In this document: one piece after another, positions 1-45,243 of the stretch
Numbering within the stretch: the first letter of the stretch is position 1
Layout: each line of letters begins with the position of its first letter
IMG/VR virus record: IMGVR_UViG_3300033144_003992
Span: 1 to 45,243 of that record
DNA: 45,243 bases
Direction: 5' to 3' (one strand)
DNA from: a virus
Notes under the pieces: model-generated
Told to the model about the DNA's origin: nothing
The model's input: the letters and a program-made list of their open reading frames with translations, nothing else
Database searches by the model: none
Position numbers and translations under genes: made by a program

Positions 1-156
1 TGCATCAACCACATCACGTAAGCGCACGTTCTCAGCCTTCATGCTGCTTGCTATGTTCATCCACTTAATTTCATTAGAGTCATATCGAGCAGTCAGACGC
101 TCATTCTCCTGTTTGAGTTCTATTGCCTTCATAATTCCTTTCGCCATGTCACTCAT
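1..156 (-). CDS. Small charged protein, cut by the left window edge
   Basis: A 52-codon open frame starts at an ATG at 156 and runs off the left edge, so its C-terminus is missing. The visible part begins MSDMAKGIMKAIELKQENER and is rich in E, K, N and R with spaced hydrophobics, which suggests a helical or coiled-coil segment. The start overlaps the end of the upstream small membrane protein gene by 8 bases, suggesting translational coupling in one operon with the helicase. I do not recognise the family; the gene is supported by the operon layout rather than homology. Confidence 0.6.
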   Translation of the reverse strand, partial: MSDMAKGIMKAIELKQENERLTARYDSNEIKWMNIASSMKAENVRLRDVVDA

Positions 157-313
157 TACTTTGTCCTGTTGGATACGGTGAGTGCCACTCTCTCTCAATC
201 GGCACATATGCCTCAGCTTCTTGATAGGCTTGCGCTGTGAACATTATCATTGCCGTACTAAACAACAACACCAGCAAGATGATTGACCATAAAATGTCCT
301 CTTTTTTATTCAT
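149..313 (-). CDS. Small single-pass membrane protein (54 aa)
   Basis: The start ATG overlaps the helicase stop codon in an ATGA arrangement, so the two genes are probably translationally coupled. The protein has a charged start (MNKKED), then a strongly hydrophobic stretch at about residues 8-26 (WSIILLVLLFSTAMIMF), then a polar tail. This looks like an inner-membrane anchor or an uncleaved signal. No family is recognised. Small membrane proteins next to phage helicases are often host-takeover or exclusion factors, but nothing in the sequence proves that here. Confidence 0.65.
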   Translation of the reverse strand: MNKKEDILWSIILLVLLFSTAMIMFTAQAYQEAEAYVPIEREWHSPYPTGQSNE

Positions 314-1794
314 ATCAAATCCCTCACATTGGTTAACATATCTGCGTTTATGTGTTTCTGTACTAATGCTTCATATATCTTACTATCAACATCAATCTTA
401 GCCGGGACTGGGCACAACAGATCAATGATGTTAACGTGTTTGGTTTGGCCTATGCGATGGGCTCTGTCTTCCGCTTGTACTCTTATTCTGTGGCTGAATG
501 TGTTGCTGTAGAATTGCTCGTTCTCAGCCATTGTAAGCGTGTACCCAGCACCACCACAGGATTGGCTCATGACTAGGTATTCAATTTCCCCCTTCTGGAA
601 AGCGCGTCTGTAATCCTCTCGTTGTTTCTTGTCTACTCTGCCTGTTATTTCACCGATGTTGGATGATTTGGTTATGGACTCTAGCGCCCGGATAATGGCA
701 ATATGCTCTGCTTTATACCGCGCCCAGTAAAGAGTTGGGCCAGGGAAAGCCAGCGTGGTTTCAACTAAAAGGTCTATTTTAGGATTGATACCGGGTATAG
801 CAGTGGCATCCGGGTCATCATCGCTGGGCAGGAATCCTCCTACCACCTGCTGTAGCCTAATTAATTTGGTGAGTACAATGTCGGCTGTTATGAATCGGTC
901 TGCGGTTATCTCTGTGACGATCTGTCGGCAAACGTCCTTATATATACGCATGCCATCCTTAGTGAGAGAGCAAGTGCGCCTGTGCGGTATCTTATCCGGT
1001 AGATCCATACAGTCTGCCTTCTTACAGAAGTATGAAAAGTCCAATAGTTTCTTTTTCAATTCTGTTACATTCTGTGTGCCGGTGATAACGGTAATGCGCC
1101 TTGTATGAATCTTCTTCTTTTGGCGTTTATCGAAGTATGGCTTAACATTGATTACTTTATTTTCCAATGTGCAGTAACGCGCCCGGAAAGAATAGAAGTT
1201 GCTGAAGCCTAGTGGGTTAGGCATTAGGAAATTTAGTTGTGAGAAATAGTCTGACGCTTTACCGTCTGTGGGCGTGCCGGTTAGGATTGTTCTTGCCTTG
1301 GCTTGACGGGCTGCGCCTATGGCACCGATTGTTTGGCTCGCTCGCGGGGTGGCTATGATCTGAGACTCATCGCAAACCATATGGATTCTTTTTCTTTTAA
1401 GCCACCACGTGGCTAGTTTCTTGCCCTTGACTGTTCTTATTGCCTCAATATTCATTATGAGGAATGGCAATTGATCTTCCGGGGCATACATGACTGCTTC
1501 TAGCTTGGCAGCTACTTTCTTTGTTAGCGATGAGTCCCAAATAGCATAGACCGGGTTGACACGGTCTGGACAATGGGTATCAATTTCCTCTGTCCAAGTA
1601 TCCGTAAGAGAGTTGGGACAAAGAACCAGGACACCATCAATCTTATCATTCTCAAAAAGATAGGCTGATCGATCAATTGCTACTTTGGTCTTGCCGGTGC
1701 CTTGCTCCATGAAGTAAGCAGCATACGCAAAGTTCTTGGTCTTGTTAAATGCTTCCAGCTGTTGTGAGTATGGTTCGGTCTTGCCTTGGTACAA
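310..1794 (-). CDS. SNF2-family DNA helicase/ATPase
   Basis: The 494-residue protein carries the superfamily 2 SNF2-type motifs in order: motif I QGTGKT at residues 31-36, motif II DESQ at 142-145, motif III ILTGTP near 170, and motif VI EDRAHRIGQ near 453-461. The AHRIGQ form is typical of SNF2 proteins rather than DEAD-box helicases. It should translocate on double-stranded DNA and could act in replication, repair or DNA remodelling. There is no extra nuclease or targeting domain, and the length is about that of the bare two-lobe motor. The start is a TTG 6 bases after a GAGGAG Shine-Dalgarno sequence; no ATG lies nearby in frame. Upstream lies a structured leader that can pair with that Shine-Dalgarno. 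Confidence 0.93.
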   Translation of the reverse strand: MYQGKTEPYSQQLEAFNKTKNFAYAAYFMEQGTGKTKVAIDRSAYLFENDKIDGVLVLCPNSLTDTWTEEIDTHCPDRVNPVYAIWDSSLTKKVAAKLEAVMYAPEDQLPFLIMNIEAIRTVKGKKLATWWLKRKRIHMVCDESQIIATPRASQTIGAIGAARQAKARTILTGTPTDGKASDYFSQLNFLMPNPLGFSNFYSFRARYCTLENKVINVKPYFDKRQKKKIHTRRITVITGTQNVTELKKKLLDFSYFCKKADCMDLPDKIPHRRTCSLTKDGMRIYKDVCRQIVTEITADRFITADIVLTKLIRLQQVVGGFLPSDDDPDATAIPGINPKIDLLVETTLAFPGPTLYWARYKAEHIAIIRALESITKSSNIGEITGRVDKKQREDYRRAFQKGEIEYLVMSQSCGGAGYTLTMAENEQFYSNTFSHRIRVQAEDRAHRIGQTKHVNIIDLLCPVPAKIDVDSKIYEALVQKHINADMLTNVRDLI

Positions 1795-1910
1795 GCGATT
1801 CTCCTCAGCGACTCCCCAGAGTTAAATCTACACCCGGGAGGCTACGGCACGGATATGTGGCTATGTAGTCTTACTCCCGGGGCAGACTCGCAACGCTGAG
1901 GAGAGTTGCA
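1795..1910 (-). promoter_or_regulatory. Structured 5' leader that can sequester the helicase ribosome binding site
   Basis: Read on the - strand, CTCCTCAGCG (1903-1894) is perfectly complementary to CGCTGAGGAG (1810-1801), which contains the helicase Shine-Dalgarno. Inside this 10-bp closing stem a second helix forms between CTCCC-GGG sequences at 1874-1881 and 1832-1840. The CTCCTC strand can instead sit in the loop of a competing hairpin, GCAAC 1909-1905 with GTTGC 1894-1890. Two mutually exclusive pairings around the ribosome binding site is the layout of a translational switch. The ligand or trigger is unknown; pairing was found by eye, not by folding. Confidence 0.6.
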
Positions 1911-1916
1911 GACTTG

Positions 1917-1945
1917 ATTATGCCCGAGTCTTTAAAGCCCGACAA
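1917..1945 (-). promoter_or_regulatory. Sigma70-like promoter for the helicase operon
   Basis: On the - strand TTGTCG (1945-1940) and CATAAT (1922-1917) are separated by 17 bases, matching 4/6 and 5/6 of the consensus hexamers. The predicted start of transcription, about 1910, falls exactly at the beginning of the structured leader and downstream of the terminator of the preceding operon. That agreement raises confidence above what the hexamers alone would give. Confidence 0.6.
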
Positions 1946-2025
1946 GTATCCTCTTATTTATGGGGTAAAGAAAGTATTTTTTTTGGGTATGTTTATTAGG
2001 CTAAATGCGGTTGTGTTGCTGAAAA

Positions 2026-2081
2026 TCGGTCGCTTGGAATTCGGTCGCTTCAAAAATCGGTCGCTTGGAATTCGGTCGCTT
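2026..2081 (-). repeat. Four-copy direct repeat, core AAGCGACCGA
   Basis: The + strand decamer TCGGTCGCTT occurs at 2026, 2041, 2057 and 2072, spaced 15, 16 and 15 bases. The linkers alternate between GGAAT and CAAAAA types, so the array looks like a duplicated two-unit block. It lies in the non-coding gap between the left operon terminator and the helicase promoter. The same core recurs near 4413 and 6291. It could be an iteron or an array of regulator sites; the function is unknown. Confidence 0.8.
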
Positions 2082-2083
2082 CA

Positions 2084-2109
2084 ATTATACGCGAAATCAA
2101 ATTTGTTAA
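2084..2109 (-). promoter_or_regulatory. Possible weak promoter just upstream of the repeat array
   Basis: On the - strand a perfect TATAAT lies at 2089-2084 immediately before the AAGCGACCGA array. The best -35 candidate, TTAACA at 2109-2104, is only 14 bases away, which is short for sigma70. If active, transcription would run through the repeats toward the helicase. The remainder of the gap (1946-2025) shows no gene. Confidence 0.3.
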
Positions 2110-2130
2110 CGAAAGAAGGGTTTAAGATGT

Positions 2131-2165
2131 AAAAAAAACCCCACGAGCCAATGCCCGTGGGGTTT
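2131..2165 (-). terminator. Rho-independent terminator of the left operon
   Basis: The stem CCCCACG/CGTGGGG (2139-2145 with 2156-2162) has a 10-base loop. Read on the - strand it is followed by eight T residues, the classical intrinsic terminator. It closes the leftward operon that ends with the gene at 2176. Confidence 0.9.
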
Positions 2166-2175
2166 GATTCCTCTC

Positions 2176-2478
2176 TCAGCCAATCACATTCATGCCTTTT
2201 TTCAGATAGTCATATGTGTCCTTGCTTATCTGGGATGAAACAGAATCAATTAAAGCAACTGCTTCTTCACGGCAACAAGACCTCATTTGGTCTTCACCTA
2301 TAGCCTCAGCCTTGCCAATAGCCTCCTCCATAGCAGAATCATGATCATCCTTGCTATAAAAGTCACCAACCACAACACGTTCTGTCAGCTCTTTGGCTGC
2401 TTCAACGAAGTGGGACACATTGATGACGTTCTGTAAGAATGTACAGAGCTCATCATTGCTATGGTTACGGAAGTTCAT
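2176..2478 (-). CDS. Hypothetical acidic phage protein (100 aa)
   Basis: Last gene of the leftward operon, ending 11 bases before the terminator. Its ATG overlaps the stop of the preceding zinc-ribbon-like gene (ATGA), and AAGGAG lies just upstream. The sequence is helical-looking and charged, beginning MNFRNHSNDELCTFLQNVIN, with two adjacent cysteines near residue 68. I do not recognise the family; its position suggests an early accessory protein. Confidence 0.8.
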   Translation of the reverse strand: MNFRNHSNDELCTFLQNVINVSHFVEAAKELTERVVVGDFYSKDDHDSAMEEAIGKAEAIGEDQMRSCCREEAVALIDSVSSQISKDTYDYLKKGMNVIG

Positions 2479-2795
2479 ATTGACTCCTTTGGCGCCATAG
2501 ATGCAATAGCATCCATAACATCATCTGCCATAGCCTGTTCCTTAAACACATCCAGACCAGCTTCTTTATCATGAAACCGTTCAGCCTGTACCAACCAGGT
2601 TTGTGAGTTGGTATTCCAATAAGGCATATTCGTAGGATTATCCAGCCAGTGTTCTGTTAGCCGGGAATCCTCCAATGCTTCTGCCGTACCACACTCGGGA
2701 CAAATATCGGTCTCATTGTCTCTGCGCGATAGGGCTGAATGCCTTGTTATGAAATTATCCTTACACCTTGGACATATGTCTCTGTTAAGGCTCAT
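2475..2795 (-). CDS. Zinc-ribbon-like protein (106 aa)
   Basis: Two CxxC knuckles, CPRC near residues 8-11 and CPEC near 32-35, are spaced as in a small zinc ribbon. The remainder is polar with an acidic C-terminal part. Such proteins often bind nucleic acid or proteins, but no specific family can be named. The start ATG overlaps the preceding stop (TAATG), placing it in a coupled chain with the genes at 2795 and 2176. Confidence 0.8.
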   Translation of the reverse strand: MSLNRDICPRCKDNFITRHSALSRRDNETDICPECGTAEALEDSRLTEHWLDNPTNMPYWNTNSQTWLVQAERFHDKEAGLDVFKEQAMADDVMDAIASMAPKESI

Positions 2796-2986
2796 TACGC
2801 CACTCCTCTTTTGCGGTTATATTCATCAACAGCATCATCAGAGTAGAAACAGTGATATTGCCGCTTTGGATGTAGCCGTTGTAGCTCCGAGGCACGTTTG
2901 ACTGCTTGTTCTGATGTTTCGCATGTCCTAACTGTTTCTGTCCTACCATTCTCAAACTTTCGTTTGACATAATACTCAATAGCCAT
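2795..2986 (-). CDS. Hypothetical small protein (63 aa)
   Basis: The start MAIEYYVKRKF is fixed by the block GAGGAGAGAAAAATG, which recurs before many genes of this operon; longer upstream open frames would read through a hairpin. The protein is basic and rich in aromatic residues (YYV, YHCFY). No family is recognised. It heads a three-gene coupled unit ending at 2176. Confidence 0.8.
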   Translation of the reverse strand: MAIEYYVKRKFENGRTETVRTCETSEQAVKRASELQRLHPKRQYHCFYSDDAVDEYNRKRGVA

Positions 2987-3023
2987 TTTTCTCTCCTCAA
3001 TTACGGATACACAAATTGTATCC
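2987..3023 (-). promoter_or_regulatory. Stem-loop plus conserved ribosome binding block (copy A)
   Basis: The stem ggataca/tgtatcc (3005-3023, loop of 5) lies about 6 bases upstream of GAGGAG at 2998-2993, followed by AGAAAAATG. It belongs to the repeated hairpin-then-GAGGAGAGAAAAATG arrangement of this operon. A weaker second stem, CCCA/TGGG with one mismatch, lies at 3037-3055. Confidence 0.6.
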
Positions 3024-3065
3024 AAGCAACCCACCCCCAATCGTAGCGGATGGGCTGGCTGGATG

Positions 3066-3179
3066 CTACTTTTTGTCGTGGCCGCAACAACCTGGCCCAT
3101 ACATTTGTTTCCCAGATGCCTTCTTCTGAGCATACTTGGAGTTGGAGCCGGTTTCCATTTTCGTAGACCGGCGACGCAT
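3066..3179 (-). CDS. Very small basic protein with CCGH tail (37 aa)
   Basis: A compact open frame starts MRRRSTKMETGSNSKYAQKK and ends in a Gly-Cys-Cys-Gly-His-Asp-Lys-Lys tail. It starts two bases after the stop of the upstream gene, with TAAGG as a ribosome binding site. The strongly basic start and the short non-random sequence look like a genuine mini-protein, possibly nucleic-acid or metal binding. The function is unknown. Confidence 0.65.
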   Translation of the reverse strand: MRRRSTKMETGSNSKYAQKKASGKQMYGPGCCGHDKK

Positions 3180-3183
3180 TACC

Positions 3184-3435
3184 TTACTGCTCTGTTTGTT
3201 GCGCTTCATCTAACTGCTCCTTGATATTATCTCTGGACTTCTCAAGGTGATCCAGAAGTTTCTGTCGATTGAAGCGTGGCGATGTACCTAGCAAATTGCG
3301 AACATGCTGGGTAACGCTACCACGAGAGTGCTTCAAGCCCTGCGCCTCAAGATTGATACAAGCGATCCATTGACACAGTTGGAAATACTCTACCTCAACC
3401 AATTGTTTTTGGAAATTGTAGATCTGGCACCTCAC
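3184..3435 (-). CDS. Hypothetical protein with helical C-terminus (83 aa)
   Basis: The probable start is a GTG overlapping the stop of the upstream gene (GTGA). The middle has an HTH-like length and composition, and the last 30 residues (HLEKSRDNIKEQLDEAQQ) look like a coiled coil. A weak Shine-Dalgarno makes the exact start uncertain; an internal start is possible. No family is recognised. Confidence 0.7.
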   Translation of the reverse strand: MRCQIYNFQKQLVEVEYFQLCQWIACINLEAQGLKHSRGSVTQHVRNLLGTSPRFNRQKLLDHLEKSRDNIKEQLDEAQQTEQ

Positions 3436-3629
3436 TTTATCACCATAACCAAACGATCAGATTGGTACCGGATAGATACTGCCTGACCATTTGCATCTTG
3501 CTTGTTGATATAGCGACCCATGCTTGGACCAAATGAAGCAATCGTGAAATCCTTGTTGGCATCCCAATCTGCTTTAACTGCCTTCATGGACGTATAATTG
3601 CGGCCATATGCCGGTTGTAGTGTAAGCAT
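3432..3629 (-). CDS. Hypothetical small protein (65 aa)
   Basis: The start MLTLQPAYGRNY is set by the GAGGAGAGAAAAATG block. The open frame extends upstream to 3764, but that part would translate two hairpins and part of the neighbouring gene in another frame, so it is excluded. The sequence has a 'GRNYTSMKAVKADWDANKDF' pattern seen in small phage early proteins of unknown function. Coupled to the next gene by a 4-base overlap. Confidence 0.8.
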   Translation of the reverse strand: MLTLQPAYGRNYTSMKAVKADWDANKDFTIASFGPSMGRYINKQDANGQAVSIRYQSDRLVMVIK

Positions 3630-3686
3630 TTTTCTCTCCTCATATTGCGGTGAAAATTCACCAGTGGGCAGTCTCTGACACTGCCC
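3630..3686 (-). promoter_or_regulatory. Double stem-loop plus conserved ribosome binding block (copy B)
   Basis: Two stems precede the GAGGAGAGAAAAATG block: ggtga/tcacc at 3649-3662 and gggcagt/actgccc at 3666-3686 (7 bp, loop of 7). A third, agctga/tcagct at 3688-3703, overlaps the stop codon of the upstream gene. The stem sequences differ completely from the other copies while their position is the same. Confidence 0.65.
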
Positions 3687-3697
3687 TAGCTGAACTC

Positions 3698-3934
3698 TCA
3701 GCTGTGCGTATAGCCATCTGTCTCGATGCCGAGCCACATGCCTGACCACGGTACAAGGATACAATTGCCGCCGAAATACGGCTGTACTGTACGCCTGAAT
3801 TGGCGATAGGACAGATACTTGATCTTATCCGGGTACATGTACCAATAGTCATCCTTAGTTACGGCTGGGTTGGGGATTGGCCTACGGTCAAACACTTCCT
3901 TCAGCGCTACTCTTTGTTCTCTAGTGAGTTTCAT
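3698..3934 (-). CDS. Conserved phage hypothetical protein (78 aa)
   Basis: The sequence MKLTREQRVALKEVFDRRPI then YRQFRRTVQP, VPWSGMWLGI and the ending DGYTHS resembles a small conserved protein I recall from many phages of Gram-negative hosts, often without assigned function. The start has a perfect GGAGGT seven bases upstream. It overlaps the 3' end of the preceding gene by 14 bases in another frame. Confidence 0.85.
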   Translation of the reverse strand: MKLTREQRVALKEVFDRRPIPNPAVTKDDYWYMYPDKIKYLSYRQFRRTVQPYFGGNCILVPWSGMWLGIETDGYTHS

Positions 3935-4325
3935 ATCGCACCTCCGATATGGAGTGTGGGTGACCATCCTCAAACGCCTCCAACGCCAGATCCCGGCTAT
4001 CTGCTTCTGGTTTGTTCGCCGGGAAGTCTAACCAAGTACTGCCTGTGCCTTCGGCATTATCGTAGATGTCGTCGATGACCTTTGTAACAGCATAAAGATT
4101 GGCTGGAACAAGGCTTGATGACGTACTGATTGCGTGGTCGCAATCCATGAACCGTTCACACAACCGCACTTTGCCATCAACTGCGTACTTCTTGATTTCG
4201 TCGATGAATGCTTGCTTATCGGCTAATGCATCACCAGGCTGGCTAATAAAGTCATAACCATTCATCCGACATTTACGCCAGAATGCGTACCAATCTTTCC
4301 TGGCACATCTGTTTATGAGCTTCAT
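3921..4325 (-). CDS. Hypothetical protein (134 aa)
   Basis: The start MKLINRCARKDW overlaps the previous stop (ATGA). The protein has a basic aromatic N-terminus, then a central DCDHAISTSS segment and a C-terminal acidic stretch ending SEVRYETH. The central part resembles small phage proteins of unknown function. It belongs to the same run of early genes; no enzyme motif is visible. Confidence 0.75.
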   Translation of the reverse strand: MKLINRCARKDWYAFWRKCRMNGYDFISQPGDALADKQAFIDEIKKYAVDGKVRLCERFMDCDHAISTSSSLVPANLYAVTKVIDDIYDNAEGTGSTWLDFPANKPEADSRDLALEAFEDGHPHSISEVRYETH

Positions 4326-4549
4326 AACCAATTCCTTCTGCGGCTGGCCAAGGCGATCTTGTTGCGGATGCGATTCTTGCTGCGCCGTTTCGCCATCTGG
4401 GCTGACTTGAAATCGGTCGCTTGAGTTACGGTCGATGCGATTACTGGGTCAGGGCTTGTCCTGGAAGTTGGCATCCCAGTACCAACATTTCTGCTGGGTT
4501 GGGTGAACCAGTTCCTGATCTTATTGAATGCTCTATTCAACGTTCCCAT
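4322..4549 (-). CDS. Basic small protein containing a repeat-derived segment (75 aa)
   Basis: Starts MGTLNRAFNKIRNW after the GAGGAGAGAAAAATG block. The C-terminal third is very basic (AKRRSKNRIRNKIALASRRR), suggesting nucleic-acid binding. In the middle, the AAGCGACCGA repeat is read in frame and gives TQATDFKSA, nearly the same peptide (EATDFQSA) the repeat encodes near 6290. The repeat has therefore been absorbed into coding sequence. Confidence 0.75.
   Translation of the reverse strand: MGTLNRAFNKIRNWFTQPSRNVGTGMPTSRTSPDPVIASTVTQATDFKSAQMAKRRSKNRIRNKIALASRRRNWL
4413..4437 (-). repeat. One and a half copies of the AAGCGACCGA repeat, inside a gene
   Basis: TCGGTCGCTT at 4413-4422 is followed 15 bases later by a decayed copy, ACGGTCGATG at 4428-4437. 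The period matches the arrays at 2026 and 6291. Confidence 0.6.
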
Positions 4550-4616
4550 TTTTCTCTCCTCATATTGGTGCAAAAGCGCACCATATAGGATACTCCCGAT
4601 TTTGGAAATATCCTAT
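4550..4616 (-). promoter_or_regulatory. Double stem-loop plus conserved ribosome binding block (copy C)
   Basis: Stem tggtgc/gcacca at 4566-4583 (6 bp, loop of 6) and an 8-bp perfect stem ataggata/tatcctat at 4585-4616 with a 16-base loop stand directly upstream of GAGGAGAGAAAAATG. Confidence 0.65.
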
Positions 4617-4629
4617 TGGTAGACTCTCC

Positions 4630-4845
4630 TTATTCAATTTTGGCTTCGTAGCTGGTAGCTTCCATAAGGCTTAAAACCATATCATAGGCTTTCTGCCTAG
4701 ACTCTTGCCAATTGCCATCATACCAAGCCATACGACTGCCCTCTGAATCTAACAACTCGATTGATCCATAAGGCTTGTTGAACTTGTTACAAGTGGGCGC
4801 ATCTGCGCGTTGCAGCACAAAGCGAATTGTTGCTGTGATATCCAT
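4630..4845 (-). CDS. Hypothetical small protein (71 aa)
   Basis: Begins MDITATIRFVLQRADAPTCN one base after the stop of the upstream gene and ends before hairpin copy C. It is a mixed alpha/beta-looking sequence with WYDGNW in the middle. Its organisation resembles the upstream 86-residue protein (short beta segment, W-rich centre, helical end), but no family can be named. Confidence 0.75.
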   Translation of the reverse strand: MDITATIRFVLQRADAPTCNKFNKPYGSIELLDSEGSRMAWYDGNWQESRQKAYDMVLSLMEATSYEAKIE

Positions 4846-4846
4846 T

Positions 4847-5107
4847 TCAGTACTCCATCACTGTAGCACTTTCAGGGATAAGGCCAGCGCGTTTTGCTAC
4901 ATCAATGTACGCTTCTTTCTTGTTTTGGAAATAATGACCCCAGTAACAAGTATCATCGGCGTCCATTTCCCAAGTAACGAATTTATCATCATTCCACTTA
5001 GCCACAATCACTGTCCGGTCAACTGTCGTTGTTGCGACATTAGTGGCGACTTCTAATGAGATGATGATCTTGAGCAGGGGTGTTGCCCCATTTTTGAGCT
5101 GTCTCAT
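4847..5107 (-). CDS. Hypothetical protein (86 aa)
   Basis: The start MRQLKNGATPLLKI is set by the GAGGAGAGAAAAATG block. A segment FVTWEMDADDTCYWGHYF is rich in aromatic and acidic residues and is followed by a helical C-terminus (KKEAYIDVAKRAG). The function is unknown. It is directly followed by the 71-residue gene. Confidence 0.78.
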   Translation of the reverse strand: MRQLKNGATPLLKIIISLEVATNVATTTVDRTVIVAKWNDDKFVTWEMDADDTCYWGHYFQNKKEAYIDVAKRAGLIPESATVMEY

Positions 5108-5159
5108 TTTTCTCTCCTCGATGGACAATCCATCATAAAGCCCACTCAGAGAATGGGCT
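5108..5159 (-). promoter_or_regulatory. Double stem-loop plus conserved ribosome binding block (copy D)
   Basis: Stem gatgga/tccatc at 5120-5134 (loop of 3) touches the GAGGAG itself, and a second stem agccca/tgggct lies at 5139-5159 (loop of 9). Confidence 0.65.
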
Positions 5160-5168
5160 GTTGATAGA

Positions 5169-5912
5169 CTACTTTAACGATTGGCGTTCATCTTGGTTGA
5201 TTAGGCGGATACAAACTCTTGCCGTTTCATCCTCTGGCCCATAACCACCGTCGATGTAGCTGCTGAAGGTGGCGTGGCCGTGATACTTGACGTGGCGCCG
5301 AACTAATTGCCTGCCTTTCTTGCTGATGCCGAATGCCCGGTATGCTTCCGGGATAGACTTAAACGTAGTCCATTCTGGAAAGCCCTGCGAGGGGCACATT
5401 GCTTCTACTGCCGCTACAGTCCAGCCTTTCCTGTTTAGTGATTTACGCTTTGGGACTGGTACGCGCTTTGCTGTTGGTGGCGTGTCTTTGTAGACTATGT
5501 ATGCGACTTGGATGCGATGCATCCGGCCTGCTGACCAATCTACGATCTCTGTACCATTCCAGACTAGCACATGGCCACGTACCTTGATCATCACGATCTG
5601 GCCGCCGTAGTATTGAGCCAATTCTCGCTCAACCGTTCTCACCGTTTTGCTGATAAGTTGACGGTGCTGGATCTTGTTACGGTTCCACCCATTAATCGTG
5701 ATGCGGTCGATGGTGTGGCCTTGATCGCGAATGACTGAGTGGTAGTATTTCTCGTGCAGGCCTTTGCCCTTTCTTCTGCCTGCCGCTTTCAGCAAGCTAT
5801 GGGCTTCAGCGTACTCCATACCACAAACCACTGATACGGCGACAACCGTGCAGTCGTTGCCTTCCCTGTAGTCACGCGCATCCTCACGGATGTCCTTATA
5901 ACTCTTTTCCAT
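5169..5912 (-). CDS. Papain/C39-like cysteine peptidase-fold protein (247 aa)
   Basis: The N-terminal half has NDCTVVAVSV with a candidate catalytic Cys21, GHVLVW with His114 and EIVDW with Asp125, the Cys-His-Asp order of papain-like or C39-like peptidases found in phages and plasmids. The start MEKSYKDIRED follows the conserved ribosome binding block; an upstream extension would translate the hairpins. The C-terminal half (about 150-247) is basic and unassigned. It could process a phage or host protein early in infection; no substrate is evident. Peptidase activity is inferred from residues, not shown. Confidence 0.75.
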   Translation of the reverse strand: MEKSYKDIREDARDYREGNDCTVVAVSVVCGMEYAEAHSLLKAAGRRKGKGLHEKYYHSVIRDQGHTIDRITINGWNRNKIQHRQLISKTVRTVERELAQYYGGQIVMIKVRGHVLVWNGTEIVDWSAGRMHRIQVAYIVYKDTPPTAKRVPVPKRKSLNRKGWTVAAVEAMCPSQGFPEWTTFKSIPEAYRAFGISKKGRQLVRRHVKYHGHATFSSYIDGGYGPEDETARVCIRLINQDERQSLK

Positions 5913-5963
5913 TTTTCTCTCCTCTGGGAATGATTCCCAATATGCCCTCCGGAAAGGGCATAT
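5913..5963 (-). promoter_or_regulatory. Double stem-loop plus conserved ribosome binding block (copy E)
   Basis: Stem tgggaa/ttccca at 5925-5939 (loop TGA) and a 9-bp perfect stem atatgccct/agggcatat at 5940-5963 with a 6-base loop, adjacent to the GAGGAGAGAAAAATG of the peptidase-like gene. The first stem's core gggaatgattccc is repeated in copy G. Confidence 0.7.
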
Positions 5964-5968
5964 GGCGA

Positions 5969-6259
5969 TCACTCTGCTACGAAAGTAACCTGAGCTATCC
6001 AGAAACGACAACCTGGATGAGCTGTTGATACGGAAGGCATCGAGAAATTAGCTGATGCTAATTCTAATGGCCCAAGCCCTTCATCGAAACGGATAATGAG
6101 CCCGTCGATGCCTCCCATATCCCCAGCCAGATCACCTAGTACCTGACCGACTGCGGCGTGGAATGCGTCGTAAGACTCATCATCAGTAACTGGTTCCTCC
6201 TTGTCCTTTAAAGTGGTACAAAGGAACTTCTGGTTATAGTGGAACAATATCTTTCGCAT
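5969..6259 (-). CDS. Hypothetical protein (96 aa)
   Basis: The start MRKILFHYNQKFL follows CAGGAGAGACAAATG, a variant of the operon's ribosome binding block. The body is acidic with alternating beta-like segments (DGLIIRFDEGLG) and ends RFWIAQVTFVAE. The reading frame stays open for 65 more codons upstream, through three AAGCGACCGA repeats, to an ATC placed correctly behind an AGGAGAGG; an N-terminally longer protein is therefore possible. No family is recognised. Confidence 0.72.
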   Translation of the reverse strand: MRKILFHYNQKFLCTTLKDKEEPVTDDESYDAFHAAVGQVLGDLAGDMGGIDGLIIRFDEGLGPLELASANFSMPSVSTAHPGCRFWIAQVTFVAE

Positions 6260-6292
6260 TTGTCTCTCCTGATTTTTGGCGGATTGAAAATC
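6260..6292 (-). promoter_or_regulatory. Variant ribosome binding block with weak stem (copy H)
   Basis: CAGGAGAGACAAATG replaces the usual block. An AT-rich stem gatttt/aaaatc (6271-6276 with 6287-6292) occupies the hairpin position, followed upstream by the repeat array. This is the weakest member of the set. Confidence 0.4.
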
Positions 6293-6330
6293 GGTCGCTT
6301 CAATTTCGGTCGCTTCAATTTCGGTCGCTT
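6291..6330 (-). repeat. Three-copy direct repeat, core AAGCGACCGA, 15-bp period
   Basis: TCGGTCGCTT occurs at 6291, 6306 and 6321 with identical 15-base spacing and CAATT linkers. Because 15 is a multiple of three, the open frame reads through it as IEATE-IEATE-IEATD. Just beyond, a 13-base segment (TGATTGTCCACTG) is tandemly repeated near 6341-6365. Confidence 0.8.
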
Positions 6331-6374
6331 CAATTCTGCTCTGATTGTCCACTGATTGTCCACTGACCGGGCTG

Positions 6375-6511
6375 CGTGGTGACTGGAGTGTGAATGTCAC
6401 CACGGAGTCATGAACCCAATACCTAATGGGCTGATGGTTCCTGTGCGAACTGATTTCCTCTCCTAAGCCAGAATTGGCTCTGTAAAGCCACCTAGATGAT
6501 CCTAAGTGGCT
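6375..6511 (-). other. Hairpin cluster with a Shine-Dalgarno but no start codon
   Basis: This 260-base gap (6260-6518) holds the stems agccac/gtggct (6486-6511) and agcca/tggct (6466-6479), then AGGAGAGG at 6464-6457 followed by AAATCAG where other copies have AAATG. Further on, a 9-bp stem cgtggtgac/gtcaccacg lies at 6375-6404. It looks like a hairpin-ribosome-binding-site module whose start codon has been lost or altered to ATC (6454-6452), which is in frame with the gene at 5969. Confidence 0.5.
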
Positions 6512-6518
6512 GTCAGAA

Positions 6519-6767
6519 CTAATCCAGTGATATCAACAGCTCATCCAATTCGATGCCTGTCTCCATCACTACGTGCTCCCAATCATCCTGCTCGGCTGAC
6601 CGAGACCAGACTCCCAGCCCGTAGAAAAGAGCTGGGCCAAACGTAATTGCCGCCCAAGGCAGCCACCCGCCCAAACTCGTTGGGTTGGTCGTCATCGTCA
6701 AGATCCAGGCAAACTGACCGAATGCGTACGTAATGGACGCTAAAATAAAGCCATATACAAAGTTCAT
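6519..6767 (-). CDS. Two-helix membrane protein (82 aa)
   Basis: Hydrophobic segments at about residues 3-25 (VYGFILASITYAFGQFAWIL) and 35-55 (WLPWAAITFGPALFYGLGVW) indicate two transmembrane helices, with an acidic cytoplasmic tail. The start follows the conserved GAGGAGAGAAAAATG block. It is probably an inner-membrane early protein; a superinfection-exclusion role would fit such proteins but is only a guess. Confidence 0.8.
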   Translation of the reverse strand: MNFVYGFILASITYAFGQFAWILTMTTNPTSLGGWLPWAAITFGPALFYGLGVWSRSAEQDDWEHVVMETGIELDELLISLD

Positions 6768-6812
6768 TTTTCTCTCCTCATAGTGGAAAACCCACTAGAA
6801 TGCGCCCGCATT
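6768..6812 (-). promoter_or_regulatory. Double stem-loop plus conserved ribosome binding block (copy F)
   Basis: Stem tagtgg/ccacta at 6781-6797 (loop of 5) and stem aatgc/gcatt at 6799-6812 lie directly before the GAGGAG of the membrane protein gene. The second can also pair with a further cgcatt at 6821-6826. Confidence 0.6.
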
Positions 6813-6835
6813 GGAGCAGACGCATTTGGTGGACT

Positions 6836-7192
6836 TTATACGTAATTGGCTATCTGGTGATTCCTGATTCCGTCAGAACCAGGCTTGTTTACCATTTTCG
6901 TCACGATACCACGAGCCTGCTTACGAGTCTTGACGCCTTCCAGTTTCTCGATCTTGTCGAGGAAAGTGGATACTTTCAGTGTGCGCTTGGAAGCCTTGCA
7001 GAGCAGTTCGTAAGCCAGCCTACGTGGGAAGCCCTTATAGAAATGCTCTTCCTGACCTGCGACTGCCTTGATCTTACGAGTTTCATCCAATTTTGCCTTC
7101 TTTTGGACTTTGGCTGCCGCTTTGGGCTTGGCTGTCTTGGTGGACTTACGCGTGGTCTTTGCTTTTGCCGTTTTTGCTTTAGATGTGGTCAT
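6836..7192 (-). CDS. Histone H1-like, Lys/Ala-rich DNA-binding protein (118 aa)
   Basis: The first 45 residues are a Lys/Ala/Thr tail (MTTSKAKTAKAKTTRKSTK and similar), as in H1-like or AlgP-like nucleoid proteins. Residues 50-118 form a globular-looking domain with FYKGFPRRLAYELL and a basic end. It probably binds DNA or RNA through the tail. The start follows GAGGAGAGAAGTAATG; the ORF's earlier start would translate that ribosome binding site. As the first clear gene of the leftward operon it may act very early. Confidence 0.8.
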   Translation of the reverse strand: MTTSKAKTAKAKTTRKSTKTAKPKAAAKVQKKAKLDETRKIKAVAGQEEHFYKGFPRRLAYELLCKASKRTLKVSTFLDKIEKLEGVKTRKQARGIVTKMVNKPGSDGIRNHQIANYV

Positions 7193-7248
7193 TACTTCTC
7201 TCCTCAATTGGGCAGAAATGCCCCTAGCGTGGTACGGGAATGATTCCC
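7193..7248 (-). promoter_or_regulatory. Double stem-loop plus conserved ribosome binding block (copy G)
   Basis: Stem gggca/tgccc at 7210-7223 with a four-base loop and stem gggaa/ttccc at 7236-7248 precede GAGGAGAGAAGTAATG. The second hairpin shares the 13-base core gggaatgattccc with copy E. Confidence 0.65.
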
Positions 7249-7325
7249 CAATAGCGCCCGGCTGTACGAGCCCAGACGCTACTGGCGATCACTAAGATCA
7301 CAAGGAGAGAGAAAAAATGTTTCAT
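7224..7325 (-). CDS. Possible tiny exported or membrane peptide (33 aa)
   Basis: The frame reads MKHFFSLLVILVIASSVWA followed by a short polar tail, a textbook signal-peptide pattern with a candidate cleavage after the final Ala. It lies just upstream of the histone-like gene. There is no good Shine-Dalgarno, and a competing small frame exists on the other strand, so this is tentative. Confidence 0.4.
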   Translation of the reverse strand: MKHFFSLLVILVIASSVWARTAGRYWGIIPVPR

Positions 7326-7379
7326 CGCGAATTGGCCGTTACCAGCCCATACGATGCGTCTAAACCAGATCCCAGCTAG
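7317..7379 (+). CDS. Possible 20-residue leader peptide
   Basis: AAGGAGAGAGAAAAAATG on the + strand resembles the ribosome binding block used elsewhere, and opens a 20-codon frame starting MFHRELAVTSPYD. It overlaps the start of the - strand peptide at 7224-7325; at most one of the two is likely to be real. It could be a leader for rightward transcription into the 1.6-kb gap. Confidence 0.25.
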   Translation: MFHRELAVTSPYDASKPDPS

Positions 7380-7472
7380 ACTTTCCTTATCCAGCCAGAC
7401 CGCCTGATTGGGTCATATCCATGACTTCGATCCCGGGGAACTGCTCGCATCGCTCGCGATTACTTCTCTGGG

Positions 7473-7564
7473 GCGCGTAATCCTTACGGACGCGCTCACA
7501 CCGGCCAGAGACCCACACCGCAATCGGAGGAGCGGTTAACTCTAGGGCGGGCGTACCTCCCGCC
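7473..7564. other. GC-rich hairpin pair in the control region
   Basis: gcgcgt/acgcgc (7473-7495) can alternatively pair internally as cgtaa/ttacg with a TCC loop. ggcggg/cccgcc (7546-7564) has a 7-base loop. Neither has a T-run on the + strand, so they are not simple terminators. The surrounding 7430-7640 stretch is clearly more GC-rich than its neighbours. Confidence 0.5.
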
Positions 7565-8019
7565 GCACCGGGCTCACGCTACCGGCCACCTCCCGCTTCT
7601 TACGCGCCAAACGGCACTCAGACTACGCGCAGGCTAGAGGTACTTAGAGCCAAAAGCTGGGCTCACCCTGCGATAGAGGTACTATGACCTGTGTGCTAAT
7701 GAAACGCAAACGTGCTGAATTCTCTTTATATATCAACGACTTATACCTGGCCTGATTCCCTGGCGAGATGCAAACTTGCATTATTTTACCGCTCCGGAAA
7801 TAAAAAAAGCGTATAGAAAACAACAGGTTACGAGTGGGAATGACTTATCAAGAATGATTCCTACGCTCCGGGAGGGAGCAATTGATTGGGTAGGTAGTGG
7901 ATATTATTGGTGATCGTATGGGCTGAGGATTGACGAATGGTGATATGGGCTGTAGCCTAGTATGGGGAATAATGTTGGTTGCCCTGGCCTTGTAGAATGC
8001 TTTGGTATTAGTTGGATGT

Positions 8020-8065
8020 GTCTTTGCGGATATGCGCCTCCAAGACTCTAGCAGGCCTATAGCAA
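8020..8065 (+). repeat. 46-bp direct repeat, copy 1
   Basis: Identical over 46 bases to 8150-8195. It contains a possible stem gtctt/aagac enclosing a GC-rich inner loop. Downstream, gcaagac (8062-8068) can pair with gtcttgc (8107-8113) across the spacer. Confidence 0.85.
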
Positions 8066-8149
8066 GACGCGCAAGAATGGGTTGGGCGATGCCCTGGCCG
8101 GGAGTGGTCTTGCTTAGAATCTTGTAGAATGCTTGACTGGGCTAGACTG

Positions 8150-8195
8150 GTCTTTGCGGATATGCGCCTCCAAGACTCTAGCAGGCCTATAGCAA
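8150..8195 (+). repeat. 46-bp direct repeat, copy 2
   Basis: Second copy of the 8020-8065 element, offset 130 bases. A further shared stretch, cttgtagaatgctt, precedes both copies (7989 and 8121), so the duplication was originally longer. Confidence 0.85.
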
Positions 8196-8327
8196 AGTAG
8201 CAAGATGGTGATGGAGATCTGGCCTGGCGATTGCCTTAATGCTTTGTTAGAGACCAATATAACAAAGATCAGCGCGTGTTTAGAATGAGTCTAAATGATC
8301 TGGCCGTGCCTCCCGGAAAAGTGTGTC

Positions 8328-8380
8328 TAAGCTGTTGATTCTATGGGGGTTTCAAAAAAGCCTTATAGAACAACAGCTTA
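8328..8380. other. Long near-perfect hairpin
   Basis: taagctgttg (8328-8337) pairs with caacagctta (8371-8380); after one bulged A, ttctat pairs with atagaa (8339-8344 with 8365-8370). The helix continues through GU, GC and AU pairs with one mismatch to a CAAA loop at 8353-8356. Roughly 24 pairs over 53 bases is far more than chance would give in this region. It could be an RNase III site, a small RNA or a protein-binding site. Confidence 0.75.
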
Positions 8381-8393
8381 GAGCTGAAAGGAT

Positions 8394-8419
8394 GGTGTTC
8401 CTATAGTAGAAGGGACACC
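8394..8419. other. Second stem-loop next to the long hairpin
   Basis: ggtgttcc pairs with gggacacc (one GU) around a 10-base loop. It follows the 8328-8380 hairpin by 13 bases, so the two may form one structured RNA. Confidence 0.5.
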
Positions 8420-8574
8420 GATATGGCCTATATACCTGGGTCTGTTAGGGTTGTAGTGGTTATACAGGGATATTAACAGGTTACAGTGGATATATATTAT
8501 CGTTTGTTAGGAGTCAGTACCGTATCCCGGGCAAGATGGTTCCCCATCACGGATTTTGATTCGGCCTATAGACA

Positions 8575-8601
8575 TTGTCGGTTAACTGTTTGATTTATAA
8601 G
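8575..8601 (+). promoter_or_regulatory. Weak candidate rightward promoter
   Basis: TTGTCG (8575-8580) and TATAAG (8596-8601) are separated by 15 bases, shorter than optimal. The -35 hexamer is the same as in the better promoter at 1945-1917. If active it would read toward the terminase genes. Confidence 0.25.
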
Positions 8602-8822
8602 GGAAAACTGGCATTTTTGGGTCTTTTTGCAAGCAATCCTTGCTCTGCCTGCATATTTCCGGTAGGGTCACACATAACCCCATTTGTTTGTGATCGCACC
8701 TGGCTCCGGTCATCTCCGGCACGATAGCTAGCAAATGAGGATAGAGTCCAGAGGCACTATCCAGTAGGCAATGGGTCTTTGCCGATGCTTCCCGGTACTG
8801 GGGCTGTGGCGAATTGGCTCGA

Positions 8823-8848
8823 TGGAGGAGGGCAGTGGAGGAGGGCAG
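8823..8848 (+). repeat. 13-bp tandem repeat, two copies
   Basis: TGGAGGAGGGCAG is repeated exactly, head to tail. It lies about 150 bases before the terminase small-subunit candidate, where packaging sites are often found. Confidence 0.7.
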
Positions 8849-8885
8849 ATCAAATCAGTTGGATAGGTATCCAATCCATTGCCAC

Positions 8886-8907
8886 CTGGCGCTCGTTCCT
8901 GCGCCAG
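8886..8907. other. Stem-loop before the terminase genes
   Basis: ctggcgc/gcgccag, 7 bp with an 8-base loop. No T-run follows on the + strand. It may shape the late leader or belong to a packaging site. Confidence 0.45.
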
Positions 8908-9003
8908 TTGCAGAGGCTTATATAGTGAAATTATGTGCACCGAGATTTTGAAAAAAGTTCAAACCAAGCAATCTAGTAATTGCTCTAAATCAAAGCCATC
9001 AAC

Positions 9004-9405
9004 GTGAAGAACGTAGTCATCCCATTCCAGCGCAATAAAAAAGTATCAGACTTAAGGACTCACTTAAATGGGCCAGCCTTGCTTGGTTCATTGAGTTCGC
9101 ACCTAAAAGCAATTGGGGCAATAGAAAAAGAACTAGAAAGCAGCATCCAGGATTTTGACCGCGAGATTCTGGATAAAGACGGCGAGGTCATCAGAACAGA
9201 AACCTACAGATCCACAATTCTTGATAAGGAGACCATTGCTGTTTACCATACCAGAATGAATGCCCGGAAGCTGCAGATTGATACGACGCTCAAAATGCTA
9301 AATAAGGTGATGCCAGACCTTAAGGCAATTGAAAACACTGAAGACATAGCCAACGCAGCAGAACGTGCGCTGAGTGCATTCGCACAAGCCGCAGCAGAAG
9401 AATAA
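9004..9405 (+). CDS. Probable terminase small subunit (133 aa)
   Basis: First gene of the rightward block, overlapping the large terminase by one base (TAATG), the usual position of the small subunit. The sequence is largely helical: residues about 30-100 look coiled-coil (GAIEKELESSIQDFDREI), followed by an Ala-rich end. I do not see a clear helix-turn-helix, so the role rests on position. The start is a GTG with no visible Shine-Dalgarno and may be wrong. Confidence 0.65.
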   Translation: MKNVVIPFQRNKKVSDLRTHLNGPALLGSLSSHLKAIGAIEKELESSIQDFDREILDKDGEVIRTETYRSTILDKETIAVYHTRMNARKLQIDTTLKMLNKVMPDLKAIENTEDIANAAERALSAFAQAAAEE

Positions 9406-10934
9406 TGAATATGCCCACCACAAGGCAGGACTGGGCAGAATTTGCGCAACAAAACACTCACCGGATACGCACAGACCCGGTTTGGTTCATGAAGACTGTC
9501 TTTAAAATAGACCTGGACATCTGGCAAGAAGAAGCATTTGATGCTATGGCAGACGTTGTCCGGAAGCATTACGGTGAGCCAACCAAGCTGAACCATGAAG
9601 GCAGGACGAAGTTCACCATTCGGGCTATGCATGGGCCAGGCAAGACATTCTTCGCAGCAGCGGCCATAATATGGTTCCATTTCGCATTTAAAGCGTTCAG
9701 CCCAGCAACAGCCCCAACGATTAAGCAGTTGAAGAATCGCTTGTGGCCAAACATCCGTAAGATACAGTCAATGGCTGATTCTTTTTGGAGGAGTGCTTTT
9801 GAGATTAGGGCAACAGAGGTAGAGTGGTACAAAGACCCTAACTGGAAGTGCGTCGCGGAAACCGGAGCCACACCAGAGAACATGCAAGGCTACCACGACC
9901 TGTTTATGCTAATTGTGTGCGATGAGGCTTCTGGTATTGATGAGGAAATGTTCCCGGTTATAGAAGGCGCACTCAGCACAGGAAAAATTGTTATTCTGTT
10001 GCTCATAGGCAACCCGACCAAGCTGATTGGGACATTTGCAGATTCACATTTAAAACCAAAAGTGGCTAAATATTATCACCAAATTCACGTAGACCTCAAC
10101 AAAACCACCAGAGTATCAAGAAAATGGGTGCAGGAAATGGGGGAGAAGTATGGCATCACCAGCCCGGTTTATCAGGTTCGTTGCCTGGGTGAGTTTGCTG
10201 ATGAGGATGAGAATCAACTTATGTCGCTTTCTTGGCTTGAATCCGCTAGAATCCGGCCGCATAAGCCTGATGGATCTATTCCACGACAACGACTGAGTAT
10301 TGATGTTAGTGATGGTGGCGCCAACTTCACAGTTATTACACACTCTATCAGATACCAGTCTTTCACATTCTTTAAGAAGCAAAGACAGTACAGTTTCAGC
10401 AAAGGAACTGCCACCACAGAAGCAGCCAACGCCGCGAAAGCATGGTTCAAGGATGCTGGGATGAACAAAGAGAATGGGGATGACATCGTGGTGGACTCGA
10501 TTGGTGTCGGTACGGGCGTGACCAGCGAATTAGCCAGCGCCGGGTTCCCGGTAATCATGTATAAAGGCGGCACGACGAGTGATGACGCAAAGATTTGGCG
10601 TTGCCGCCGGGTTCAGAGCTATATGGTGTTGCGGGACATGTTCCGGGACGGCACGGTGGTAGTGGATGAAGATTTCGTTGATGAGGATGAGTGGGATGAC
10701 TTTTATGGCCAGATGTGTTCTATAAAAGGCAAACCCGGCATCGAGAAGGTTGAGGACTTGCTCACCAAAAAGGAAATGATTGATAAGGGCATTATCAGCC
10801 CAGACAGGGCTGATAGTATGGCTATGACTTGTGCAACTCAGCAGCCTGTGTTACTCCCGGGCGTGTTGGGGAATGCTATAGTGTTTGGTGCACCATTGGA
10901 GAGTGCTAGTTATGATGCCTCAATTTCTTACTAA
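9405..10934 (+). CDS. Terminase large subunit
   Basis: The ATPase half has a Walker A-type loop in RAMHGPGKTFFAA (about residues 73-85) and Walker B in LIVCDEASG (about 169-177). The nuclease half has the acidic residues of an RNase H-like fold: LSIDVSDGG, DIVVDSIGVG and a final SPDRADSMAM. It drives DNA into the prohead and cuts concatemers. The 509-residue length is normal. It overlaps the portal start by 23 bases. The packaging type (cos or headful) cannot be read from the protein by eye. Confidence 0.95.
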   Translation: MNMPTTRQDWAEFAQQNTHRIRTDPVWFMKTVFKIDLDIWQEEAFDAMADVVRKHYGEPTKLNHEGRTKFTIRAMHGPGKTFFAAAAIIWFHFAFKAFSPATAPTIKQLKNRLWPNIRKIQSMADSFWRSAFEIRATEVEWYKDPNWKCVAETGATPENMQGYHDLFMLIVCDEASGIDEEMFPVIEGALSTGKIVILLLIGNPTKLIGTFADSHLKPKVAKYYHQIHVDLNKTTRVSRKWVQEMGEKYGITSPVYQVRCLGEFADEDENQLMSLSWLESARIRPHKPDGSIPRQRLSIDVSDGGANFTVITHSIRYQSFTFFKKQRQYSFSKGTATTEAANAAKAWFKDAGMNKENGDDIVVDSIGVGTGVTSELASAGFPVIMYKGGTTSDDAKIWRCRRVQSYMVLRDMFRDGTVVVDEDFVDEDEWDDFYGQMCSIKGKPGIEKVEDLLTKKEMIDKGIISPDRADSMAMTCATQQPVLLPGVLGNAIVFGAPLESASYDASISY

Positions 10935-13176
10935 GTTCCTGAAACCAGCGCCAGTTATCACCCCAACAAGATCTGCAATGGGTTGGAGCGAGTCCAAGCT
11001 GTATGGCAATGATTTCCCGAAGTATAACCCGGATGAGTTGATTGGGAGAAAAGGCCACCGTATCTATCGTGACATGATGATTGACGAGCAGGTCAAGGCA
11101 GTCGTCAAGTTTAAGCGCGACGCAATCACTGCGCGTGACTTTACTTTCCGCATGCCGGATGATGGTAGTGTGCCACACAACGAAGAAGCCAAACGCCGCA
11201 TAGACATTTACAACACTATGGTGCGTGAGACTCATGGATCATTTGCGGATGGCATGAACTTTGTGATGATGGCTATGTATCAGGGCTTCTCGATGACTGA
11301 GAAGCTGATTGATACATTTGACTACAAAGGCAAGCCATATCTAGGCATCAAGAAGCTGGTTCCAAAGCCATTTGACACCTTTTCCTTTAAGGTAGACCAA
11401 TATGGCACTATCAAACAGACAATCCAGAAACTCAACACTGAAGAACAAACAATAGACCTTTCCAGGTTCATATACTACGTTCAGAACCCAGAAGCAGATT
11501 ACCATTATGGCCAATCTGAACTCCGGGAAGCATACCGCAGCTGGTATTCTAAAGACATCATCATCCGGCTGTACAATATTTTTCTTGAGAAGTTTGCTGG
11601 CGGGTTAGTTATTGGTAAGCCATCAGCCGGCACTAGCTTAACCCCCGGAACCCCCGATTATAACGCAATGTTGGCTGCTATGGACTCGATTCAAGTTCAA
11701 ACCAGCCTATTACTCCCGGCTAACATCGACGTGGACATAAATCAACCGTCAACCACAGATCAGTACGAGAAGGCAATACAGATGCACGATTTGGGCATTA
11801 GTAAAGCCTTGTTGGTGCCGAACCTGTTGGGCATCACCCCGAGCGCCAACACTGGCGGTTACGCGCAGGCCAATACTCAGTTAGAAGCATTCCTGTGGAC
11901 GTTGGATGCTGATGCTATGCGCTTGGAGGAGGCTCTGAACGAGCAAATCTTTATTCCATTGAGCAAGGTCAACTTTGCAGATGGTATTGGGCCAGTCCTT
12001 AAGTTCAAGCCGGTGTCTGAGACTAAGAAGTTTGAAATTGCTAAGGTCTGGAAGGAATTGGTGGTTGGGGCTGCTGTTGAGGCTAGTGATTCTGATGAGC
12101 ACCACTTACGCGAAATGCTTGACTTCCCGGAGAAAGGTGAGCCATTGGATCTCACGCCCGAGGTTGGCGAACCGGGTGAGGTGCTTCCCGGAACATCACA
12201 ACGCAAGCCTGTAGCCAAGACCAACACCAAAGGCAAGGTGGTTAACAGTGCTGGTTTCGCTAGGGCAGAGAAGCGTGTCAGCTTCAATGTTATAGAAAAG
12301 AAAGCCACCGCGATTGAGAATGAGCGCGTCAAGGCAATTGAATCCAAGATCGTGGAAATGGTCAAGAACATTGTTGAGAGGATTGAGCATGAGAAGTTAG
12401 GTACACCATTCGCCGGCATCAATGGAATCAGCGCCATAGACTTCATCCCACGCCAAAAGAGCAAGGTTCGTAAAGAAATTGACAGCATGCTAACTCAATC
12501 ATGGGCTTTGGGTAAGAAACACGCCACAACCGAGATAAGCAAAGCCCGGAAGGAACAGTTCAAAGTTGATATGGGTCGAATTGACGTTGATGCTGCTGAC
12601 TTCTTGGCTGCTAATGGTTTTCGCATGTTCGGTATGCTTTCAGATGATATGAAGGCAATTATGCAGGGCATATTGATTAATGGCATTAAGTTCAGTTGGA
12701 CTACTAACCAGATCGTATGGAAGTTGTATGATGAGCTAGCTGCTGGCGGGTTTATATCCGCTGAAAGCGCTGCGTTATCTACCGGGCGCACGATAGAACA
12801 AGTGCTAGGGACGATAGGCACAGCCGGGGAAGCCCATAGGCTACACACAGCCGTTAGGACTAATGTGTTTGAGGCTATTAATGAGGCGCGTTTCAGCTTG
12901 TTCACTGATCCTACGCTGGATGGTTTTGTTGAGGCGCTGGAATATTCCGCTATACTCGACTCACGGACTACACGGGTTTGCCGGCACATGGATGACAGGG
13001 TGTATCCAATTGGGGATGAGGTTTGGAATAAACACCGCCCACCGAATCATTTTAACTGCCGGAGCATCTTGATTCCGGTGACTTTGATTGATGAGGACGT
13101 TGAAGGCAAAGATTCAGATGATGGGCGTTGGAGCAAGCCACCGTCCGTTTCACCACAACAAGGCTTTGGAGGTTAG
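10912..13176 (+). CDS. Portal protein (DUF935, Mu gp29-like) fused to a Mu gpF-like head domain
   Basis: Residues about 1-430 match the DUF935 portal type (RDMMIDEQVKAVVKFKRDAI, LGITPSANTGGYAQANTQLE). After a linker, residues about 480-754 end in the gpF/SPP1 gp7 signature: AILDSRTTRVCRHMD, then HRPPNHFNCRS. In Mu these are two genes; here one frame carries both. The dodecameric portal would thus bring its minor head protein along. The start ATG at 10912 follows GGAGAG by 8 bases; a second ATG is adjacent. No stop or frameshift separates the halves. Confidence 0.93.
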   Translation: MMPQFLTKFLKPAPVITPTRSAMGWSESKLYGNDFPKYNPDELIGRKGHRIYRDMMIDEQVKAVVKFKRDAITARDFTFRMPDDGSVPHNEEAKRRIDIYNTMVRETHGSFADGMNFVMMAMYQGFSMTEKLIDTFDYKGKPYLGIKKLVPKPFDTFSFKVDQYGTIKQTIQKLNTEEQTIDLSRFIYYVQNPEADYHYGQSELREAYRSWYSKDIIIRLYNIFLEKFAGGLVIGKPSAGTSLTPGTPDYNAMLAAMDSIQVQTSLLLPANIDVDINQPSTTDQYEKAIQMHDLGISKALLVPNLLGITPSANTGGYAQANTQLEAFLWTLDADAMRLEEALNEQIFIPLSKVNFADGIGPVLKFKPVSETKKFEIAKVWKELVVGAAVEASDSDEHHLREMLDFPEKGEPLDLTPEVGEPGEVLPGTSQRKPVAKTNTKGKVVNSAGFARAEKRVSFNVIEKKATAIENERVKAIESKIVEMVKNIVERIEHEKLGTPFAGINGISAIDFIPRQKSKVRKEIDSMLTQSWALGKKHATTEISKARKEQFKVDMGRIDVDAADFLAANGFRMFGMLSDDMKAIMQGILINGIKFSWTTNQIVWKLYDELAAGGFISAESAALSTGRTIEQVLGTIGTAGEAHRLHTAVRTNVFEAINEARFSLFTDPTLDGFVEALEYSAILDSRTTRVCRHMDDRVYPIGDEVWNKHRPPNHFNCRSILIPVTLIDEDVEGKDSDDGRWSKPPSVSPQQGFGG

Positions 13177-13178
13177 AC

Positions 13179-13868
13179 ATGAGTGATTATTGGTTACGTA
13201 AGTATGGCCGTAATGCGGATGTTGATGGTGCTGAGGATGTTAGTGATGTTGGAAGCAAGGTGTGGCCAACCGTAGCATTCCAAACTGAGATTGTCGGTGG
13301 CCTGAATGATATGGTTGATTCAGACGGCATCTGGACGGTTGGGATTGAAGGAGTAAACGCAGCACTAGCGGAGGTCACTGAAGTGGTGACGCTGAATGCT
13401 GCTACACCAGTTAATTTAGCCAATAGCTATTATCGCATCAACCGGATGTACACAAAAGCTGGCTCTGTTGATCTTAATGAAGCCAATATTGTCGCCCGGC
13501 ACACTGGCTCAGCTAACCTGGCAATCATTAGCTCGGCTGAAGGGCAAACGCTACAAACTCAATTCACAATGCCACTCGGCGTTACTGGGCACGTTTTAGG
13601 TTGGAATGCTAGTGCTGGTCGGGTTGGCGCTACTGGGATTGATGTTTTCGCTTCGATGCGATTACAAACACGCAACGCTGATGAGACGTGGCGCACCCGG
13701 GATAGTGCTGAAGTGCGTAACGGTGTAGACATGGAGCGTCAGTTCAGGACTCCGGTTGTTGTTATTAAGCCCGGGGCTGATGTTAGGATTCGCTGTGTAT
13801 CAATTAATACAGATAACGTTGCTATCAGTGGTGCTTTTGAATTGGAAGGTTTCAGAGACCAGAGGTAA
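13179..13868 (+). CDS. Hypothetical virion protein, beta-rich (229 aa)
   Basis: The start MSDYWLRKYGRN follows GGAGG and lies two bases after the portal stop. The sequence is beta-strand rich with Asn/Ala/Thr-rich loops (VNLANSYYRINRMYTKAGS) and has no signal or membrane segment. Between portal and protease, it is probably a minor head or decoration protein. No family is recognised with confidence. Confidence 0.8.
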   Translation: MSDYWLRKYGRNADVDGAEDVSDVGSKVWPTVAFQTEIVGGLNDMVDSDGIWTVGIEGVNAALAEVTEVVTLNAATPVNLANSYYRINRMYTKAGSVDLNEANIVARHTGSANLAIISSAEGQTLQTQFTMPLGVTGHVLGWNASAGRVGATGIDVFASMRLQTRNADETWRTRDSAEVRNGVDMERQFRTPVVVIKPGADVRIRCVSINTDNVAISGAFELEGFRDQR

Positions 13869-13872
13869 AATC

Positions 13873-14901
13873 ATGGATTTGAAAGGGCGTGAAATATTTG
13901 CTGTTGGCACTTGGAACAACATGGAGTTCTCCGAGTCTGACTTGGATGACATTGTTGCTAACTTTGAGAAGTTAGCTGAAACCCACAAAGTGCCGTTAAA
14001 GTTCGGCCATGACGCAGACCATAACGATGGCCAGCCAGCAATAGGTTGGGTGTCGCGAGTCTTTAAAGAAGGGCAGAAGCTATATGCAGATTTCACCAAT
14101 ATGCCCAAAACGGTTTTTGAAGCAATTAAGAGCAAGCTGTATCGTACAGTTTCGGTCGAGTTGCTTTTCAATGTAACAAAAGACGGCAAGGAAAGGTTCA
14201 ATCACGTATTGGACGCCGTTGCTTTATTAGGGGCTGATCATCCGGCGGTCAACACCCTAGCAGATCTTGATGCTCTACTTGCTACGCGAACCAGCTTTGC
14301 TGGGGGTCATAGGGTTGCATTCGAGACAATTGCCGGGACAAGTAAGAAGTTTCATAAACAAGTGGAGGTAGAAATGGATAAGAAAGAAGTCCAAGACCTC
14401 ATTGATGTCGCAACAAAGCCGTTGGTAGATTCCAACGAGCAGTTGACTAAGGATCTGAAAGAAGCGAACACGACAATCGCCAAATTCACTTCTGAAAAGG
14501 CTGATGATGAGAAAAAGGCAAAAGAGGAAAAGATCAAGTTGGCTCGCGCCAATGTGGTCTCTGTCCTTGATGCTGCAGTAAAGGGCAAGACCATGACGCC
14601 TGCTACTCGTGAGATTTACGAGAAGCAGATTGGTCTTGATGATGACGAGCGTGTTGTTTCAATTGATGTGGGGCAGATTAAGACTATGTTCAGCGTTAAA
14701 GATGATGACGACCAGACTGGTCTGCACAAGGATGAGAAAGACAAGATTGATACCAAAGACCCGGGCGGCCAGTTGCTTACCCTGAGTAAGAAGTATCAAG
14801 CTGACCATGGTGAAGACAGCCTAAAGGTTGCTTTCTCCCGGGTGTCTGAAGCCAATCCAGAATTGCATCGTGCCTATCTCGATAGCAATGGGGAGAAATA
14901 A
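13873..14901 (+). CDS. Head maturation protease with scaffold domain (Mu gpI-like)
   Basis: The N-terminal part (about 1-165) resembles the Mu gpI protease: FKFGHD-type LKFGHDADHNDGQPAIGWVS and YRTVSVELLF. The C-terminal part (about 168-342) is charged and coiled coil (LTKDLKEANTTIAKFTSEKA), typical of a scaffold. The protease trims scaffold and capsid in the prohead. Start ATG at 13873, just after the upstream stop. An internal start at 14374 probably makes the scaffold alone. Confidence 0.88.
   Translation: MDLKGREIFAVGTWNNMEFSESDLDDIVANFEKLAETHKVPLKFGHDADHNDGQPAIGWVSRVFKEGQKLYADFTNMPKTVFEAIKSKLYRTVSVELLFNVTKDGKERFNHVLDAVALLGADHPAVNTLADLDALLATRTSFAGGHRVAFETIAGTSKKFHKQVEVEMDKKEVQDLIDVATKPLVDSNEQLTKDLKEANTTIAKFTSEKADDEKKAKEEKIKLARANVVSVLDAAVKGKTMTPATREIYEKQIGLDDDERVVSIDVGQIKTMFSVKDDDDQTGLHKDEKDKIDTKDPGGQLLTLSKKYQADHGEDSLKVAFSRVSEANPELHRAYLDSNGEK
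14374..14901 (+). CDS. Nested scaffold protein, in frame with the protease gene
   Basis: An in-frame ATG (MDKKEVQDLIDVATK) lies 7 bases after a strong GTGGAGGT, exactly at the boundary between protease and coiled-coil regions. The product would be 175 residues of pure scaffold. The same arrangement is known for Mu gpI/gpZ and lambda C/Nu3. Expression of the short form is inferred from the ribosome binding site. Confidence 0.75.
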   Translation: MDKKEVQDLIDVATKPLVDSNEQLTKDLKEANTTIAKFTSEKADDEKKAKEEKIKLARANVVSVLDAAVKGKTMTPATREIYEKQIGLDDDERVVSIDVGQIKTMFSVKDDDDQTGLHKDEKDKIDTKDPGGQLLTLSKKYQADHGEDSLKVAFSRVSEANPELHRAYLDSNGEK

Positions 14902-14903
14902 TC

Positions 14904-15257
14904 ATGACTGTTGAAAATAGGTACGAAACACTCACGATTGTCTCCTCGCAGGATTTGACTATGCACCAGTTCAAGCCTATTGGTTTGGACGGTCTTGTTG
15001 CCATAACGACTGCTGGTGCTGCTGGTATCCTTCGCACTAAGCCTCAGAACAAAGACCATTGTACTGTTGCTTATAAAGGCTACATGAAGGCATTTGCTGG
15101 TGCTGCCATTAATAGTGGCGATCTGGTCGGCGTTACCACGAGTGGGTTCTTGATCACTGTTACAACTTCTGCTTACGTTGGTAAATGCCTCGTGACAGCA
15201 GGTAGTGGCGACATCTTCCCGTTCATTGGCGACTTTAACATGGGCTTAATTGCTTAA
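14904..15257 (+). CDS. Head decoration protein (DUF2190-like)
   Basis: 117 residues of beta-rich sequence with a Gly/Ala/Thr pattern (AINSGDLVGVTTSGFLITV), typical of small capsid cement or decoration proteins placed before the major capsid gene. It would bind the outside of the mature shell and stabilise it. Starts three bases after the protease stop. Confidence 0.8.
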   Translation: MTVENRYETLTIVSSQDLTMHQFKPIGLDGLVAITTAGAAGILRTKPQNKDHCTVAYKGYMKAFAGAAINSGDLVGVTTSGFLITVTTSAYVGKCLVTAGSGDIFPFIGDFNMGLIA

Positions 15258-15268
15258 GGAGGTTAATC

Positions 15269-16234
15269 ATGCCACAATCTACACAACGTGATCTCCACAT
15301 TGATGCTCTGTTATCGCAGATGGCCATTGGTTATTTCCAAGACACCGGAATTGCCAGGCTTATTGCACCAGTCATCCCTGTGGCGAAACAAGGAGACATG
15401 TACAGTGTCTTTTCTCGCGCTGACGCACTTCGCACCGAAGCATCCGAAAGGTCGCCCGGCACCGAAGCCAACAAGATCACCCGGACAATCTCCAGTGATA
15501 CTTACTACACGCAGAACTACGCGCTGAAGTATGGTGTTACGATTGAAGATCGTTCCAATGCTGATCCTGTGTTCCGTCAGAATCTTATCACCAACGCAGC
15601 AGAATACGTACTGGATAAACTCAGCCTTGGTTGGGAACAGCGCGTTGCTACTCTTGTTCAAGCTACTGGCTCAGTAAGTTCGAGTGCTGGTGTTGGTTCG
15701 GAGTGGGACGCTGCGGCTAGTTCTGATCCTATCGGTGATATGGAATCGGCAATGGACAATGTCCAAGACCTGACTGGTCTGCGCCCGAACCGTGTTGTCA
15801 TGGGGCTGGATGCTTGGCGTTCACTGAAGCGCAACACTAGTGTTCGTGACTTGATCTTTGGTGCAACAGGCGGTGGTAGTCCACAGCGCAACGTAACCAA
15901 GCAGCAAGTTGCTAATGCTCTTGAAGTGGAGCAGGTTCTGGTTGGTGCTGCTTATCGGAATACAGCGAATGAGGCTCAGGCTGAAACGTTGGCTAAGATC
16001 TGGGGTGACCATGTAACTTGTTACTACGCACCTTCAGGCGCATCTCGGGACAAACCGTCTTGGATGTATTCGTTCCGTTGGTCTGCTCCGGGCTTGCCGA
16101 ATATGCAGGTTGAACGCCATGCGTATGATACCAAGACCAAGCAGGAAGAAGTTGAGGTTGGTTATTACCAATCTGAAAAGATTACGGCTGCTGATTATGC
16201 ATTCACGCTCGTCTCGGTGAATTCAAGCACGTAA
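15269..16234 (+). CDS. Major capsid protein
   Basis: 321 residues preceded by a perfect AGGAGG. The sequence fits phage HK97-fold major capsid proteins of this type: N-terminal arm, then ASERSPGTEANKI, the TGLRPNRVVMGLDAWRSL segment and a C-terminal KQEEVEVGYYQSEKI strand. Position after scaffold and decoration genes and before a strong terminator agrees. No conspicuous N-terminal propeptide beyond the scaffold is visible. Confidence 0.92.
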   Translation: MPQSTQRDLHIDALLSQMAIGYFQDTGIARLIAPVIPVAKQGDMYSVFSRADALRTEASERSPGTEANKITRTISSDTYYTQNYALKYGVTIEDRSNADPVFRQNLITNAAEYVLDKLSLGWEQRVATLVQATGSVSSSAGVGSEWDAAASSDPIGDMESAMDNVQDLTGLRPNRVVMGLDAWRSLKRNTSVRDLIFGATGGGSPQRNVTKQQVANALEVEQVLVGAAYRNTANEAQAETLAKIWGDHVTCYYAPSGASRDKPSWMYSFRWSAPGLPNMQVERHAYDTKTKQEEVEVGYYQSEKITAADYAFTLVSVNSST

Positions 16235-16246
16235 ATCTGGCGCACT

Positions 16247-16311
16247 GGGAGAACTCGATTGAACCCTTTAATATGCCTTTTGTCGAGAAAGCAGTTGGGT
16301 TCTCCCTTTTT
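16247..16311 (+). terminator. Terminator after the major capsid gene
   Basis: gggagaac (16247-16254) pairs with gttctccc (16299-16306), directly followed by TTTTT. The long loop contains an inner ctcga/tcgag stem. It would reduce read-through from the heavily expressed capsid gene into the next genes. Confidence 0.8.
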
Positions 16312-16312
16312 G

Positions 16313-16334
16313 TTTCACAATACGTGTTGTGAAA
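16313..16334 (+). promoter_or_regulatory. Stem-loop placed directly before a ribosome binding site
   Basis: tttcacaa/ttgtgaaa is a perfect 8-bp stem with a 6-base loop, immediately followed by GGAGAGTGACATG. The arrangement mirrors the hairpin-ribosome-binding modules of the left operon, here on the + strand. Confidence 0.65.
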
Positions 16335-16344
16335 GGAGAGTGAC

Positions 16345-16539
16345 ATGTTGATACCAGTTGGATTGAAAGGGAAAGAGCGGGATGCTTATGTTAAACGCCA
16401 CACCCATCAAATTCGTAATGTAAATGCTGGGCCAAAGCCCGGGTTACGACCAGTAGGCAAAAAAGCTGAAGGAGCGAAGAAAAGTGCTAAGACCTTTAGA
16501 CAGAACAAACGGCAAACGCCAACCGCGTCAGCTGAATGA
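16345..16539 (+). CDS. Small very basic protein (64 aa)
   Basis: Begins MLIPVGLKGKERDAYVKRHT after GGAGAG and is rich in Lys, Arg and Pro with no acidic core (PKPGLRPVGKKAEGAKKSAK). It may bind nucleic acid or capsid. It is the first gene after the capsid terminator. No family is recognised. Confidence 0.75.
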   Translation: MLIPVGLKGKERDAYVKRHTHQIRNVNAGPKPGLRPVGKKAEGAKKSAKTFRQNKRQTPTASAE

Positions 16540-16606
16540 GAATGAACGGAAACGCGTTCAACAGCAGCATGAGAAAGCAGCATACAAACGGCGCAATCGG
16601 AAATGA
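16484..16606 (+). CDS. Small basic Gln/Arg-rich protein in an overlapping frame (40 aa)
   Basis: Starts at a GTG after GGAGCGAAGAAAA and overlaps the 3' half of the preceding gene in another frame. It reads with RQLNENERKRVQQQHEKAAY as its main helix-like part. Its stop overlaps the start of the sulfotransferase-like gene (ATGA), a coupling arrangement common here, which supports it being translated. Confidence 0.55.
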   Translation: MLRPLDRTNGKRQPRQLNENERKRVQQQHEKAAYKRRNRK

Positions 16607-17109
16607 TTTGGTTGTTAACGATCAAGCATACAGGCACGCATTATATGCTTGATGGGCTAGAACAAATGGGACTTTCACAAGCAACAATGTGCAAACACAC
16701 GGGCGTAATAAATGATCCGACATTGGGTTTTATTCATGCTCATATTGATGAGACAAGTCACAAAGCAATTGATCGTGCTGTTAAGCCAGTTGTTGTGACT
16801 TTGCGCAATCCTGTAAGTACCTTTAAATCATTTTGCCGAAGAAATAGCGTTGATTCAGAGCAACTTATAATCAACGCAATGGATAAATGGTCAGCTGTTG
16901 TTGATAAGTTTGACCCGTTCATCTTCAAGGTTGATAGTGAAGCAGCTGAAGAAAAGCAGTTCAATAGGTTGATTAAGTTTTTAGGCATGCCAATTGAAAG
17001 GTCAATATCTATTGAATTGGAAAAGTACAATCACCACATTGGTGCCTTTGTGGATGAAATACCAGATAGCGTTTTTAAGTTAGCAGAACAATACGGTTAT
17101 AAATCCTAA
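16603..17109 (+). CDS. Sulfotransferase-like P-loop protein (168 aa)
   Basis: HTGTHYMLDGLEQMG at residues 9-23 sits where sulfotransferases have their PAPS 5'-phosphosulfate loop, and VVVTLRNPVSTFKSFCRR (63-80) resembles the 3'-phosphate binding RxPxxxxxS segment. The protein is short for a sulfotransferase, so it could be a minimal or altered-specificity member. It is followed 14 bases later by the glycosyltransferase fusion, suggesting it acts on the same glycan or target. The reaction is inferred from these two motifs only. Confidence 0.65.
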   Translation: MIWLLTIKHTGTHYMLDGLEQMGLSQATMCKHTGVINDPTLGFIHAHIDETSHKAIDRAVKPVVVTLRNPVSTFKSFCRRNSVDSEQLIINAMDKWSAVVDKFDPFIFKVDSEAAEEKQFNRLIKFLGMPIERSISIELEKYNHHIGAFVDEIPDSVFKLAEQYGYKS

Positions 17110-17123
17110 CAGGAGTCAAAGAC

Positions 17124-20084
17124 ATGCAAATTGTAATACATTCGGGTGGCATCCCGTTCGATGGGGACACTATTAAGGAACGGAGTTTGGGAGGCAGTGA
17201 AAGTGCAGCATACTACGTCGCAAAAGAACTGGCTAACAGAGGGCATAAGGTTGTCGTGTTCACCGAGAAAGAAGGCAATTCTGAATCTGATGGGGTCACA
17301 TATCTCCACATGGGAGAAAGAAGCCAACAGAAGCCGATGGGAACCAATTGGCACTTCTATTGCGAAAACACTCCCCATGAAGTCAATATCGTTCAACGAG
17401 CACCAGGTGGTTTCTTCCATTCCATCCAGAGCAAGATCAATCTCTGGTGGGCTCATGACATCGCATTGAAACGGAATAACAACGCATTCATGGCTCAGAC
17501 TTGGCAAACGAACGCAGTACTCCCAGTGAGTCACTGGTTTAAAGACCAGATTGGTGAGGCGTGGCTGTGTGACCCAGATCGTATTCACCCGGTACACAAC
17601 GGGGTGGATTACTCGATGTTTGAGCAGTTTACTTTGAAGGATAACAGTAAAGCGTCTGATGGCGTCACACTCCTTTATAGCTCGCGCCCTGAACGTGGAT
17701 TGGAACACCTTGTTCGCCCGGGCGGCATCATGGAGCGGTTGGTTGAGGAGGCTCCCCACATCAAGTTGAAGGTCTGTGGGTATGAGCATCCTGTTCCACA
17801 GCTGGACGGGTTCTATGGCCACCTCCGGGAGCGTTGTGAGGAGTTACCGAATGTTGAGCACTTGGGTGAGCTTACCAAAGAAGCACTCTGTAAGATCCAG
17901 TGCGAGGAGGCAGATGTTTGGTGCTACCCGACTGAGTTCGAGGAGGTCAGTTGTATTACTGCTATGGAGTGTATGGCGGCTGGCATGTCGATTGTTACCA
18001 CTAACATTGGCGCGCTCCCAGAGACTATTGGCAATTACGAGAATGCCGTTATCTTTAAGGCTGATGACGGAGTGGATGAGGACAAGTTTGTTAAATGGCT
18101 GCTAGAGTTTGATAACAAGTTCCGGCGTCATCCGTTACGCGAGTACACTTGGGAGCGGGTGGCTGACGAGTTCGAGGAGGTTATCACTAATTGCTTTTAT
18201 GAGTGCAACAAGGACGTTGATGCTGTAGCTCGGCATTATCTCCGTAACTCTGATATCATTGCTTTTAATAAACTGCCTGAGCCTGTTTCTCTCGATCTGA
18301 TTGACGAGGTTCAGACGCTATATGCTCCTTGGATGAATGACCAGAAAGCCTACGCAGAACACTACGCAGAAGGCACTGAGGAGATGTATGATGGCCCAGA
18401 CTTCAGTTACGAAAAGCAAGAGTTTGTAAACCATCCGAGGTTTCAAGAGGTAGCCAGATGGGTTGGTGAGAACTTTAAGGATGGCGACACTGTAATTGAT
18501 TACGGTTGTGCCCACGGACACTTTACCAATTATCTAGCACAGATGTTCCCAAAGATGAACTTCATAGGGATAGATGTTAGCCCCAAGGCAATTGAGGTTG
18601 CTACGGAGAAAGCTGGAGAAATGGGACTCATCAATATTAGTTATGTTCTTGGTGATTGGCTAGACAATCTAAGTGATTTTGGTCACGATCAGCCTGATGG
18701 CATTATCCTTGGTGAGATATTGGAGCATGTTCCTGACCCGGTTGATTTCATGGATGTTGTTGGTGAGCACGTAGGTGATTGCAAGGTGCTTGTAACAACT
18801 CCATTTGGCCCATGGGAGAAGATGAGTTATGAAAGTGATTATCCAAGACGCTTTCACCTTCATCATTTTGAAAGGTCTGATATTGATGACATGTTCGGCC
18901 ATCATGATTCACTTATCGTTAACTGTCTGCCTGCTGGGGCTGGAACGGATGGTGACCTTATTGGGTGGTATGTTTACTCGTTTGCACTTGAGAATGAAAC
19001 AGTTAACTGCCGACCTATTGATTATGATCGCAAGCTGGCGGAGACTGTCCCGAGGCAGACTGTAAGTTTCTGCTGTATTGTTAAGAATGGCGAAGCTGAG
19101 TTGCTTAAGCTATTACGCAGTGTTGAGCCTTATGCTGATGAGATAATTATTGGTATTGATAATACCACAACTGATAATACGGCATTAACAATTGCCCATT
19201 TTTTACATGAATTGGAAAAGAAGCATCGCTCACCAAAGCTAAATGTTGAATATTTTGATATGCCATCCCCGGTTGAGATTGGTTTTGATGCTGCTAGGAA
19301 CTTGACTATTGAAAAGGCTACCAAGCATTGGATCATGTGGGCTGATGCTGATGAGGAGTTCATCTGTGGCGAACGGTTGCCCAAGTACCTACGACAAAAC
19401 GGTTGGAAAGGCTACGGGATACCACAGCATCACTTCTCTACAGAACCACTAGGTGTTCTGAGCACTGACTTCCCGGTGCGATTGTTCCGTAGGGACGATG
19501 ACATACGCTTTCGCGGCGTAGTCCACGAGCATCCTGAGCATAAAGATAAACAAGATGATGGCGTCGGGTTTGCTTTCGTGTTACATGAGTTGCACTTCTC
19601 CCATGGTGGTTATGGTACTGAAGCAATACGGCGTAGCAGATTCCAACGCAACATTAGCCTCATGGCTCGGGATAGGCAGGAAAATCCTGATCGGTTGCTT
19701 GGCAAATTCCTATGGATACGGGATCTGGCCTTGATGTGTCGTTTTGAGATTGAACAGAATGGTGGAATGGTGTCCCCGGATATGAGGCTCAAGGCTATTG
19801 CTGGCTTGAAACTCTGGGAGGACACAATTGATGATCACGGAGACCATCCGCAAGTTAGACGTATGACCAGAGACCATCTGGAATTTTACGATACACTCGT
19901 AAATGTCTTGGATACTGGTTTTGTATTCAGGATGAATTTATGCTCTGGGGAAGCAGGGTCACAGCCCCAGCTTGATCCGGGGCGTGAAGTGGTTGCTCGA
20001 TTCTTGAACAAAGAGCATTTGGACAAATTCTTGTCTATTGTTATTGATGAAGAGGTGAATGGTTATGGAACAAAATATCAGTAA
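17124..20084 (+). CDS. GT4 glycosyltransferase - SAM methyltransferase - GT2 glycosyltransferase fusion (986 aa)
   Basis: Three catalytic domains lie in one frame. Residues 1-370: a GT4-type transferase with GGSESAAYYVAKELANRGHK at the N-terminus, HNGVDYSMFE near 158 and EVSCITAMECMAAGMSIVTT near 273. Residues about 415-625: a class I methyltransferase with VIDYGCAHGHFTNYLAQ near 457 and FIGIDVSPKAIEVA. Residues about 645-870: a GT2 domain with VSFCCIVKNGEAELLKLLRS and the DAD metal motif near 740. A helical tail follows. There are no membrane segments, so it is cytoplasmic. It could build and methylate a glycan on virion proteins or on host material. The preceding gene is sulfotransferase-like. 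Confidence 0.88.
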   Translation: MQIVIHSGGIPFDGDTIKERSLGGSESAAYYVAKELANRGHKVVVFTEKEGNSESDGVTYLHMGERSQQKPMGTNWHFYCENTPHEVNIVQRAPGGFFHSIQSKINLWWAHDIALKRNNNAFMAQTWQTNAVLPVSHWFKDQIGEAWLCDPDRIHPVHNGVDYSMFEQFTLKDNSKASDGVTLLYSSRPERGLEHLVRPGGIMERLVEEAPHIKLKVCGYEHPVPQLDGFYGHLRERCEELPNVEHLGELTKEALCKIQCEEADVWCYPTEFEEVSCITAMECMAAGMSIVTTNIGALPETIGNYENAVIFKADDGVDEDKFVKWLLEFDNKFRRHPLREYTWERVADEFEEVITNCFYECNKDVDAVARHYLRNSDIIAFNKLPEPVSLDLIDEVQTLYAPWMNDQKAYAEHYAEGTEEMYDGPDFSYEKQEFVNHPRFQEVARWVGENFKDGDTVIDYGCAHGHFTNYLAQMFPKMNFIGIDVSPKAIEVATEKAGEMGLINISYVLGDWLDNLSDFGHDQPDGIILGEILEHVPDPVDFMDVVGEHVGDCKVLVTTPFGPWEKMSYESDYPRRFHLHHFERSDIDDMFGHHDSLIVNCLPAGAGTDGDLIGWYVYSFALENETVNCRPIDYDRKLAETVPRQTVSFCCIVKNGEAELLKLLRSVEPYADEIIIGIDNTTTDNTALTIAHFLHELEKKHRSPKLNVEYFDMPSPVEIGFDAARNLTIEKATKHWIMWADADEEFICGERLPKYLRQNGWKGYGIPQHHFSTEPLGVLSTDFPVRLFRRDDDIRFRGVVHEHPEHKDKQDDGVGFAFVLHELHFSHGGYGTEAIRRSRFQRNISLMARDRQENPDRLLGKFLWIRDLALMCRFEIEQNGGMVSPDMRLKAIAGLKLWEDTIDDHGDHPQVRRMTRDHLEFYDTLVNVLDTGFVFRMNLCSGEAGSQPQLDPGREVVARFLNKEHLDKFLSIVIDEEVNGYGTKYQ

Positions 20085-20559
20085 GTCCGAGACAGATATT
20101 GTCAATGACTTTTTGGGACTGCAGGGCACATTTGTCAGGACGATTACGCGAGCGAATGGTGATGTTGATCGTAAGGTACTGCCGAACATTGTAACGGCTG
20201 ATGGCCTCAACAATGTCGCTGACCGGGCAATTAGTGATGCTGGGTCTAAATACAACTGGTTGGCTGTTGGTACTGCTAACTATACACCGCACATTAACTC
20301 GCAGGAGATTCTTGAATGTGATCGGAAAGTAGCAGCCTTGATCAGCGCTTCTAAAGAACTGATCGTTTGCATTGCTACTTGGGGTGGTTCAGTTGACTCG
20401 GTTACGAGTAACCAGCTTGAGATGGCTGGTATTGCTAATCATCCAACGTCTGGTTCTGGTCATTACTTGAACGTGGCTAATGGTTTGTCAACTGTGTTGG
20501 CTGACTCTGACTTTTTGCACCTTGAAGTGCAGGTTCGAGTTGGTTCTCATGCTATCTAA
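20065..20559 (+). CDS. Conserved virion-associated hypothetical protein (164 aa)
   Basis: The pattern 'GLNNVADRAIS ... YNWLAVGTANYTP' resembles a group of small phage structural proteins with an LAIGTGTT-like motif, usually near tail-fibre genes. The start at 20065 is preferred over 20059 because GAGGTG then lies 7 bases upstream. It overlaps the end of the glycosyltransferase fusion by 20 bases. Confidence 0.78.
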   Translation: MEQNISKSETDIVNDFLGLQGTFVRTITRANGDVDRKVLPNIVTADGLNNVADRAISDAGSKYNWLAVGTANYTPHINSQEILECDRKVAALISASKELIVCIATWGGSVDSVTSNQLEMAGIANHPTSGSGHYLNVANGLSTVLADSDFLHLEVQVRVGSHAI

Positions 20560-20571
20560 TGAGGTGATGTT

Positions 20572-20946
20572 ATGCCACTTTGGGCGCACAGAACGACCTT
20601 TCAGGTTCTGCCTTCGGTTGCGGAGGCAGATCTGCCTGAACCTGTTGGCAATTATGTAGAGGAACCAGAGCTTTCTGCTGTTGCAGGGTGGCCACTAGGC
20701 TACTGGATTCTCACTGGTGATGTATTCACATTAGCTGATCAAGCGGCCAGGGACGCCATTGATGTGGCCTCGCAGTCGTCAGCAAGAGATTTGCTTGCTA
20801 ACGAAATGGATAGGGTTGAAAGTTATATGCGAGGCTTTGTGTTGGTGCTTCTTGATGAAATCAATTTGTTGCGGTCACAACATAGTTTAGCTGATAGAAC
20901 ACCAGCCCAATTGAAAACAGCAATAAGGAGCAAACTCGATGTCTAG
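20572..20946 (+). CDS. Hypothetical structural protein (124 aa)
   Basis: Begins MPLWAHRTTFQVLPSVAEAD after GAGGTG. The first half has Trp/Pro-rich beta-like sequence (WPLGYWILTGDVFTL), the second half is a long helix (RDLLANEMDRVESYMRGFVL). It lies in the fibre/decoration island and is probably a fibre-associated protein. No family is recognised. Confidence 0.75.
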   Translation: MPLWAHRTTFQVLPSVAEADLPEPVGNYVEEPELSAVAGWPLGYWILTGDVFTLADQAARDAIDVASQSSARDLLANEMDRVESYMRGFVLVLLDEINLLRSQHSLADRTPAQLKTAIRSKLDV

Positions 20947-21457
20947 TGGCGATTCTTTATGCGTTTGGAACGCGCTGGCGAATGAACCCCCAGATGCGGA
21001 TTTTGCAACGTTTGATACAATTCTGACAACATCTTCTGATGAACCGGATGATATTGTGCCTGTATTAGATTTTGATCCAGGCGCAACACAGGAATTCGCG
21101 TCATTCTCAGCACATATGCCGGAGCATTATGGTGGGGGCGGGCTAACTTTGATCCTGATCTGGACATCTGAGGCAACTTCTGGCGATGTGAAGTGGGATG
21201 CAGCATTTAAGGCGTTAGCTGATGCAGCGGGAATGGACGCAACCTATGCTGCGATCCAAACGACAACGACCACAACGGATGGAACAGTAAGAGCAATCAA
21301 TACCACAGTGATAACCTTTACTGACGGTGCGCAGATTGACTCGATTGCGGTTGGTGAATATTTCCGCTTGCTGGTGACTAGGGATTCTGTAGATGCGGCT
21401 GACACAATGAACTCAAATGATGCAGAACTTATCAGCGCCTATCTCAAGGAAACCTGA
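20939..21457 (+). CDS. Beta-sandwich virion protein, decoration or fibre type (172 aa)
   Basis: The sequence FASFSAHMPEHYGGGGLTLI then WTSEATSGDVKWDAAFKALA resembles phage fibre or decoration modules with an H-YxGGGL motif. A Thr-rich stretch precedes the C-terminal strands. Its start overlaps the preceding gene by 8 bases. It probably forms a surface-exposed virion part. Confidence 0.78.
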   Translation: MSSGDSLCVWNALANEPPDADFATFDTILTTSSDEPDDIVPVLDFDPGATQEFASFSAHMPEHYGGGGLTLILIWTSEATSGDVKWDAAFKALADAAGMDATYAAIQTTTTTTDGTVRAINTTVITFTDGAQIDSIAVGEYFRLLVTRDSVDAADTMNSNDAELISAYLKET

Positions 21458-21459
21458 TA

Positions 21460-22299
21460 GTGGCTCGTTTATTTGATGATGCAAATAGTGAATATATCTC
21501 AGCATCAATATCTGATGTTTCTATGCCGATTACAATGGGTGCGTGGGCTAAACATGATGGTAATGTTTCTGGTCTCATATTAGGTCTTTTAAATGCTGGT
21601 GCTGATACGGATAGATTTTGGTTGGAAATGTTGTGGAGTGGAATTATGTTATCCACAGCGGTTGTTACTGACAATGTTCCAACAACACACAAATCAGCTG
21701 CACAATTGGTCACATCAGGTGTTTGGTCACATCAGTTAGGTGTATTTAAAAATCTATCCAGCAGAACTGGTTATTTGAATGGGGTTGCCAGTGCTGAACA
21801 TACAGCTACGCTGAACAACGATCCAATTGTTAATGAGGTTGTAATTGGGCGTAACAATAAAGCCACGCCGAATGAATACTTATCGGGTTCGGTTGCAGAA
21901 GCAGCAATTTGGGATGTTGAATTAACTCAAGCTGAAATTGATATTTTGGTTGCTGGATATAGCCCATTATTTGTACACCCTCAAAATTTGATCTTTTATG
22001 CCCCACTTGTTGCATCACCTTCTCGCGATACAAACAATGATGTGATTGGTGGTTTGGATCTTACTGGCACAGCACCAGAAAATTTTAATCATCCACCAAT
22101 AATCTACCCATCGGCTCAGATATTGCAGTTTCCATCAGGCGTTGCTGGTGGAGCAATTAATTCTAAAACGTTGACTGATTTAATAGCAGCATCGGACAAG
22201 AACTTTCACGAAGGCGTAAGTGGCACGATTATTGAGGATGTTTACCGGCGACGGTTCCCAGTCACAGACACTGACGAATACCCACCGGGGTGGTCGTGA
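21460..22299 (+). CDS. LamG/concanavalin-like lectin domain protein (279 aa)
   Basis: Residues about 1-175 follow the LamG/pentraxin-like plan found on phage fibres: an N-terminal strand with YISAS, a central SSRTGYLNGV and the late SGSVAEAAIWDVELTQAEID motif. The C-terminal 100 residues are separate and end YRRRFPVTDTDEYPPGWS. It should bind a glycan, on the host surface or on the virion itself. GTG start two bases after the previous stop. Confidence 0.82.
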   Translation: MARLFDDANSEYISASISDVSMPITMGAWAKHDGNVSGLILGLLNAGADTDRFWLEMLWSGIMLSTAVVTDNVPTTHKSAAQLVTSGVWSHQLGVFKNLSSRTGYLNGVASAEHTATLNNDPIVNEVVIGRNNKATPNEYLSGSVAEAAIWDVELTQAEIDILVAGYSPLFVHPQNLIFYAPLVASPSRDTNNDVIGGLDLTGTAPENFNHPPIIYPSAQILQFPSGVAGGAINSKTLTDLIAASDKNFHEGVSGTIIEDVYRRRFPVTDTDEYPPGWS

Positions 22300-22670
22300 T
22301 GTTCCGTATCTACTATGGTGATGGCTCAGTCTTTGATGGACAGCCTGAAGACGCACCAACAACTAATGTGCAGGCTATTGCCTGGAACGATCCCCAAAAA
22401 GGTGTATTGAATCTCGGGCGCGTCGTATTACTTGAGTGGGACATCTACATCTACTCGGATCATGTTGGCGGCTGGCATGGCACCAATAAGTACGCCGACC
22501 TTCTTCAACATCTTGGTAAGGGTTGTGGCTCCGGTGGTGTTCGAGCAGTACTACAAGGCGCATGGATAAGTCGTGCAGATTATTTTGTAATTAAGAAACG
22601 CGCCGAAACCGATGAAGGTCTTAAGCGCAAGTCTGCTGGTGACCCTAATCGTGAGGATGGCTCCGAATGA
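22299..22670 (+). CDS. Hypothetical protein, island member (123 aa)
   Basis: Start ATG at 22299 overlaps the previous stop (TGATG). Contains FRIYYGDGSVFDGQ at the start and a basic C-terminus ending DPNREDGSE. The pattern YYGDGS-F-G is found in small phage proteins of unknown function placed near fibre genes. Four-base overlap with the next gene. Confidence 0.75.
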   Translation: MFRIYYGDGSVFDGQPEDAPTTNVQAIAWNDPQKGVLNLGRVVLLEWDIYIYSDHVGGWHGTNKYADLLQHLGKGCGSGGVRAVLQGAWISRADYFVIKKRAETDEGLKRKSAGDPNREDGSE

Positions 22671-25144
22671 GCACAGACGCCAATCCCACAGTCAGGCATT
22701 TCCGGTTCTGTGGCCCAGTTACCGGATCTGCGCATGAGGCATACACGCTTCTCGGTTCGGAGGACACCAGTCTTGAGATAACGCTGGATGATGATTACTG
22801 CATCATCATGAAGTTGGGCAACGACGGCGACATGGCGCTCAACAATGATTTCAAACTTCAGTACGATATTGATGGTGCGGCCAGTTGGGCCGATGTAAGC
22901 AGTACGTCTAACAATGTGCGTGTTGCATCAACTGGTGATATTGATGAGGCAACATCTACAACTGAACGTTTGGGGACGTCAGCAGAAACTTATGTAGGTT
23001 CTGCGCTTGATGAAGTTGATGGAATAGTTATTACAAACCTTGCTGGTGGGGATGAGTACGAGTTTTATTATGCCATAACTTTCCGCTCCGCTGACCTGTC
23101 TGGTGGTGAATCAATAACATTCCGACTGGTCTATACGTCAATAACTGATGTCCCGATTGGTGATGGTGGGACTACGGCGACGGCAACAGTACCCGAAGCT
23201 GGTGACCAGATATTTAACGTCACGCTGCAAGACCTCGACAGCATGGCAGTCACAGATCCATCCGAACCAAAGCAACGATTCAGGGACAGGGAACAATTAG
23301 ATACTGCTGAATTAATAGACATCGTAAACTCTTTCAGACATATTGATAGAGCGACAACTGATGATTTTGATGTTACGGATGACTTGGTTGTTCTGCGCGA
23401 GCGAATAAGAATTGTTTTGTCAGTCTTAGAAATGACTGATGTGACTGTTGAATTAAGACTTAGCGACAGGGCGTTGTTGAGTCAAGCTTTGGTGGTTGAT
23501 AATGCCATTGCTACTTATTTTGGATCAGCAGTAATTAACAATGAAGTATTGTCAGATGCTTTGGTTACCATTGATGCTATTGAGGTATTGAGAGAACGAT
23601 ACAGAACCACAACAATTTCCCTAGCAGTTACCGATGCTATAGCAGATCAACAAGCTATAAGACCTAGAGAGTTGGCTGATAATTTAGCCATAGCTGAATT
23701 CCTCGGCCAATTACGTAAGCATGAAATAGAAATGATAAATAACATTGTCCATCTATCGGATAATGTTATTGCTACGTACACCGAGTATGATCCTGGTGCT
23801 GGCGCAATAAACAACGTCACCAAGACCGATACGCTAGAAGTAACTGACGCGCTTGCTGCGCTACGTGAGCGTATCCGAGCAGCCCTAGACACAACCGCCG
23901 CTACCGATAGCCTAACGCCGGAGCGGGAGCGTGCTAGACAGCTATTAGACAGCCTAGCAGTCACAGATGCGAAGAACAACTATGCTGTATCCAATAGAAC
24001 CCTACTAGATTCATTAGCAGTAACAGACGCAGCAATACAGCTTCGGCAACGCGCCCGGAACCTTTTAGATGCAATTGTTCTATTAGATAGCATAGACGCA
24101 CAAAGCACCGGCGTAACCAGTCGCACATTAACGGATACATTCGCTGTTACTGATTTGCTGATTCCTTTAAGAGAGTTACAACGAGCATTAAGTGATAACC
24201 TAGCAGCGACAGACAATACAGCAATAGTCCGAACGCGATTAAGAATAGCATCAGACAATTTAGCAGTCACAGACTTCCAGATTTCATTAACGGAACGTTT
24301 AAGAACCCTGACTGATAATTTTGCTGCTACAGACTCTAGCATAGAACTGCGAGAGCGCAATCGCATACTGGTTGAAGCATTTGATATTGTAGATAATGTT
24401 ATAGCAGATTACATCCCCCCGGGCAGCGTTACCTACAATCGAACTCTACAAGACCTAGACACCACAGTTACAGACTCTAGCATAGAACTGCGCGAACGTA
24501 TCCGGGCGGAATTAGATAATGTTGACGCGACTGATGATGTTACTGCTACGTATGTTCCGCCGGGCAGTGTTATTTATCCAGTAACATTGTCTGATAATTT
24601 ATCTGTTATTGACTTTAGTATAGAACTGCGTGAACGTATCCGATTGTACGCTGATGCTTTGACGGTTAGTGATTCGATAATCGTTACTGCTCTTGGCATT
24701 ACTAATCGCACATTGTCTGATGCTTTATTGACGTCAGATCTATTGGCTATGCGCCGGGATCGTGACCGCCTATTAACAGACACCATCGAAGGCATCGCTG
24801 ATTCGCTCTCCTACCATCGTGTAAGGATGCAGGAGGATGCCGATGCTATTAGTCTTACAGATGCCTCCACATATCTCCTAGAGCGGCGTAGAACCCTTAC
24901 GGACGCGCTAGAAGCGTCTGATCAGTTGCTTGCACTGCGCTTACGGTATCGGGAGTTGTTTGATAGCACAGATGTCATAGATTCTGTGATTGCTCTGTAT
25001 ATTACTGAGATACTTAATCCTATAATAACGGCTGGCTTGGAAACATTGGCAGTGGATCACGAAATATTAATGTTGCACATTGACCATGGCATTGAAGAAT
25101 TTAAGATTGACTTGGACACTAAACACGAAGCAGGTTCATCATGA
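22667..25144 (+). CDS. Long repeat protein, probable fibre or adhesin (825 aa)
   Basis: Residues 1-185 form a beta-rich head domain. From about 190 to 780 the chain is built of units close to 20 residues, consensus SDNLAVTD-xxIxLRERxR, for example three consecutive units near 24191-24370. A short helical tail of about 45 residues closes it. Copies are degenerate at DNA level except for a few near-identical stretches (CTAGCATAGAACTGCG at 24337 and 24477). The regular D/T-x-D plus LRER pattern suggests a rigid rod. A receptor-binding or surface fibre role is inferred from repeats and position. Confidence 0.82.
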   Translation: MSTDANPTVRHFRFCGPVTGSAHEAYTLLGSEDTSLEITLDDDYCIIMKLGNDGDMALNNDFKLQYDIDGAASWADVSSTSNNVRVASTGDIDEATSTTERLGTSAETYVGSALDEVDGIVITNLAGGDEYEFYYAITFRSADLSGGESITFRLVYTSITDVPIGDGGTTATATVPEAGDQIFNVTLQDLDSMAVTDPSEPKQRFRDREQLDTAELIDIVNSFRHIDRATTDDFDVTDDLVVLRERIRIVLSVLEMTDVTVELRLSDRALLSQALVVDNAIATYFGSAVINNEVLSDALVTIDAIEVLRERYRTTTISLAVTDAIADQQAIRPRELADNLAIAEFLGQLRKHEIEMINNIVHLSDNVIATYTEYDPGAGAINNVTKTDTLEVTDALAALRERIRAALDTTAATDSLTPERERARQLLDSLAVTDAKNNYAVSNRTLLDSLAVTDAAIQLRQRARNLLDAIVLLDSIDAQSTGVTSRTLTDTFAVTDLLIPLRELQRALSDNLAATDNTAIVRTRLRIASDNLAVTDFQISLTERLRTLTDNFAATDSSIELRERNRILVEAFDIVDNVIADYIPPGSVTYNRTLQDLDTTVTDSSIELRERIRAELDNVDATDDVTATYVPPGSVIYPVTLSDNLSVIDFSIELRERIRLYADALTVSDSIIVTALGITNRTLSDALLTSDLLAMRRDRDRLLTDTIEGIADSLSYHRVRMQEDADAISLTDASTYLLERRRTLTDALEASDQLLALRLRYRELFDSTDVIDSVIALYITEILNPIITAGLETLAVDHEILMLHIDHGIEEFKIDLDTKHEAGSS

Positions 25145-25416
25145 GTGATTTAAAACGAGTTTTGGTTGGTGATACTTTTAAGCAAACGTTCGTGAACAGT
25201 GGTGCGTCCGCCAGCCCAATCGTCGCCTCAATAGTCAACGGATCAGAAACCATAATCAATAGTGGTTCGGCTGTGGATAGCGGCAATGGCCATTACTATC
25301 GAATGACGTCTGTTGATACTCCCGGCTATTATGTAAGCCAATGGGATGCAACAATATCCGCAAAAGCCTATAAGCGACGCAAACGGTTTAAGGCAGTATT
25401 GAGTGAGGTGGATTGA
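25141..25416 (+). CDS. Small beta-rich virion protein (91 aa)
   Basis: Starts with ATGA overlap on the repeat protein. VLVGDTFKQTFVNSG and GHYYRMTSVDTPGYYVSQW indicate a small beta-domain of Ig-like length with a basic tail. It may be a fibre tip or adaptor for the repeat protein. No family is recognised. Confidence 0.75.
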   Translation: MSDLKRVLVGDTFKQTFVNSGASASPIVASIVNGSETIINSGSAVDSGNGHYYRMTSVDTPGYYVSQWDATISAKAYKRRKRFKAVLSEVD

Positions 25417-25417
25417 T

Positions 25418-25867
25418 ATGGGACGGTATATTGATTGGGAAGATGTGATTGACCGTTACCCAGTGTTGAATACGCTTGGCGGGTCTGATGAAATATCCTC
25501 TACTTACATTGTTTATGCTGAAGCGATGACTGAAGGGTTGCTTGCTTCTAAGTACACAGTGCCATTCTCCAATAACAATATGACAGTGAAGGATTTGTCT
25601 ATTGATTATGCGTACTGGATGGCTGCTCGGTTTAAGCTGGAGGATGCTGTTGCTGTTTATAGTGCTTACTTCGGCACTATCAGGATGCTGAAGAAAGACC
25701 AAATGGAAATGATCCTAACGGATGGAACCCTAGTCACTGACGCGAGAAAGAACACCGGCATCTATAGCACAACGCAATCCTACCATAGTGCCTTTGGTAT
25801 TGATGAACCTGATAATTGGCGTGTTGATTCTGACCAGATGTCTGATGCACAGGATTCAAGATTGTGA
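25418..25867 (+). CDS. Head-tail connector protein (gp36/DUF1320-like)
   Basis: 149 residues starting MGRYIDWEDVIDRYP, followed by an 'EAMTEGLLASKYTVPF' helix and VKDLSIDYAYWMAARF, the plan of Mu gp36-type adaptors. These form a ring under the portal. Start set by GAGGTGG; an earlier in-frame start would overlap the previous gene. The block order gp36-gpG-gp37-tail tube follows Mu-like phages. Confidence 0.8.
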   Translation: MGRYIDWEDVIDRYPVLNTLGGSDEISSTYIVYAEAMTEGLLASKYTVPFSNNNMTVKDLSIDYAYWMAARFKLEDAVAVYSAYFGTIRMLKKDQMEMILTDGTLVTDARKNTGIYSTTQSYHSAFGIDEPDNWRVDSDQMSDAQDSRL

Positions 25868-26316
25868 AAATTGAGGTCATCCCAATTCGCGGTGGCTCGA
25901 AGGCAGTCGTAGCCAAGCTACGCAAGATAACGCGCAAGATAAAGAACCCGTCAAAAGCCAACCGGGAAGTTTCAATTTGGTTGATGCGGTGGGTCAATAG
26001 GAATTTTAAGACTGAAGGTGGAAAGGTCGGTAGCTGGTTGCCATTTAAGCATGGTGGTCGAGTTGGCGCTGGTGGGATTGATAAGAGCGCAAAGCTACTC
26101 CGGGACACAGGCCGTTTACAAAAATCATTTAGCCCGTTCTACAGCAGGACTGAAGCAGGGATTGGTACTGATTTACCGTATGCATTGACGCATGAACTAG
26201 GCAAATTGAGTAAGAATGTTCCTGTTCGCCGGATGTTGCCGCTTGCTTCGGATAGGCTCGTGACTGATGGTATCCTGAAAATTTATGATCGGTGGCTTGA
26301 GAGAGCAATAAGATGA
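25864..26316 (+). CDS. Virion morphogenesis protein (Mu gpG / Phage_tail_S-like)
   Basis: 150 residues with the family pattern: GSWLPFKHGGR, LLRDTGRLQKSF, IGTDLPYALTHELG and a late VPVRRML. These proteins complete or join tails to heads. GTG start overlapping the previous stop (GTGA). Confidence 0.85.
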   Translation: MKIEVIPIRGGSKAVVAKLRKITRKIKNPSKANREVSIWLMRWVNRNFKTEGGKVGSWLPFKHGGRVGAGGIDKSAKLLRDTGRLQKSFSPFYSRTEAGIGTDLPYALTHELGKLSKNVPVRRMLPLASDRLVTDGILKIYDRWLERAIR

Positions 26317-26756
26317 TCAATGTTGCTACGATAATGACACAGGTTAAGGACTGGCTTGAATCTAGTCCTGATTTAAAATCTGTTGTGATTGAAAAAAGTG
26401 AATTTGTTAACGAGGATGCTGGCCGGGCAGTTAATGGTTGGATTGGTATTTACCGGAAGGGCGTGGCCTATGATCCTCGCAATCTTGGAGTAGCGCCGAA
26501 CAACTATGAAGCAGCATTGGATTTTATTGTAATAGTACAAAGATCATCTATTAAGTCCGGGGCAGATGCCGAGAATTCTTTAGAAAAAACAATCAAGGCT
26601 GTGCTGGATAGAGTGGTGCAAATACCGAGAAGCCACATAGACCATTTTTCTAATTTGGTTATTGATTATACATATTTGGAAACAGATCGTAAGACGATGT
26701 ATTTCCAAGGTGCGCTGATAACATTTACAGCACAAGTGTCAAGTGAAATTAACTAG
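26313..26756 (+). CDS. Probable tail terminator protein (gp37-like)
   Basis: 147 residues, starting with a helix (INVATIMTQVKDWLESSP), then beta strands (AALDFIVIVQRSS, ALITFTAQVSS). This plan and its place directly before the tail tube gene match tail terminators. Four-base overlap with the preceding gene. Confidence 0.75.
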   Translation: MINVATIMTQVKDWLESSPDLKSVVIEKSEFVNEDAGRAVNGWIGIYRKGVAYDPRNLGVAPNNYEAALDFIVIVQRSSIKSGADAENSLEKTIKAVLDRVVQIPRSHIDHFSNLVIDYTYLETDRKTMYFQGALITFTAQVSSEIN

Positions 26757-26767
26757 GAGTAATTGAA

Positions 26768-27754
26768 ATGCCATATGGTCAAAATGCAAAAGTAGGTCTT
26801 GCATTCCAAACAAGTCACGGCACTGCTGTGACAGACATCGGTTCATTCTACACAATGCCGTTCCTTAGTGAAAATGTTACGCCTGATGTGCCTGAACTGC
26901 TTAGTCTTAACATGGAAGGCAGGTTTGATGAGGGTGAAGCATATTCCGGTGCACGAAATGTTGCTGGGACTATCTCTAATGAATCACAACCAGAAACACT
27001 CGGCTTTATGCTAAAAGCAGTTTGTGGTAGTGATACAACAGAATCAAACTCAACAGCACTCGGTGAGTTTTGGGATCACATATTCAAGCCAAGAACTGAT
27101 GACTTTGATACCAATGTTATCGGGCAACCAATAACCATGCACAAGAATCTAGCTGATGGTGGTCAGGTTCCGGTGTATCAGGATTTGGTTGCTACCCGGT
27201 TAGAGTTGTCTGTAGCTAATGGTGAGTTCCTTACAGCCGCACTCGCACTTACGGGTGGTGTTGTTGGAACCAAGGTAGCCAGCCAATCTCTTACAGCAGC
27301 TATTGGTAAGAAATGGACATGGGATGTTACATCAATTGAACTTGGTGGTAGCGCCAATGTTGAGTTTTCTGATGTTAGTGTGATTGTGGATGAACAGGCT
27401 TCACCGCGATGGACATTGAAAACTGACAGAGACCCAGCGCGAGTTAAGCGTGATGCTAAACGGCAGATCAGAATTAATGGTACAGTGAAATTTACTGACC
27501 AGACTGAGTATGATCTGTTCCTCGCAGGAACAACGCAAGAGTTTAAGATGACGATGACTGGAGCAGTTGAGATTCGTTCTGGTTATTACGACGCGCTTGG
27601 TGTTGATGTGCCTGCGTTTAAGTATCTGGCTTACCCGGTTGAGTTCAGTGATCCGTCAGAATTGATGGTTGCTTTTGCTGGCAAGGCTGATTACCACACT
27701 GGCTCTGGAACGTCGATAGAATTCACACTCACAAATACACGCGAAACTATCTAA
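26768..27754 (+). CDS. Major tail tube protein
   Basis: 328 residues, starting MPYGQNAKVGLAFQTSHGTA, then SGARNVAGTISNESQPETLG, a plan of siphophage tube subunits. The C-terminal part has the beta-strand pattern of a tube domain. It lies between the terminator and chaperone genes, as expected. Start follows TAGGAG. Confidence 0.85.
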   Translation: MPYGQNAKVGLAFQTSHGTAVTDIGSFYTMPFLSENVTPDVPELLSLNMEGRFDEGEAYSGARNVAGTISNESQPETLGFMLKAVCGSDTTESNSTALGEFWDHIFKPRTDDFDTNVIGQPITMHKNLADGGQVPVYQDLVATRLELSVANGEFLTAALALTGGVVGTKVASQSLTAAIGKKWTWDVTSIELGGSANVEFSDVSVIVDEQASPRWTLKTDRDPARVKRDAKRQIRINGTVKFTDQTEYDLFLAGTTQEFKMTMTGAVEIRSGYYDALGVDVPAFKYLAYPVEFSDPSELMVAFAGKADYHTGSGTSIEFTLTNTRETI

Positions 27755-27767
27755 AGGGGATAGCTCA

Positions 27768-28109
27768 ATGAGCAATTTTACACCACTGGTGAAACAAGAG
27801 TTTGAGTTCCAAGGTGATGCAGTCAAGATCACATATTCTCGGCTGAAGCGTGCTGAGATGTTAAAGGTTCTGCCTTTGATGACATCATTGAAAGGTGAAG
27901 ACACGGAGCAATCAGTAGTTCATGAAATTCTTGAACTGTTGATTGAATCATTACCCAATTACGTTGAATCGTTTTCCGGGCTGACTGACGCTGAAGGTAA
28001 TGATGTTGAAATTGGAACTGTTTGTGATGAGTTTTACTTCTTGCCGCTTGCTGCCCAGATCGCACTACAAATGATCAAGGATAGTTCGGCCACGGAGGGA
28101 AACGCCTAA
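27768..28109 (+). CDS. Tail assembly chaperone, short form (gpG-like)
   Basis: 113 residues, beginning MSNFTPLVKQEFEF, located between the tail tube and tape measure genes. It would coat the tape measure during tail assembly. The slippery heptamer GGGAAAC lies at 28097-28103, three codons before its stop, so a fraction of ribosomes would make the longer form. Confidence 0.88.
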   Translation: MSNFTPLVKQEFEFQGDAVKITYSRLKRAEMLKVLPLMTSLKGEDTEQSVVHEILELLIESLPNYVESFSGLTDAEGNDVEIGTVCDEFYFLPLAAQIALQMIKDSSATEGNA

Positions 28110-28354
28110 CGCTGCTTAGAAAAAGTTTCCGAGCAGCGAAACAGGGATCATACTACGTTGATGAAGTTGTTTGTGGATTCTCATCCTCATCGTGGATAAG
28201 TCTAATGGAGGAGACTTATTCAATCAACGGGATGGGAGGATATGACTTCAAAGGCTGGCCTGACGGCAAACCGTTGATTGAGCAGGAGCAGTGCGTTGTG
28301 GACATATTGAAAATTCTTTTATCTGAATGGATGAGGTCTTTGTCTGATGGCTAG
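27768..28354 (+). CDS. Tail assembly chaperone, -1 frameshift product (gpG-T-like)
   Basis: Ribosomes in frame on G GGA AAC (28097-28103) can slip back one base to GGG AAA and continue from 28103. The -1 frame is closed by TAG at 28082-28084 upstream and open for 83 codons from 28103 to the stop at 28352-28354. It reads RLTLLRKSFRAAKQGSYYVD at the junction and overlaps the tape measure start by 8 bases. Lambda uses GGGAAAG in the same place. A hairpin, gctgctt...gagcagc (28111-28137), lies just downstream and could stimulate slippage. Confidence 0.88.
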
Positions 28355-31298
28355 AAGGAATGTAGCAGAATTCAAAGTTAAGGTCAAGGATGACGCCAGC
28401 CATGCACTCCAGAGTGTTAACAAAGAAGTTGGGCTGCTTGGTGGAAAGTTAAAAGGGCTGGCTGGCGTTGCTTCTGGATTAGCGGCTGTACTTGGCACAA
28501 GAGAAATTCTTCAAATGGCCGATTCATACCGGCTATTGCAGAACCGTCTAAAGCTAGTAACAAAAAGCACTGAAGAACTAAATGCAGTCACAAGAGAGAT
28601 TGTAGCAACTTCTTTTGAAGCAAGAACGTCGTTCCAATCCACTGCTGATCTATATGCCCGTGTTGCTCGTTCAAGTCGTGAGTTAGGATTAAGCCAACGC
28701 GAGCTTATAACATTTTCAAAAACAGTAAGTAAATCAATCCGTATATCTGGTAGTACAGCCCAAGAAGCAGCCGCCGGTGTTATCCAGTTTGGTCAGGCTC
28801 TTGCTAGTTCCCGGTTGAGTGGTGATGAGCTTCGGTCTGTCCTAGAACAAATGCCCCGGTTAGCTCAAGCCATCGCTGAAGGAATGGGCGTTGGTATTGG
28901 TAGACTCCGGGAGATGGGCGAAGCTGGTGAGCTTAGTGCTGAGAGAGTTCTTGAGGCTTTACGGAAAGTTGAATTTGAAATGGCATTGGAGTTCTCTGCT
29001 CTTGATCCTCTTGTTTCTGAGGCAATGGGGAATGTTCAGACTGCTTTGATGACCACCATTGGCTTGATTGATAAGACCTCTGGTGCATCAGCGTTTATGG
29101 CTGAAAACATAATTGTTGCAGCAAAACAGCTGATTTTATTTGGTGAAGCTGCTACTGGTGCTTTGACAAAGGTCAGACCACTGAATGAATCGCAGAAAGA
29201 ATGGGCACTTTCAGTCTCTAAAGCCATTAAAGCAGGGAAAGGGTTGGAGGCTGTTTTAAGAGAAAGCACTGATGATACAGTAGCGTTGGCTGGTGCTCTT
29301 GGCGTAACAATTCAGGAACTCATAGACCTTGAAGGAACAGCAGCAGCTTTTGACGGCACTATTGATTTGACTTTTGAAGGAATTAAAGGCGCAATCGAAG
29401 AACACAAAGACCTTCTTGCAGTTACAAAAACATTAGCAGGGGCATTTGTGATTTTGCAGTTCGCTGCTATCAGTTTTTATGATTCACTGAAATTGAATTC
29501 ACCACTGCTATTTAAAATTCCCGGGGAATTTGTTGCTGCTTTCGCCGCGCAAGTGCACGCTGGTGCAACGCTTGCTGGCCAAGGCGATGCTGCCACTGAC
29601 GCGATATACGCAATTGGTGCATCATTTAATGAAAGGCTTTGGTCAGGGTTTGATTCTGGTGGCCCAACGTTAGAAGAACGAAAAGCTAAACTGGAAACTG
29701 ATTTCAAAGCAATGATGGATGCTTTAGATAAAATCAACTTTCCAGAACTCCGTCCTGATGCCTTGGAAGTTGACCTCGATGCTGATTCAGATGCTCTTGG
29801 TGACATTGGGCGAAAAGCGCGTGAAGAATTAGCTAGGAGCACAAAGACATTAGAGAAACTGAAAACCACCATCTTGCAACAATCACAAGCATATGTGATT
29901 GTTGCTGAGTCAGGTGGTAAGTACAAAGATGTGCTCCAAGAAGTTAAAATCAAATCCTTGGGCGCAGCTACATCGCAGGCAGAATTAGTCAAGCAAGCAG
30001 TTTTGCTAGCTGAAAAAGAAGATATACCTTATGCAGCGGCGTTGGCAGTAGTCGAGGAAAAATCACAAGGCGCAACTGAAGCATTAAAGAAACTTTCAGC
30101 TGAGGTGCTCAAAGCAGATAAAGAACTTAGAGTGAACATAAATATTGCGTCAGATAAAGATGCACTTGCTGATTTGCGTGAACGGATACATCTTGAAAGA
30201 ATTAGTGCAAAAGCTAAATTTGTTTACATCGAGCTACAAAAAATATCTGCAGAGATGAGTGGAGAGGAAGCAACAGCGTATCAAATACTTGCTGAAGAAT
30301 TATTTGATCTAATGGAAGTAACGAATGAGCGATTGAAATTTATGGAGAACGCAGCGGAACAAGCAGCGCAAAATATGCAAAATGCCTTTGCTGAGTTTTT
30401 CTTTGACCCGTTTGAAGATGGGTTGAAGGGGCTGTTGGTTGGGTTCCTTAATGTTATTCGCCGGATGATCGCAGAAGTGCTTGCGTTTCAGGCTCTGGAA
30501 TCAGCTAATGAGAGTAGTGGTTGGCTCTCAATGGTGTTTAAAGGTATTACTGGTGCCGCAACCAGCAACACTAATACAGACACAGGCAATGGCCTCCCGG
30601 GTGCAGCAGCTGGTGGGCCAATAAGGAAAGGTCAAACTGCTTTAGTTGGAGAGCGTGGCCCAGAACTATTTGTTCCATCTGTACCCGGGATGATTAAGGC
30701 TGAGTCTGATATAGGCGACACAAGAAGTAAGGCAATTGAGAAAGGCATCCCGGTTATAGTTGGCACAAATGGCCCAGAAATATTTACGCCAAAAAAGGCA
30801 GGTCGTGTTAAGCCACACACTGCTATAGGCGATATTGCCACTGTCGTAATTAAAGAAGGCCAACCAGTTTTAATTGGTGATAAGCGAAAAGAAAAGACAC
30901 AAGAAGGTCAGCCAATTATAATAAAAGAACATAGCCAAGAAACATTCAACAATGAAATACTTCCGGAGCGAGCAGCTGGTGGCCCAGCCCTAGCAGGGCA
31001 GCCCATCTTAGTCCCGGAGCGAGCAGCTGGTGGCCCAGCCCTAGCAGGGCAGCCCATCTTAGTCGGGGAACGTGGCCCAGAACTATTTGTGCCAACAGGC
31101 TCCGGGAGAATCAAGCCCAATTCTGGTGCTGCTTCTATAGGTAGAGGAAGTGGTGATACGCAATTTGTAACGAACATTGATGCACGCGGCGCTGACCCGG
31201 GGCTTATTGCTAGGCTCCCGGCTATCCTAGAAGCTCGGGACAGGAACCTAATGGCGATTATGCAACGTTTCGTTGAAACAGGAGTCATGCCGATATGA
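28347..31298 (+). CDS. Tape measure protein (983 aa)
   Basis: N-terminal residues about 1-215 match tape measure proteins (LLQNRLKLVTKSTEELNAVT, LASSRLSGDELRSVLEQMPR). Long helical segments follow. The C-terminal residues from about 753 hold a repeated AAGGP-xAGQPxLVGERGPE module in at least six copies, two of them exact 51-bp duplications. It sets tail length and assists DNA entry. 983 residues suggests a tail of about 140-150 nm if the usual 0.15 nm per residue applies. Confidence 0.9.
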   Translation: MARRNVAEFKVKVKDDASHALQSVNKEVGLLGGKLKGLAGVASGLAAVLGTREILQMADSYRLLQNRLKLVTKSTEELNAVTREIVATSFEARTSFQSTADLYARVARSSRELGLSQRELITFSKTVSKSIRISGSTAQEAAAGVIQFGQALASSRLSGDELRSVLEQMPRLAQAIAEGMGVGIGRLREMGEAGELSAERVLEALRKVEFEMALEFSALDPLVSEAMGNVQTALMTTIGLIDKTSGASAFMAENIIVAAKQLILFGEAATGALTKVRPLNESQKEWALSVSKAIKAGKGLEAVLRESTDDTVALAGALGVTIQELIDLEGTAAAFDGTIDLTFEGIKGAIEEHKDLLAVTKTLAGAFVILQFAAISFYDSLKLNSPLLFKIPGEFVAAFAAQVHAGATLAGQGDAATDAIYAIGASFNERLWSGFDSGGPTLEERKAKLETDFKAMMDALDKINFPELRPDALEVDLDADSDALGDIGRKAREELARSTKTLEKLKTTILQQSQAYVIVAESGGKYKDVLQEVKIKSLGAATSQAELVKQAVLLAEKEDIPYAAALAVVEEKSQGATEALKKLSAEVLKADKELRVNINIASDKDALADLRERIHLERISAKAKFVYIELQKISAEMSGEEATAYQILAEELFDLMEVTNERLKFMENAAEQAAQNMQNAFAEFFFDPFEDGLKGLLVGFLNVIRRMIAEVLAFQALESANESSGWLSMVFKGITGAATSNTNTDTGNGLPGAAAGGPIRKGQTALVGERGPELFVPSVPGMIKAESDIGDTRSKAIEKGIPVIVGTNGPEIFTPKKAGRVKPHTAIGDIATVVIKEGQPVLIGDKRKEKTQEGQPIIIKEHSQETFNNEILPERAAGGPALAGQPILVPERAAGGPALAGQPILVGERGPELFVPTGSGRIKPNSGAASIGRGSGDTQFVTNIDARGADPGLIARLPAILEARDRNLMAIMQRFVETGVMPI
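30963..31064 (+). repeat. Exact 51-bp tandem duplication in the tape measure gene
   Basis: 30963-31013 and 31014-31064 are identical and encode two copies of a 17-residue unit (RAAGGPALAGQPILVPE type). Identity at every third position means the duplication is recent. Confidence 0.9.
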
Positions 31299-32959
31299 GC
31301 TTGATCCCGTATCCAAATCAAATAAAACCAGCTCGGCAAACATCGATGTTGGAGCGTAAGGATGAAATGTTTGTTTCACCTATTACTGGTATTCAACAAA
31401 CAGCATCCCGGGGGAATGCATACTGGCGACACACAATCGAATATCGAGATTTGTCAGATTCAGAACGAGATATAGTACAGGCTTTCTTGATGAAGTGTCG
31501 TGGATCACTTAACACGTTCCGACTACCTGACTTTGGTAACTATGAGATTTCCGGGGCTGCTTCAGATTGGGTCGATATATTTTCCGGGAATGGGTCATTC
31601 CGCAATCAAGCTGACTTGGATGCATTTATTGTAGGGGTAAATGCTGATGCCATTTTGATTGTTGATGGTTTAAATTATGAGCGTCGTAATCCTGCTGGAT
31701 CTTTAGTTAATAAATTAAACATCAATTCATTAACGGCAGGGGCATCATACATTAATCGGTTTAAATTTTTTGGTGGCAATGATGCAGCTGTAATGGCGAT
31801 AGTTGGATCAAGCTATCACAATATTGTTGGGCCATCATACGTTAGAAGTGCTGGGCAAGTATCTGCGCCATTTTTTGCTCATGTGGGATCAGCAAATAAG
31901 GCGGGGCTTATTGATACTACTGGGATGACTGTGAAAATAGGGGATCAACGTCACATTGGTGATATGGTATTATCTCGTTGTGCTTTGGTTTCTAATTCTG
32001 AGAACTTGTTAACATACAGTAATGAATTCGATCATGCTGATTGGTCTAGTTTTCTTATGAGTGTTGATTCTGGTTACGGGGATAATCCCACTGGTGTAAC
32101 TAGCGGTGCTTGGAAACTAAATGGTACTGGATCAGGCTATCATTATGTGTATCAGGCTTACACTAAGCCAATGACTGAAGGTATTTATAATTTCTTAGTT
32201 AATGCCAGAGCAGTTGAGCACGATGTGTTAAGAATGATTATTGGGGATGAGCTTGGTGCTGGGAATCAAGCAAGTGTTCTTTTTTATCTTAACTCTGGTA
32301 CACACAACGTTGTTACTAATGGCGGGGTATTTGAGAGAGGTAGTGCTAGAATTTATGATGTTGGAAGTAGCTGGTATAAGTGTAGTCTTTCTACTTTAGT
32401 CAGTAGCTCAAATGCAGTGCGTGGTGAATTGTATATCAACAGTGGTGCGGGGTCTACCTATGATATGCCAGATTCGTATGGGCTTGAAATTGCTAATGCG
32501 CAGCTTCGTGAGCATCCTTTCCCCGGGCACTATGTCCCAACCACAGATACAATTGTTGTGGGTTCAGGATGGCAAACTGGGGCTAAACTTTATGTAGAAG
32601 GGTTGGAGTCTGATGCCATTATGTTTAAAGCAGGTGCTCGATTTGAAATAATCAATCGCTATTACAATGATACAGCCAATGTCTATGAACGTTCAGAATT
32701 TAAGCGATTAACTGCTGATCTTCGAACGCACCGAGAAGGATGGGGGGTATTGGAATTTGACCCTCCTATTCGAAATGCGCCCGAAACACAACGATCCGTT
32801 AGGTACGGCACTCATCTCGGAGAAACGATGCACAACGCGGTTGTGTTTGATAACCCGGAGACAACATGCCGGTTGGTTGGCAACACTATTCAATATATTG
32901 AAAAACCACTCAAGCTAACTGACATTGTGTTTGATGTCATTGAGGATCTGACAGTATGA
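31295..32959 (+). CDS. Distal tail protein with inserted carbohydrate-binding-like domain (554 aa)
   Basis: The N-terminal 85 residues (YWRHTIEYRDLSDSERDIVQ, NTFRLPDFGNYEI) and the last 150 (RFEIINRYYNDTANVYERSE, VEFDPPIR-like LEFDPPIRNAP) look like a split distal tail protein. Between about 225 and 405 lies an inserted beta-sandwich starting NLLTYSNEFDHADWSSF, of the type of carbohydrate-binding modules found on phage tails. It probably forms the tail tip ring and touches host glycans. Four-base overlap with the tape measure gene. Confidence 0.8.
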   Translation: MSLIPYPNQIKPARQTSMLERKDEMFVSPITGIQQTASRGNAYWRHTIEYRDLSDSERDIVQAFLMKCRGSLNTFRLPDFGNYEISGAASDWVDIFSGNGSFRNQADLDAFIVGVNADAILIVDGLNYERRNPAGSLVNKLNINSLTAGASYINRFKFFGGNDAAVMAIVGSSYHNIVGPSYVRSAGQVSAPFFAHVGSANKAGLIDTTGMTVKIGDQRHIGDMVLSRCALVSNSENLLTYSNEFDHADWSSFLMSVDSGYGDNPTGVTSGAWKLNGTGSGYHYVYQAYTKPMTEGIYNFLVNARAVEHDVLRMIIGDELGAGNQASVLFYLNSGTHNVVTNGGVFERGSARIYDVGSSWYKCSLSTLVSSSNAVRGELYINSGAGSTYDMPDSYGLEIANAQLREHPFPGHYVPTTDTIVVGSGWQTGAKLYVEGLESDAIMFKAGARFEIINRYYNDTANVYERSEFKRLTADLRTHREGWGVLEFDPPIRNAPETQRSVRYGTHLGETMHNAVVFDNPETTCRLVGNTIQYIEKPLKLTDIVFDVIEDLTV

Positions 32960-33600
32960 GTGAACGTGATATTGATGCTGGTCTTAAGACCGCTGCGCAA
33001 AGCACAGAATTCAATTATTTTGTTGCTGTTGATCTAGCGTTTTCTTCAGGCACCGTTTACGCCCATAATTCTATCGGTACGATAACTTTTGGTGGTAATG
33101 ATTATCTCGGCGTTGGTGGCTTGGGTAGTATCGGCGCTATGAATGAATCGAGTGAATTAGTTGACCAACCTATTAGTTTAGTATTATCGGGCATTTCTAC
33201 AGAGATCATTGAGGCAGTTAAGGTTGACGATGTGTATGGAAGGGACGCCAATATATATATTGGTGTTTTAAATCAAGACGGTGAATTAATTGGCACGCCA
33301 ACTAACTGGGTTGCTGGTTACATGGACACCACATCAGTAATAATTGGTGATGAGAATAAAGTCTTTATCAAAGTCCAAACAACAGCGGCAAAATTAAGAC
33401 GCAAAAATAATAGTCGCTGGACGTTAGAAAGTCACCAACACGTTTATCCCGGGGATCGTTTCTTTGAATTTTTGCCTTACGTTATTTTAGCACAACCAAC
33501 TTGGGGCGGGGATAAAGTACGAACTGGATTCACTAATTTTAATGATGGAATTAATGATGATACATCTGATGAGTGGCCACCGCCACCAGGGAGATATTGA
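32956..33600 (+). CDS. Tail tip component (214 aa)
   Basis: Beta-rich sequence with SIGAMNESSELVDQPISLVL and a late YPGDRFFEFLPYVI. It resembles a tail protein family found just before NlpC/DUF6950-like genes (DUF2163-like organisation), but I cannot fix the family. ATGA overlap with the preceding gene. Confidence 0.78.
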   Translation: MSERDIDAGLKTAAQSTEFNYFVAVDLAFSSGTVYAHNSIGTITFGGNDYLGVGGLGSIGAMNESSELVDQPISLVLSGISTEIIEAVKVDDVYGRDANIYIGVLNQDGELIGTPTNWVAGYMDTTSVIIGDENKVFIKVQTTAAKLRRKNNSRWTLESHQHVYPGDRFFEFLPYVILAQPTWGGDKVRTGFTNFNDGINDDTSDEWPPPPGRY

Positions 33601-33602
33601 TC

Positions 33603-33983
33603 GTGTTAAATAAATTGATTAATAAATTGTCTGACGAACCGTTTAAATACGGCAAAACGGATTGTTACCAATTTACAGCGAGACTCGTTAAAGAATACCA
33701 TGGCATAGACCATATTAAATTACATTGTGTCTATAAGAATAAAAAAGAAGCTGATGAGTATATGGCGCAACACGGTGGTATTGAAGCCCTAACCACTGGA
33801 ACGATTGGCTACCCATTAAAAGATGTAACAGAGTGCGTAACTGGGGATGTGGTTACAGCAACAACTTCGGGTGAGGATGTTGCGCTTGGGTTTGTGGCGA
33901 ATGGATATGGGTTGTTTAAAACGAAAAAACGAGTGATGAAAATACCATTGAAAAAGTGCCGTGTAGGGTGGAGGATTAATTAA
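33603..33983 (+). CDS. DUF6950 / NlpC-P60-like tail protein (126 aa)
   Basis: FKYGKTDCYQFTARLVKEYH carries the Cys expected at the active site of NlpC/P60-like folds; the catalytic His is not obvious, so it may be non-enzymatic as in DUF6950 proteins. Placed between tail tip genes as lambda gpK is. The GTG at 33603 with GGGAG 9 bases upstream is the best start. Confidence 0.75.
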   Translation: MLNKLINKLSDEPFKYGKTDCYQFTARLVKEYHGIDHIKLHCVYKNKKEADEYMAQHGGIEALTTGTIGYPLKDVTECVTGDVVTATTSGEDVALGFVANGYGLFKTKKRVMKIPLKKCRVGWRIN

Positions 33984-36655
33984 TGCCGCCACAGTTTTGG
34001 GCATGGTTGGGTCAAGCCACCTGGAAACAATTTGTTGTTAAGGTGATTATCAACATTGCTATTTCAGCATTGATAAATAAATTAACACAACCAAAAGATA
34101 AAAAGGATAGTTTAAGGTCATTCACAGTAATCATTCGCGGTACGACAGAACACCAGCGAATTATTTATGGGGAAACTCTTGCTGGTGGTTTGCTTTGGTA
34201 TATAAATACTGCTGGTGAAAGCAACAAAGCCCTATACCAAGCCGTTGTCGTGGCAGGTCACGAAATTGATGATATTACGGATATGTGGATTGATGATAAT
34301 ATTATCCCGAATGCTGATATTGATTGGGGTATTGATGGTAAGGTAACTGGTGGTGATTACCGGGGTGATTTTGGTGAAAGCCATGTTGTGTATTTTTATA
34401 AACATTTAGGTGATGCTGGACAGGTCGCAATGCCGGAGTTGATTACAGCTTTTGCTGAAATCAATAGCAGCCACATAGGCGCAGGGCAAGCAGGGTTTGT
34501 ATCGCGCTTTGATTATTTTCTTGAACAAGCGCAAGTTTGGTCTGCCGGTGTTCCACACGCGGTTCGTGGTTTAGCTCGCGGCAAGAAAATCTATGATCCT
34601 AGATTGGATGATACTCAACCTTTTGGGTTTGGTGATCACCGTTTGGCGAATTCCTTATCTTGGGAATGGTCAGACAATCCGGCATTGTGTTGGGCTGATT
34701 ACATGATTGACTCAAACCTTGGTTTTGGTGAATCATCATCCAAAATTGATTATAGTTACGTCGCAAGCGCCGCCGCGATATGTGAAGAAACAGTGTATTT
34801 GCCCGTTGGCACTTCTGATAGATTTAGTTGTAACGGAACATTAGTCACCGTAGATACCTATGAAGAAAACATAAAAAGAATTTTATCATCAATGGGAGGA
34901 CAAGCAGTAATACAAAATGGTGTATGGAAGGTTCGCGCTTGGGGGTATGAGACTCCGACATTGCAATTCACGGATGATGATTTACGCGGCGACATTAAAA
35001 TCAATTTACACCCGGAGGAAAATGCACGATATAATTTTGTGAAAGGCTTGTTTGTTGATAAAGACAGGTTGTGGAAACGGTCTGAATTCCCTGTATTCAC
35101 TTCAAGTGAATATTTGTCCCGGGACAATGACACTGCGTTGAATCGGGATATAAGTCTCCACATGACAAAAGAGAATTACATGGCGCAACGATTGGCTGCT
35201 GCTATTTTAGAGCAATCTGATAAAGAAGTATCAGTTGTGTATCCAAGCAATTTTAAAACGCTCCCCGGGGAAGTTGGTGGCACTATAATGGTGTCTAATA
35301 CTAAGATGGGCTGGTCTGATAAAGTGTTCAGGATTGAACGGTTTAATTTCAAGGACATGGAAGGCATTGATTTATTATTGCGTGAGGATAATTCTGCGTC
35401 ATATGTGGATGTGGGGTCAAATGAATACACAGTATCATCAAATGGCGCATATGTTGTTTCTGACCCGGGAGTGCCAGCACCTAGTAGTTTGACTGCTGAT
35501 GGTCGGTTGGAGATGATAAAATTACAATGTACACCTCCCGCTCCTAGATTATTTGAATACATAAGTTTTTATGCTGCCTACAACAATAGCAGAGACCAAG
35601 CAAATGTAATTAATAAGTCAAAATCAGATTCATACCTTTACCCGGTACAAACCCAAACGTTTCAATATTTCTGGGTAAGGGCTGAAAATTATGCAGGTGA
35701 GATGAGTAATTTTTTCCCGAACAGTGATCAAACGAATGTTATCAGCACAGTCAATTCAGCATTAGCTTTAGTATTCTCAGATTCTTCAGCAGTTACAACG
35801 TTATCTTCGGATTGGACGTCAGCAGTGAATTTAATATCTGCTGCTGTTAACCCGGGCGGTGATTTTAATTTCCGCACGGATATAACCGCTGAAGCGAACC
35901 TGTATCATAAAGCAGCGATGGATGATACAGGTTGCCAACTTCGATTACGCACAGCTGTAGGCACACCCGATAATTGGTCTACAATAGGAGTAGTAAGGCA
36001 AACGAACATATCATCCAGAAGCCCAGATTGGCCAGTGATGAAAAGAAATTACCAATCTAACATTAACACAAATCATTATTTTGCGCTACAAGCTATTGCT
36101 AATTACAATCAGGCTAGTGAATGGATAGCAAATAGTTATAGCAACATAACGCTCAAATTAGTACCACAAGAAAGAACCCCGGGTGCATTTACTCACTTGG
36201 ATGTTATTTCGGTAACGGACAATATCATTGCTGATAAAATTGTTGGTGCTTTAGTATTAACGTTGACTAATTATTCCAATAATGCTTTCAAACTTGGCAG
36301 TGACGCTAGACTTGATTTCAAAATTGATCAAGATGGCAATATGTATTTCCGTAAAAACGTTGGAAGTTGGGTTCAGTTTAGCACATCTGATGATTGGGGG
36401 AGGCCGACTGATTCAGCTCCGGGAACGATTTGGGCTAGATACACTAATGCTACTGGCGATCCTATGTTTGGAACTGCTGCTGAGGATACTTGGTATGAAT
36501 TGTCTGGTGGTGATTTCGCTGTTTGGATAATAGCTACAAATCCTCTTGATGGTGCGTTAGTGGCTAATTTTGATCTTGAGCTGAGAGATGGCCCAAGTGG
36601 AGCAGCTGATGAGACTGGTGCTTTCCAAATGACTGCAGAGAGACAAGACTTATGA
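33983..36655 (+). CDS. Tail tip attachment/hub protein (gpJ-like, 890 aa)
   Basis: N-terminal hydrophobic helix (about 12-30), then SFTVIIRGTTEHQRIIYGET and a typical J-like domain (ALYQAVVVAGHEIDDITDMW, AWGYETPTLQFTDDDL). Later sections are beta-rich (FnIII-like length near 520-580) and the C-terminus has an unassigned beta domain. It forms the central tail tip and probably binds the receptor. One-base overlap with the preceding gene. Confidence 0.87.
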   Translation: MPPQFWAWLGQATWKQFVVKVIINIAISALINKLTQPKDKKDSLRSFTVIIRGTTEHQRIIYGETLAGGLLWYINTAGESNKALYQAVVVAGHEIDDITDMWIDDNIIPNADIDWGIDGKVTGGDYRGDFGESHVVYFYKHLGDAGQVAMPELITAFAEINSSHIGAGQAGFVSRFDYFLEQAQVWSAGVPHAVRGLARGKKIYDPRLDDTQPFGFGDHRLANSLSWEWSDNPALCWADYMIDSNLGFGESSSKIDYSYVASAAAICEETVYLPVGTSDRFSCNGTLVTVDTYEENIKRILSSMGGQAVIQNGVWKVRAWGYETPTLQFTDDDLRGDIKINLHPEENARYNFVKGLFVDKDRLWKRSEFPVFTSSEYLSRDNDTALNRDISLHMTKENYMAQRLAAAILEQSDKEVSVVYPSNFKTLPGEVGGTIMVSNTKMGWSDKVFRIERFNFKDMEGIDLLLREDNSASYVDVGSNEYTVSSNGAYVVSDPGVPAPSSLTADGRLEMIKLQCTPPAPRLFEYISFYAAYNNSRDQANVINKSKSDSYLYPVQTQTFQYFWVRAENYAGEMSNFFPNSDQTNVISTVNSALALVFSDSSAVTTLSSDWTSAVNLISAAVNPGGDFNFRTDITAEANLYHKAAMDDTGCQLRLRTAVGTPDNWSTIGVVRQTNISSRSPDWPVMKRNYQSNINTNHYFALQAIANYNQASEWIANSYSNITLKLVPQERTPGAFTHLDVISVTDNIIADKIVGALVLTLTNYSNNAFKLGSDARLDFKIDQDGNMYFRKNVGSWVQFSTSDDWGRPTDSAPGTIWARYTNATGDPMFGTAAEDTWYELSGGDFAVWIIATNPLDGALVANFDLELRDGPSGAADETGAFQMTAERQDL

Positions 36656-37188
36656 TATTTATTAGCGCAGGGCACTACCCATCCGCCCCGGGAGCAAAGC
36701 ATGAACGCTTCATAGAACATGATGAGGCTGTTGTGTGGGCGGATAAGATTGTGGAACTTTTGGATGGGTCTATTCGTGTGCCTACCGGAGTGTTGCGAAC
36801 CAAAGTGGATTTCATCAATGAACGGATAATGAACGGTGACGTAGCCATCGAAATCCACTTCAACGCCGCGCTAGATGGTGAAGGGAACCACGTAGGTCGC
36901 GGGTGTGAGTCCTTGTACTACCCGGGGAGCGATAAGGGCGAGGCATTGGCACTAAGCTGTCAGGCAGCGCTGTCTAAAACATATTCCCCGGATCGCGGCG
37001 CTAAAGAGGGATGGTACAGAATGGATCGTTCCCGGGGTGCTGATTTTTTCCTTGCTAAGACTCGTTGTGTAGCAGTAATCATCGAGCCGGAGTTTGTGCA
37101 CAGGTCGGATCTTATAACAGACAACCGGAAACAAGCAATAACAAACCTAGTTGAAATGCTAAAGGAGTTTGAGAATGGTGGTGGATAG
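36652..37188 (+). CDS. Endolysin: N-acetylmuramoyl-L-alanine amidase (Amidase_3-like)
   Basis: ISAGHYPSAPGA gives zinc ligand His8, IEIHFNA gives His69, with a glutamate at 22 or 25 as third ligand, and IIEPEFV gives catalytic Glu145. It cleaves the bond between MurNAc and L-Ala of peptidoglycan. No signal peptide, so it needs a holin. 178 residues, the catalytic domain only. Overlaps the tail gene by four bases and the next membrane gene by 14. Confidence 0.92.
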   Translation: MIFISAGHYPSAPGAKHERFIEHDEAVVWADKIVELLDGSIRVPTGVLRTKVDFINERIMNGDVAIEIHFNAALDGEGNHVGRGCESLYYPGSDKGEALALSCQAALSKTYSPDRGAKEGWYRMDRSRGADFFLAKTRCVAVIIEPEFVHRSDLITDNRKQAITNLVEMLKEFENGGG

Positions 37189-37516
37189 CATTACAGATCA
37201 CTTTACCATTGAGACTCTTTTCGGAGTCATCGCTGGTGTTATAATTCCGACAATATTGTTTTTCTGGAGGTTACATTACGTGTCTAAAAGAACGCATGAC
37301 ATGCACCTAGAGCCGGACAAGTTTGGTTTTGGTACTGCTAAAACAAATGAACTTCTTATCCGGCACATGGATGAAGAAGTCACTATGCACCGGGAATCAA
37401 TATTGGCCACCCGGGAACTCCGGGACACTATTGCGGAGTTGACGCATTATGTCCGGTGGTTGCATAAATCAACGAATGGAAAATCAGCCCCACCGTATGT
37501 GAGGAGTGGGTCGTGA
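37175..37516 (+). CDS. Membrane protein of the lysis cassette (113 aa)
   Basis: One hydrophobic segment at about residues 10-31 (IETLFGVIAGVIIPTILFFW) followed by a long charged helical tail. Start set by AAAGGAG six bases upstream. It could be a holin, antiholin or spanin partner; a single membrane segment with cytoplasmic tail fits a pinholin-like or accessory role. Confidence 0.75.
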   Translation: MVVDSITDHFTIETLFGVIAGVIIPTILFFWRLHYVSKRTHDMHLEPDKFGFGTAKTNELLIRHMDEEVTMHRESILATRELRDTIAELTHYVRWLHKSTNGKSAPPYVRSGS

Positions 37517-37788
37517 AACTTGAACACATCAATATGGGGACACTTTGGACTATGATTACCGGGACAGTTATAGCAGTTCTTTATATGTTCACCACATTTG
37601 CGAGCGCGAGTGATTTGGTGGATTTGAGAAAAGACATTTGGTATGATCAGTACTATGATACCAGAGACAGGATTGGTAATACTACTGATCCTGATTATCT
37701 ACAAGAGTTGCGAGACAGGCTGGAGAAGCTAAAAGCTCAAATTTGTGAAGAAGATCCAGAATGGCGACCTTGTAAGGAGAATGAATGA
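37513..37788 (+). CDS. Membrane protein of the lysis cassette (91 aa)
   Basis: GTG start after AGGAG, overlapping the previous stop (GTGA). One hydrophobic segment at about 9-31 (GTLWTMITGTVIAVLYMFTT) followed by a coiled-coil-like charged tail with two Cys near the end. It may be a second holin-type or regulatory protein. No family is recognised. Confidence 0.75.
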   Translation: MKLEHINMGTLWTMITGTVIAVLYMFTTFASASDLVDLRKDIWYDQYYDTRDRIGNTTDPDYLQELRDRLEKLKAQICEEDPEWRPCKENE

Positions 37789-38339
37789 TGGTTAATTTGC
37801 CTAAAGAAAATGATGGATTTAGTGGTACAATTAAGAAAGTGAAAGACAACAAGAGCAGCATTCTTATTGTAATTGTTATTGTCATAGCCCTTGGCCTATT
37901 TATATTTAGTGGTAAGGCTGAAGCCAAGCCGCATCAACTAATGTGGGTGTGGCCGGTGACTGACTGTGAAGGCGCAGCTTTGGCTGAGTCTGATCTTGTT
38001 GAATCAGAATTGATTTATAGCCAGTCGCCTATGCCTATGCCATCAGATGCTGATGGCGTTTGCGCTCCTGATGCAGATCCTGATGCCCCGCCCGGATCAC
38101 TATCAGTAGCAATACCTGTAACTGATACTGCTGTTATACTTAACCTACAACCGGGACAAACTTACTTTGCGCGAATTCGCGTAAGTGCATTAATCGCCGG
38201 AAATTGGTCAAGTTGGAGCAACCAAGTTCAATTTACTGTCCCGTACGGCAAGCCTAATGTTATCAGATTAAGCGCAGGATTGATTCAGTGGGAATCTGCG
38301 ATGATAAGTTCAACGAGAATCCTTGGAGGGAAAACGTGA
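37785..38339 (+). CDS. Membrane-anchored FnIII-like protein (184 aa)
   Basis: A single transmembrane helix at about 25-45 (SSILIVIVIVIALGLFIF) is followed by an exported-looking domain. The C-terminal part has LQPGQTYFARIRVSALIAGN, typical of fibronectin type III strands. Two adjacent ATGs follow AAGGAG. A surface-facing FnIII protein inside a lysis cassette is unusual; it may be displayed in the periplasm. Confidence 0.75.
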   Translation: MMVNLPKENDGFSGTIKKVKDNKSSILIVIVIVIALGLFIFSGKAEAKPHQLMWVWPVTDCEGAALAESDLVESELIYSQSPMPMPSDADGVCAPDADPDAPPGSLSVAIPVTDTAVILNLQPGQTYFARIRVSALIAGNWSSWSNQVQFTVPYGKPNVIRLSAGLIQWESAMISSTRILGGKT

Positions 38340-38524
38340 ACAAACCAAGTAGCACAATTCAAGCAGCAGGCATTTATGGCGCAATAACAACAATGTTGCT
38401 GATTTTGCTTGCTGTATTTGCCCCGGAGTATTATGATAGATTGCCTCCAGGGGCTAGTGAAAGTCTGGTTTTGGCTGCGACTACGATTGGAGGATACTTC
38501 AAAAAAGAGAATGTGCTAACATGA
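38336..38524 (+). CDS. Holin-like protein (62 aa)
   Basis: Two hydrophobic segments (about 11-28 and 39-53) around a PEYYDRLPPGASESL loop, ending in GGYFKKENV, a pattern found in small phage holins. GTG start after GGAGGG, overlapping the previous stop (GTGA). It would open the inner membrane for the endolysin. Confidence 0.75.
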   Translation: MNKPSSTIQAAGIYGAITTMLLILLAVFAPEYYDRLPPGASESLVLAATTIGGYFKKENVLT

Positions 38525-38910
38525 AAATCTATGCTTACCTAGCAATTTTCATTTTGGTGATAGGCGCAGCAGGAGCATCTGCGAATTATATCCACAAAGC
38601 CGGATACAATAAGCGGGACAGGGAAGTTCAGCAGGATATTCTTGAGGCGCAAGAGACTGCTAGACAAGATGAAGAACGGAAATGGAAGGCCACAGTGCTT
38701 GCTGCTAAAGCTGAGATCATCATTGAAGAAAAAATTGTGGAGAAAATTCGTGTTGTTGAAAAGAAAATACCTACAGTGGTTGAAAGAATCGTGGAGGTCA
38801 CTCCTGAGTGTTCTGATCTTGGTGATGATTTTGCCGGGGTGCTCAACGACCAAATACGTGCCGCAAATTCAGTACCAGATCCCGAAACTACCAACACAGT
38901 GGTTGACTGA
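38521..38910 (+). CDS. Inner-membrane spanin (i-spanin, Rz-like, 129 aa)
   Basis: N-terminal membrane anchor at about 4-22 (YAYLAIFILVIGAAGASANY), then a long periplasmic coiled coil (REVQQDILEAQETARQDEER). It would join the o-spanin encoded in the overlapping frame to fuse inner and outer membrane. ATGA overlap with the holin-like gene. Confidence 0.88.
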   Translation: MKIYAYLAIFILVIGAAGASANYIHKAGYNKRDREVQQDILEAQETARQDEERKWKATVLAAKAEIIIEEKIVEKIRVVEKKIPTVVERIVEVTPECSDLGDDFAGVLNDQIRAANSVPDPETTNTVVD

Positions 38911-39046
38911 TTGTCCTGAACTTACTGAGTTTGTCTCCGGGGATATAGAACAGATCCTGTTGACCCACGGTCACAACGCGCAAGATGCTGGGCTGTGTCG
39001 AGCCAGGCACAATGCTTTGGTTAAACGGTTGAAGGAACTTCAATGA
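38780..39046 (+). CDS. Outer-membrane spanin lipoprotein (o-spanin, Rz1-like)
   Basis: In the +1 frame over the end of the i-spanin gene lies KESWRSLLSVLILVMILPGC, a signal peptide with lipobox, followed by a proline-containing mature part (VPQIQYQIPKLPTQWL). The lipidated Cys is residue 21 if the start is the TTG at 38780; that start is uncertain because the Shine-Dalgarno is weak. Overlapping Rz/Rz1 frames are known in lambda. The mature part is about 68 residues. Confidence 0.82.
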   Translation: MKESWRSLLSVLILVMILPGCSTTKYVPQIQYQIPKLPTQWLTDCPELTEFVSGDIEQILLTHGHNAQDAGLCRARHNALVKRLKELQ

Positions 39047-39360
39047 CGACGAAATTCAATTTCAGCGTAAACCCGGTCATCATCCTCCGCACATTCCAAT
39101 AAGAGGCTCCTGACTGTTCGCATTGAGCAATGGTACTTTTTCATTAGCTCTTTGTAGCTGAACTTCATCTCCATAAAGTCCCGGAGTATCTCAGTGCGGT
39201 ACTCTGGGATGGAGCTTTTTCGTCGGTCGATGAGTCTGTGTTCCTCTTTGATCATTTCAAGAGCATGCTCATCGACAACTTGCTGGTTATTAATTGCTTC
39301 ATTAAATACTTCAACAACTTGATCAACAATCTCATTCACGTGCGTCTTGGAATATCTCAT
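39040..39360 (-). CDS. Hypothetical protein with HTH-like segment (106 aa)
   Basis: Residues about 65-90 (KFSYKELMKKYHCSMRTVRS) look like a helix-turn-helix, and the rest is helical and charged. It is probably a DNA-binding protein, for example a phage regulator. Its stop overlaps the o-spanin stop head to head. ATGA overlap with the nuclease gene. Confidence 0.72.
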   Translation of the reverse strand: MRYSKTHVNEIVDQVVEVFNEAINNQQVVDEHALEMIKEEHRLIDRRKSSIPEYRTEILRDFMEMKFSYKELMKKYHCSMRTVRSLLLECAEDDDRVYAEIEFRRH

Positions 39361-39785
39361 TCTGGGTCTCCTAAAAATTCATCCAGTGTCTCAAAATCAA
39401 TTCTATTAGTCCATATGTAATAAGCATTACTCTTCATCTCATCCCAAGTCCATCGCTTCTCTTTTTCCCAAGGCGGCAAGTTTGTCCATTCAAAAAGCAG
39501 ATATGTTCTAACAGGATTGTTGACCCGGATAAACAACCAGCCCATTCGTTTGGTTAAGAAGTAGCGTTGTGCGCCTCCGTTATTGTGCCACTGTCCTAGT
39601 GATATGCCAGTGCTAGGTCGCTTTGGCAGGTGCTTAACCTCCTTTAGTTCCACCCAACTATTCCCTCGGTGGTAATAGGAAACATCAGCCACACCAATGC
39701 TAACGGAATCCTCATGCCTAGTAGCATGACTCCATTTCCCTCTCATACCTTTCCGGAGGTAGCTCCAAAGTGATTTCTCAGCCAT
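39357..39785 (-). CDS. PD-(D/E)XK nuclease, probable Holliday-junction-resolvase-like (142 aa)
   Basis: Asp34 in GVADVSYYHR and Glu46-x-Lys48 in WVELKEVK make the PD-(D/E)XK core. Small phage proteins of this type process recombination or packaging DNA. The start ATG at 39785 overlaps the preceding gene by 8 bases. Confidence 0.8.
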   Translation of the reverse strand: MAEKSLWSYLRKGMRGKWSHATRHEDSVSIGVADVSYYHRGNSWVELKEVKHLPKRPSTGISLGQWHNNGGAQRYFLTKRMGWLFIRVNNPVRTYLLFEWTNLPPWEKEKRWTWDEMKSNAYYIWTNRIDFETLDEFLGDPE

Positions 39786-39957
39786 CTGGTCCAATCTCCA
39801 TTACTATTTCATCACCAACTTTTAAGTGTGCAACATCACCATTCCACTTCGCTGATAGCAGGGTTTTGTCCCCGTTAGGCTTAACAGCCTCCATAAAGAA
39901 TCTAAAATCATTCTTAGCGATCCGTTGAACGGTCACTCTCAGTCTAGTTGCTTCCAT
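39778..39957 (-). CDS. Hypothetical small protein (59 aa)
   Basis: Starts MEATRLRVTVQRIAKNDFRF inside the 3' end of the polymerase gene (14-base overlap). It has a beta-rich pattern (RFFMEAVKPNGDKTLLSAKW, VGDEIVMEI) that could be a small OB-like fold. It may belong to the replicase. No family can be fixed. Confidence 0.7.
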   Translation of the reverse strand: MEATRLRVTVQRIAKNDFRFFMEAVKPNGDKTLLSAKWNGDVAHLKVGDEIVMEIGPDG

Positions 39958-42778
39958 TAAGAACTCCCAAATAATCATTCTTCTTTAATTTCAAAAAATC
40001 ACTTGTGTCCTTAACCAAGTACCAAGTGGACACAAAAAATATTCGGCTATAGCCGGGCAACAGCTTGCCCTTAACAACGAGAAACTGACCCTGACTAACA
40101 GACTCAATCAAAGGCTTGCCCATCGCTCTGTATTTAAATCGACCGATAGAGCAGAGCAACATTCCGGTATCATCCTCAATCAAGAACGTCATTTTCATTG
40201 TGTTCTCTTTTAGAATCTTACCACCACGCTTCAGCACTGAAGATTCCTCATTCAGATCCCGGATAGATTTGCGGATGAGTTTCCCTATGACTATGTGCTC
40301 TGATTCTTTTCCAGTCTCCTGAACATCGTTGCAAAAGCAAAGCATAGCATCCTTTACCCTGAAAGCCTTTGGGTTTTTATACACTTCCCGAAATTTATTA
40401 GTAACCGGGAACAATTCATCATAAGGTGTTACCGGGTTGTCCATTTTCTTTTGTATGCCTGCTGGTAGCTTTATATTGTTTGTTCTACAATTTATTATCG
40501 TCATTGCGTGCTTTTCACCAATTCCCTTTACATTCAACAAGCCTCCTAAAAGCTGGCCATTAGAATCAAGCGTCCATTGTAGGTCGCTATTTTCAACATC
40601 AACAGGAACATAATCCAATCCCTCTTTGGACAATTCTCGCAATAGCCTCAGGGCTTGTTCAGGGTCTTTAACGTGGCGTAAACAACCAACAGCAAAGGCT
40701 CCCGGGTGGTGAGCCTTCATCCAACAGCACCAGTAAGATACCATGCCATAACTAACGGCATGAGACTTATTAAAAGCCCAAGAGCCGAAAGTAACAAACC
40801 CATTCCAAATCTTCTTAGCTGTCTTTTCATCAATATCACTTTCCGCTGCTCCTTTAATGAATTGCGATTCTAGTCTTAAGAATGTCTCCTCGCCTTGCCT
40901 ATCGGACATGATGTGACGGATGATCCCAGTATCTGCCCAATTGAACCTCCCTATTTCCCGGACAGCCAGCATCACTTGCTCTTGGTAAATGATGACGCCA
41001 TAAGTATCTCTTGTGATAGGCTCCAAAGCTGGGTGTAGATAGGCAACAGTTTTTTGTCCAGTTCTTCGTTCAATGTACTCCGCAGTGCCTCCGCTGTTAA
41101 GTGGGCCAGGTCTTGCGAGAGCAGTGGCAGCGGAAATGTCATTGAAATCTCTAACGTGTGTTTGCCGTACAACTCCTTGTAGAGATGCACCTTCAAATTG
41201 GAAGATTCCGGCATACTTTTCTTCATTAAGAACATTAAATGCTCCCTCATCATCAAGTGGTAAATCATAGAACATGTGATAGTCTAATTTAGCAACATCA
41301 CATGCGTCTTGCAATACCGTAAGAGTACGCAACCCAAGGGCATCAATCTTCAACATGTTTAACGCCTCAGCCCCTTTCTTTTCAATCTGTGCTACACCAT
41401 TCCGAGACTTGCCGCAGAAATTAGTTATTGGCTCATTACAGATAACAACCCCGGCTGCATGTTGTCCGGTTTGTCTGGCGTGTCCTTCAATTCGGCTTGC
41501 CTGTAAAACTTGAGGATATTTCTTTACCAATTCTTTTCCTACATCAAGCAAACTTAACGTATCTTCAAGGCAGAATGAAGCCCTTGCATCGCCGCCTGAT
41601 CGCTCAATCATAGCATCTTTAACTAATTGTGTTTCCCAATCTGGTATGTTTAAGACTTTGCTAACATCTGTTAATGCTGACTTCGGTTTGTATTGCATTA
41701 TGGTGCCGATTCGGGCGACTCGGTTAGCGCCATATTTGTCGCCTAAATAATCAAATACCATATCCCGGTAATCATCAGGAAAATCAATGTCGATGTCCGG
41801 AAAATCAAAACGATTGATGTCGATGAAGCGTTCAAATATGAGACTGTGCTTAAGTGGATCCACTTCAGTAATTCCCAACAGCCAACAAATAAGACTCCCA
41901 GCACTAGAACCACGTGCTGGGCCAACCAACATATGCTGCTTAGCAAATTCGCACATATCGGTGATAACAAGGAAATAATCAGCAAACCCCTTCTCCTCAA
42001 TTAGTTGAAGTTCATATTCTGCCCTGTCCATATATTCTTCATTTTCTTCTAAGCCGCGTTTGAACAATTGATCCATACACAGGCCTACTATCACGCTCAT
42101 TGGATCTTTAATTCCAAACTTAACATTTGTTGCTATAGGCAATTCATCAACTTTGTACTCTTCCCAAATTTGAACGGAGTTATCAACAGCCTCATAACCA
42201 AATTGATTTATGAGAGACTCTGTGCTTAATATGTGCATTGGCTCGCCACGTAATAAGCCACCCCGTAGTGCCATGAGTCGGTAAGTCTCCTCATCCTGTA
42301 CAGCTGGATAGTAGTTGTCGGATGATGCTGCCTGCATGGTTCTAGTTGGTATACCAATGTTTCCCGGGTGAACGTGTGTATAGTAGGGGAAATCAGGCCT
42401 ATATTCCCAAGGCGCACCAACTAGGCACAGATGAGCGCTGTGTTCAGCTAGGTCGCTGTACAGGAGCCTGGGCTGATAATAGAATTGTTGCTCGGATAGC
42501 GCGACGAGCTTATACAACACCGGCAACCCCTCAGCGCCTTTCGCATAGGCTATCCATTCATCCCCCCGGGCGCGAGTTTGCTGAAACTCCGGGAATACAT
42601 TAAACCGGACACCTAACAATGGACTGAAGCCTTGCGCCTTACATTCTTTCCAGAAGAAAAAATGTCCCCAGCTATTGTTATCAGCAATACCACGCGCCCC
42701 GGCTGCGACAACCTCCTTGACTGGGCCAAAGACTTCCCGGAAACTGAACTCAGTTCTCGCTGCTATTTCCATCAACAT
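39944..42778 (-). CDS. C-family DNA polymerase (DnaE-like) with degenerate PHP domain
   Basis: GPARGSSAGSLICWLLGI near residue 284 and PDIDIDFPDD near 326 carry the C-family catalytic aspartates; later YQEQVMLAVREIGRF and FNKSHAVSYGMVSYW are typical. The N-terminal PHP domain is recognisable by GVADN-like ARGIADNNSWGH, but where active PHP domains start with an H-x-H-T-x-Y motif here it reads EIAARTEFSF, so metal ligands are missing. It synthesises phage DNA, with proofreading probably from the DnaQ-like gene upstream. Start at 42778 or 42772; both overlap the small zinc-finger gene. Confidence 0.92.
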   Translation of the reverse strand: MLMEIAARTEFSFREVFGPVKEVVAAGARGIADNNSWGHFFFWKECKAQGFSPLLGVRFNVFPEFQQTRARGDEWIAYAKGAEGLPVLYKLVALSEQQFYYQPRLLYSDLAEHSAHLCLVGAPWEYRPDFPYYTHVHPGNIGIPTRTMQAASSDNYYPAVQDEETYRLMALRGGLLRGEPMHILSTESLINQFGYEAVDNSVQIWEEYKVDELPIATNVKFGIKDPMSVIVGLCMDQLFKRGLEENEEYMDRAEYELQLIEEKGFADYFLVITDMCEFAKQHMLVGPARGSSAGSLICWLLGITEVDPLKHSLIFERFIDINRFDFPDIDIDFPDDYRDMVFDYLGDKYGANRVARIGTIMQYKPKSALTDVSKVLNIPDWETQLVKDAMIERSGGDARASFCLEDTLSLLDVGKELVKKYPQVLQASRIEGHARQTGQHAAGVVICNEPITNFCGKSRNGVAQIEKKGAEALNMLKIDALGLRTLTVLQDACDVAKLDYHMFYDLPLDDEGAFNVLNEEKYAGIFQFEGASLQGVVRQTHVRDFNDISAATALARPGPLNSGGTAEYIERRTGQKTVAYLHPALEPITRDTYGVIIYQEQVMLAVREIGRFNWADTGIIRHIMSDRQGEETFLRLESQFIKGAAESDIDEKTAKKIWNGFVTFGSWAFNKSHAVSYGMVSYWCCWMKAHHPGAFAVGCLRHVKDPEQALRLLRELSKEGLDYVPVDVENSDLQWTLDSNGQLLGGLLNVKGIGEKHAMTIINCRTNNIKLPAGIQKKMDNPVTPYDELFPVTNKFREVYKNPKAFRVKDAMLCFCNDVQETGKESEHIVIGKLIRKSIRDLNEESSVLKRGGKILKENTMKMTFLIEDDTGMLLCSIGRFKYRAMGKPLIESVSQGQFLVVKGKLLPGYSRIFFVSTWYLVKDTSDFLKLKKNDYLGVLNGSN

Positions 42779-42926
42779 ATTCCCCGCTGCCAATACAATG
42801 AAGCCCAGCAGCTTCTTTACCCCATTCTGGATTCTGTACATCGTGGTCAACAAACTTACCATTCAAATACGGAATCGGTCGCTGACAACGCCGGCAAACT
42901 TTCTTTTCTCGACCTAGCAGATTCAT
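42750..42926 (-). CDS. Small zinc-finger-like protein (58 aa)
   Basis: Starts MNLLGREKKVCRRCQRPIPY with ATGA overlap on the exonuclease stop and ends inside the polymerase start. CRRC at 11-14 and the later HC pair at 43-44 form a possible zinc site. Placed between polymerase and exonuclease, it may be a replicase accessory protein. It also contains a single TCAGCGACCGA resembling the left-arm repeat. Confidence 0.7.
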   Translation of the reverse strand: MNLLGREKKVCRRCQRPIPYLNGKFVDHDVQNPEWGKEAAGLHCIGSGEYVDGNSSEN

Positions 42927-43435
42927 GACTTCACCATAAGCGCATCATAGACTTTCTGCAGATCCAAAGCATCATCAAGCGCCCTGTGCTTTTGTTCGTA
43001 TGGGCCAATCAGATCCTCGTACAGCGCCTGTAGCTTCATGTATTTGCCGTTGTAGTGTGGCTTGGCAACTTGCACAGTGTCTATATGTATGCAAGGGAAA
43101 GGAAACTTGTGCTCATGCCCTTCGCGCCGGAGTTCAAACATCAACATACCTAGATCAAACGGCATGTTGTGCGCCACCATCGAAGTCTCCCCAAGAAAGA
43201 ACTCAATCAACCCCGGTAAAATATTCCGGAATACTGGTGCCTCTTTAAGCATCTCATCAGTCAGGCCGGTGATCTTGGTGATGATTGGATCTAAAGTCAC
43301 TCCTGGATTAATCAGGGAGTGGAATTGCTCCCCGGTATCCTTCACCGCGCCTATCTCAATTATATGCGGCTGCATGTGAAGGGTAAGAGCAGGATTTTTA
43401 ATTAAGCCAGTTGTTTCCGTGTCAAAGAATATCAT
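42923..43435 (-). CDS. DnaQ-like 3'-5' exonuclease (DEDDh)
   Basis: DTETTG (Asp5, Glu7), HNMPFD and HRALDD provide the DEDDh residues. 170 residues, the bare exonuclease domain. It probably proofreads for the adjacent C-family polymerase, as the epsilon subunit does for PolIII alpha. Four-base overlap with the gene upstream. Confidence 0.92.
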   Translation of the reverse strand: MIFFDTETTGLIKNPALTLHMQPHIIEIGAVKDTGEQFHSLINPGVTLDPIITKITGLTDEMLKEAPVFRNILPGLIEFFLGETSMVAHNMPFDLGMLMFELRREGHEHKFPFPCIHIDTVQVAKPHYNGKYMKLQALYEDLIGPYEQKHRALDDALDLQKVYDALMVKS

Positions 43436-43929
43436 TTGTATCTCCTCAAAAGTCTACCCAATTCTTCATCAGCCCTTTCTGAATGAACCCGCTCAATCAG
43501 CTTCCAAGCATACCGAGTAGCCTCATGGTTATATATTGCGTAGTGGTAGCGTTTATCTACTGCGGGCGAGGTGTGTGACAGGGTGATGACTTCTTGCACT
43601 AGGCAAAAACCGCGTTCATCCATATCCTCTCGCCAATCATCAATAGAATCAACATGCCAACCGAGATGTGAAAGGCTCCCCGGCATCTTAAGCCCGAGGA
43701 AATTCTTGCCGTAGTTGTAATGGATTAGCTCCAGTTCCTTCCCGGGGATAGCGTCGTAATTGAACGCTAGGTTGGCGACGTTCTCAATGACGTCAAATCC
43801 ATCGTGAAGGAAGTGGCCTCTTACAATGCCTTTAGCAGTCACCGTATCATATACCCATTCACCATCAAACATTTCCCTCAAAGGAAAATCCACAGCGTCG
43901 TGAATAGCAATCTGTTCAATTATCATCAT
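43432..43929 (-). CDS. VOC/glyoxalase-fold-like protein (165 aa)
   Basis: LSHLGWHVDSIDDW and EVITLSHTSPAVDKRYHYAI resemble one beta-alpha-beta-beta-beta unit of the VOC fold with His ligands. The N-terminal half is less clear. Substrate unknown. Start ATG at 43929 follows GAGGAGAAAG and overlaps the upstream gene by 14 bases. Confidence 0.68.
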   Translation of the reverse strand: MMIIEQIAIHDAVDFPLREMFDGEWVYDTVTAKGIVRGHFLHDGFDVIENVANLAFNYDAIPGKELELIHYNYGKNFLGLKMPGSLSHLGWHVDSIDDWREDMDERGFCLVQEVITLSHTSPAVDKRYHYAIYNHEATRYAWKLIERVHSERADEELGRLLRRYK

Positions 43930-44218
43930 CTTTCTCCTCAAGTATTTGTATAGCCATAATTGCGTAATTGGCTAAGTCTTTGTAATCGCTAATAAGTTTG
44001 GTCTTAGCTTCTTTATTTCCACCAATAGCAGTATCAGTCAATCGTTCAAGTCTCAATGTTTTTCTGCGAACATTGAACCAAGCAGCATAATAACGAAACT
44101 GGTGGCCGTGAAGTTCATACATACCAATTCCATACTGAGATATTTTATTTTGGAATACTTCACGAAGATCGTTTGCAATACGACAATAATCCTCAAAGAC
44201 TTTGCTGTGTGTAATCAT
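43916..44218 (-). CDS. DUF1599/Nmad1-like nucleotide-modification-associated protein
   Basis: The sequence FQNKISQYGIGMYELHGHQF, RRKTLRLERLTD and DYKDLANYAIMAIQIL follows the DUF1599 pattern, a family linked to nucleotide metabolism or modification in phages. It lies between SDR and VOC proteins and two genes from ThyX. The role in base modification is only suggested by the family name and context. Confidence 0.72.
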   Translation of the reverse strand: MITHSKVFEDYCRIANDLREVFQNKISQYGIGMYELHGHQFRYYAAWFNVRRKTLRLERLTDTAIGGNKEAKTKLISDYKDLANYAIMAIQILEEKDDDN

Positions 44219-44883
44219 ACTGGGCCACCAATCGGAATGATGTTGCCGTGGATGTATGGAGTGTAATCTTGCGTCATCAGTTCCCGCATAAGTCTAGCAA
44301 CAACCCAAGGGTCAGTTTCCTTACGAGCAGGCAGAGCTTCAACCTGATACCGAGCAGCCTCAGCTGGAGTCCACTTGCGTATCTCGCAAACCTTTTCCTC
44401 AATCATCAAGCTCATCGGTGTGCCTTCCAGTTTGTTTGGCGCTACTCCGAAGATGGTAACTTCTTTGGGGTGTATCTCCCGAGCCATCTGCTTAATGGCC
44501 ATGTTGGCCGCAGCCTTAGACACATTGTAACTTAGGCTATGACGCATCGCTACATTCGCAGCATTACTCGTAACCAAGCACGCCACCGGGGGAAACAAGT
44601 TGCTGAACTTCTGTTGGAATCGAATCTCCTGTAGTAGCCGGATAAACCCAAAACAGTTAACCCCAATCGAAGCATAGAAGTCTTCAGCACTCTGATCATC
44701 AAACTTATTAATCAAGTTGACCCCAGCAGTATAGACAACATAATTGATGTCTTCAGTTCGTTCAACAAACTCAATTATTTCTAAATCATACAAAATATCT
44801 CCCTCAAACAATATTGGGTTAGGGAATAGCTCAGTACAAATCTTACCCAGGCCAGTCTGGCCTCCTACTATTACTGTAGTCAC
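44215..44883 (-). CDS. Short-chain dehydrogenase/reductase (222 aa)
   Basis: GGQTGLG at residues 7-13 binds the NAD(P) cofactor, TAGVN is the NNAG-like segment, and the Ser in TSNAAN plus YNVSK form the catalytic set. 222 residues is normal for a classical SDR. Next to ThyX and DUF1599 it may work on a nucleotide or sugar. Four-base overlaps on both sides. Confidence 0.85.
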   Translation of the reverse strand: MTTVIVGGQTGLGKICTELFPNPILFEGDILYDLEIIEFVERTEDINYVVYTAGVNLINKFDDQSAEDFYASIGVNCFGFIRLLQEIRFQQKFSNLFPPVACLVTSNAANVAMRHSLSYNVSKAAANMAIKQMAREIHPKEVTIFGVAPNKLEGTPMSLMIEEKVCEIRKWTPAEAARYQVEALPARKETDPWVVARLMRELMTQDYTPYIHGNIIPIGGPV

Positions 44884-45243
44884 ATCGTTCTCCCATTTTT
44901 AGCTGTTGGCACTGCTTCGTGGCGTGTTTCTTCCCACTCTCTTTTTATTGCTTGTTTATCAAGTCCATCCTCATTATAATTCCATGTGTGTTTCTGAATA
45001 GGGCACTCAGCGTACCGGGGGAATGCGCACACCCCGGTATTGACGCAGGCTACTTGGATAAAGTCGTCAGCCCAAGGGTGCACCTCAACCACCGCCGCTT
45101 TCATCGCACGAAATACATCTTGGTACTCACCCTGTGTCCTAGTGCACAGGCGCACAGCAGCCATCTCGTGCAAAGTTCGGAGAGAAAATTGAGCGATGAT
45201 TGAGGTACATACGTTAGTGGGCAATATGCCCCTTGCATCTTGG
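44880..45243 (-). CDS. thyX: Flavin-dependent thymidylate synthase ThyX, C-terminal part (cut by the window edge)
   Basis: Reading from the right edge, DARGILPTNVCTSIIAQ and then LRTLHEMAAVRL match the conserved C-terminal half of ThyX (dUMP to dTMP using FAD and methylenetetrahydrofolate). The ThyX motif RHRxxSxNExS would lie beyond the edge. The tail is Cys-containing (ACVNTGVCAFPRYAECPIQK) and longer than usual. The open frame continues off the window. Confidence 0.85.
   Translation of the reverse strand, partial: QDARGILPTNVCTSIIAQFSLRTLHEMAAVRLCTRTQGEYQDVFRAMKAAVVEVHPWADDFIQVACVNTGVCAFPRYAECPIQKHTWNYNEDGLDKQAIKREWEETRHEAVPTAKNGRTM

Follow-up and report, generated by a model that had tools for sequence, protein, structure and literature searches.

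A putative Shine-Dalgarno-sequestering leader of the SNF2-type helicase gene in an uncultivated phage

Can a phage helicase mRNA hide its own ribosome binding site by means of its first bases, and, if so, could it be opened again? The question is raised by an IMG/VR phage record of 45,243 bases without end repeats (this whole stretch is called the window below), in which a leader extending from about 1910 to 1795 on the minus strand precedes an SNF2-type DNA helicase gene. The first-pass annotation had proposed a translational switch at this place. The leader described here is a candidate for a conserved RNA switch, located where the early genes meet the replication genes in an uncultivated phage lineage.

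The gene product matches Pfam SNF2-rel_dom (1.8e-18) and phrog_62 DNA helicase (5.6e-89). The TTG start codon is backed by the alignment of the start region, MYQGKTEPYSQQ, with MYNYKTEPFKHQ from a Pelagibacter phage helicase as well as with the helicase of a related genome, G001. A non-ATG start is kept in kind in the two homologous genes, i.e. TTG in the window and the weak GTG in G001, and the first-pass annotation had taken the TTG as a sign of restrained translation.

Leader architecture and promoter

The segment TCTCCTCAGCG (1904-1894), termed anti-SD, forms 11 contiguous Watson-Crick pairs with CGCTGAGGAGA (1810-1800) on the minus strand, and the perfect complementarity between the beginning of the leader and the helicase Shine-Dalgarno (SD) region noticed earlier is thereby confirmed; the inverted-repeat arms around the two segments are 16 nt long and 88% complementary. 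In the minimum-energy fold of the sense leader, this helix (P1) meets two hairpins, P2 and P3, in a three-way junction (Table 1), and by computed folding the SD is stably paired with a segment further upstream in the leader, as is expected of an SD-sequestering leader. Note that the junction side of P2 needs G-U pairs and forms in the sense RNA only; a strand asymmetry of G-U pairs, considered as a sign for the plus strand, was dropped since P2 needs these pairs in the sense RNA. Opening the helicase SD costs 4.8 kcal/mol, as compared to 0.1-1.7 kcal/mol in five of the eight early genes with a GGAGAG-type SD. The costs span 0.1 to 8.5 kcal/mol across the early genes, so the helicase value is high yet inside the range, and the early genes at 7192 and 4845 reach or exceed it without the architecture of the helicase leader.

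Judged from the window alone, the SD/anti-SD pairing is only modestly above chance. Of the 32 gene starts of the window that were tested, that of the helicase has the longest helix (11 bp), and shuffled leaders gave an 11-bp helix with the helicase SD in 2 of 2000 cases, corresponding to about 0.06 over some 60 genes, while by our own estimate about 1.5 inverted repeats of 11 bp within 150 nt are expected per 45 kb. The fold z-score of 1909-1795 is -4.3 to -4.8 for the sense strand and -5.8 to -7.0 for the antisense strand, i.e. the antisense strand folds at least as well as the sense leader, and similar z-scores were reached elsewhere in a coarse scan of the whole window. What makes the pairing convincing is the conserved homologous leader in G001, described in the next section.

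The promoter with a 17-base spacer that had been placed ahead of the leader is present, and it is the top-scoring sense-strand site of both the window and G001, at the same aligned place; in both leaders transcription from it would start at the first bases of the leader. The site matches the consensus at 9 of 12 positions, but such sites are also expected there by chance, 3 being found in the region versus 2.1 in shuffled sequences.

The upstream region also carries repeats. TCGGTCGCTT occurs in eight exact copies in the window (2026-2081, 4413-4422 and 6291-6330), adjoining promoter-like sites, and is partly retained at about 1230-1260 of L226, the locus of the G001 helicase leader; these repeats are possibly operators or origin repeats.

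Table 1. Features of the window at the helicase leader and at the early-gene starts
Feature	Position	Strand	Remark
SNF2-type DNA helicase gene, TTG start	310..1794	-	Pfam and PHROG matches, G001 homologue
P1 3' strand CGCTGAGGAGA, holding the SD GAGGAG (1808-1803)	1800..1810	-	kept as CCTGAGGAGA in L226
P3 hairpin ACTC-TGGG-GAGT	1811..1822	-	also SD look-alike CTGGGGAG, alternative partner of the anti-SD
P2, GAGTCTGC/GTAGATTT and CCCGGGAG/CTCCCGGG	1824..1889	-	one-nt bulge, variable apical part; in L226 minimum-energy fold
Conserved block (promoter, H0, anti-SD, P2 5' strand)	1880..1953	-	93% identical over 74 nt in G001, one inserted T aside
H0 hairpin GCAAC-TCTCCTCAGC-GTTGC	1890..1909	-	anti-SD in loop; alternative to P1
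Anti-SD TCTCCTCAGCG, P1 5' strand	1894..1904	-	contains CTCTCCTC, sole reverse complement of GAGGAGAG in the window
Sigma70-like promoter TTGTCG-17-CATAAT	1917..1945	-	predicted start near 1910; aligned in L226 with TAGACG-17-CATAAT
Four TCGGTCGCTT repeats, 15-16 nt spacing	2026..2081	+	upstream of the leader
Possible second promoter TCGTTA-17-TATAAT	2084..2112	-	upstream, abuts the repeats
Intrinsic terminator of upstream early operon	2136..2165	-	present in L226 too
GAGGAGAG, early-gene cassette	2991..2998	-	preceded by hairpin TGGATACA-ATTTG-TGTATCCG
GAGGAGAG, early-gene cassette	3634..3641	-	
GAGGAGAG, early-gene cassette	4554..4561	-	
GAGGAGAG, early-gene cassette	5112..5119	-	
GAGGAGAG, early-gene cassette	5917..5924	-	
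GAGGAGAG, early-gene cassette	6772..6779	-	
GAGGAGAG, early-gene cassette	7198..7205	-	

Conservation of the leader in a related genome

With the DNA polymerase of the window as query, three records with 76-78% identical polymerases were found, and one of them, G001 (42,261 bases), carries a homologous helicase together with its leader (L226, at about 1300-1500). The two leaders share a 74-nt block running from GAGGATACT to CTGCCC. It is 93% identical, whereas the helicase genes are 62% identical at the nucleotide level and reach 83% in their best 75-nt stretch, which argues that the block is specially constrained; the promoter that it contains may account for a part of this conservation.

Folded on its own, L226 gives an independent minimum-energy structure in which the P1-P2-P3 junction recurs, one-nt bulge included. 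The comparison with homologous leaders that had been suggested for covariation was possible with this one relative, and it revealed two double compensatory changes between the two leaders (the records are possibly incomplete): a C-G to G-C change in P1 beside the SD core, and another C-G to G-C change in P2. In addition, there are four one-sided consistent changes, two of them in P2. Over 29 pairs in the window and G001, 96.6% of the cells are standard pairs, and sliding of the partners lowers this to 40-55%. The rows were made gapless for the count by removing the variable apical loop and omitting one G001 T beside P3. With only two sequences, the result did not stand out from the column-shuffle control, in which 121 of 500 shuffles equalled it. 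The G001 leader folds weakly in comparison to its shuffles (z -1.7), P1 takes a share of 15-64% of its ensemble, and its antisense fold does not contain P2. Taken at the level of the aligned sequences, the SD/anti-SD helix is a conserved RNA element, kept with matching changes next to a helicase of 62% identity.

Searches covered public collections (IMG/VR, genome contigs and phages). The helicase as a single query gave no relative in viral and genome contigs, and a helicase alignment as query gave 80 relatives, all at 38% identity or less. These distant relatives were rejected as a source of homologous leaders, as the leaders that were read have short, non-homologous palindromes of divergent promoters. 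In the marine ones, facing sigma70-like promoters form a palindrome between divergent genes; in eight cases (L011, L021, L032, L034, L040, L043, L046 and L048) a divergent gene of about 120 aa lies across the palindrome, with TTGACA-17-TAtatt-like promoters. A capsid query found one 96% relative of 9.6 kb that does not include the helicase-leader region. A pattern of the conserved block had no match in genome contigs, nor had the G001 leader in phages by blastn. Inverted-repeat and iteron patterns in IMG/VR were discarded as chance matches in coding DNA of unrelated phages, and matches to an SD-cassette pattern in the same collection were mostly chance.

A few other repeats deserve to be recorded. 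Positions 7300-9000 of the window form an ORF-poor stretch of about 1.7 kb that contains a direct repeat of 46 nt (8020 and 8150) and an inverted repeat of 12 bp (8326-8382), both perfect, and a 51-nt tandem repeat (30958-31059) lies within an ORF of 983 aa (28347-31298). In an unrelated phage contig (L093, 14-77), GAAGCGACCGA repeats lie within a gene immediately preceding one for an ATPase, which resembles a helicase loader of the DnaC type, an arrangement resembling an origin inside an initiator gene.

Possible switching, early-gene cassettes and competing explanations

A hairpin GCAAC/GTTGC with the anti-SD in its loop (H0) had been put forward as the competitor of P1. Its sequence is present at 1909-1890, but as a competitor it is weak in the window, where the P1, H0 and SD-open forms have energies of -60.4, -53.2 and -55.7 kcal/mol, respectively, i.e. 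H0 is about 7 kcal/mol worse than P1; in G001 (-63.2, -63.0 and -60.2 kcal/mol) H0 and P1 are isoenergetic. The cheapest SD-open state of the window, about 5 kcal/mol above the repressed form, is one in which the anti-SD (CUCCUCAG) pairs with CUGGGGAG, which resembles the SD and lies shortly before it. Control by a ligand or by temperature, also suggested by the first-pass annotation, found no support; no ligand pocket or metabolic logic is apparent, and Rfam covariance models gave no match at gathering thresholds and only chance-level ones in 1600-2200 at a permissive threshold.

From these energies, repression of helicase translation by the leader appears likely and its action as a switch plausible, so the whole is best described as a repressive, probably switchable translational leader. 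We propose the following course of events. The helicase mRNA would start near 1910 with the structured leader, the first segment of which, the anti-SD, would close the three-way junction by pairing with the helicase SD, some 85 nt further along the RNA, and the P1 so formed would exclude the ribosome from a gene that is already weak in its start codon. In vivo, repression would probably be lifted once the anti-SD is diverted, be it into H0, onto CUGGGGAG or onto another RNA, and the likeliest RNAs for such a diversion may be those of the early genes, with conserved GAGGAGAG sites that fit 8 nt of the anti-SD. That an anti-SD/SD three-way-junction leader restrains helicase translation is the best explanation overall, and we regard it as reasonably probable.

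The early-gene sites need to be discussed at this point. At early-gene starts, GAGGAGAG is part of a cassette: a long hairpin is followed by a short one of 5-8 bp, whose end lies 0-6 nt ahead of GAGGAGAG, and after GAGGAGAG come an A-rich stretch and ATG. There are seven such cassettes in the window (2986-7205, minus strand) and 11 in G001 (L227, 3919-8722), the latter being 10 starts and one orphan site without a start codon. The hairpins are present in 18 of 18 cassettes with 17 distinct stems, i.e. the pairing is kept and the sequence is not. Their innermost five pairs are complete in all 18, as compared to 2.3 of 5 after exchange of arms from one cassette to another, a contrast that is somewhat overstated as the hairpins were chosen as the best per leader; the shuffle test used the same picking rule, and the combined chance of hairpins this good corresponds to a chi-square of 146 with 36 degrees of freedom. 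In the helicase leader, P2, P3, SD and start follow one another as the elements of a cassette do, and the anti-SD arm comes in addition; the leader looks as if it had been derived from the start cassette common to early genes of the phage, i.e. two hairpins, SD and start, by acquiring this arm. A cassette-like double hairpin with an SD and no start codon, followed by a repeat array and the next gene, is also seen at about 6480 of the window (minus strand) and at 5130 of L227.

The distribution of GAGGAGAG raises the question whether the anti-SD acts in trans. All seven minus-strand copies in the window belong to cassettes and the one copy on the other strand is the helicase anti-SD; G001 has 14 forward copies and one reverse copy, again at the helicase leader. 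This single reverse complement per genome, always at the helicase leader, leaves room for a trans role, in which an RNA from the 1945-1917 promoter would show UCUCCUCA in its 5' hairpin loop and pair with the GAGGAGAG sites of early mRNAs; early translation would be shut off as the helicase operon turns on, and the pairing with the helicase SD would be a side effect or a feedback. In both genomes the anti-SD matches the cassette SDs at 8 of 8 positions and its cis partner at 7 of 8, the predicted duplex energies are -15 to -19 kcal/mol for cassettes versus -8 to -13 kcal/mol for non-cassette early SDs, and the GTTGC of H0 is conserved though it is mostly unpaired in the cis structure. On the other hand, purine-rich SDs match any anti-SD to some degree, a scan of the leader found no terminator by which a small RNA of its own could be set free, and the double change in P1 favours pairing in cis because it lies just outside the SD core, at a position where early-gene sequences vary. 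We consider regulation in trans unlikely. A combined arrangement, in which the leader supplies the RNA partner of a start-associated sequence system and the one anti-SD loop per genome pairs with early GAGGAGAG sites as well as with the helicase SD in cis, so that their competition couples helicase translation to the abundance of early mRNA, seems to us equally doubtful. The anti-SD strand matches the SDs of all marked early genes, so that phage development may be controlled at this point.

Relief by timing of transcription, as in T4 gene e, is quite improbable. Here the helix would block only read-through or early transcripts, and a promoter inside the leader would give an mRNA that lacks the anti-SD; there are precedents in T4 e, soc, 49 and I-TevI (PMC3014915, PMC2988022), and in the distant marine relatives of the helicase a sigma70-like promoter stands right before the SD, its -35 arm being in the inverted repeat. 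In the window and in G001, by contrast, the stretch separating the anti-SD from the SD is devoid of notable sigma70-like sites, and the conserved promoter sits upstream of the anti-SD. Less probable still is the freeing of the SD by RNase III or another nuclease cutting the long hairpin; such cleavage is known from the lambda N leader and other phage processing sites, and P1 and P2 make a long double-stranded RNA in both genomes, but P1 has just 10-11 bp and P2 is bulged. Least probable of all, in our view, is that the inverted repeat serves as a DNA element or results from the presence of a divergent gene, with two facing SDs forming a palindrome as they do in the marine relatives and a 72-aa ORF (1914-2132, plus strand) as the second gene: GAGGAGAG does stand about 8 nt ahead of a TTG on the plus strand and the helicase faces a divergent ORF in 14 of 14 distant relatives examined, but this ORF has no family match, has a near-neutral codon score (0.036) and overlaps the repeats, while P2 fits the sense RNA alone and the inverted repeat contains no facing promoters.

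Comparison with known systems

It is useful to compare the helicase leader, read as a cis-acting restraint on translation, with systems described elsewhere. In translational riboswitches the SD is part of the helix that closes a three-way junction and a competing hairpin holds the anti-SD. The leader has both of these features, and no Rfam match. Phage-encoded small RNAs and anti-SD loop RNAs expose a CU-rich loop complementary to SDs; the leader shares such a loop, which is here a part of an mRNA leader.

At first sight, the closest parallels are T4 gene e, soc, 49 and I-TevI, in which the SD is sequestered in a leader helix (PMC3014915, PMC2988022). As in the window, a part of the leader further upstream pairs with the SD region of a phage gene, and the SD is thereby enclosed in a long helix. 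In T4, however, a late promoter lies between the two strands and its mRNA escapes, whereas the conserved promoter of the window lies upstream of the anti-SD, so that every transcript from this promoter can be folded shut; a promoter between the strands that yields an unfolded mRNA was found in neither genome. The leader resembles the SD-sequestering leaders of T4 in its putative action and lacks the inter-strand promoter that defines them.

The early-gene cassettes are reminiscent of the SAS and ESAS elements of mycobacteriophage cluster K and Microbacterium phage cluster EF, in which a conserved SD-like motif at many starts (PMC3203893, PMC7302621) adjoins an upstream element, an inverted repeat in cluster K. 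The conserved motif at the SD position is found at seven starts in the window and at 10 starts and the orphan site in G001. The upstream inverted repeat is where the two differ: the arms of the cluster K repeat share a consensus sequence, whereas the cassette stems differ from gene to gene (17 distinct stems in 18) and pairing alone is kept. The parts of the two reports drawn on here describe no RNA complementary to SAS, and PMC3203893 leaves it open whether the partner of SAS is a protein or an RNA; in the window and G001, there is one such complementary sequence per genome. We speculate that pairing with a sequence of this kind may explain the retention, in some phages, of identical SD-like motifs at a large number of gene starts.

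Follow-up and report, generated by a model that had tools for sequence, protein, structure and literature searches.

An intercistronic RNA module with two alternative folds at the spaced junctions of a phage early operon

The early operon and its ribosome-binding sites

The window analysed here is the whole stretch of 45,243 nucleotides in the IMG/VR virus record IMGVR_UViG_3300033144_003992 (positions 1 to 45,243). Towards its left end lies an early operon on the minus strand, closed by an intrinsic terminator (Table 1). Exact copies of GAGGAGAGAAAAATG occur six times in the window, all on the minus strand and at starts of this operon (2986, 3629, 4549, 5107, 5912 and 6767), and the reversed sequence, taken as a control pattern, had no match in the window. 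The start at 7192 carries the variant GAGGAGAGAAGTAATG. An earlier sequence-only reading was therefore right in assigning a shared Shine-Dalgarno sequence, which is almost unchanged across 8–15 nt, to at least seven starts of the left operon. The start at 6259, missing from its list, has the variant AGGAGAGACAAATG, a Shine-Dalgarno sequence without a hairpin; direct repeats (TTGAAGCGACCGAAA) stand 5′ of it, where the hairpins would be located.

The same reading had reported a stem-loop directly before each listed start, and a short hairpin was indeed found at all seven. It lies directly 5′ of the Shine-Dalgarno sequence as claimed, but its end is 1–9 nt from GGAGAG, slightly closer than the 5–10 nt proposed. 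The stems quoted in support exist as well, although they belong to two distinct elements rather than to one place: ataggata/tatcctat and atatgccct/agggcatat form the upper stem of a hairpin termed HP1, approximately 17–25 nt 5′ of the Shine-Dalgarno sequence, whereas tagtgg/ccacta is the proximal hairpin HP2. The supposed plus-strand copy of the module at 16313–16334 turned out to be a different element, namely a single perfect hairpin abutting GGAGAGTGACATG, with HP1, the stop-codon strand and the second fold described below all absent.

Sigma-70-like promoters, searched between 1900 and 9400, did not exceed the matches in shuffled sequences, leaving internal promoters unsupported. Single-stranded hairpin promoters of the N4 type were rejected, as no open reading frame has the size of a virion RNA polymerase (the longest comprises 986 aa); the tie of the hairpins to Shine-Dalgarno sequences disfavours them further.

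Anatomy of the module and its two folds

The module, approximately 75 nt in size and defined by structure while its sequence varies, is more than a hairpin followed by a Shine-Dalgarno sequence. These two parts had been recognized correctly in the sequence-only reading, which overlooked a strand at the preceding stop codon and the existence of two folds. In order, the module consists of a strand from the stop codon of the previous gene, HP1, a two-way segment and the Shine-Dalgarno sequence. The two-way segment either pairs backward with the stop-codon strand, giving a stem of approximately 20 bp with an asymmetric internal loop, or pairs forward to form HP2; the two folds are mutually exclusive. 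Modules occupy six of the seven spaced junctions in the window (gaps of 56–80 nt at these six) and none of the seven junctions which overlap or are separated by 1 nt. The leader of the first operon gene has no gene upstream and lacks the full module.

Table 1. Modules and associated features of the early operon
Feature	Position	Strand	Parts	Remarks
Module 1, junction 6836-7192 / 6519-6767	6765..6842	-	stop TAA 6836-6838 in 5′ strand 6827-6842; HP1 6799-6826; HP2 6781-6797; SD+ATG 6765-6779	covariance model (match 6786-6839, E 5e-9; module is a training member), detector, stop position
Module 2, junction 5969-6259 / 5169-5912	5910..5979	-	5′ strand 5964-5979; HP1 5940-5963; HP2 5925-5939; SD+ATG 5910-5924	stop TGA within lower stem
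Module 3, junction 5169-5912 / 4847-5107	5105..5175	-	5′ strand 5160-5175; HP1 5139-5159; HP2 5120-5134; SD+ATG 5105-5119	stop TAG in 5′ strand
Module 4, junction 4630-4845 / 4322-4549	4547..4632	-	5′ strand 4617-4632; HP1 4585-4616; HP2 4566-4583; SD+ATG 4547-4561	stop TAA in 5′ strand
Module 5, junction 3698-3934 / 3432-3629	3627..3702	-	5′ strand 3687-3702; HP1 3666-3686; HP2 3648-3663; SD+ATG 3627-3641	stop TGA in 5′ strand
Module 6, junction 3066-3209 / 2795-2986	2984..3073	-	5′ strand 3058-3073; HP1 3027-3057; HP2 3004-3024; SD+ATG 2984-2998	stop TAG in 5′ strand; covariance model E 0.02
Exact GAGGAGAGAAAAATG copies	2984-2998, 3627-3641, 4547-4561, 5105-5119, 5910-5924, 6765-6779	-		
Leader of first operon gene, start 7192	7190..7250	-	two hairpins; variant Shine-Dalgarno GAGGAGAGAAGTAATG	z -0.4
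Exception, start 6259	6257..6340	-	variant Shine-Dalgarno AGGAGAGACAAATG	z +0.15
Intrinsic terminator at early-operon end	2136..2165	-	13-bp stem, T run	

In 21 modules from three phages, lower and upper stem together comprise 19.4 bp on average (range 13–25 bp), some lower stems being as short as 4–6 bp, and in 19 of them the internal loop is asymmetric toward its 3′ side, which mostly has one nucleotide more. HP1 forms a stable stem in almost all modules, many HP2 loops read RUUYY, and the modules are always oriented along transcription. The position of the stop codon next to the stem may result from the compactness of these genomes, which, like the short lower stems, is a point against reading the modules as processing sites.

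The long fold is on average 0.65 kcal/mol less stable than HP1 plus HP2 in the three related phages, with differences ranging from −2.7 to +3.4 kcal/mol and the two folds about 1 kcal/mol apart. The energies thus give the long fold no clear preference; RNA not yet cut would populate both folds, which is a further point against processing sites. For the unrelated phage L194, the balance is 1.5–5 kcal/mol on the side of the long fold. The Shine-Dalgarno sequence is not sequestered by either fold, and its computed accessibility gains little (0.604 vs 0.538, p 0.012), so that pure insulation of the Shine-Dalgarno sequence was set aside. This small gain and the confinement of the module to spaced early-operon junctions also make a phage-wide translation enhancer, one of three functions offered in the sequence-only reading, the one that fits worse; the other two, processing into separate mRNAs and 5′-end protection, fit the anatomy best, with cleavage itself being presumed.

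In 43 of 49 modules, which come from nine phage sets, HP1 follows the stop codon of the previous gene at a distance of 6–21 nt, mostly 9–16 nt. Judging from toeprints, the leading edge of a ribosome at the stop codon would lie approximately 13 nt beyond it. This spacing, like the almost equal energies of the two folds, speaks for a termination-gated RNA switch, in which the fold near the Shine-Dalgarno sequence would report whether the upstream gene has been fully translated. A ribosome at the upstream stop would cover the lower-stem strand but not HP1, and HP2 would form; with the ribosome gone, the long hairpin would become possible. The fold present would thereby modulate initiation at the next gene, cleavage of the mRNA or access of Rho. 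However, the Shine-Dalgarno sequence is sequestered in neither fold, which leaves the output of such a switch not evident, and a compact genome also predicts a stop codon just before the stem. On balance, we consider the switch unlikely. That the modules form a recurrent bistable class of intercistronic RNAs among tailed phages, with the ribosome terminating upstream as the gate, is a tentative possibility; if true, each spaced junction between small genes would sense completed translation upstream and determine what happens at the next gene (initiation, capping or cutting).

Conservation of the structure and its distribution

Over 27 sites in three phages, the 60 nt 5′ of GGAGAG fold with a mean z-score of −3.4 against shuffled sequences, and z is below −2 at 22 of them. 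The 31 late starts of the window average +0.05, and the 27 sites are separated from all control starts with a Mann-Whitney p of 4e-10. The arrangement is kept in two relatives, whose stems differ in sequence and covary strongly. Since detector and alignments were built from modules selected for structure, counts are biased toward structure, and shuffles and slides remove this only in part; read in this way, the long hairpin in 20 modules from three phages has 80.4% of its cells paired (60.2% in shuffles) and a covariation score of 0.594 (0.251 in shuffles, reached by 0 of 500), with slid alignments attaining at most 0.222. For the lower stem alone, 73.7% of cells are paired vs 60.1%, with a score of 0.423 vs 0.205 (0/500 shuffles), and for HP2 100% vs 53.6% (covariation likewise 0/500). 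The stop-codon strand pairs better within its own module (−8.3 kcal/mol) than with other modules (−5.4 kcal/mol; permutation p < 5e-5), a preference which also holds within genomes. This test is independent, as HP1 and HP2 were picked without that strand.

With scoring symmetric for both wobbles, 38 G·U and 3 A·C pairs were counted. In fixed alignment columns, 59 G·U and 12 A·C pairs were observed, whereas 78 and 32 are expected from column make-up; thus, part of the G·U excess is due to composition. Wobble pairs on the sense strand indicate that the element acts as RNA rather than DNA. Together with the strong covariation across related phages, the absence of which would have spoken against it, they uphold the earlier claim that structure rather than sequence is under selection. 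Both folds are conserved by covariation, strand-specific and limited to spaced early junctions. An almost identical HP1 at four junctions of the phage L140 looks as if modules had spread, as might be the case for a DNA-level element (an operator, a recombination boundary or a cruciform shuffling small genes). Such an element is nevertheless extremely doubtful given the sense-strand wobble excess, the constant orientation along transcription and stems that vary, unlike protein-binding repeats.

Unrelated phages have the design too. With 0 expected in each, the detector found 12 modules in L307, an unrelated phage of 57.7 kb, and five in L194, and the Shine-Dalgarno sequence is a different one in each unrelated phage with the design. 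In the relative L138, the covariance model added two modules (E 1e-5 and 3e-5) and a third candidate at 6289–6340 with an E of 0.61 only; the late region of the window gave no match. Directly 3′ of HP2, L194 has a T run, which would suit an attenuator with HP2 as terminator and the lower stem as antiterminator. However, in the window and its relatives HP2 is followed by GAGGAGAG instead of a U run, and the terminator scan returned only the operon-end site and no module hairpin, so that an attenuator is scarcely conceivable.

No Rfam family matched above the gathering threshold in window positions 1500–9300, L138, L140 or L194. Neither close DNA relatives of the window nor the early gene family 3921–4331 were found in the phage collection, and a protein scan of IMG/VR with the early gene 5169–5912 had no match. 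In lambda and in VA-RY-3, Ss1, HTVC023P, DSL-LC04, VP2 and Bas98, the latter six being cultured phages which share distant replication proteins, the detector gave zero to one match each; among the cultured phages tried, none with the design emerged. As a marker, GAGGAGAGAAAAATG alone was discarded: it occurs in at least 120 IMG/VR contigs, approximately one third of them with a weak nearby hairpin, mostly by chance. Extended by one further base, it occurs in 92 IMG/VR contigs, with several copies only in the two relatives. G014 was likewise rejected as a carrier, since its four clustered near-copies of the Shine-Dalgarno sequence lack such hairpins.

Known systems and a putative processing function

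Start-associated sequences (SAS/ESAS), known from Cluster K mycobacteriophages and Cluster EF Microbacterium phages, are like the modules in that some of the non-structural genes have an extended ribosome-binding site which is conserved (here the 15-nt exact repeat at six starts), with conserved repeats located 5′ of it in the gaps between genes (PMC3203893, PMC7302621). However, ESAS inverted repeats are conserved in sequence, and RNA hairpins were considered little supported by the Cluster K authors, whereas module stems vary and covary with pairing kept. Short inverted repeats also occur in Cluster O mycobacteriophages and Cluster EG Microbacterium phages, in the latter 14–22 bp 5′ of starts. 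Unlike the modules, these palindromes do not vary, as would suit recognition by a DNA-binding protein, and neither a paired upper hairpin nor a stop-codon strand, both present in the modules, is part of their descriptions.

T4 RegB strong sites (GG*AGRAYARAA) combine, like the modules, a GGAG Shine-Dalgarno sequence with an A-rich stretch at early genes (PMC3014915). A hairpin is not required there, and GGAGAGAAAAA agrees with GGAGRAYARAA only in part, at GGAG and the A-rich tail. This likeness, the near-invariant 8–15 nt of the Shine-Dalgarno sequence and the frequent RUUYY loops might indicate a binding site presented by the hairpins to a phage or host protein, either a translational repressor or a RegB-like nuclease acting at the invariant GGAGAGAAAA. 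But its pairing with the stop-codon strand accounts for part of the loop consensus, the Shine-Dalgarno sequence changes in every unrelated phage with the design, and no known RNA regulator was present among the left-end proteins searched. We regard a protein site as very improbable.

In its design, the module is most similar to the mRNA cutting sites of phage T7. The T7 RNase III sites R0.3, R0.5, R1, R1.1, R1.3 are intergenic and located in an early operon, as are the modules in their polycistronic unit; the R1.1 RNA, located between genes 1.0 and 1.1, comprises 60 nt, and its internal loop is asymmetric (4/5 nt; PMC6121014). Both kinds of element are irregular hairpins (approximately 20 bp in the modules) composed of a lower stem, an asymmetric internal loop and an upper stem, with U·G pairs, a GAGUGG-like 3′ arm and the next start close downstream, and T7 early junctions fold like modules. 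Unlike in T7, the modules occur at six of seven spaced junctions with the stop codon at or in the lower stem. The detector had 0 matches in T7, where a downstream hairpin sharing the lower-stem strand is absent. Because HP2 provides precisely such an alternative hairpin here, the modules are a variant rather than plain members of the T7 type.

We give an even chance to the proposal that the modules are intercistronic RNase III processing elements of the T7 early-region type with a putative end-capping refold. While the early mRNA is still polycistronic, the stop-codon strand would pair with the segment directly 3′ of HP1, and the resulting irregular hairpin would be shaped like the RNase III sites of T7. 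The presumed enzyme, host RNase III, might cleave within the short stretch linking HP1 to HP2, on the 3′ side of the loop. The upstream mRNA would then retain HP1 as a barrier on its 3′ end, while in the downstream mRNA the freed segment and the following nucleotides could refold into HP2 as a 5′-terminal cap just before GAGGAGAGAAAAATG. The cut itself, the nuclease responsible and any consequences for mRNA lifetime or translation are what we infer from this anatomy. The stability of HP1 and the closeness of HP2 to the Shine-Dalgarno sequence (1–9 nt) would also suit exonuclease barriers without cutting, in which both hairpins protect decay intermediates in the manner of REP-like 3′ barriers and ompA-like 5′ stabilisers and the lower stem is secondary. 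However, this leaves the covarying pairing of the stop-codon strand and the n/(n+1) internal loop unexplained and seems distinctly unlikely.

The early operons of tailed phages string together small genes whose functions are unknown. How one transcript yields a separate expression level for each gene is an old question, to which the T7 RNase III sites are the textbook answer in a single phage group. An element defined by structure, at almost all spaced junctions and in unrelated phages, would turn the processing or gating of junctions into a feature that is general and can be tested. It also provides a rule by which phage operons can be searched and annotated, and a ready part for making the genes of synthetic operons independent. 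Since one strand is common to two exclusive folds and the stop codon lies in one of them, targets for mutation can be predicted directly.

Hairpins in front of the early genes

The 45,243-base record belongs to a tailed phage (see the table), to which no close match was found in the phage collection. Its early operon contains approximately 15 small genes, most of them without a known family. The C-terminal part of ThyX (Thy1) was matched at 44880-45224 (-) and is truncated by the record end. The relative L138/L008 has its helicase upstream of this gene, which suggests that the record is permuted or incomplete here. A 46-nt perfect direct repeat (8020-8065 and 8150-8195) is found in the largely non-coding stretch between early operon and terminase.

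Features of the phage record
Feature	Position	Strand
Helicase	310-1794	
Early operon	~7192 to terminator 2136-2165	-
Terminase large subunit	9405	
Portal	10885	
Major head protein	15269	
Tape measure protein	28347	
DnaE-like DNA polymerase	39944-42862	

GAGGAGAGAAAAATG is present in six exact copies in the whole record and no others, with variants at 7203 and 6269. Except for the variant at 6269, each is preceded by a short hairpin ending 1-9 nt 5′ of GGAGAG. Folding of the 60 nt 5′ of GGAGAG yielded a mean z-score of -3.4 (27 sites, three phages), compared to +0.05 for 31 late starts of the window used as control. These results corroborate the sequence-only reading, in which hairpins had been seen directly before the ribosome-binding sites of early genes.

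The orthologous operon was detected in two IMG/VR contigs, L138 (IMGVR_UViG_3300033388_001133; identity to the window 76% for the polymerase, 61-62% for the helicase) and L140 (IMGVR_UViG_3300033144_009790; helicase 64%, terminase 70%). The same arrangement, with different stems, occurs there at 10 and 9 starts, respectively, of orthologous and other genes. Even at orthologous starts the stems next to the Shine-Dalgarno sequence (hairpin 2, HP2) are unlike, e.g., TAGTGG/CCACTA (window), AAGCGAA/TTCGCTT (L138) and GATGG/CCATC (L140) for the gene starting at 6767.

Two mutually exclusive folds

The full module has four elements: a strand beginning at the preceding gene's stop codon, hairpin 1 (HP1, 7-14 bp), HP2 (5-8 bp in most cases, with RUUYY as a frequent loop) and the Shine-Dalgarno sequence. 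Unexpectedly, the stop-codon strand pairs with a part of HP2, its 5′ arm and loop. With both hairpins picked blind to this strand, mean pairing energies were -8.34 kcal/mol within the own module and -5.40 kcal/mol with other modules (permutation p < 5e-5, also within genomes). The module therefore has two mutually exclusive folds, either a long irregular hairpin or HP1 followed by HP2. The long fold is less stable by 0.65 kcal/mol on average (21 modules, range -2.7 to +3.4, totals approx. -22). In the same number of modules, the long hairpin comprises 13-25 bp (mean 19.4), and its small internal loop is longer on the 3′ side in 19 of 21, mostly by one nt.

Covariation was scored in alignments of structure-selected modules, hence biased towards structure, from three relatives, where modules of one genome are not independent: the long hairpin (19 pairs, 20 modules) was formed in 80.4% of cells versus 60.2% in shuffles, with a score of 0.594 versus 0.251, and sliding the partner by 1-3 columns gave at most 0.222. 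The lower stem alone was paired in 73.7% versus 60.1% (score 0.423 versus 0.205). For HP2, the values were 100% versus 53.6% and 1.292 versus 0.302 in 13 modules of 5-5-5 form, an upper bound only, since these had been selected as hairpins. The stems contain 38 G.U and 3 A.C pairs under scoring symmetric for both; this excess points to sense-strand RNA, and part of it is explained by base composition.

The T7 leaders of genes 0.3, 0.5, 1 and 1.3, folded here, show a lower stem, a small internal loop, an upper stem, U.G pairs and a GAGUGG-like 3′ arm. The module has this T7-type fold in common with them but adds HP2, which T7 lacks. The mycobacteriophage ESAS is the opposite case, as its repeat sequence is conserved whereas RNA pairing is unsupported. 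No match above threshold was found in Rfam, and the design was not found described in the open-licence literature, where most subscription journals are missing. We infer a cut at the 3′ side of the internal loop, a position that would fall into the HP1-HP2 linker. The upstream mRNA would then end in HP1, and the downstream mRNA would begin with HP2, formed by the freed strand; this would account for the retention of both folds.

The preceding stop codon is located 6-21 nt 5′ of HP1 in 43 of 49 modules from nine phage sets, mostly 9-16 nt. This puts HP1 near the expected front edge of a terminating ribosome, as in the main rival explanation, a ribosome-gated switch at the upstream stop codon; compactness may also account for the position. 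Further, the Shine-Dalgarno sequence is not hidden in either fold and its gain in accessibility is small (0.54 to 0.60). Both observations argue against a simple on/off switch or pure insulation of the Shine-Dalgarno sequence.

Modules within the operon and in unrelated phages

Modules are present at six of the seven window junctions with a gap, the seventh (6259) carrying direct repeats instead, and are absent from all seven junctions of the overlapping or 1-nt kind. A covariance model recovered all training members and two additional L138 modules (E 1.4e-5 and 3.1e-5; third candidate, E 0.61), and a scan of the late regions gave no significant match. The sequence-only reading counted a + strand copy at 16313-16334; the element there (16313-16345), past the major head protein, is a perfect hairpin of 8-9 bp adjoining GGAGAGTGACATG that lacks a second fold and does not qualify as a module.

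Repeats sharing the core CGGTCGCTTSAA (AGCGACCG on the - strand) are dispersed over the window (2035-2090, 4400-4442 and 6278-6335) and L138 (7270-7420 and ~11670). They sit before the module-less start 6259, at the matching place of L138 and past the operon terminator, and are possibly binding sites or iterons. In L138, GAGGAGAGAAAAAAG follows the last gene of the operon directly 5′ of a strong intrinsic terminator (~11563-11615), a Shine-Dalgarno sequence without a gene; another degenerate copy without ATG is located at ~7127.

The full design was searched for with our own script, whose thresholds had been chosen with the three relatives, which leaves the unrelated phages L194 and L307 as out-of-sample tests. 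It detected seven matches (six modules) in the window, eight in L138 and six in L140, compared to 0.4, 0 and 0.2 expected from shuffles. At 1601 start sites of further contigs, 24 matches were found versus 3 expected. Of these, 12 belong to a single operon of the 57.7-kb phage L307 (0 expected). The AT-rich contig L194 has five matches (0 expected), and reading of its sequence revealed six junctions where the TAA stop codon coincides with or immediately precedes the strand of the lower stem. A T run 3′ of HP2 was noted at several junctions (L194, 4313-6660), so HP2 could double as a weak terminator there. Four contigs (L205, L213, L305, L217) have at least two modules each, of mixed quality. 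The Shine-Dalgarno sequences of the unrelated phages bearing the design are mostly different. Over the first 223 loci, leaving out the three relatives, 53 matches versus 29.5 expected represent a modest overall excess, concentrated in these few phages.

CA and TG depletion

In L138, CA and TG dinucleotides are nearly missing at 4501-7260 (observed/expected ~0.02 over ~2.5 kb). Intact conserved ORFs are present there, residual TGs lie mostly within ATG starts, and both dinucleotides recover as a gradient across the following 2 kb of early operon. The ratio falls to 0.12 just upstream of the terminase in another relative (L144, 1-1000), and dips only to 0.93 in the window (7001-8000). This looks like avoidance of the double-strand CA/TG step, perhaps close to a genome end that is the first to enter the cell.

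Follow-up and report, generated by a model that had tools for sequence, protein, structure and literature searches.

A GT4-methyltransferase-GT2 fusion protein encoded beside the major capsid gene of environmental tailed phages is a candidate virion glycosyltransferase

The window, by which we mean the whole stretch of DNA analysed here, is a 45.2-kb virus record with siphovirus-type genes and without terminal repeats. Its DNA polymerase and helicase genes lie on the strand opposite to the structural genes. The features that concern us are as follows.

9405, 10885 and 13756: head genes for terminase, portal and protease, respectively
14904-15257, plus strand: cement/decoration-type protein (PF09956 Phage_cement_2, 5.9e-5, 23.8 bits against a cut-off of 24; phrog_673)
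15269-16234, plus strand: major capsid protein, MCP (phrog_1005, 4.6e-71)
16345-16539, plus strand: small basic protein of 64 aa, between the MCP and the sulfotransferase-like gene
16603-17109, plus strand: 168-aa P-loop sulfotransferase-like protein (from fold search), 14 nt upstream of the next gene
17124-20084, plus strand: GT4-methyltransferase-GT2 gene (GT gene), 986 aa, ATG start, stop codon included in the end coordinate
17124-18218, plus strand: GT4 domain (GT-B fold), residues 1-365 (Pfam PF13439/PF00534 and VIA-align)
18321-19019, plus strand: class I SAM methyltransferase (MT) domain, residues 400-632 (PF13847, 5.9e-17)
19041-19763, plus strand: GT2 domain (GT-A fold), SunS/ThuS/GmaR-like, residues 640-880 (PF00535)
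20059-20559, plus strand: 166-aa virion-block protein, its first 26 nt shared with the 3' end of the GT gene
25864-26316, plus strand: neck/tail completion protein (phrog_26, 4e-13), closing the interval between MCP and neck
28347, 31295, 33983 and 36652: tape measure, distal tail, central fibre and endolysin genes, respectively

The order is MCP, 64-aa basic ORF, 168-aa ORF, GT gene, a block of virion-type genes that have no assigned function and the neck. Short basic ORFs resembling the 64-aa one follow the MCP in several relatives of this locus. L002 and L005 each have an ORF related to 20059-20559 at the corresponding place, and L008-L010 have similar ORFs. At the DNA level, positions 15200-22300 matched nothing among phages; an Rfam search of 6800-9400 and a tandem-repeat search of 21000-25500 returned nothing, and promoter predictions were no more numerous than in shuffles.

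The first-pass annotation had described the GT gene product as one chain in which two glycosyltransferase folds flank a SAM methyltransferase, a description that Pfam, AlphaFold2 and all 90 complete relatives bear out. Each of the three domains has Pfam matches above curated cut-offs: PF13439 (residues 23-162) and PF00534 (202-315) for GT4, PF13847/PF13489 (438-592) for the MT and PF00535 (649-746) for GT2. The AlphaFold2 model, built from a 12-sequence alignment, is confident as a single chain (pLDDT 85.1, pTM 0.83) and falls below pLDDT 50 in two short segments only. With this model Foldseek found SunS and ThuS, GT4 enzymes of the MshA/HepE/WaaG type and class I methyltransferases. Because the VIA-align rows cover almost only residues 1-361, it is Foldseek and the profiles that support the folds assigned to the MT and GT2 domains. 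Compared with the relative L006 (85% identical, 665 codons compared), the gene has a dN/dS of 0.11, and the values for its parts (GT4 0.07, MT 0.12, GT2 0.10) indicate purifying selection on all three domains.

GT4 enzymes combine a GT-B fold, conserved basic residues for the donor and an E-x7-E motif, and the N-terminal domain has all of these. VIA-align superimposes residues 1-361 on MshA (3c4q) with Z 30.4 and rmsd 2.8 over 334 aligned residues. All 90 complete relatives have R188 and R191; E274 is E in 73 and D in 17, and E282 is E in 88 of 90. In L015 the second E of the pair is absent. The central domain shows the Rossmann fold and glycine-rich SAM motif of class I methyltransferases, with D459, E531 and H535 present in 90/90 and G465 in 85/90. 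Because G461 (79/90, A in 11/90) and D484 (64/90, N in 24/90) vary among these relatives, we infer SAM binding by this domain rather than read it off individual residues. The C-terminal domain has the GT-A fold and DxD metal/donor motif of GT2 enzymes: D741, D743 and E744 of the metal motif, as well as H801, H803 and H827, occur in every complete relative. It is also the most conserved of the three (mean major-residue frequency across the 90 relatives: GT2 0.62, GT4 0.53, MT 0.46). Loss of the donor sites in two of the three domains, which the first-pass annotation had named as the outcome that would undo its reading, is not what the alignment suggests, because the residues predicted to form the donor and SAM sites are conserved in all three.

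The GT2 domain gives the best indication of what the enzyme may act on. Its profile matches GmaR (1.1e-22), SunS (2.9e-20) and ThuS (2.2e-18) in the PDB, with the next match only at 8.4e-06, and Foldseek places SunS at ranks 1-4 and ThuS at ranks 10-11. The 986-aa protein scores 42.3 bits against the SunS equivalog TIGR04195, whose cut-off is 350, making it a relative of that family and not a member. These nearest solved relatives act on peptides (SunS, ThuS) or flagellin (GmaR); they differ from our protein in having no fused GT4 or methyltransferase and in their acceptors. GmaR is reported to transfer GlcNAc to flagellin (PMC9638930).

Relatives of the gene occur in about 100 environmental phages. 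First scans of viral contigs gave 6 loci with the single sequence and 17 with an alignment, all encoding relatives. Two further scans used the GT2 domain alone, so that the fusion was not demanded by the query; they yielded at least 244 and 234 confirmed relatives, and from each set the 80 top-ranked were retained. Ranking by GT2 similarity favours close relatives, so more distant architectures may exist. Merging identical cores reduced 167 loci to 104 proteins, and removal of L171 (phage ctKR88, of other architecture) left 103 including that of the window. The GT4-MT-GT2 order is found in all 90 complete ORFs, 89 of them plain and one (L052) being GT4-GT4-MT-GT2, and the 13 incomplete ORFs are compatible with it. 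Since the domain order is identical in 90 of 90, the fusion is neither a chance event nor an assembly join. The relatives measure 949 to 1308 aa from stop to stop, and the complete ones fall into 85, 70 and 30 clusters at 90, 70 and 50% identity. The sole match on a genome contig (L019, Chlorobium) involved only 55 MT residues and was set aside as spurious. In tblastn searches of the phage isolate collection with the 986-aa protein and with that of L099, no record reached 80% coverage; the same was true of a plasmid search with the protein of L067, where the ten rows shown were single-domain matches.

A homologous MCP, detected by profile, adjoins the GT gene in 87 of the 103 relatives: 84 have it upstream on the same strand, and in 3 the two genes lie on opposite strands. 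For 14 of the other 16 the contig extends only a little way in that direction, and the true exceptions are L112 and L146, which have more than 2 kb upstream without this MCP. By eye, L146 has neck-type genes downstream. The first-pass annotation had remarked on neither the capsid-gene adjacency nor the roughly 100 relatives nor the sulfotransferase-like neighbour gene.

We propose that the 986-aa protein is probably a soluble virion glycosyltransferase. The SunS/GmaR-like GT2 domain would attach the first sugar to a side chain in either of two head proteins, the MCP or the cement protein; the GT4 domain would add a second sugar, and the MT would cap the glycan by O-methylation, with sugar donors and SAM supplied by the host. 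A GT2 of the side-chain-modifying type is fixed beside the capsid gene, and a capsid or cement protein is therefore indicated as acceptor. The MCP (15269-16234) would be the most likely one, with the cement-type protein (14904-15257) as the alternative. The sugar donors, which transferase acts first and what is methylated are matters that we infer, and a role of the modification in shielding, stability or adsorption of the coat may be envisaged. The first-pass annotation had suggested one sugar, a methyl cap and a second sugar; this is the most economical reading, and A064R and WsaE are experimentally characterized analogues. Its further suggestion that the glycan might need no contribution by the host is not supported: no nucleotide-sugar enzyme was recognized among the window ORFs scanned (40 against PHROGs, about 20 against Pfam), so the donors presumably come from the host.

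In RDJL Phi 1, Salgado and Vibrio 1.024, isolates whose MCPs are homologous, no glycosyltransferase is annotated in the corresponding interval. It counts against our proposal that no Ser, Thr or Cys of the MCP separates the phages that carry the GT gene from these three that lack it. In the window MCP, moreover, Gly replaces two Ser residues that the family conserves.

The acceptor could instead be another virion protein, such as the tail tube, a tail fibre or a head fibre, with the MCP side serving only as a tolerated site for cargo genes. Near the GT gene lie a lectin-like ORF (21460-22299, Laminin_G_3 5e-13) and a large repetitive ORF of 825 aa (22667-25144), and mycobacteriophages are reported to glycosylate the tail tube as well as the capsid (PMC12363180). 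About 11 relatives also carry NUMOD4/HNH-like genes between MCP and GT gene. However, in L011, L014 and L015 the stretch from the GT gene to the neck lacks the block of large fibre-type ORFs while the MCP side stays constant, so that the constant neighbours of the GT gene are the MCP and the neck, not fibres. This weakens the fibres as acceptor, and we regard an acceptor other than a capsid or cement protein as unlikely.

It is very unlikely, in our judgement, that the enzyme modifies a surface glycan of the host for receptor masking or superinfection exclusion, as serotype-conversion glycosyltransferases do. The GT4 fold does resemble those of LPS and lipid glycosyltransferases (WaaG, PimA) as well as that of MshA. 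Yet the 986-aa protein has no membrane segment (the top 19-residue Kyte-Doolittle mean is 1.36), its gene sits inside the head morphogenesis block, the scan of window ORFs recognized neither a flippase nor an integrase, and its GT2 domain resembles SunS and GmaR.

The first-pass annotation had left room for glucosylation of DNA bases. Glycosyltransferases of T-even phages decorate modified bases in this way (PMC9614988), and a C-terminal fragment of ThyX lies at the end of the contig. Against such a role, the GT gene is in the structural block, peptides and proteins are the substrates of the closest GT2 enzymes, and a central methyltransferase with two glycosyltransferases would be superfluous; no base-hydroxymethylating enzyme was recognized among 40 ORFs compared with PHROGs and about 20 with Pfam, on a contig that may be incomplete. 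Glucosylation or other decoration of DNA bases is thus disfavoured, to the point of being highly improbable.

SunS and ThuS glycosylate bacteriocin peptides, and radical SAM genes adjoin the enzyme in some relatives, so one could imagine a small glycosylated peptide or metabolite made outside the virion, as SunS makes sublancin. We would be greatly surprised if this were the case: by inspection rather than systematic search, no conserved precursor-peptide gene was recognized beside the enzyme, and the genes consistently found around it encode capsid, cement and neck proteins.

Further predicted enzymes are encoded between MCP and GT gene. P-loop sulfotransferases carry motifs for the 5' and 3' phosphates of PAPS, PKSGT among them, and a catalytic base. 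The AlphaFold2 model of ORF 16603-17109 (pLDDT 77.4) appears to have their fold: in VIA-align, sulfotransferases account for 49 of the 50 entries listed, the best with Z 11.4 over 168 residues. Foldseek gave a mixed result in which Fap7 kinases rank first. Neither this ORF nor its three relatives has a Pfam match, and a PDB profile search with their alignment returned nothing relevant; scans of viral contigs for relatives of the ORF yielded no contigs beyond those of the GT family. The four-sequence alignment has [RKM]H[TS]GTHY at positions 8-14, with H at the K position of PKSGT, invariant H45 and H47, R68-N-P, and S/T at 76. Because Foldseek is mixed and the sequence profiles are empty, we treat sulfation by this predicted protein as a possible lead and not as a finding. 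A second sulfotransferase candidate, L013:11527-12006, was rejected, as its matches to Sulfotransfer_2 and Sulfotransfer_1 were below cut-off (0.003 and 0.016) and a plant-virus family scored equally.

Counting ORFs of 130 aa or more, the MCP-GT intervals of the loci with an upstream MCP contain 33. Four are sulfotransferase-like (window, L002, L004, L005), 5 are of GT4 type (L015, L065, L072, L086, L093), 3 of methyltransferase type (two in L013, one in L071), 5 of radical-SAM type (L070, L071, L106, L108, L111) and about 11 NUMOD4/HNH-like. The remaining 5 are a GT-gene fragment (L006), an ORF judged by eye to be pRha-like (L063), one unassigned ORF in L129, and minus-strand ORFs in L057 and L087. 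These types are Pfam-confirmed for L015, both of L013, L111 and L120, the rest being profile matches or sequence reading. Such additional genes at this spot, of glycosyltransferase, methyltransferase, radical SAM and sulfotransferase-like type, suggest antigen-like diversification of the coat. It is tempting to speculate, though we hold this tentatively and think it less likely than not, that this is a dedicated capsid-modification locus in which the GT4-MT-GT2 protein initiates, extends and methyl-caps a glycan right on the capsid shell and, in some members, the window among them, a neighbouring sulfotransferase gives a charged, sulfated coat.

Known systems offer functional parallels. PBCV-1 A064R is reported to be a single viral chain whose two glycosyltransferases and methyltransferase build and O-methylate the end of the MCP glycan (PMC9614988); sharing this make-up with the 986-aa protein, it is the nearest functional analogue. 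A064R differs in being 638 aa long, in its GT-GT-MT order and other GT families, and in extending an existing N-glycan of an algal virus, whereas the 986-aa protein is GT4-MT-GT2, belongs to tailed phages and has a GT2 of the protein-initiating kind; we compare the two by function. Geobacillus WsaE is likewise a functional analogue. This trifunctional enzyme is reported to combine a methyltransferase and two rhamnosyltransferases and to add a 2-O-methyl cap to a protein-bound glycan (PMC2943079), but it is bacterial, has the order MT-GT-GT and works on a lipid-linked S-layer glycan.

Among tailed phages, the mycobacteriophage Che8 speaks for our proposal: its capsid is reported to be glycosylated, and gp110 is described as essential for this (PMC12363180). 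We found gp110 to be a GT25-like GT and the nearby gp108, annotated only as a glycosyltransferase, to have GT2 and methyltransferase domains. Che8 thus resembles the window in being a tailed phage with a GT2-methyltransferase fusion and differs in having three separate genes at the genome end. Our GT4, MT and GT2 profiles gave no match to gp108-gp110, a result compatible with distant homology. A064R and these Che8 genes are the closest precedents. BFVD contains further multi-domain GT/MT proteins from uncultured phages, so such fusions, as a kind, are already known. Literature on phage sulfotransferases with GTs, phage GT-MT fusions and virion glycosylation, in which subscription journals were sparsely covered and mostly listings and abstracts were consulted, showed no report of this protein.

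Few phage isolates are known to glycosylate their own particles. In the environmental phages described here, a diverse set (30 clusters at 50% identity), a single-chain enzyme has been retained next to the capsid gene, and its presence in about 100 of them, nearly always in the same place, suggests that their particles are coated with a short capped glycan. If the capsid is glycosylated, glycosylated tailed phages would be more frequent in nature than one would judge from isolates, and research would gain a protein-glycosylation enzyme that is compact, soluble and genetically portable.

An unrelated podovirus, ctKR88 (Manatee Spring, MW202524), also speaks for a virion role: within approximately 8 kb after its MCP it encodes a GT2-GT4 fusion and a methyltransferase. 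It differs from the window in its domain order, its separate methyltransferase, a TPR linker and an MCP that does not match our MCP profile. Two further genes in that region are annotated gtA and yqgM-like.

Radical SAM genes were found repeatedly close to the gene for the GT4-methyltransferase-GT2 protein (GT gene) among the viral contigs that carry its relatives (L-numbers), Pfam having been applied to L010, L111 and L112 only:

Between the major capsid protein (MCP) gene and the GT gene: radical SAM genes in L070, L071, L106, L108 and L111
Adjoining the GT gene: radical SAM gene in L112
L010, 2980-3714: radical SAM gene

These genes could possibly reflect additional protein modification. 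Sulfotransferase-like ORFs were also seen near the GT gene. In the window, a 168-aa ORF with a sulfotransferase-like fold (16603-17109) adjoins the GT gene on its upstream side, and it has relatives at the equivalent position in L002, L004 and L005. L013 has another sulfotransferase-like ORF (11527-12006), unlike that of the window and located 3′ of the GT gene, whose Pfam matches fall under the cut-off.

In about 11 relatives, homing endonuclease-like ORFs lie immediately 5′ of the GT gene, Pfam having been applied to L120 only:

Upstream of the GT gene: NUMOD4/HNH-like ORFs in L120, L129, L143, L145, L151-L153, L163, L164, L167 and L043

The GT and MCP genes of L078, L092 and L095 are on opposite strands, yet near each other.

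Elsewhere in the window, ORFs of at least 60 aa are nearly absent from a stretch of about 1.7 kb (7300-9004), which contains a 46-nt exact direct repeat (copies at 8020 and 8150) and gave no match in an Rfam search. A ThyX C-terminal fragment (44880-45224) lies at the contig end, adjoined by a short-chain dehydrogenase-like ORF (44215-44883); the virus record is probably incomplete. An 825-aa ORF (22667-25144), with no match in Pfam or PHROG, encodes diverged amino-acid repeats with the pattern RxLxDxLAVTDxxxxLRER, and its neighbour (21460-22299) has a lectin-like Laminin_G_3 domain.
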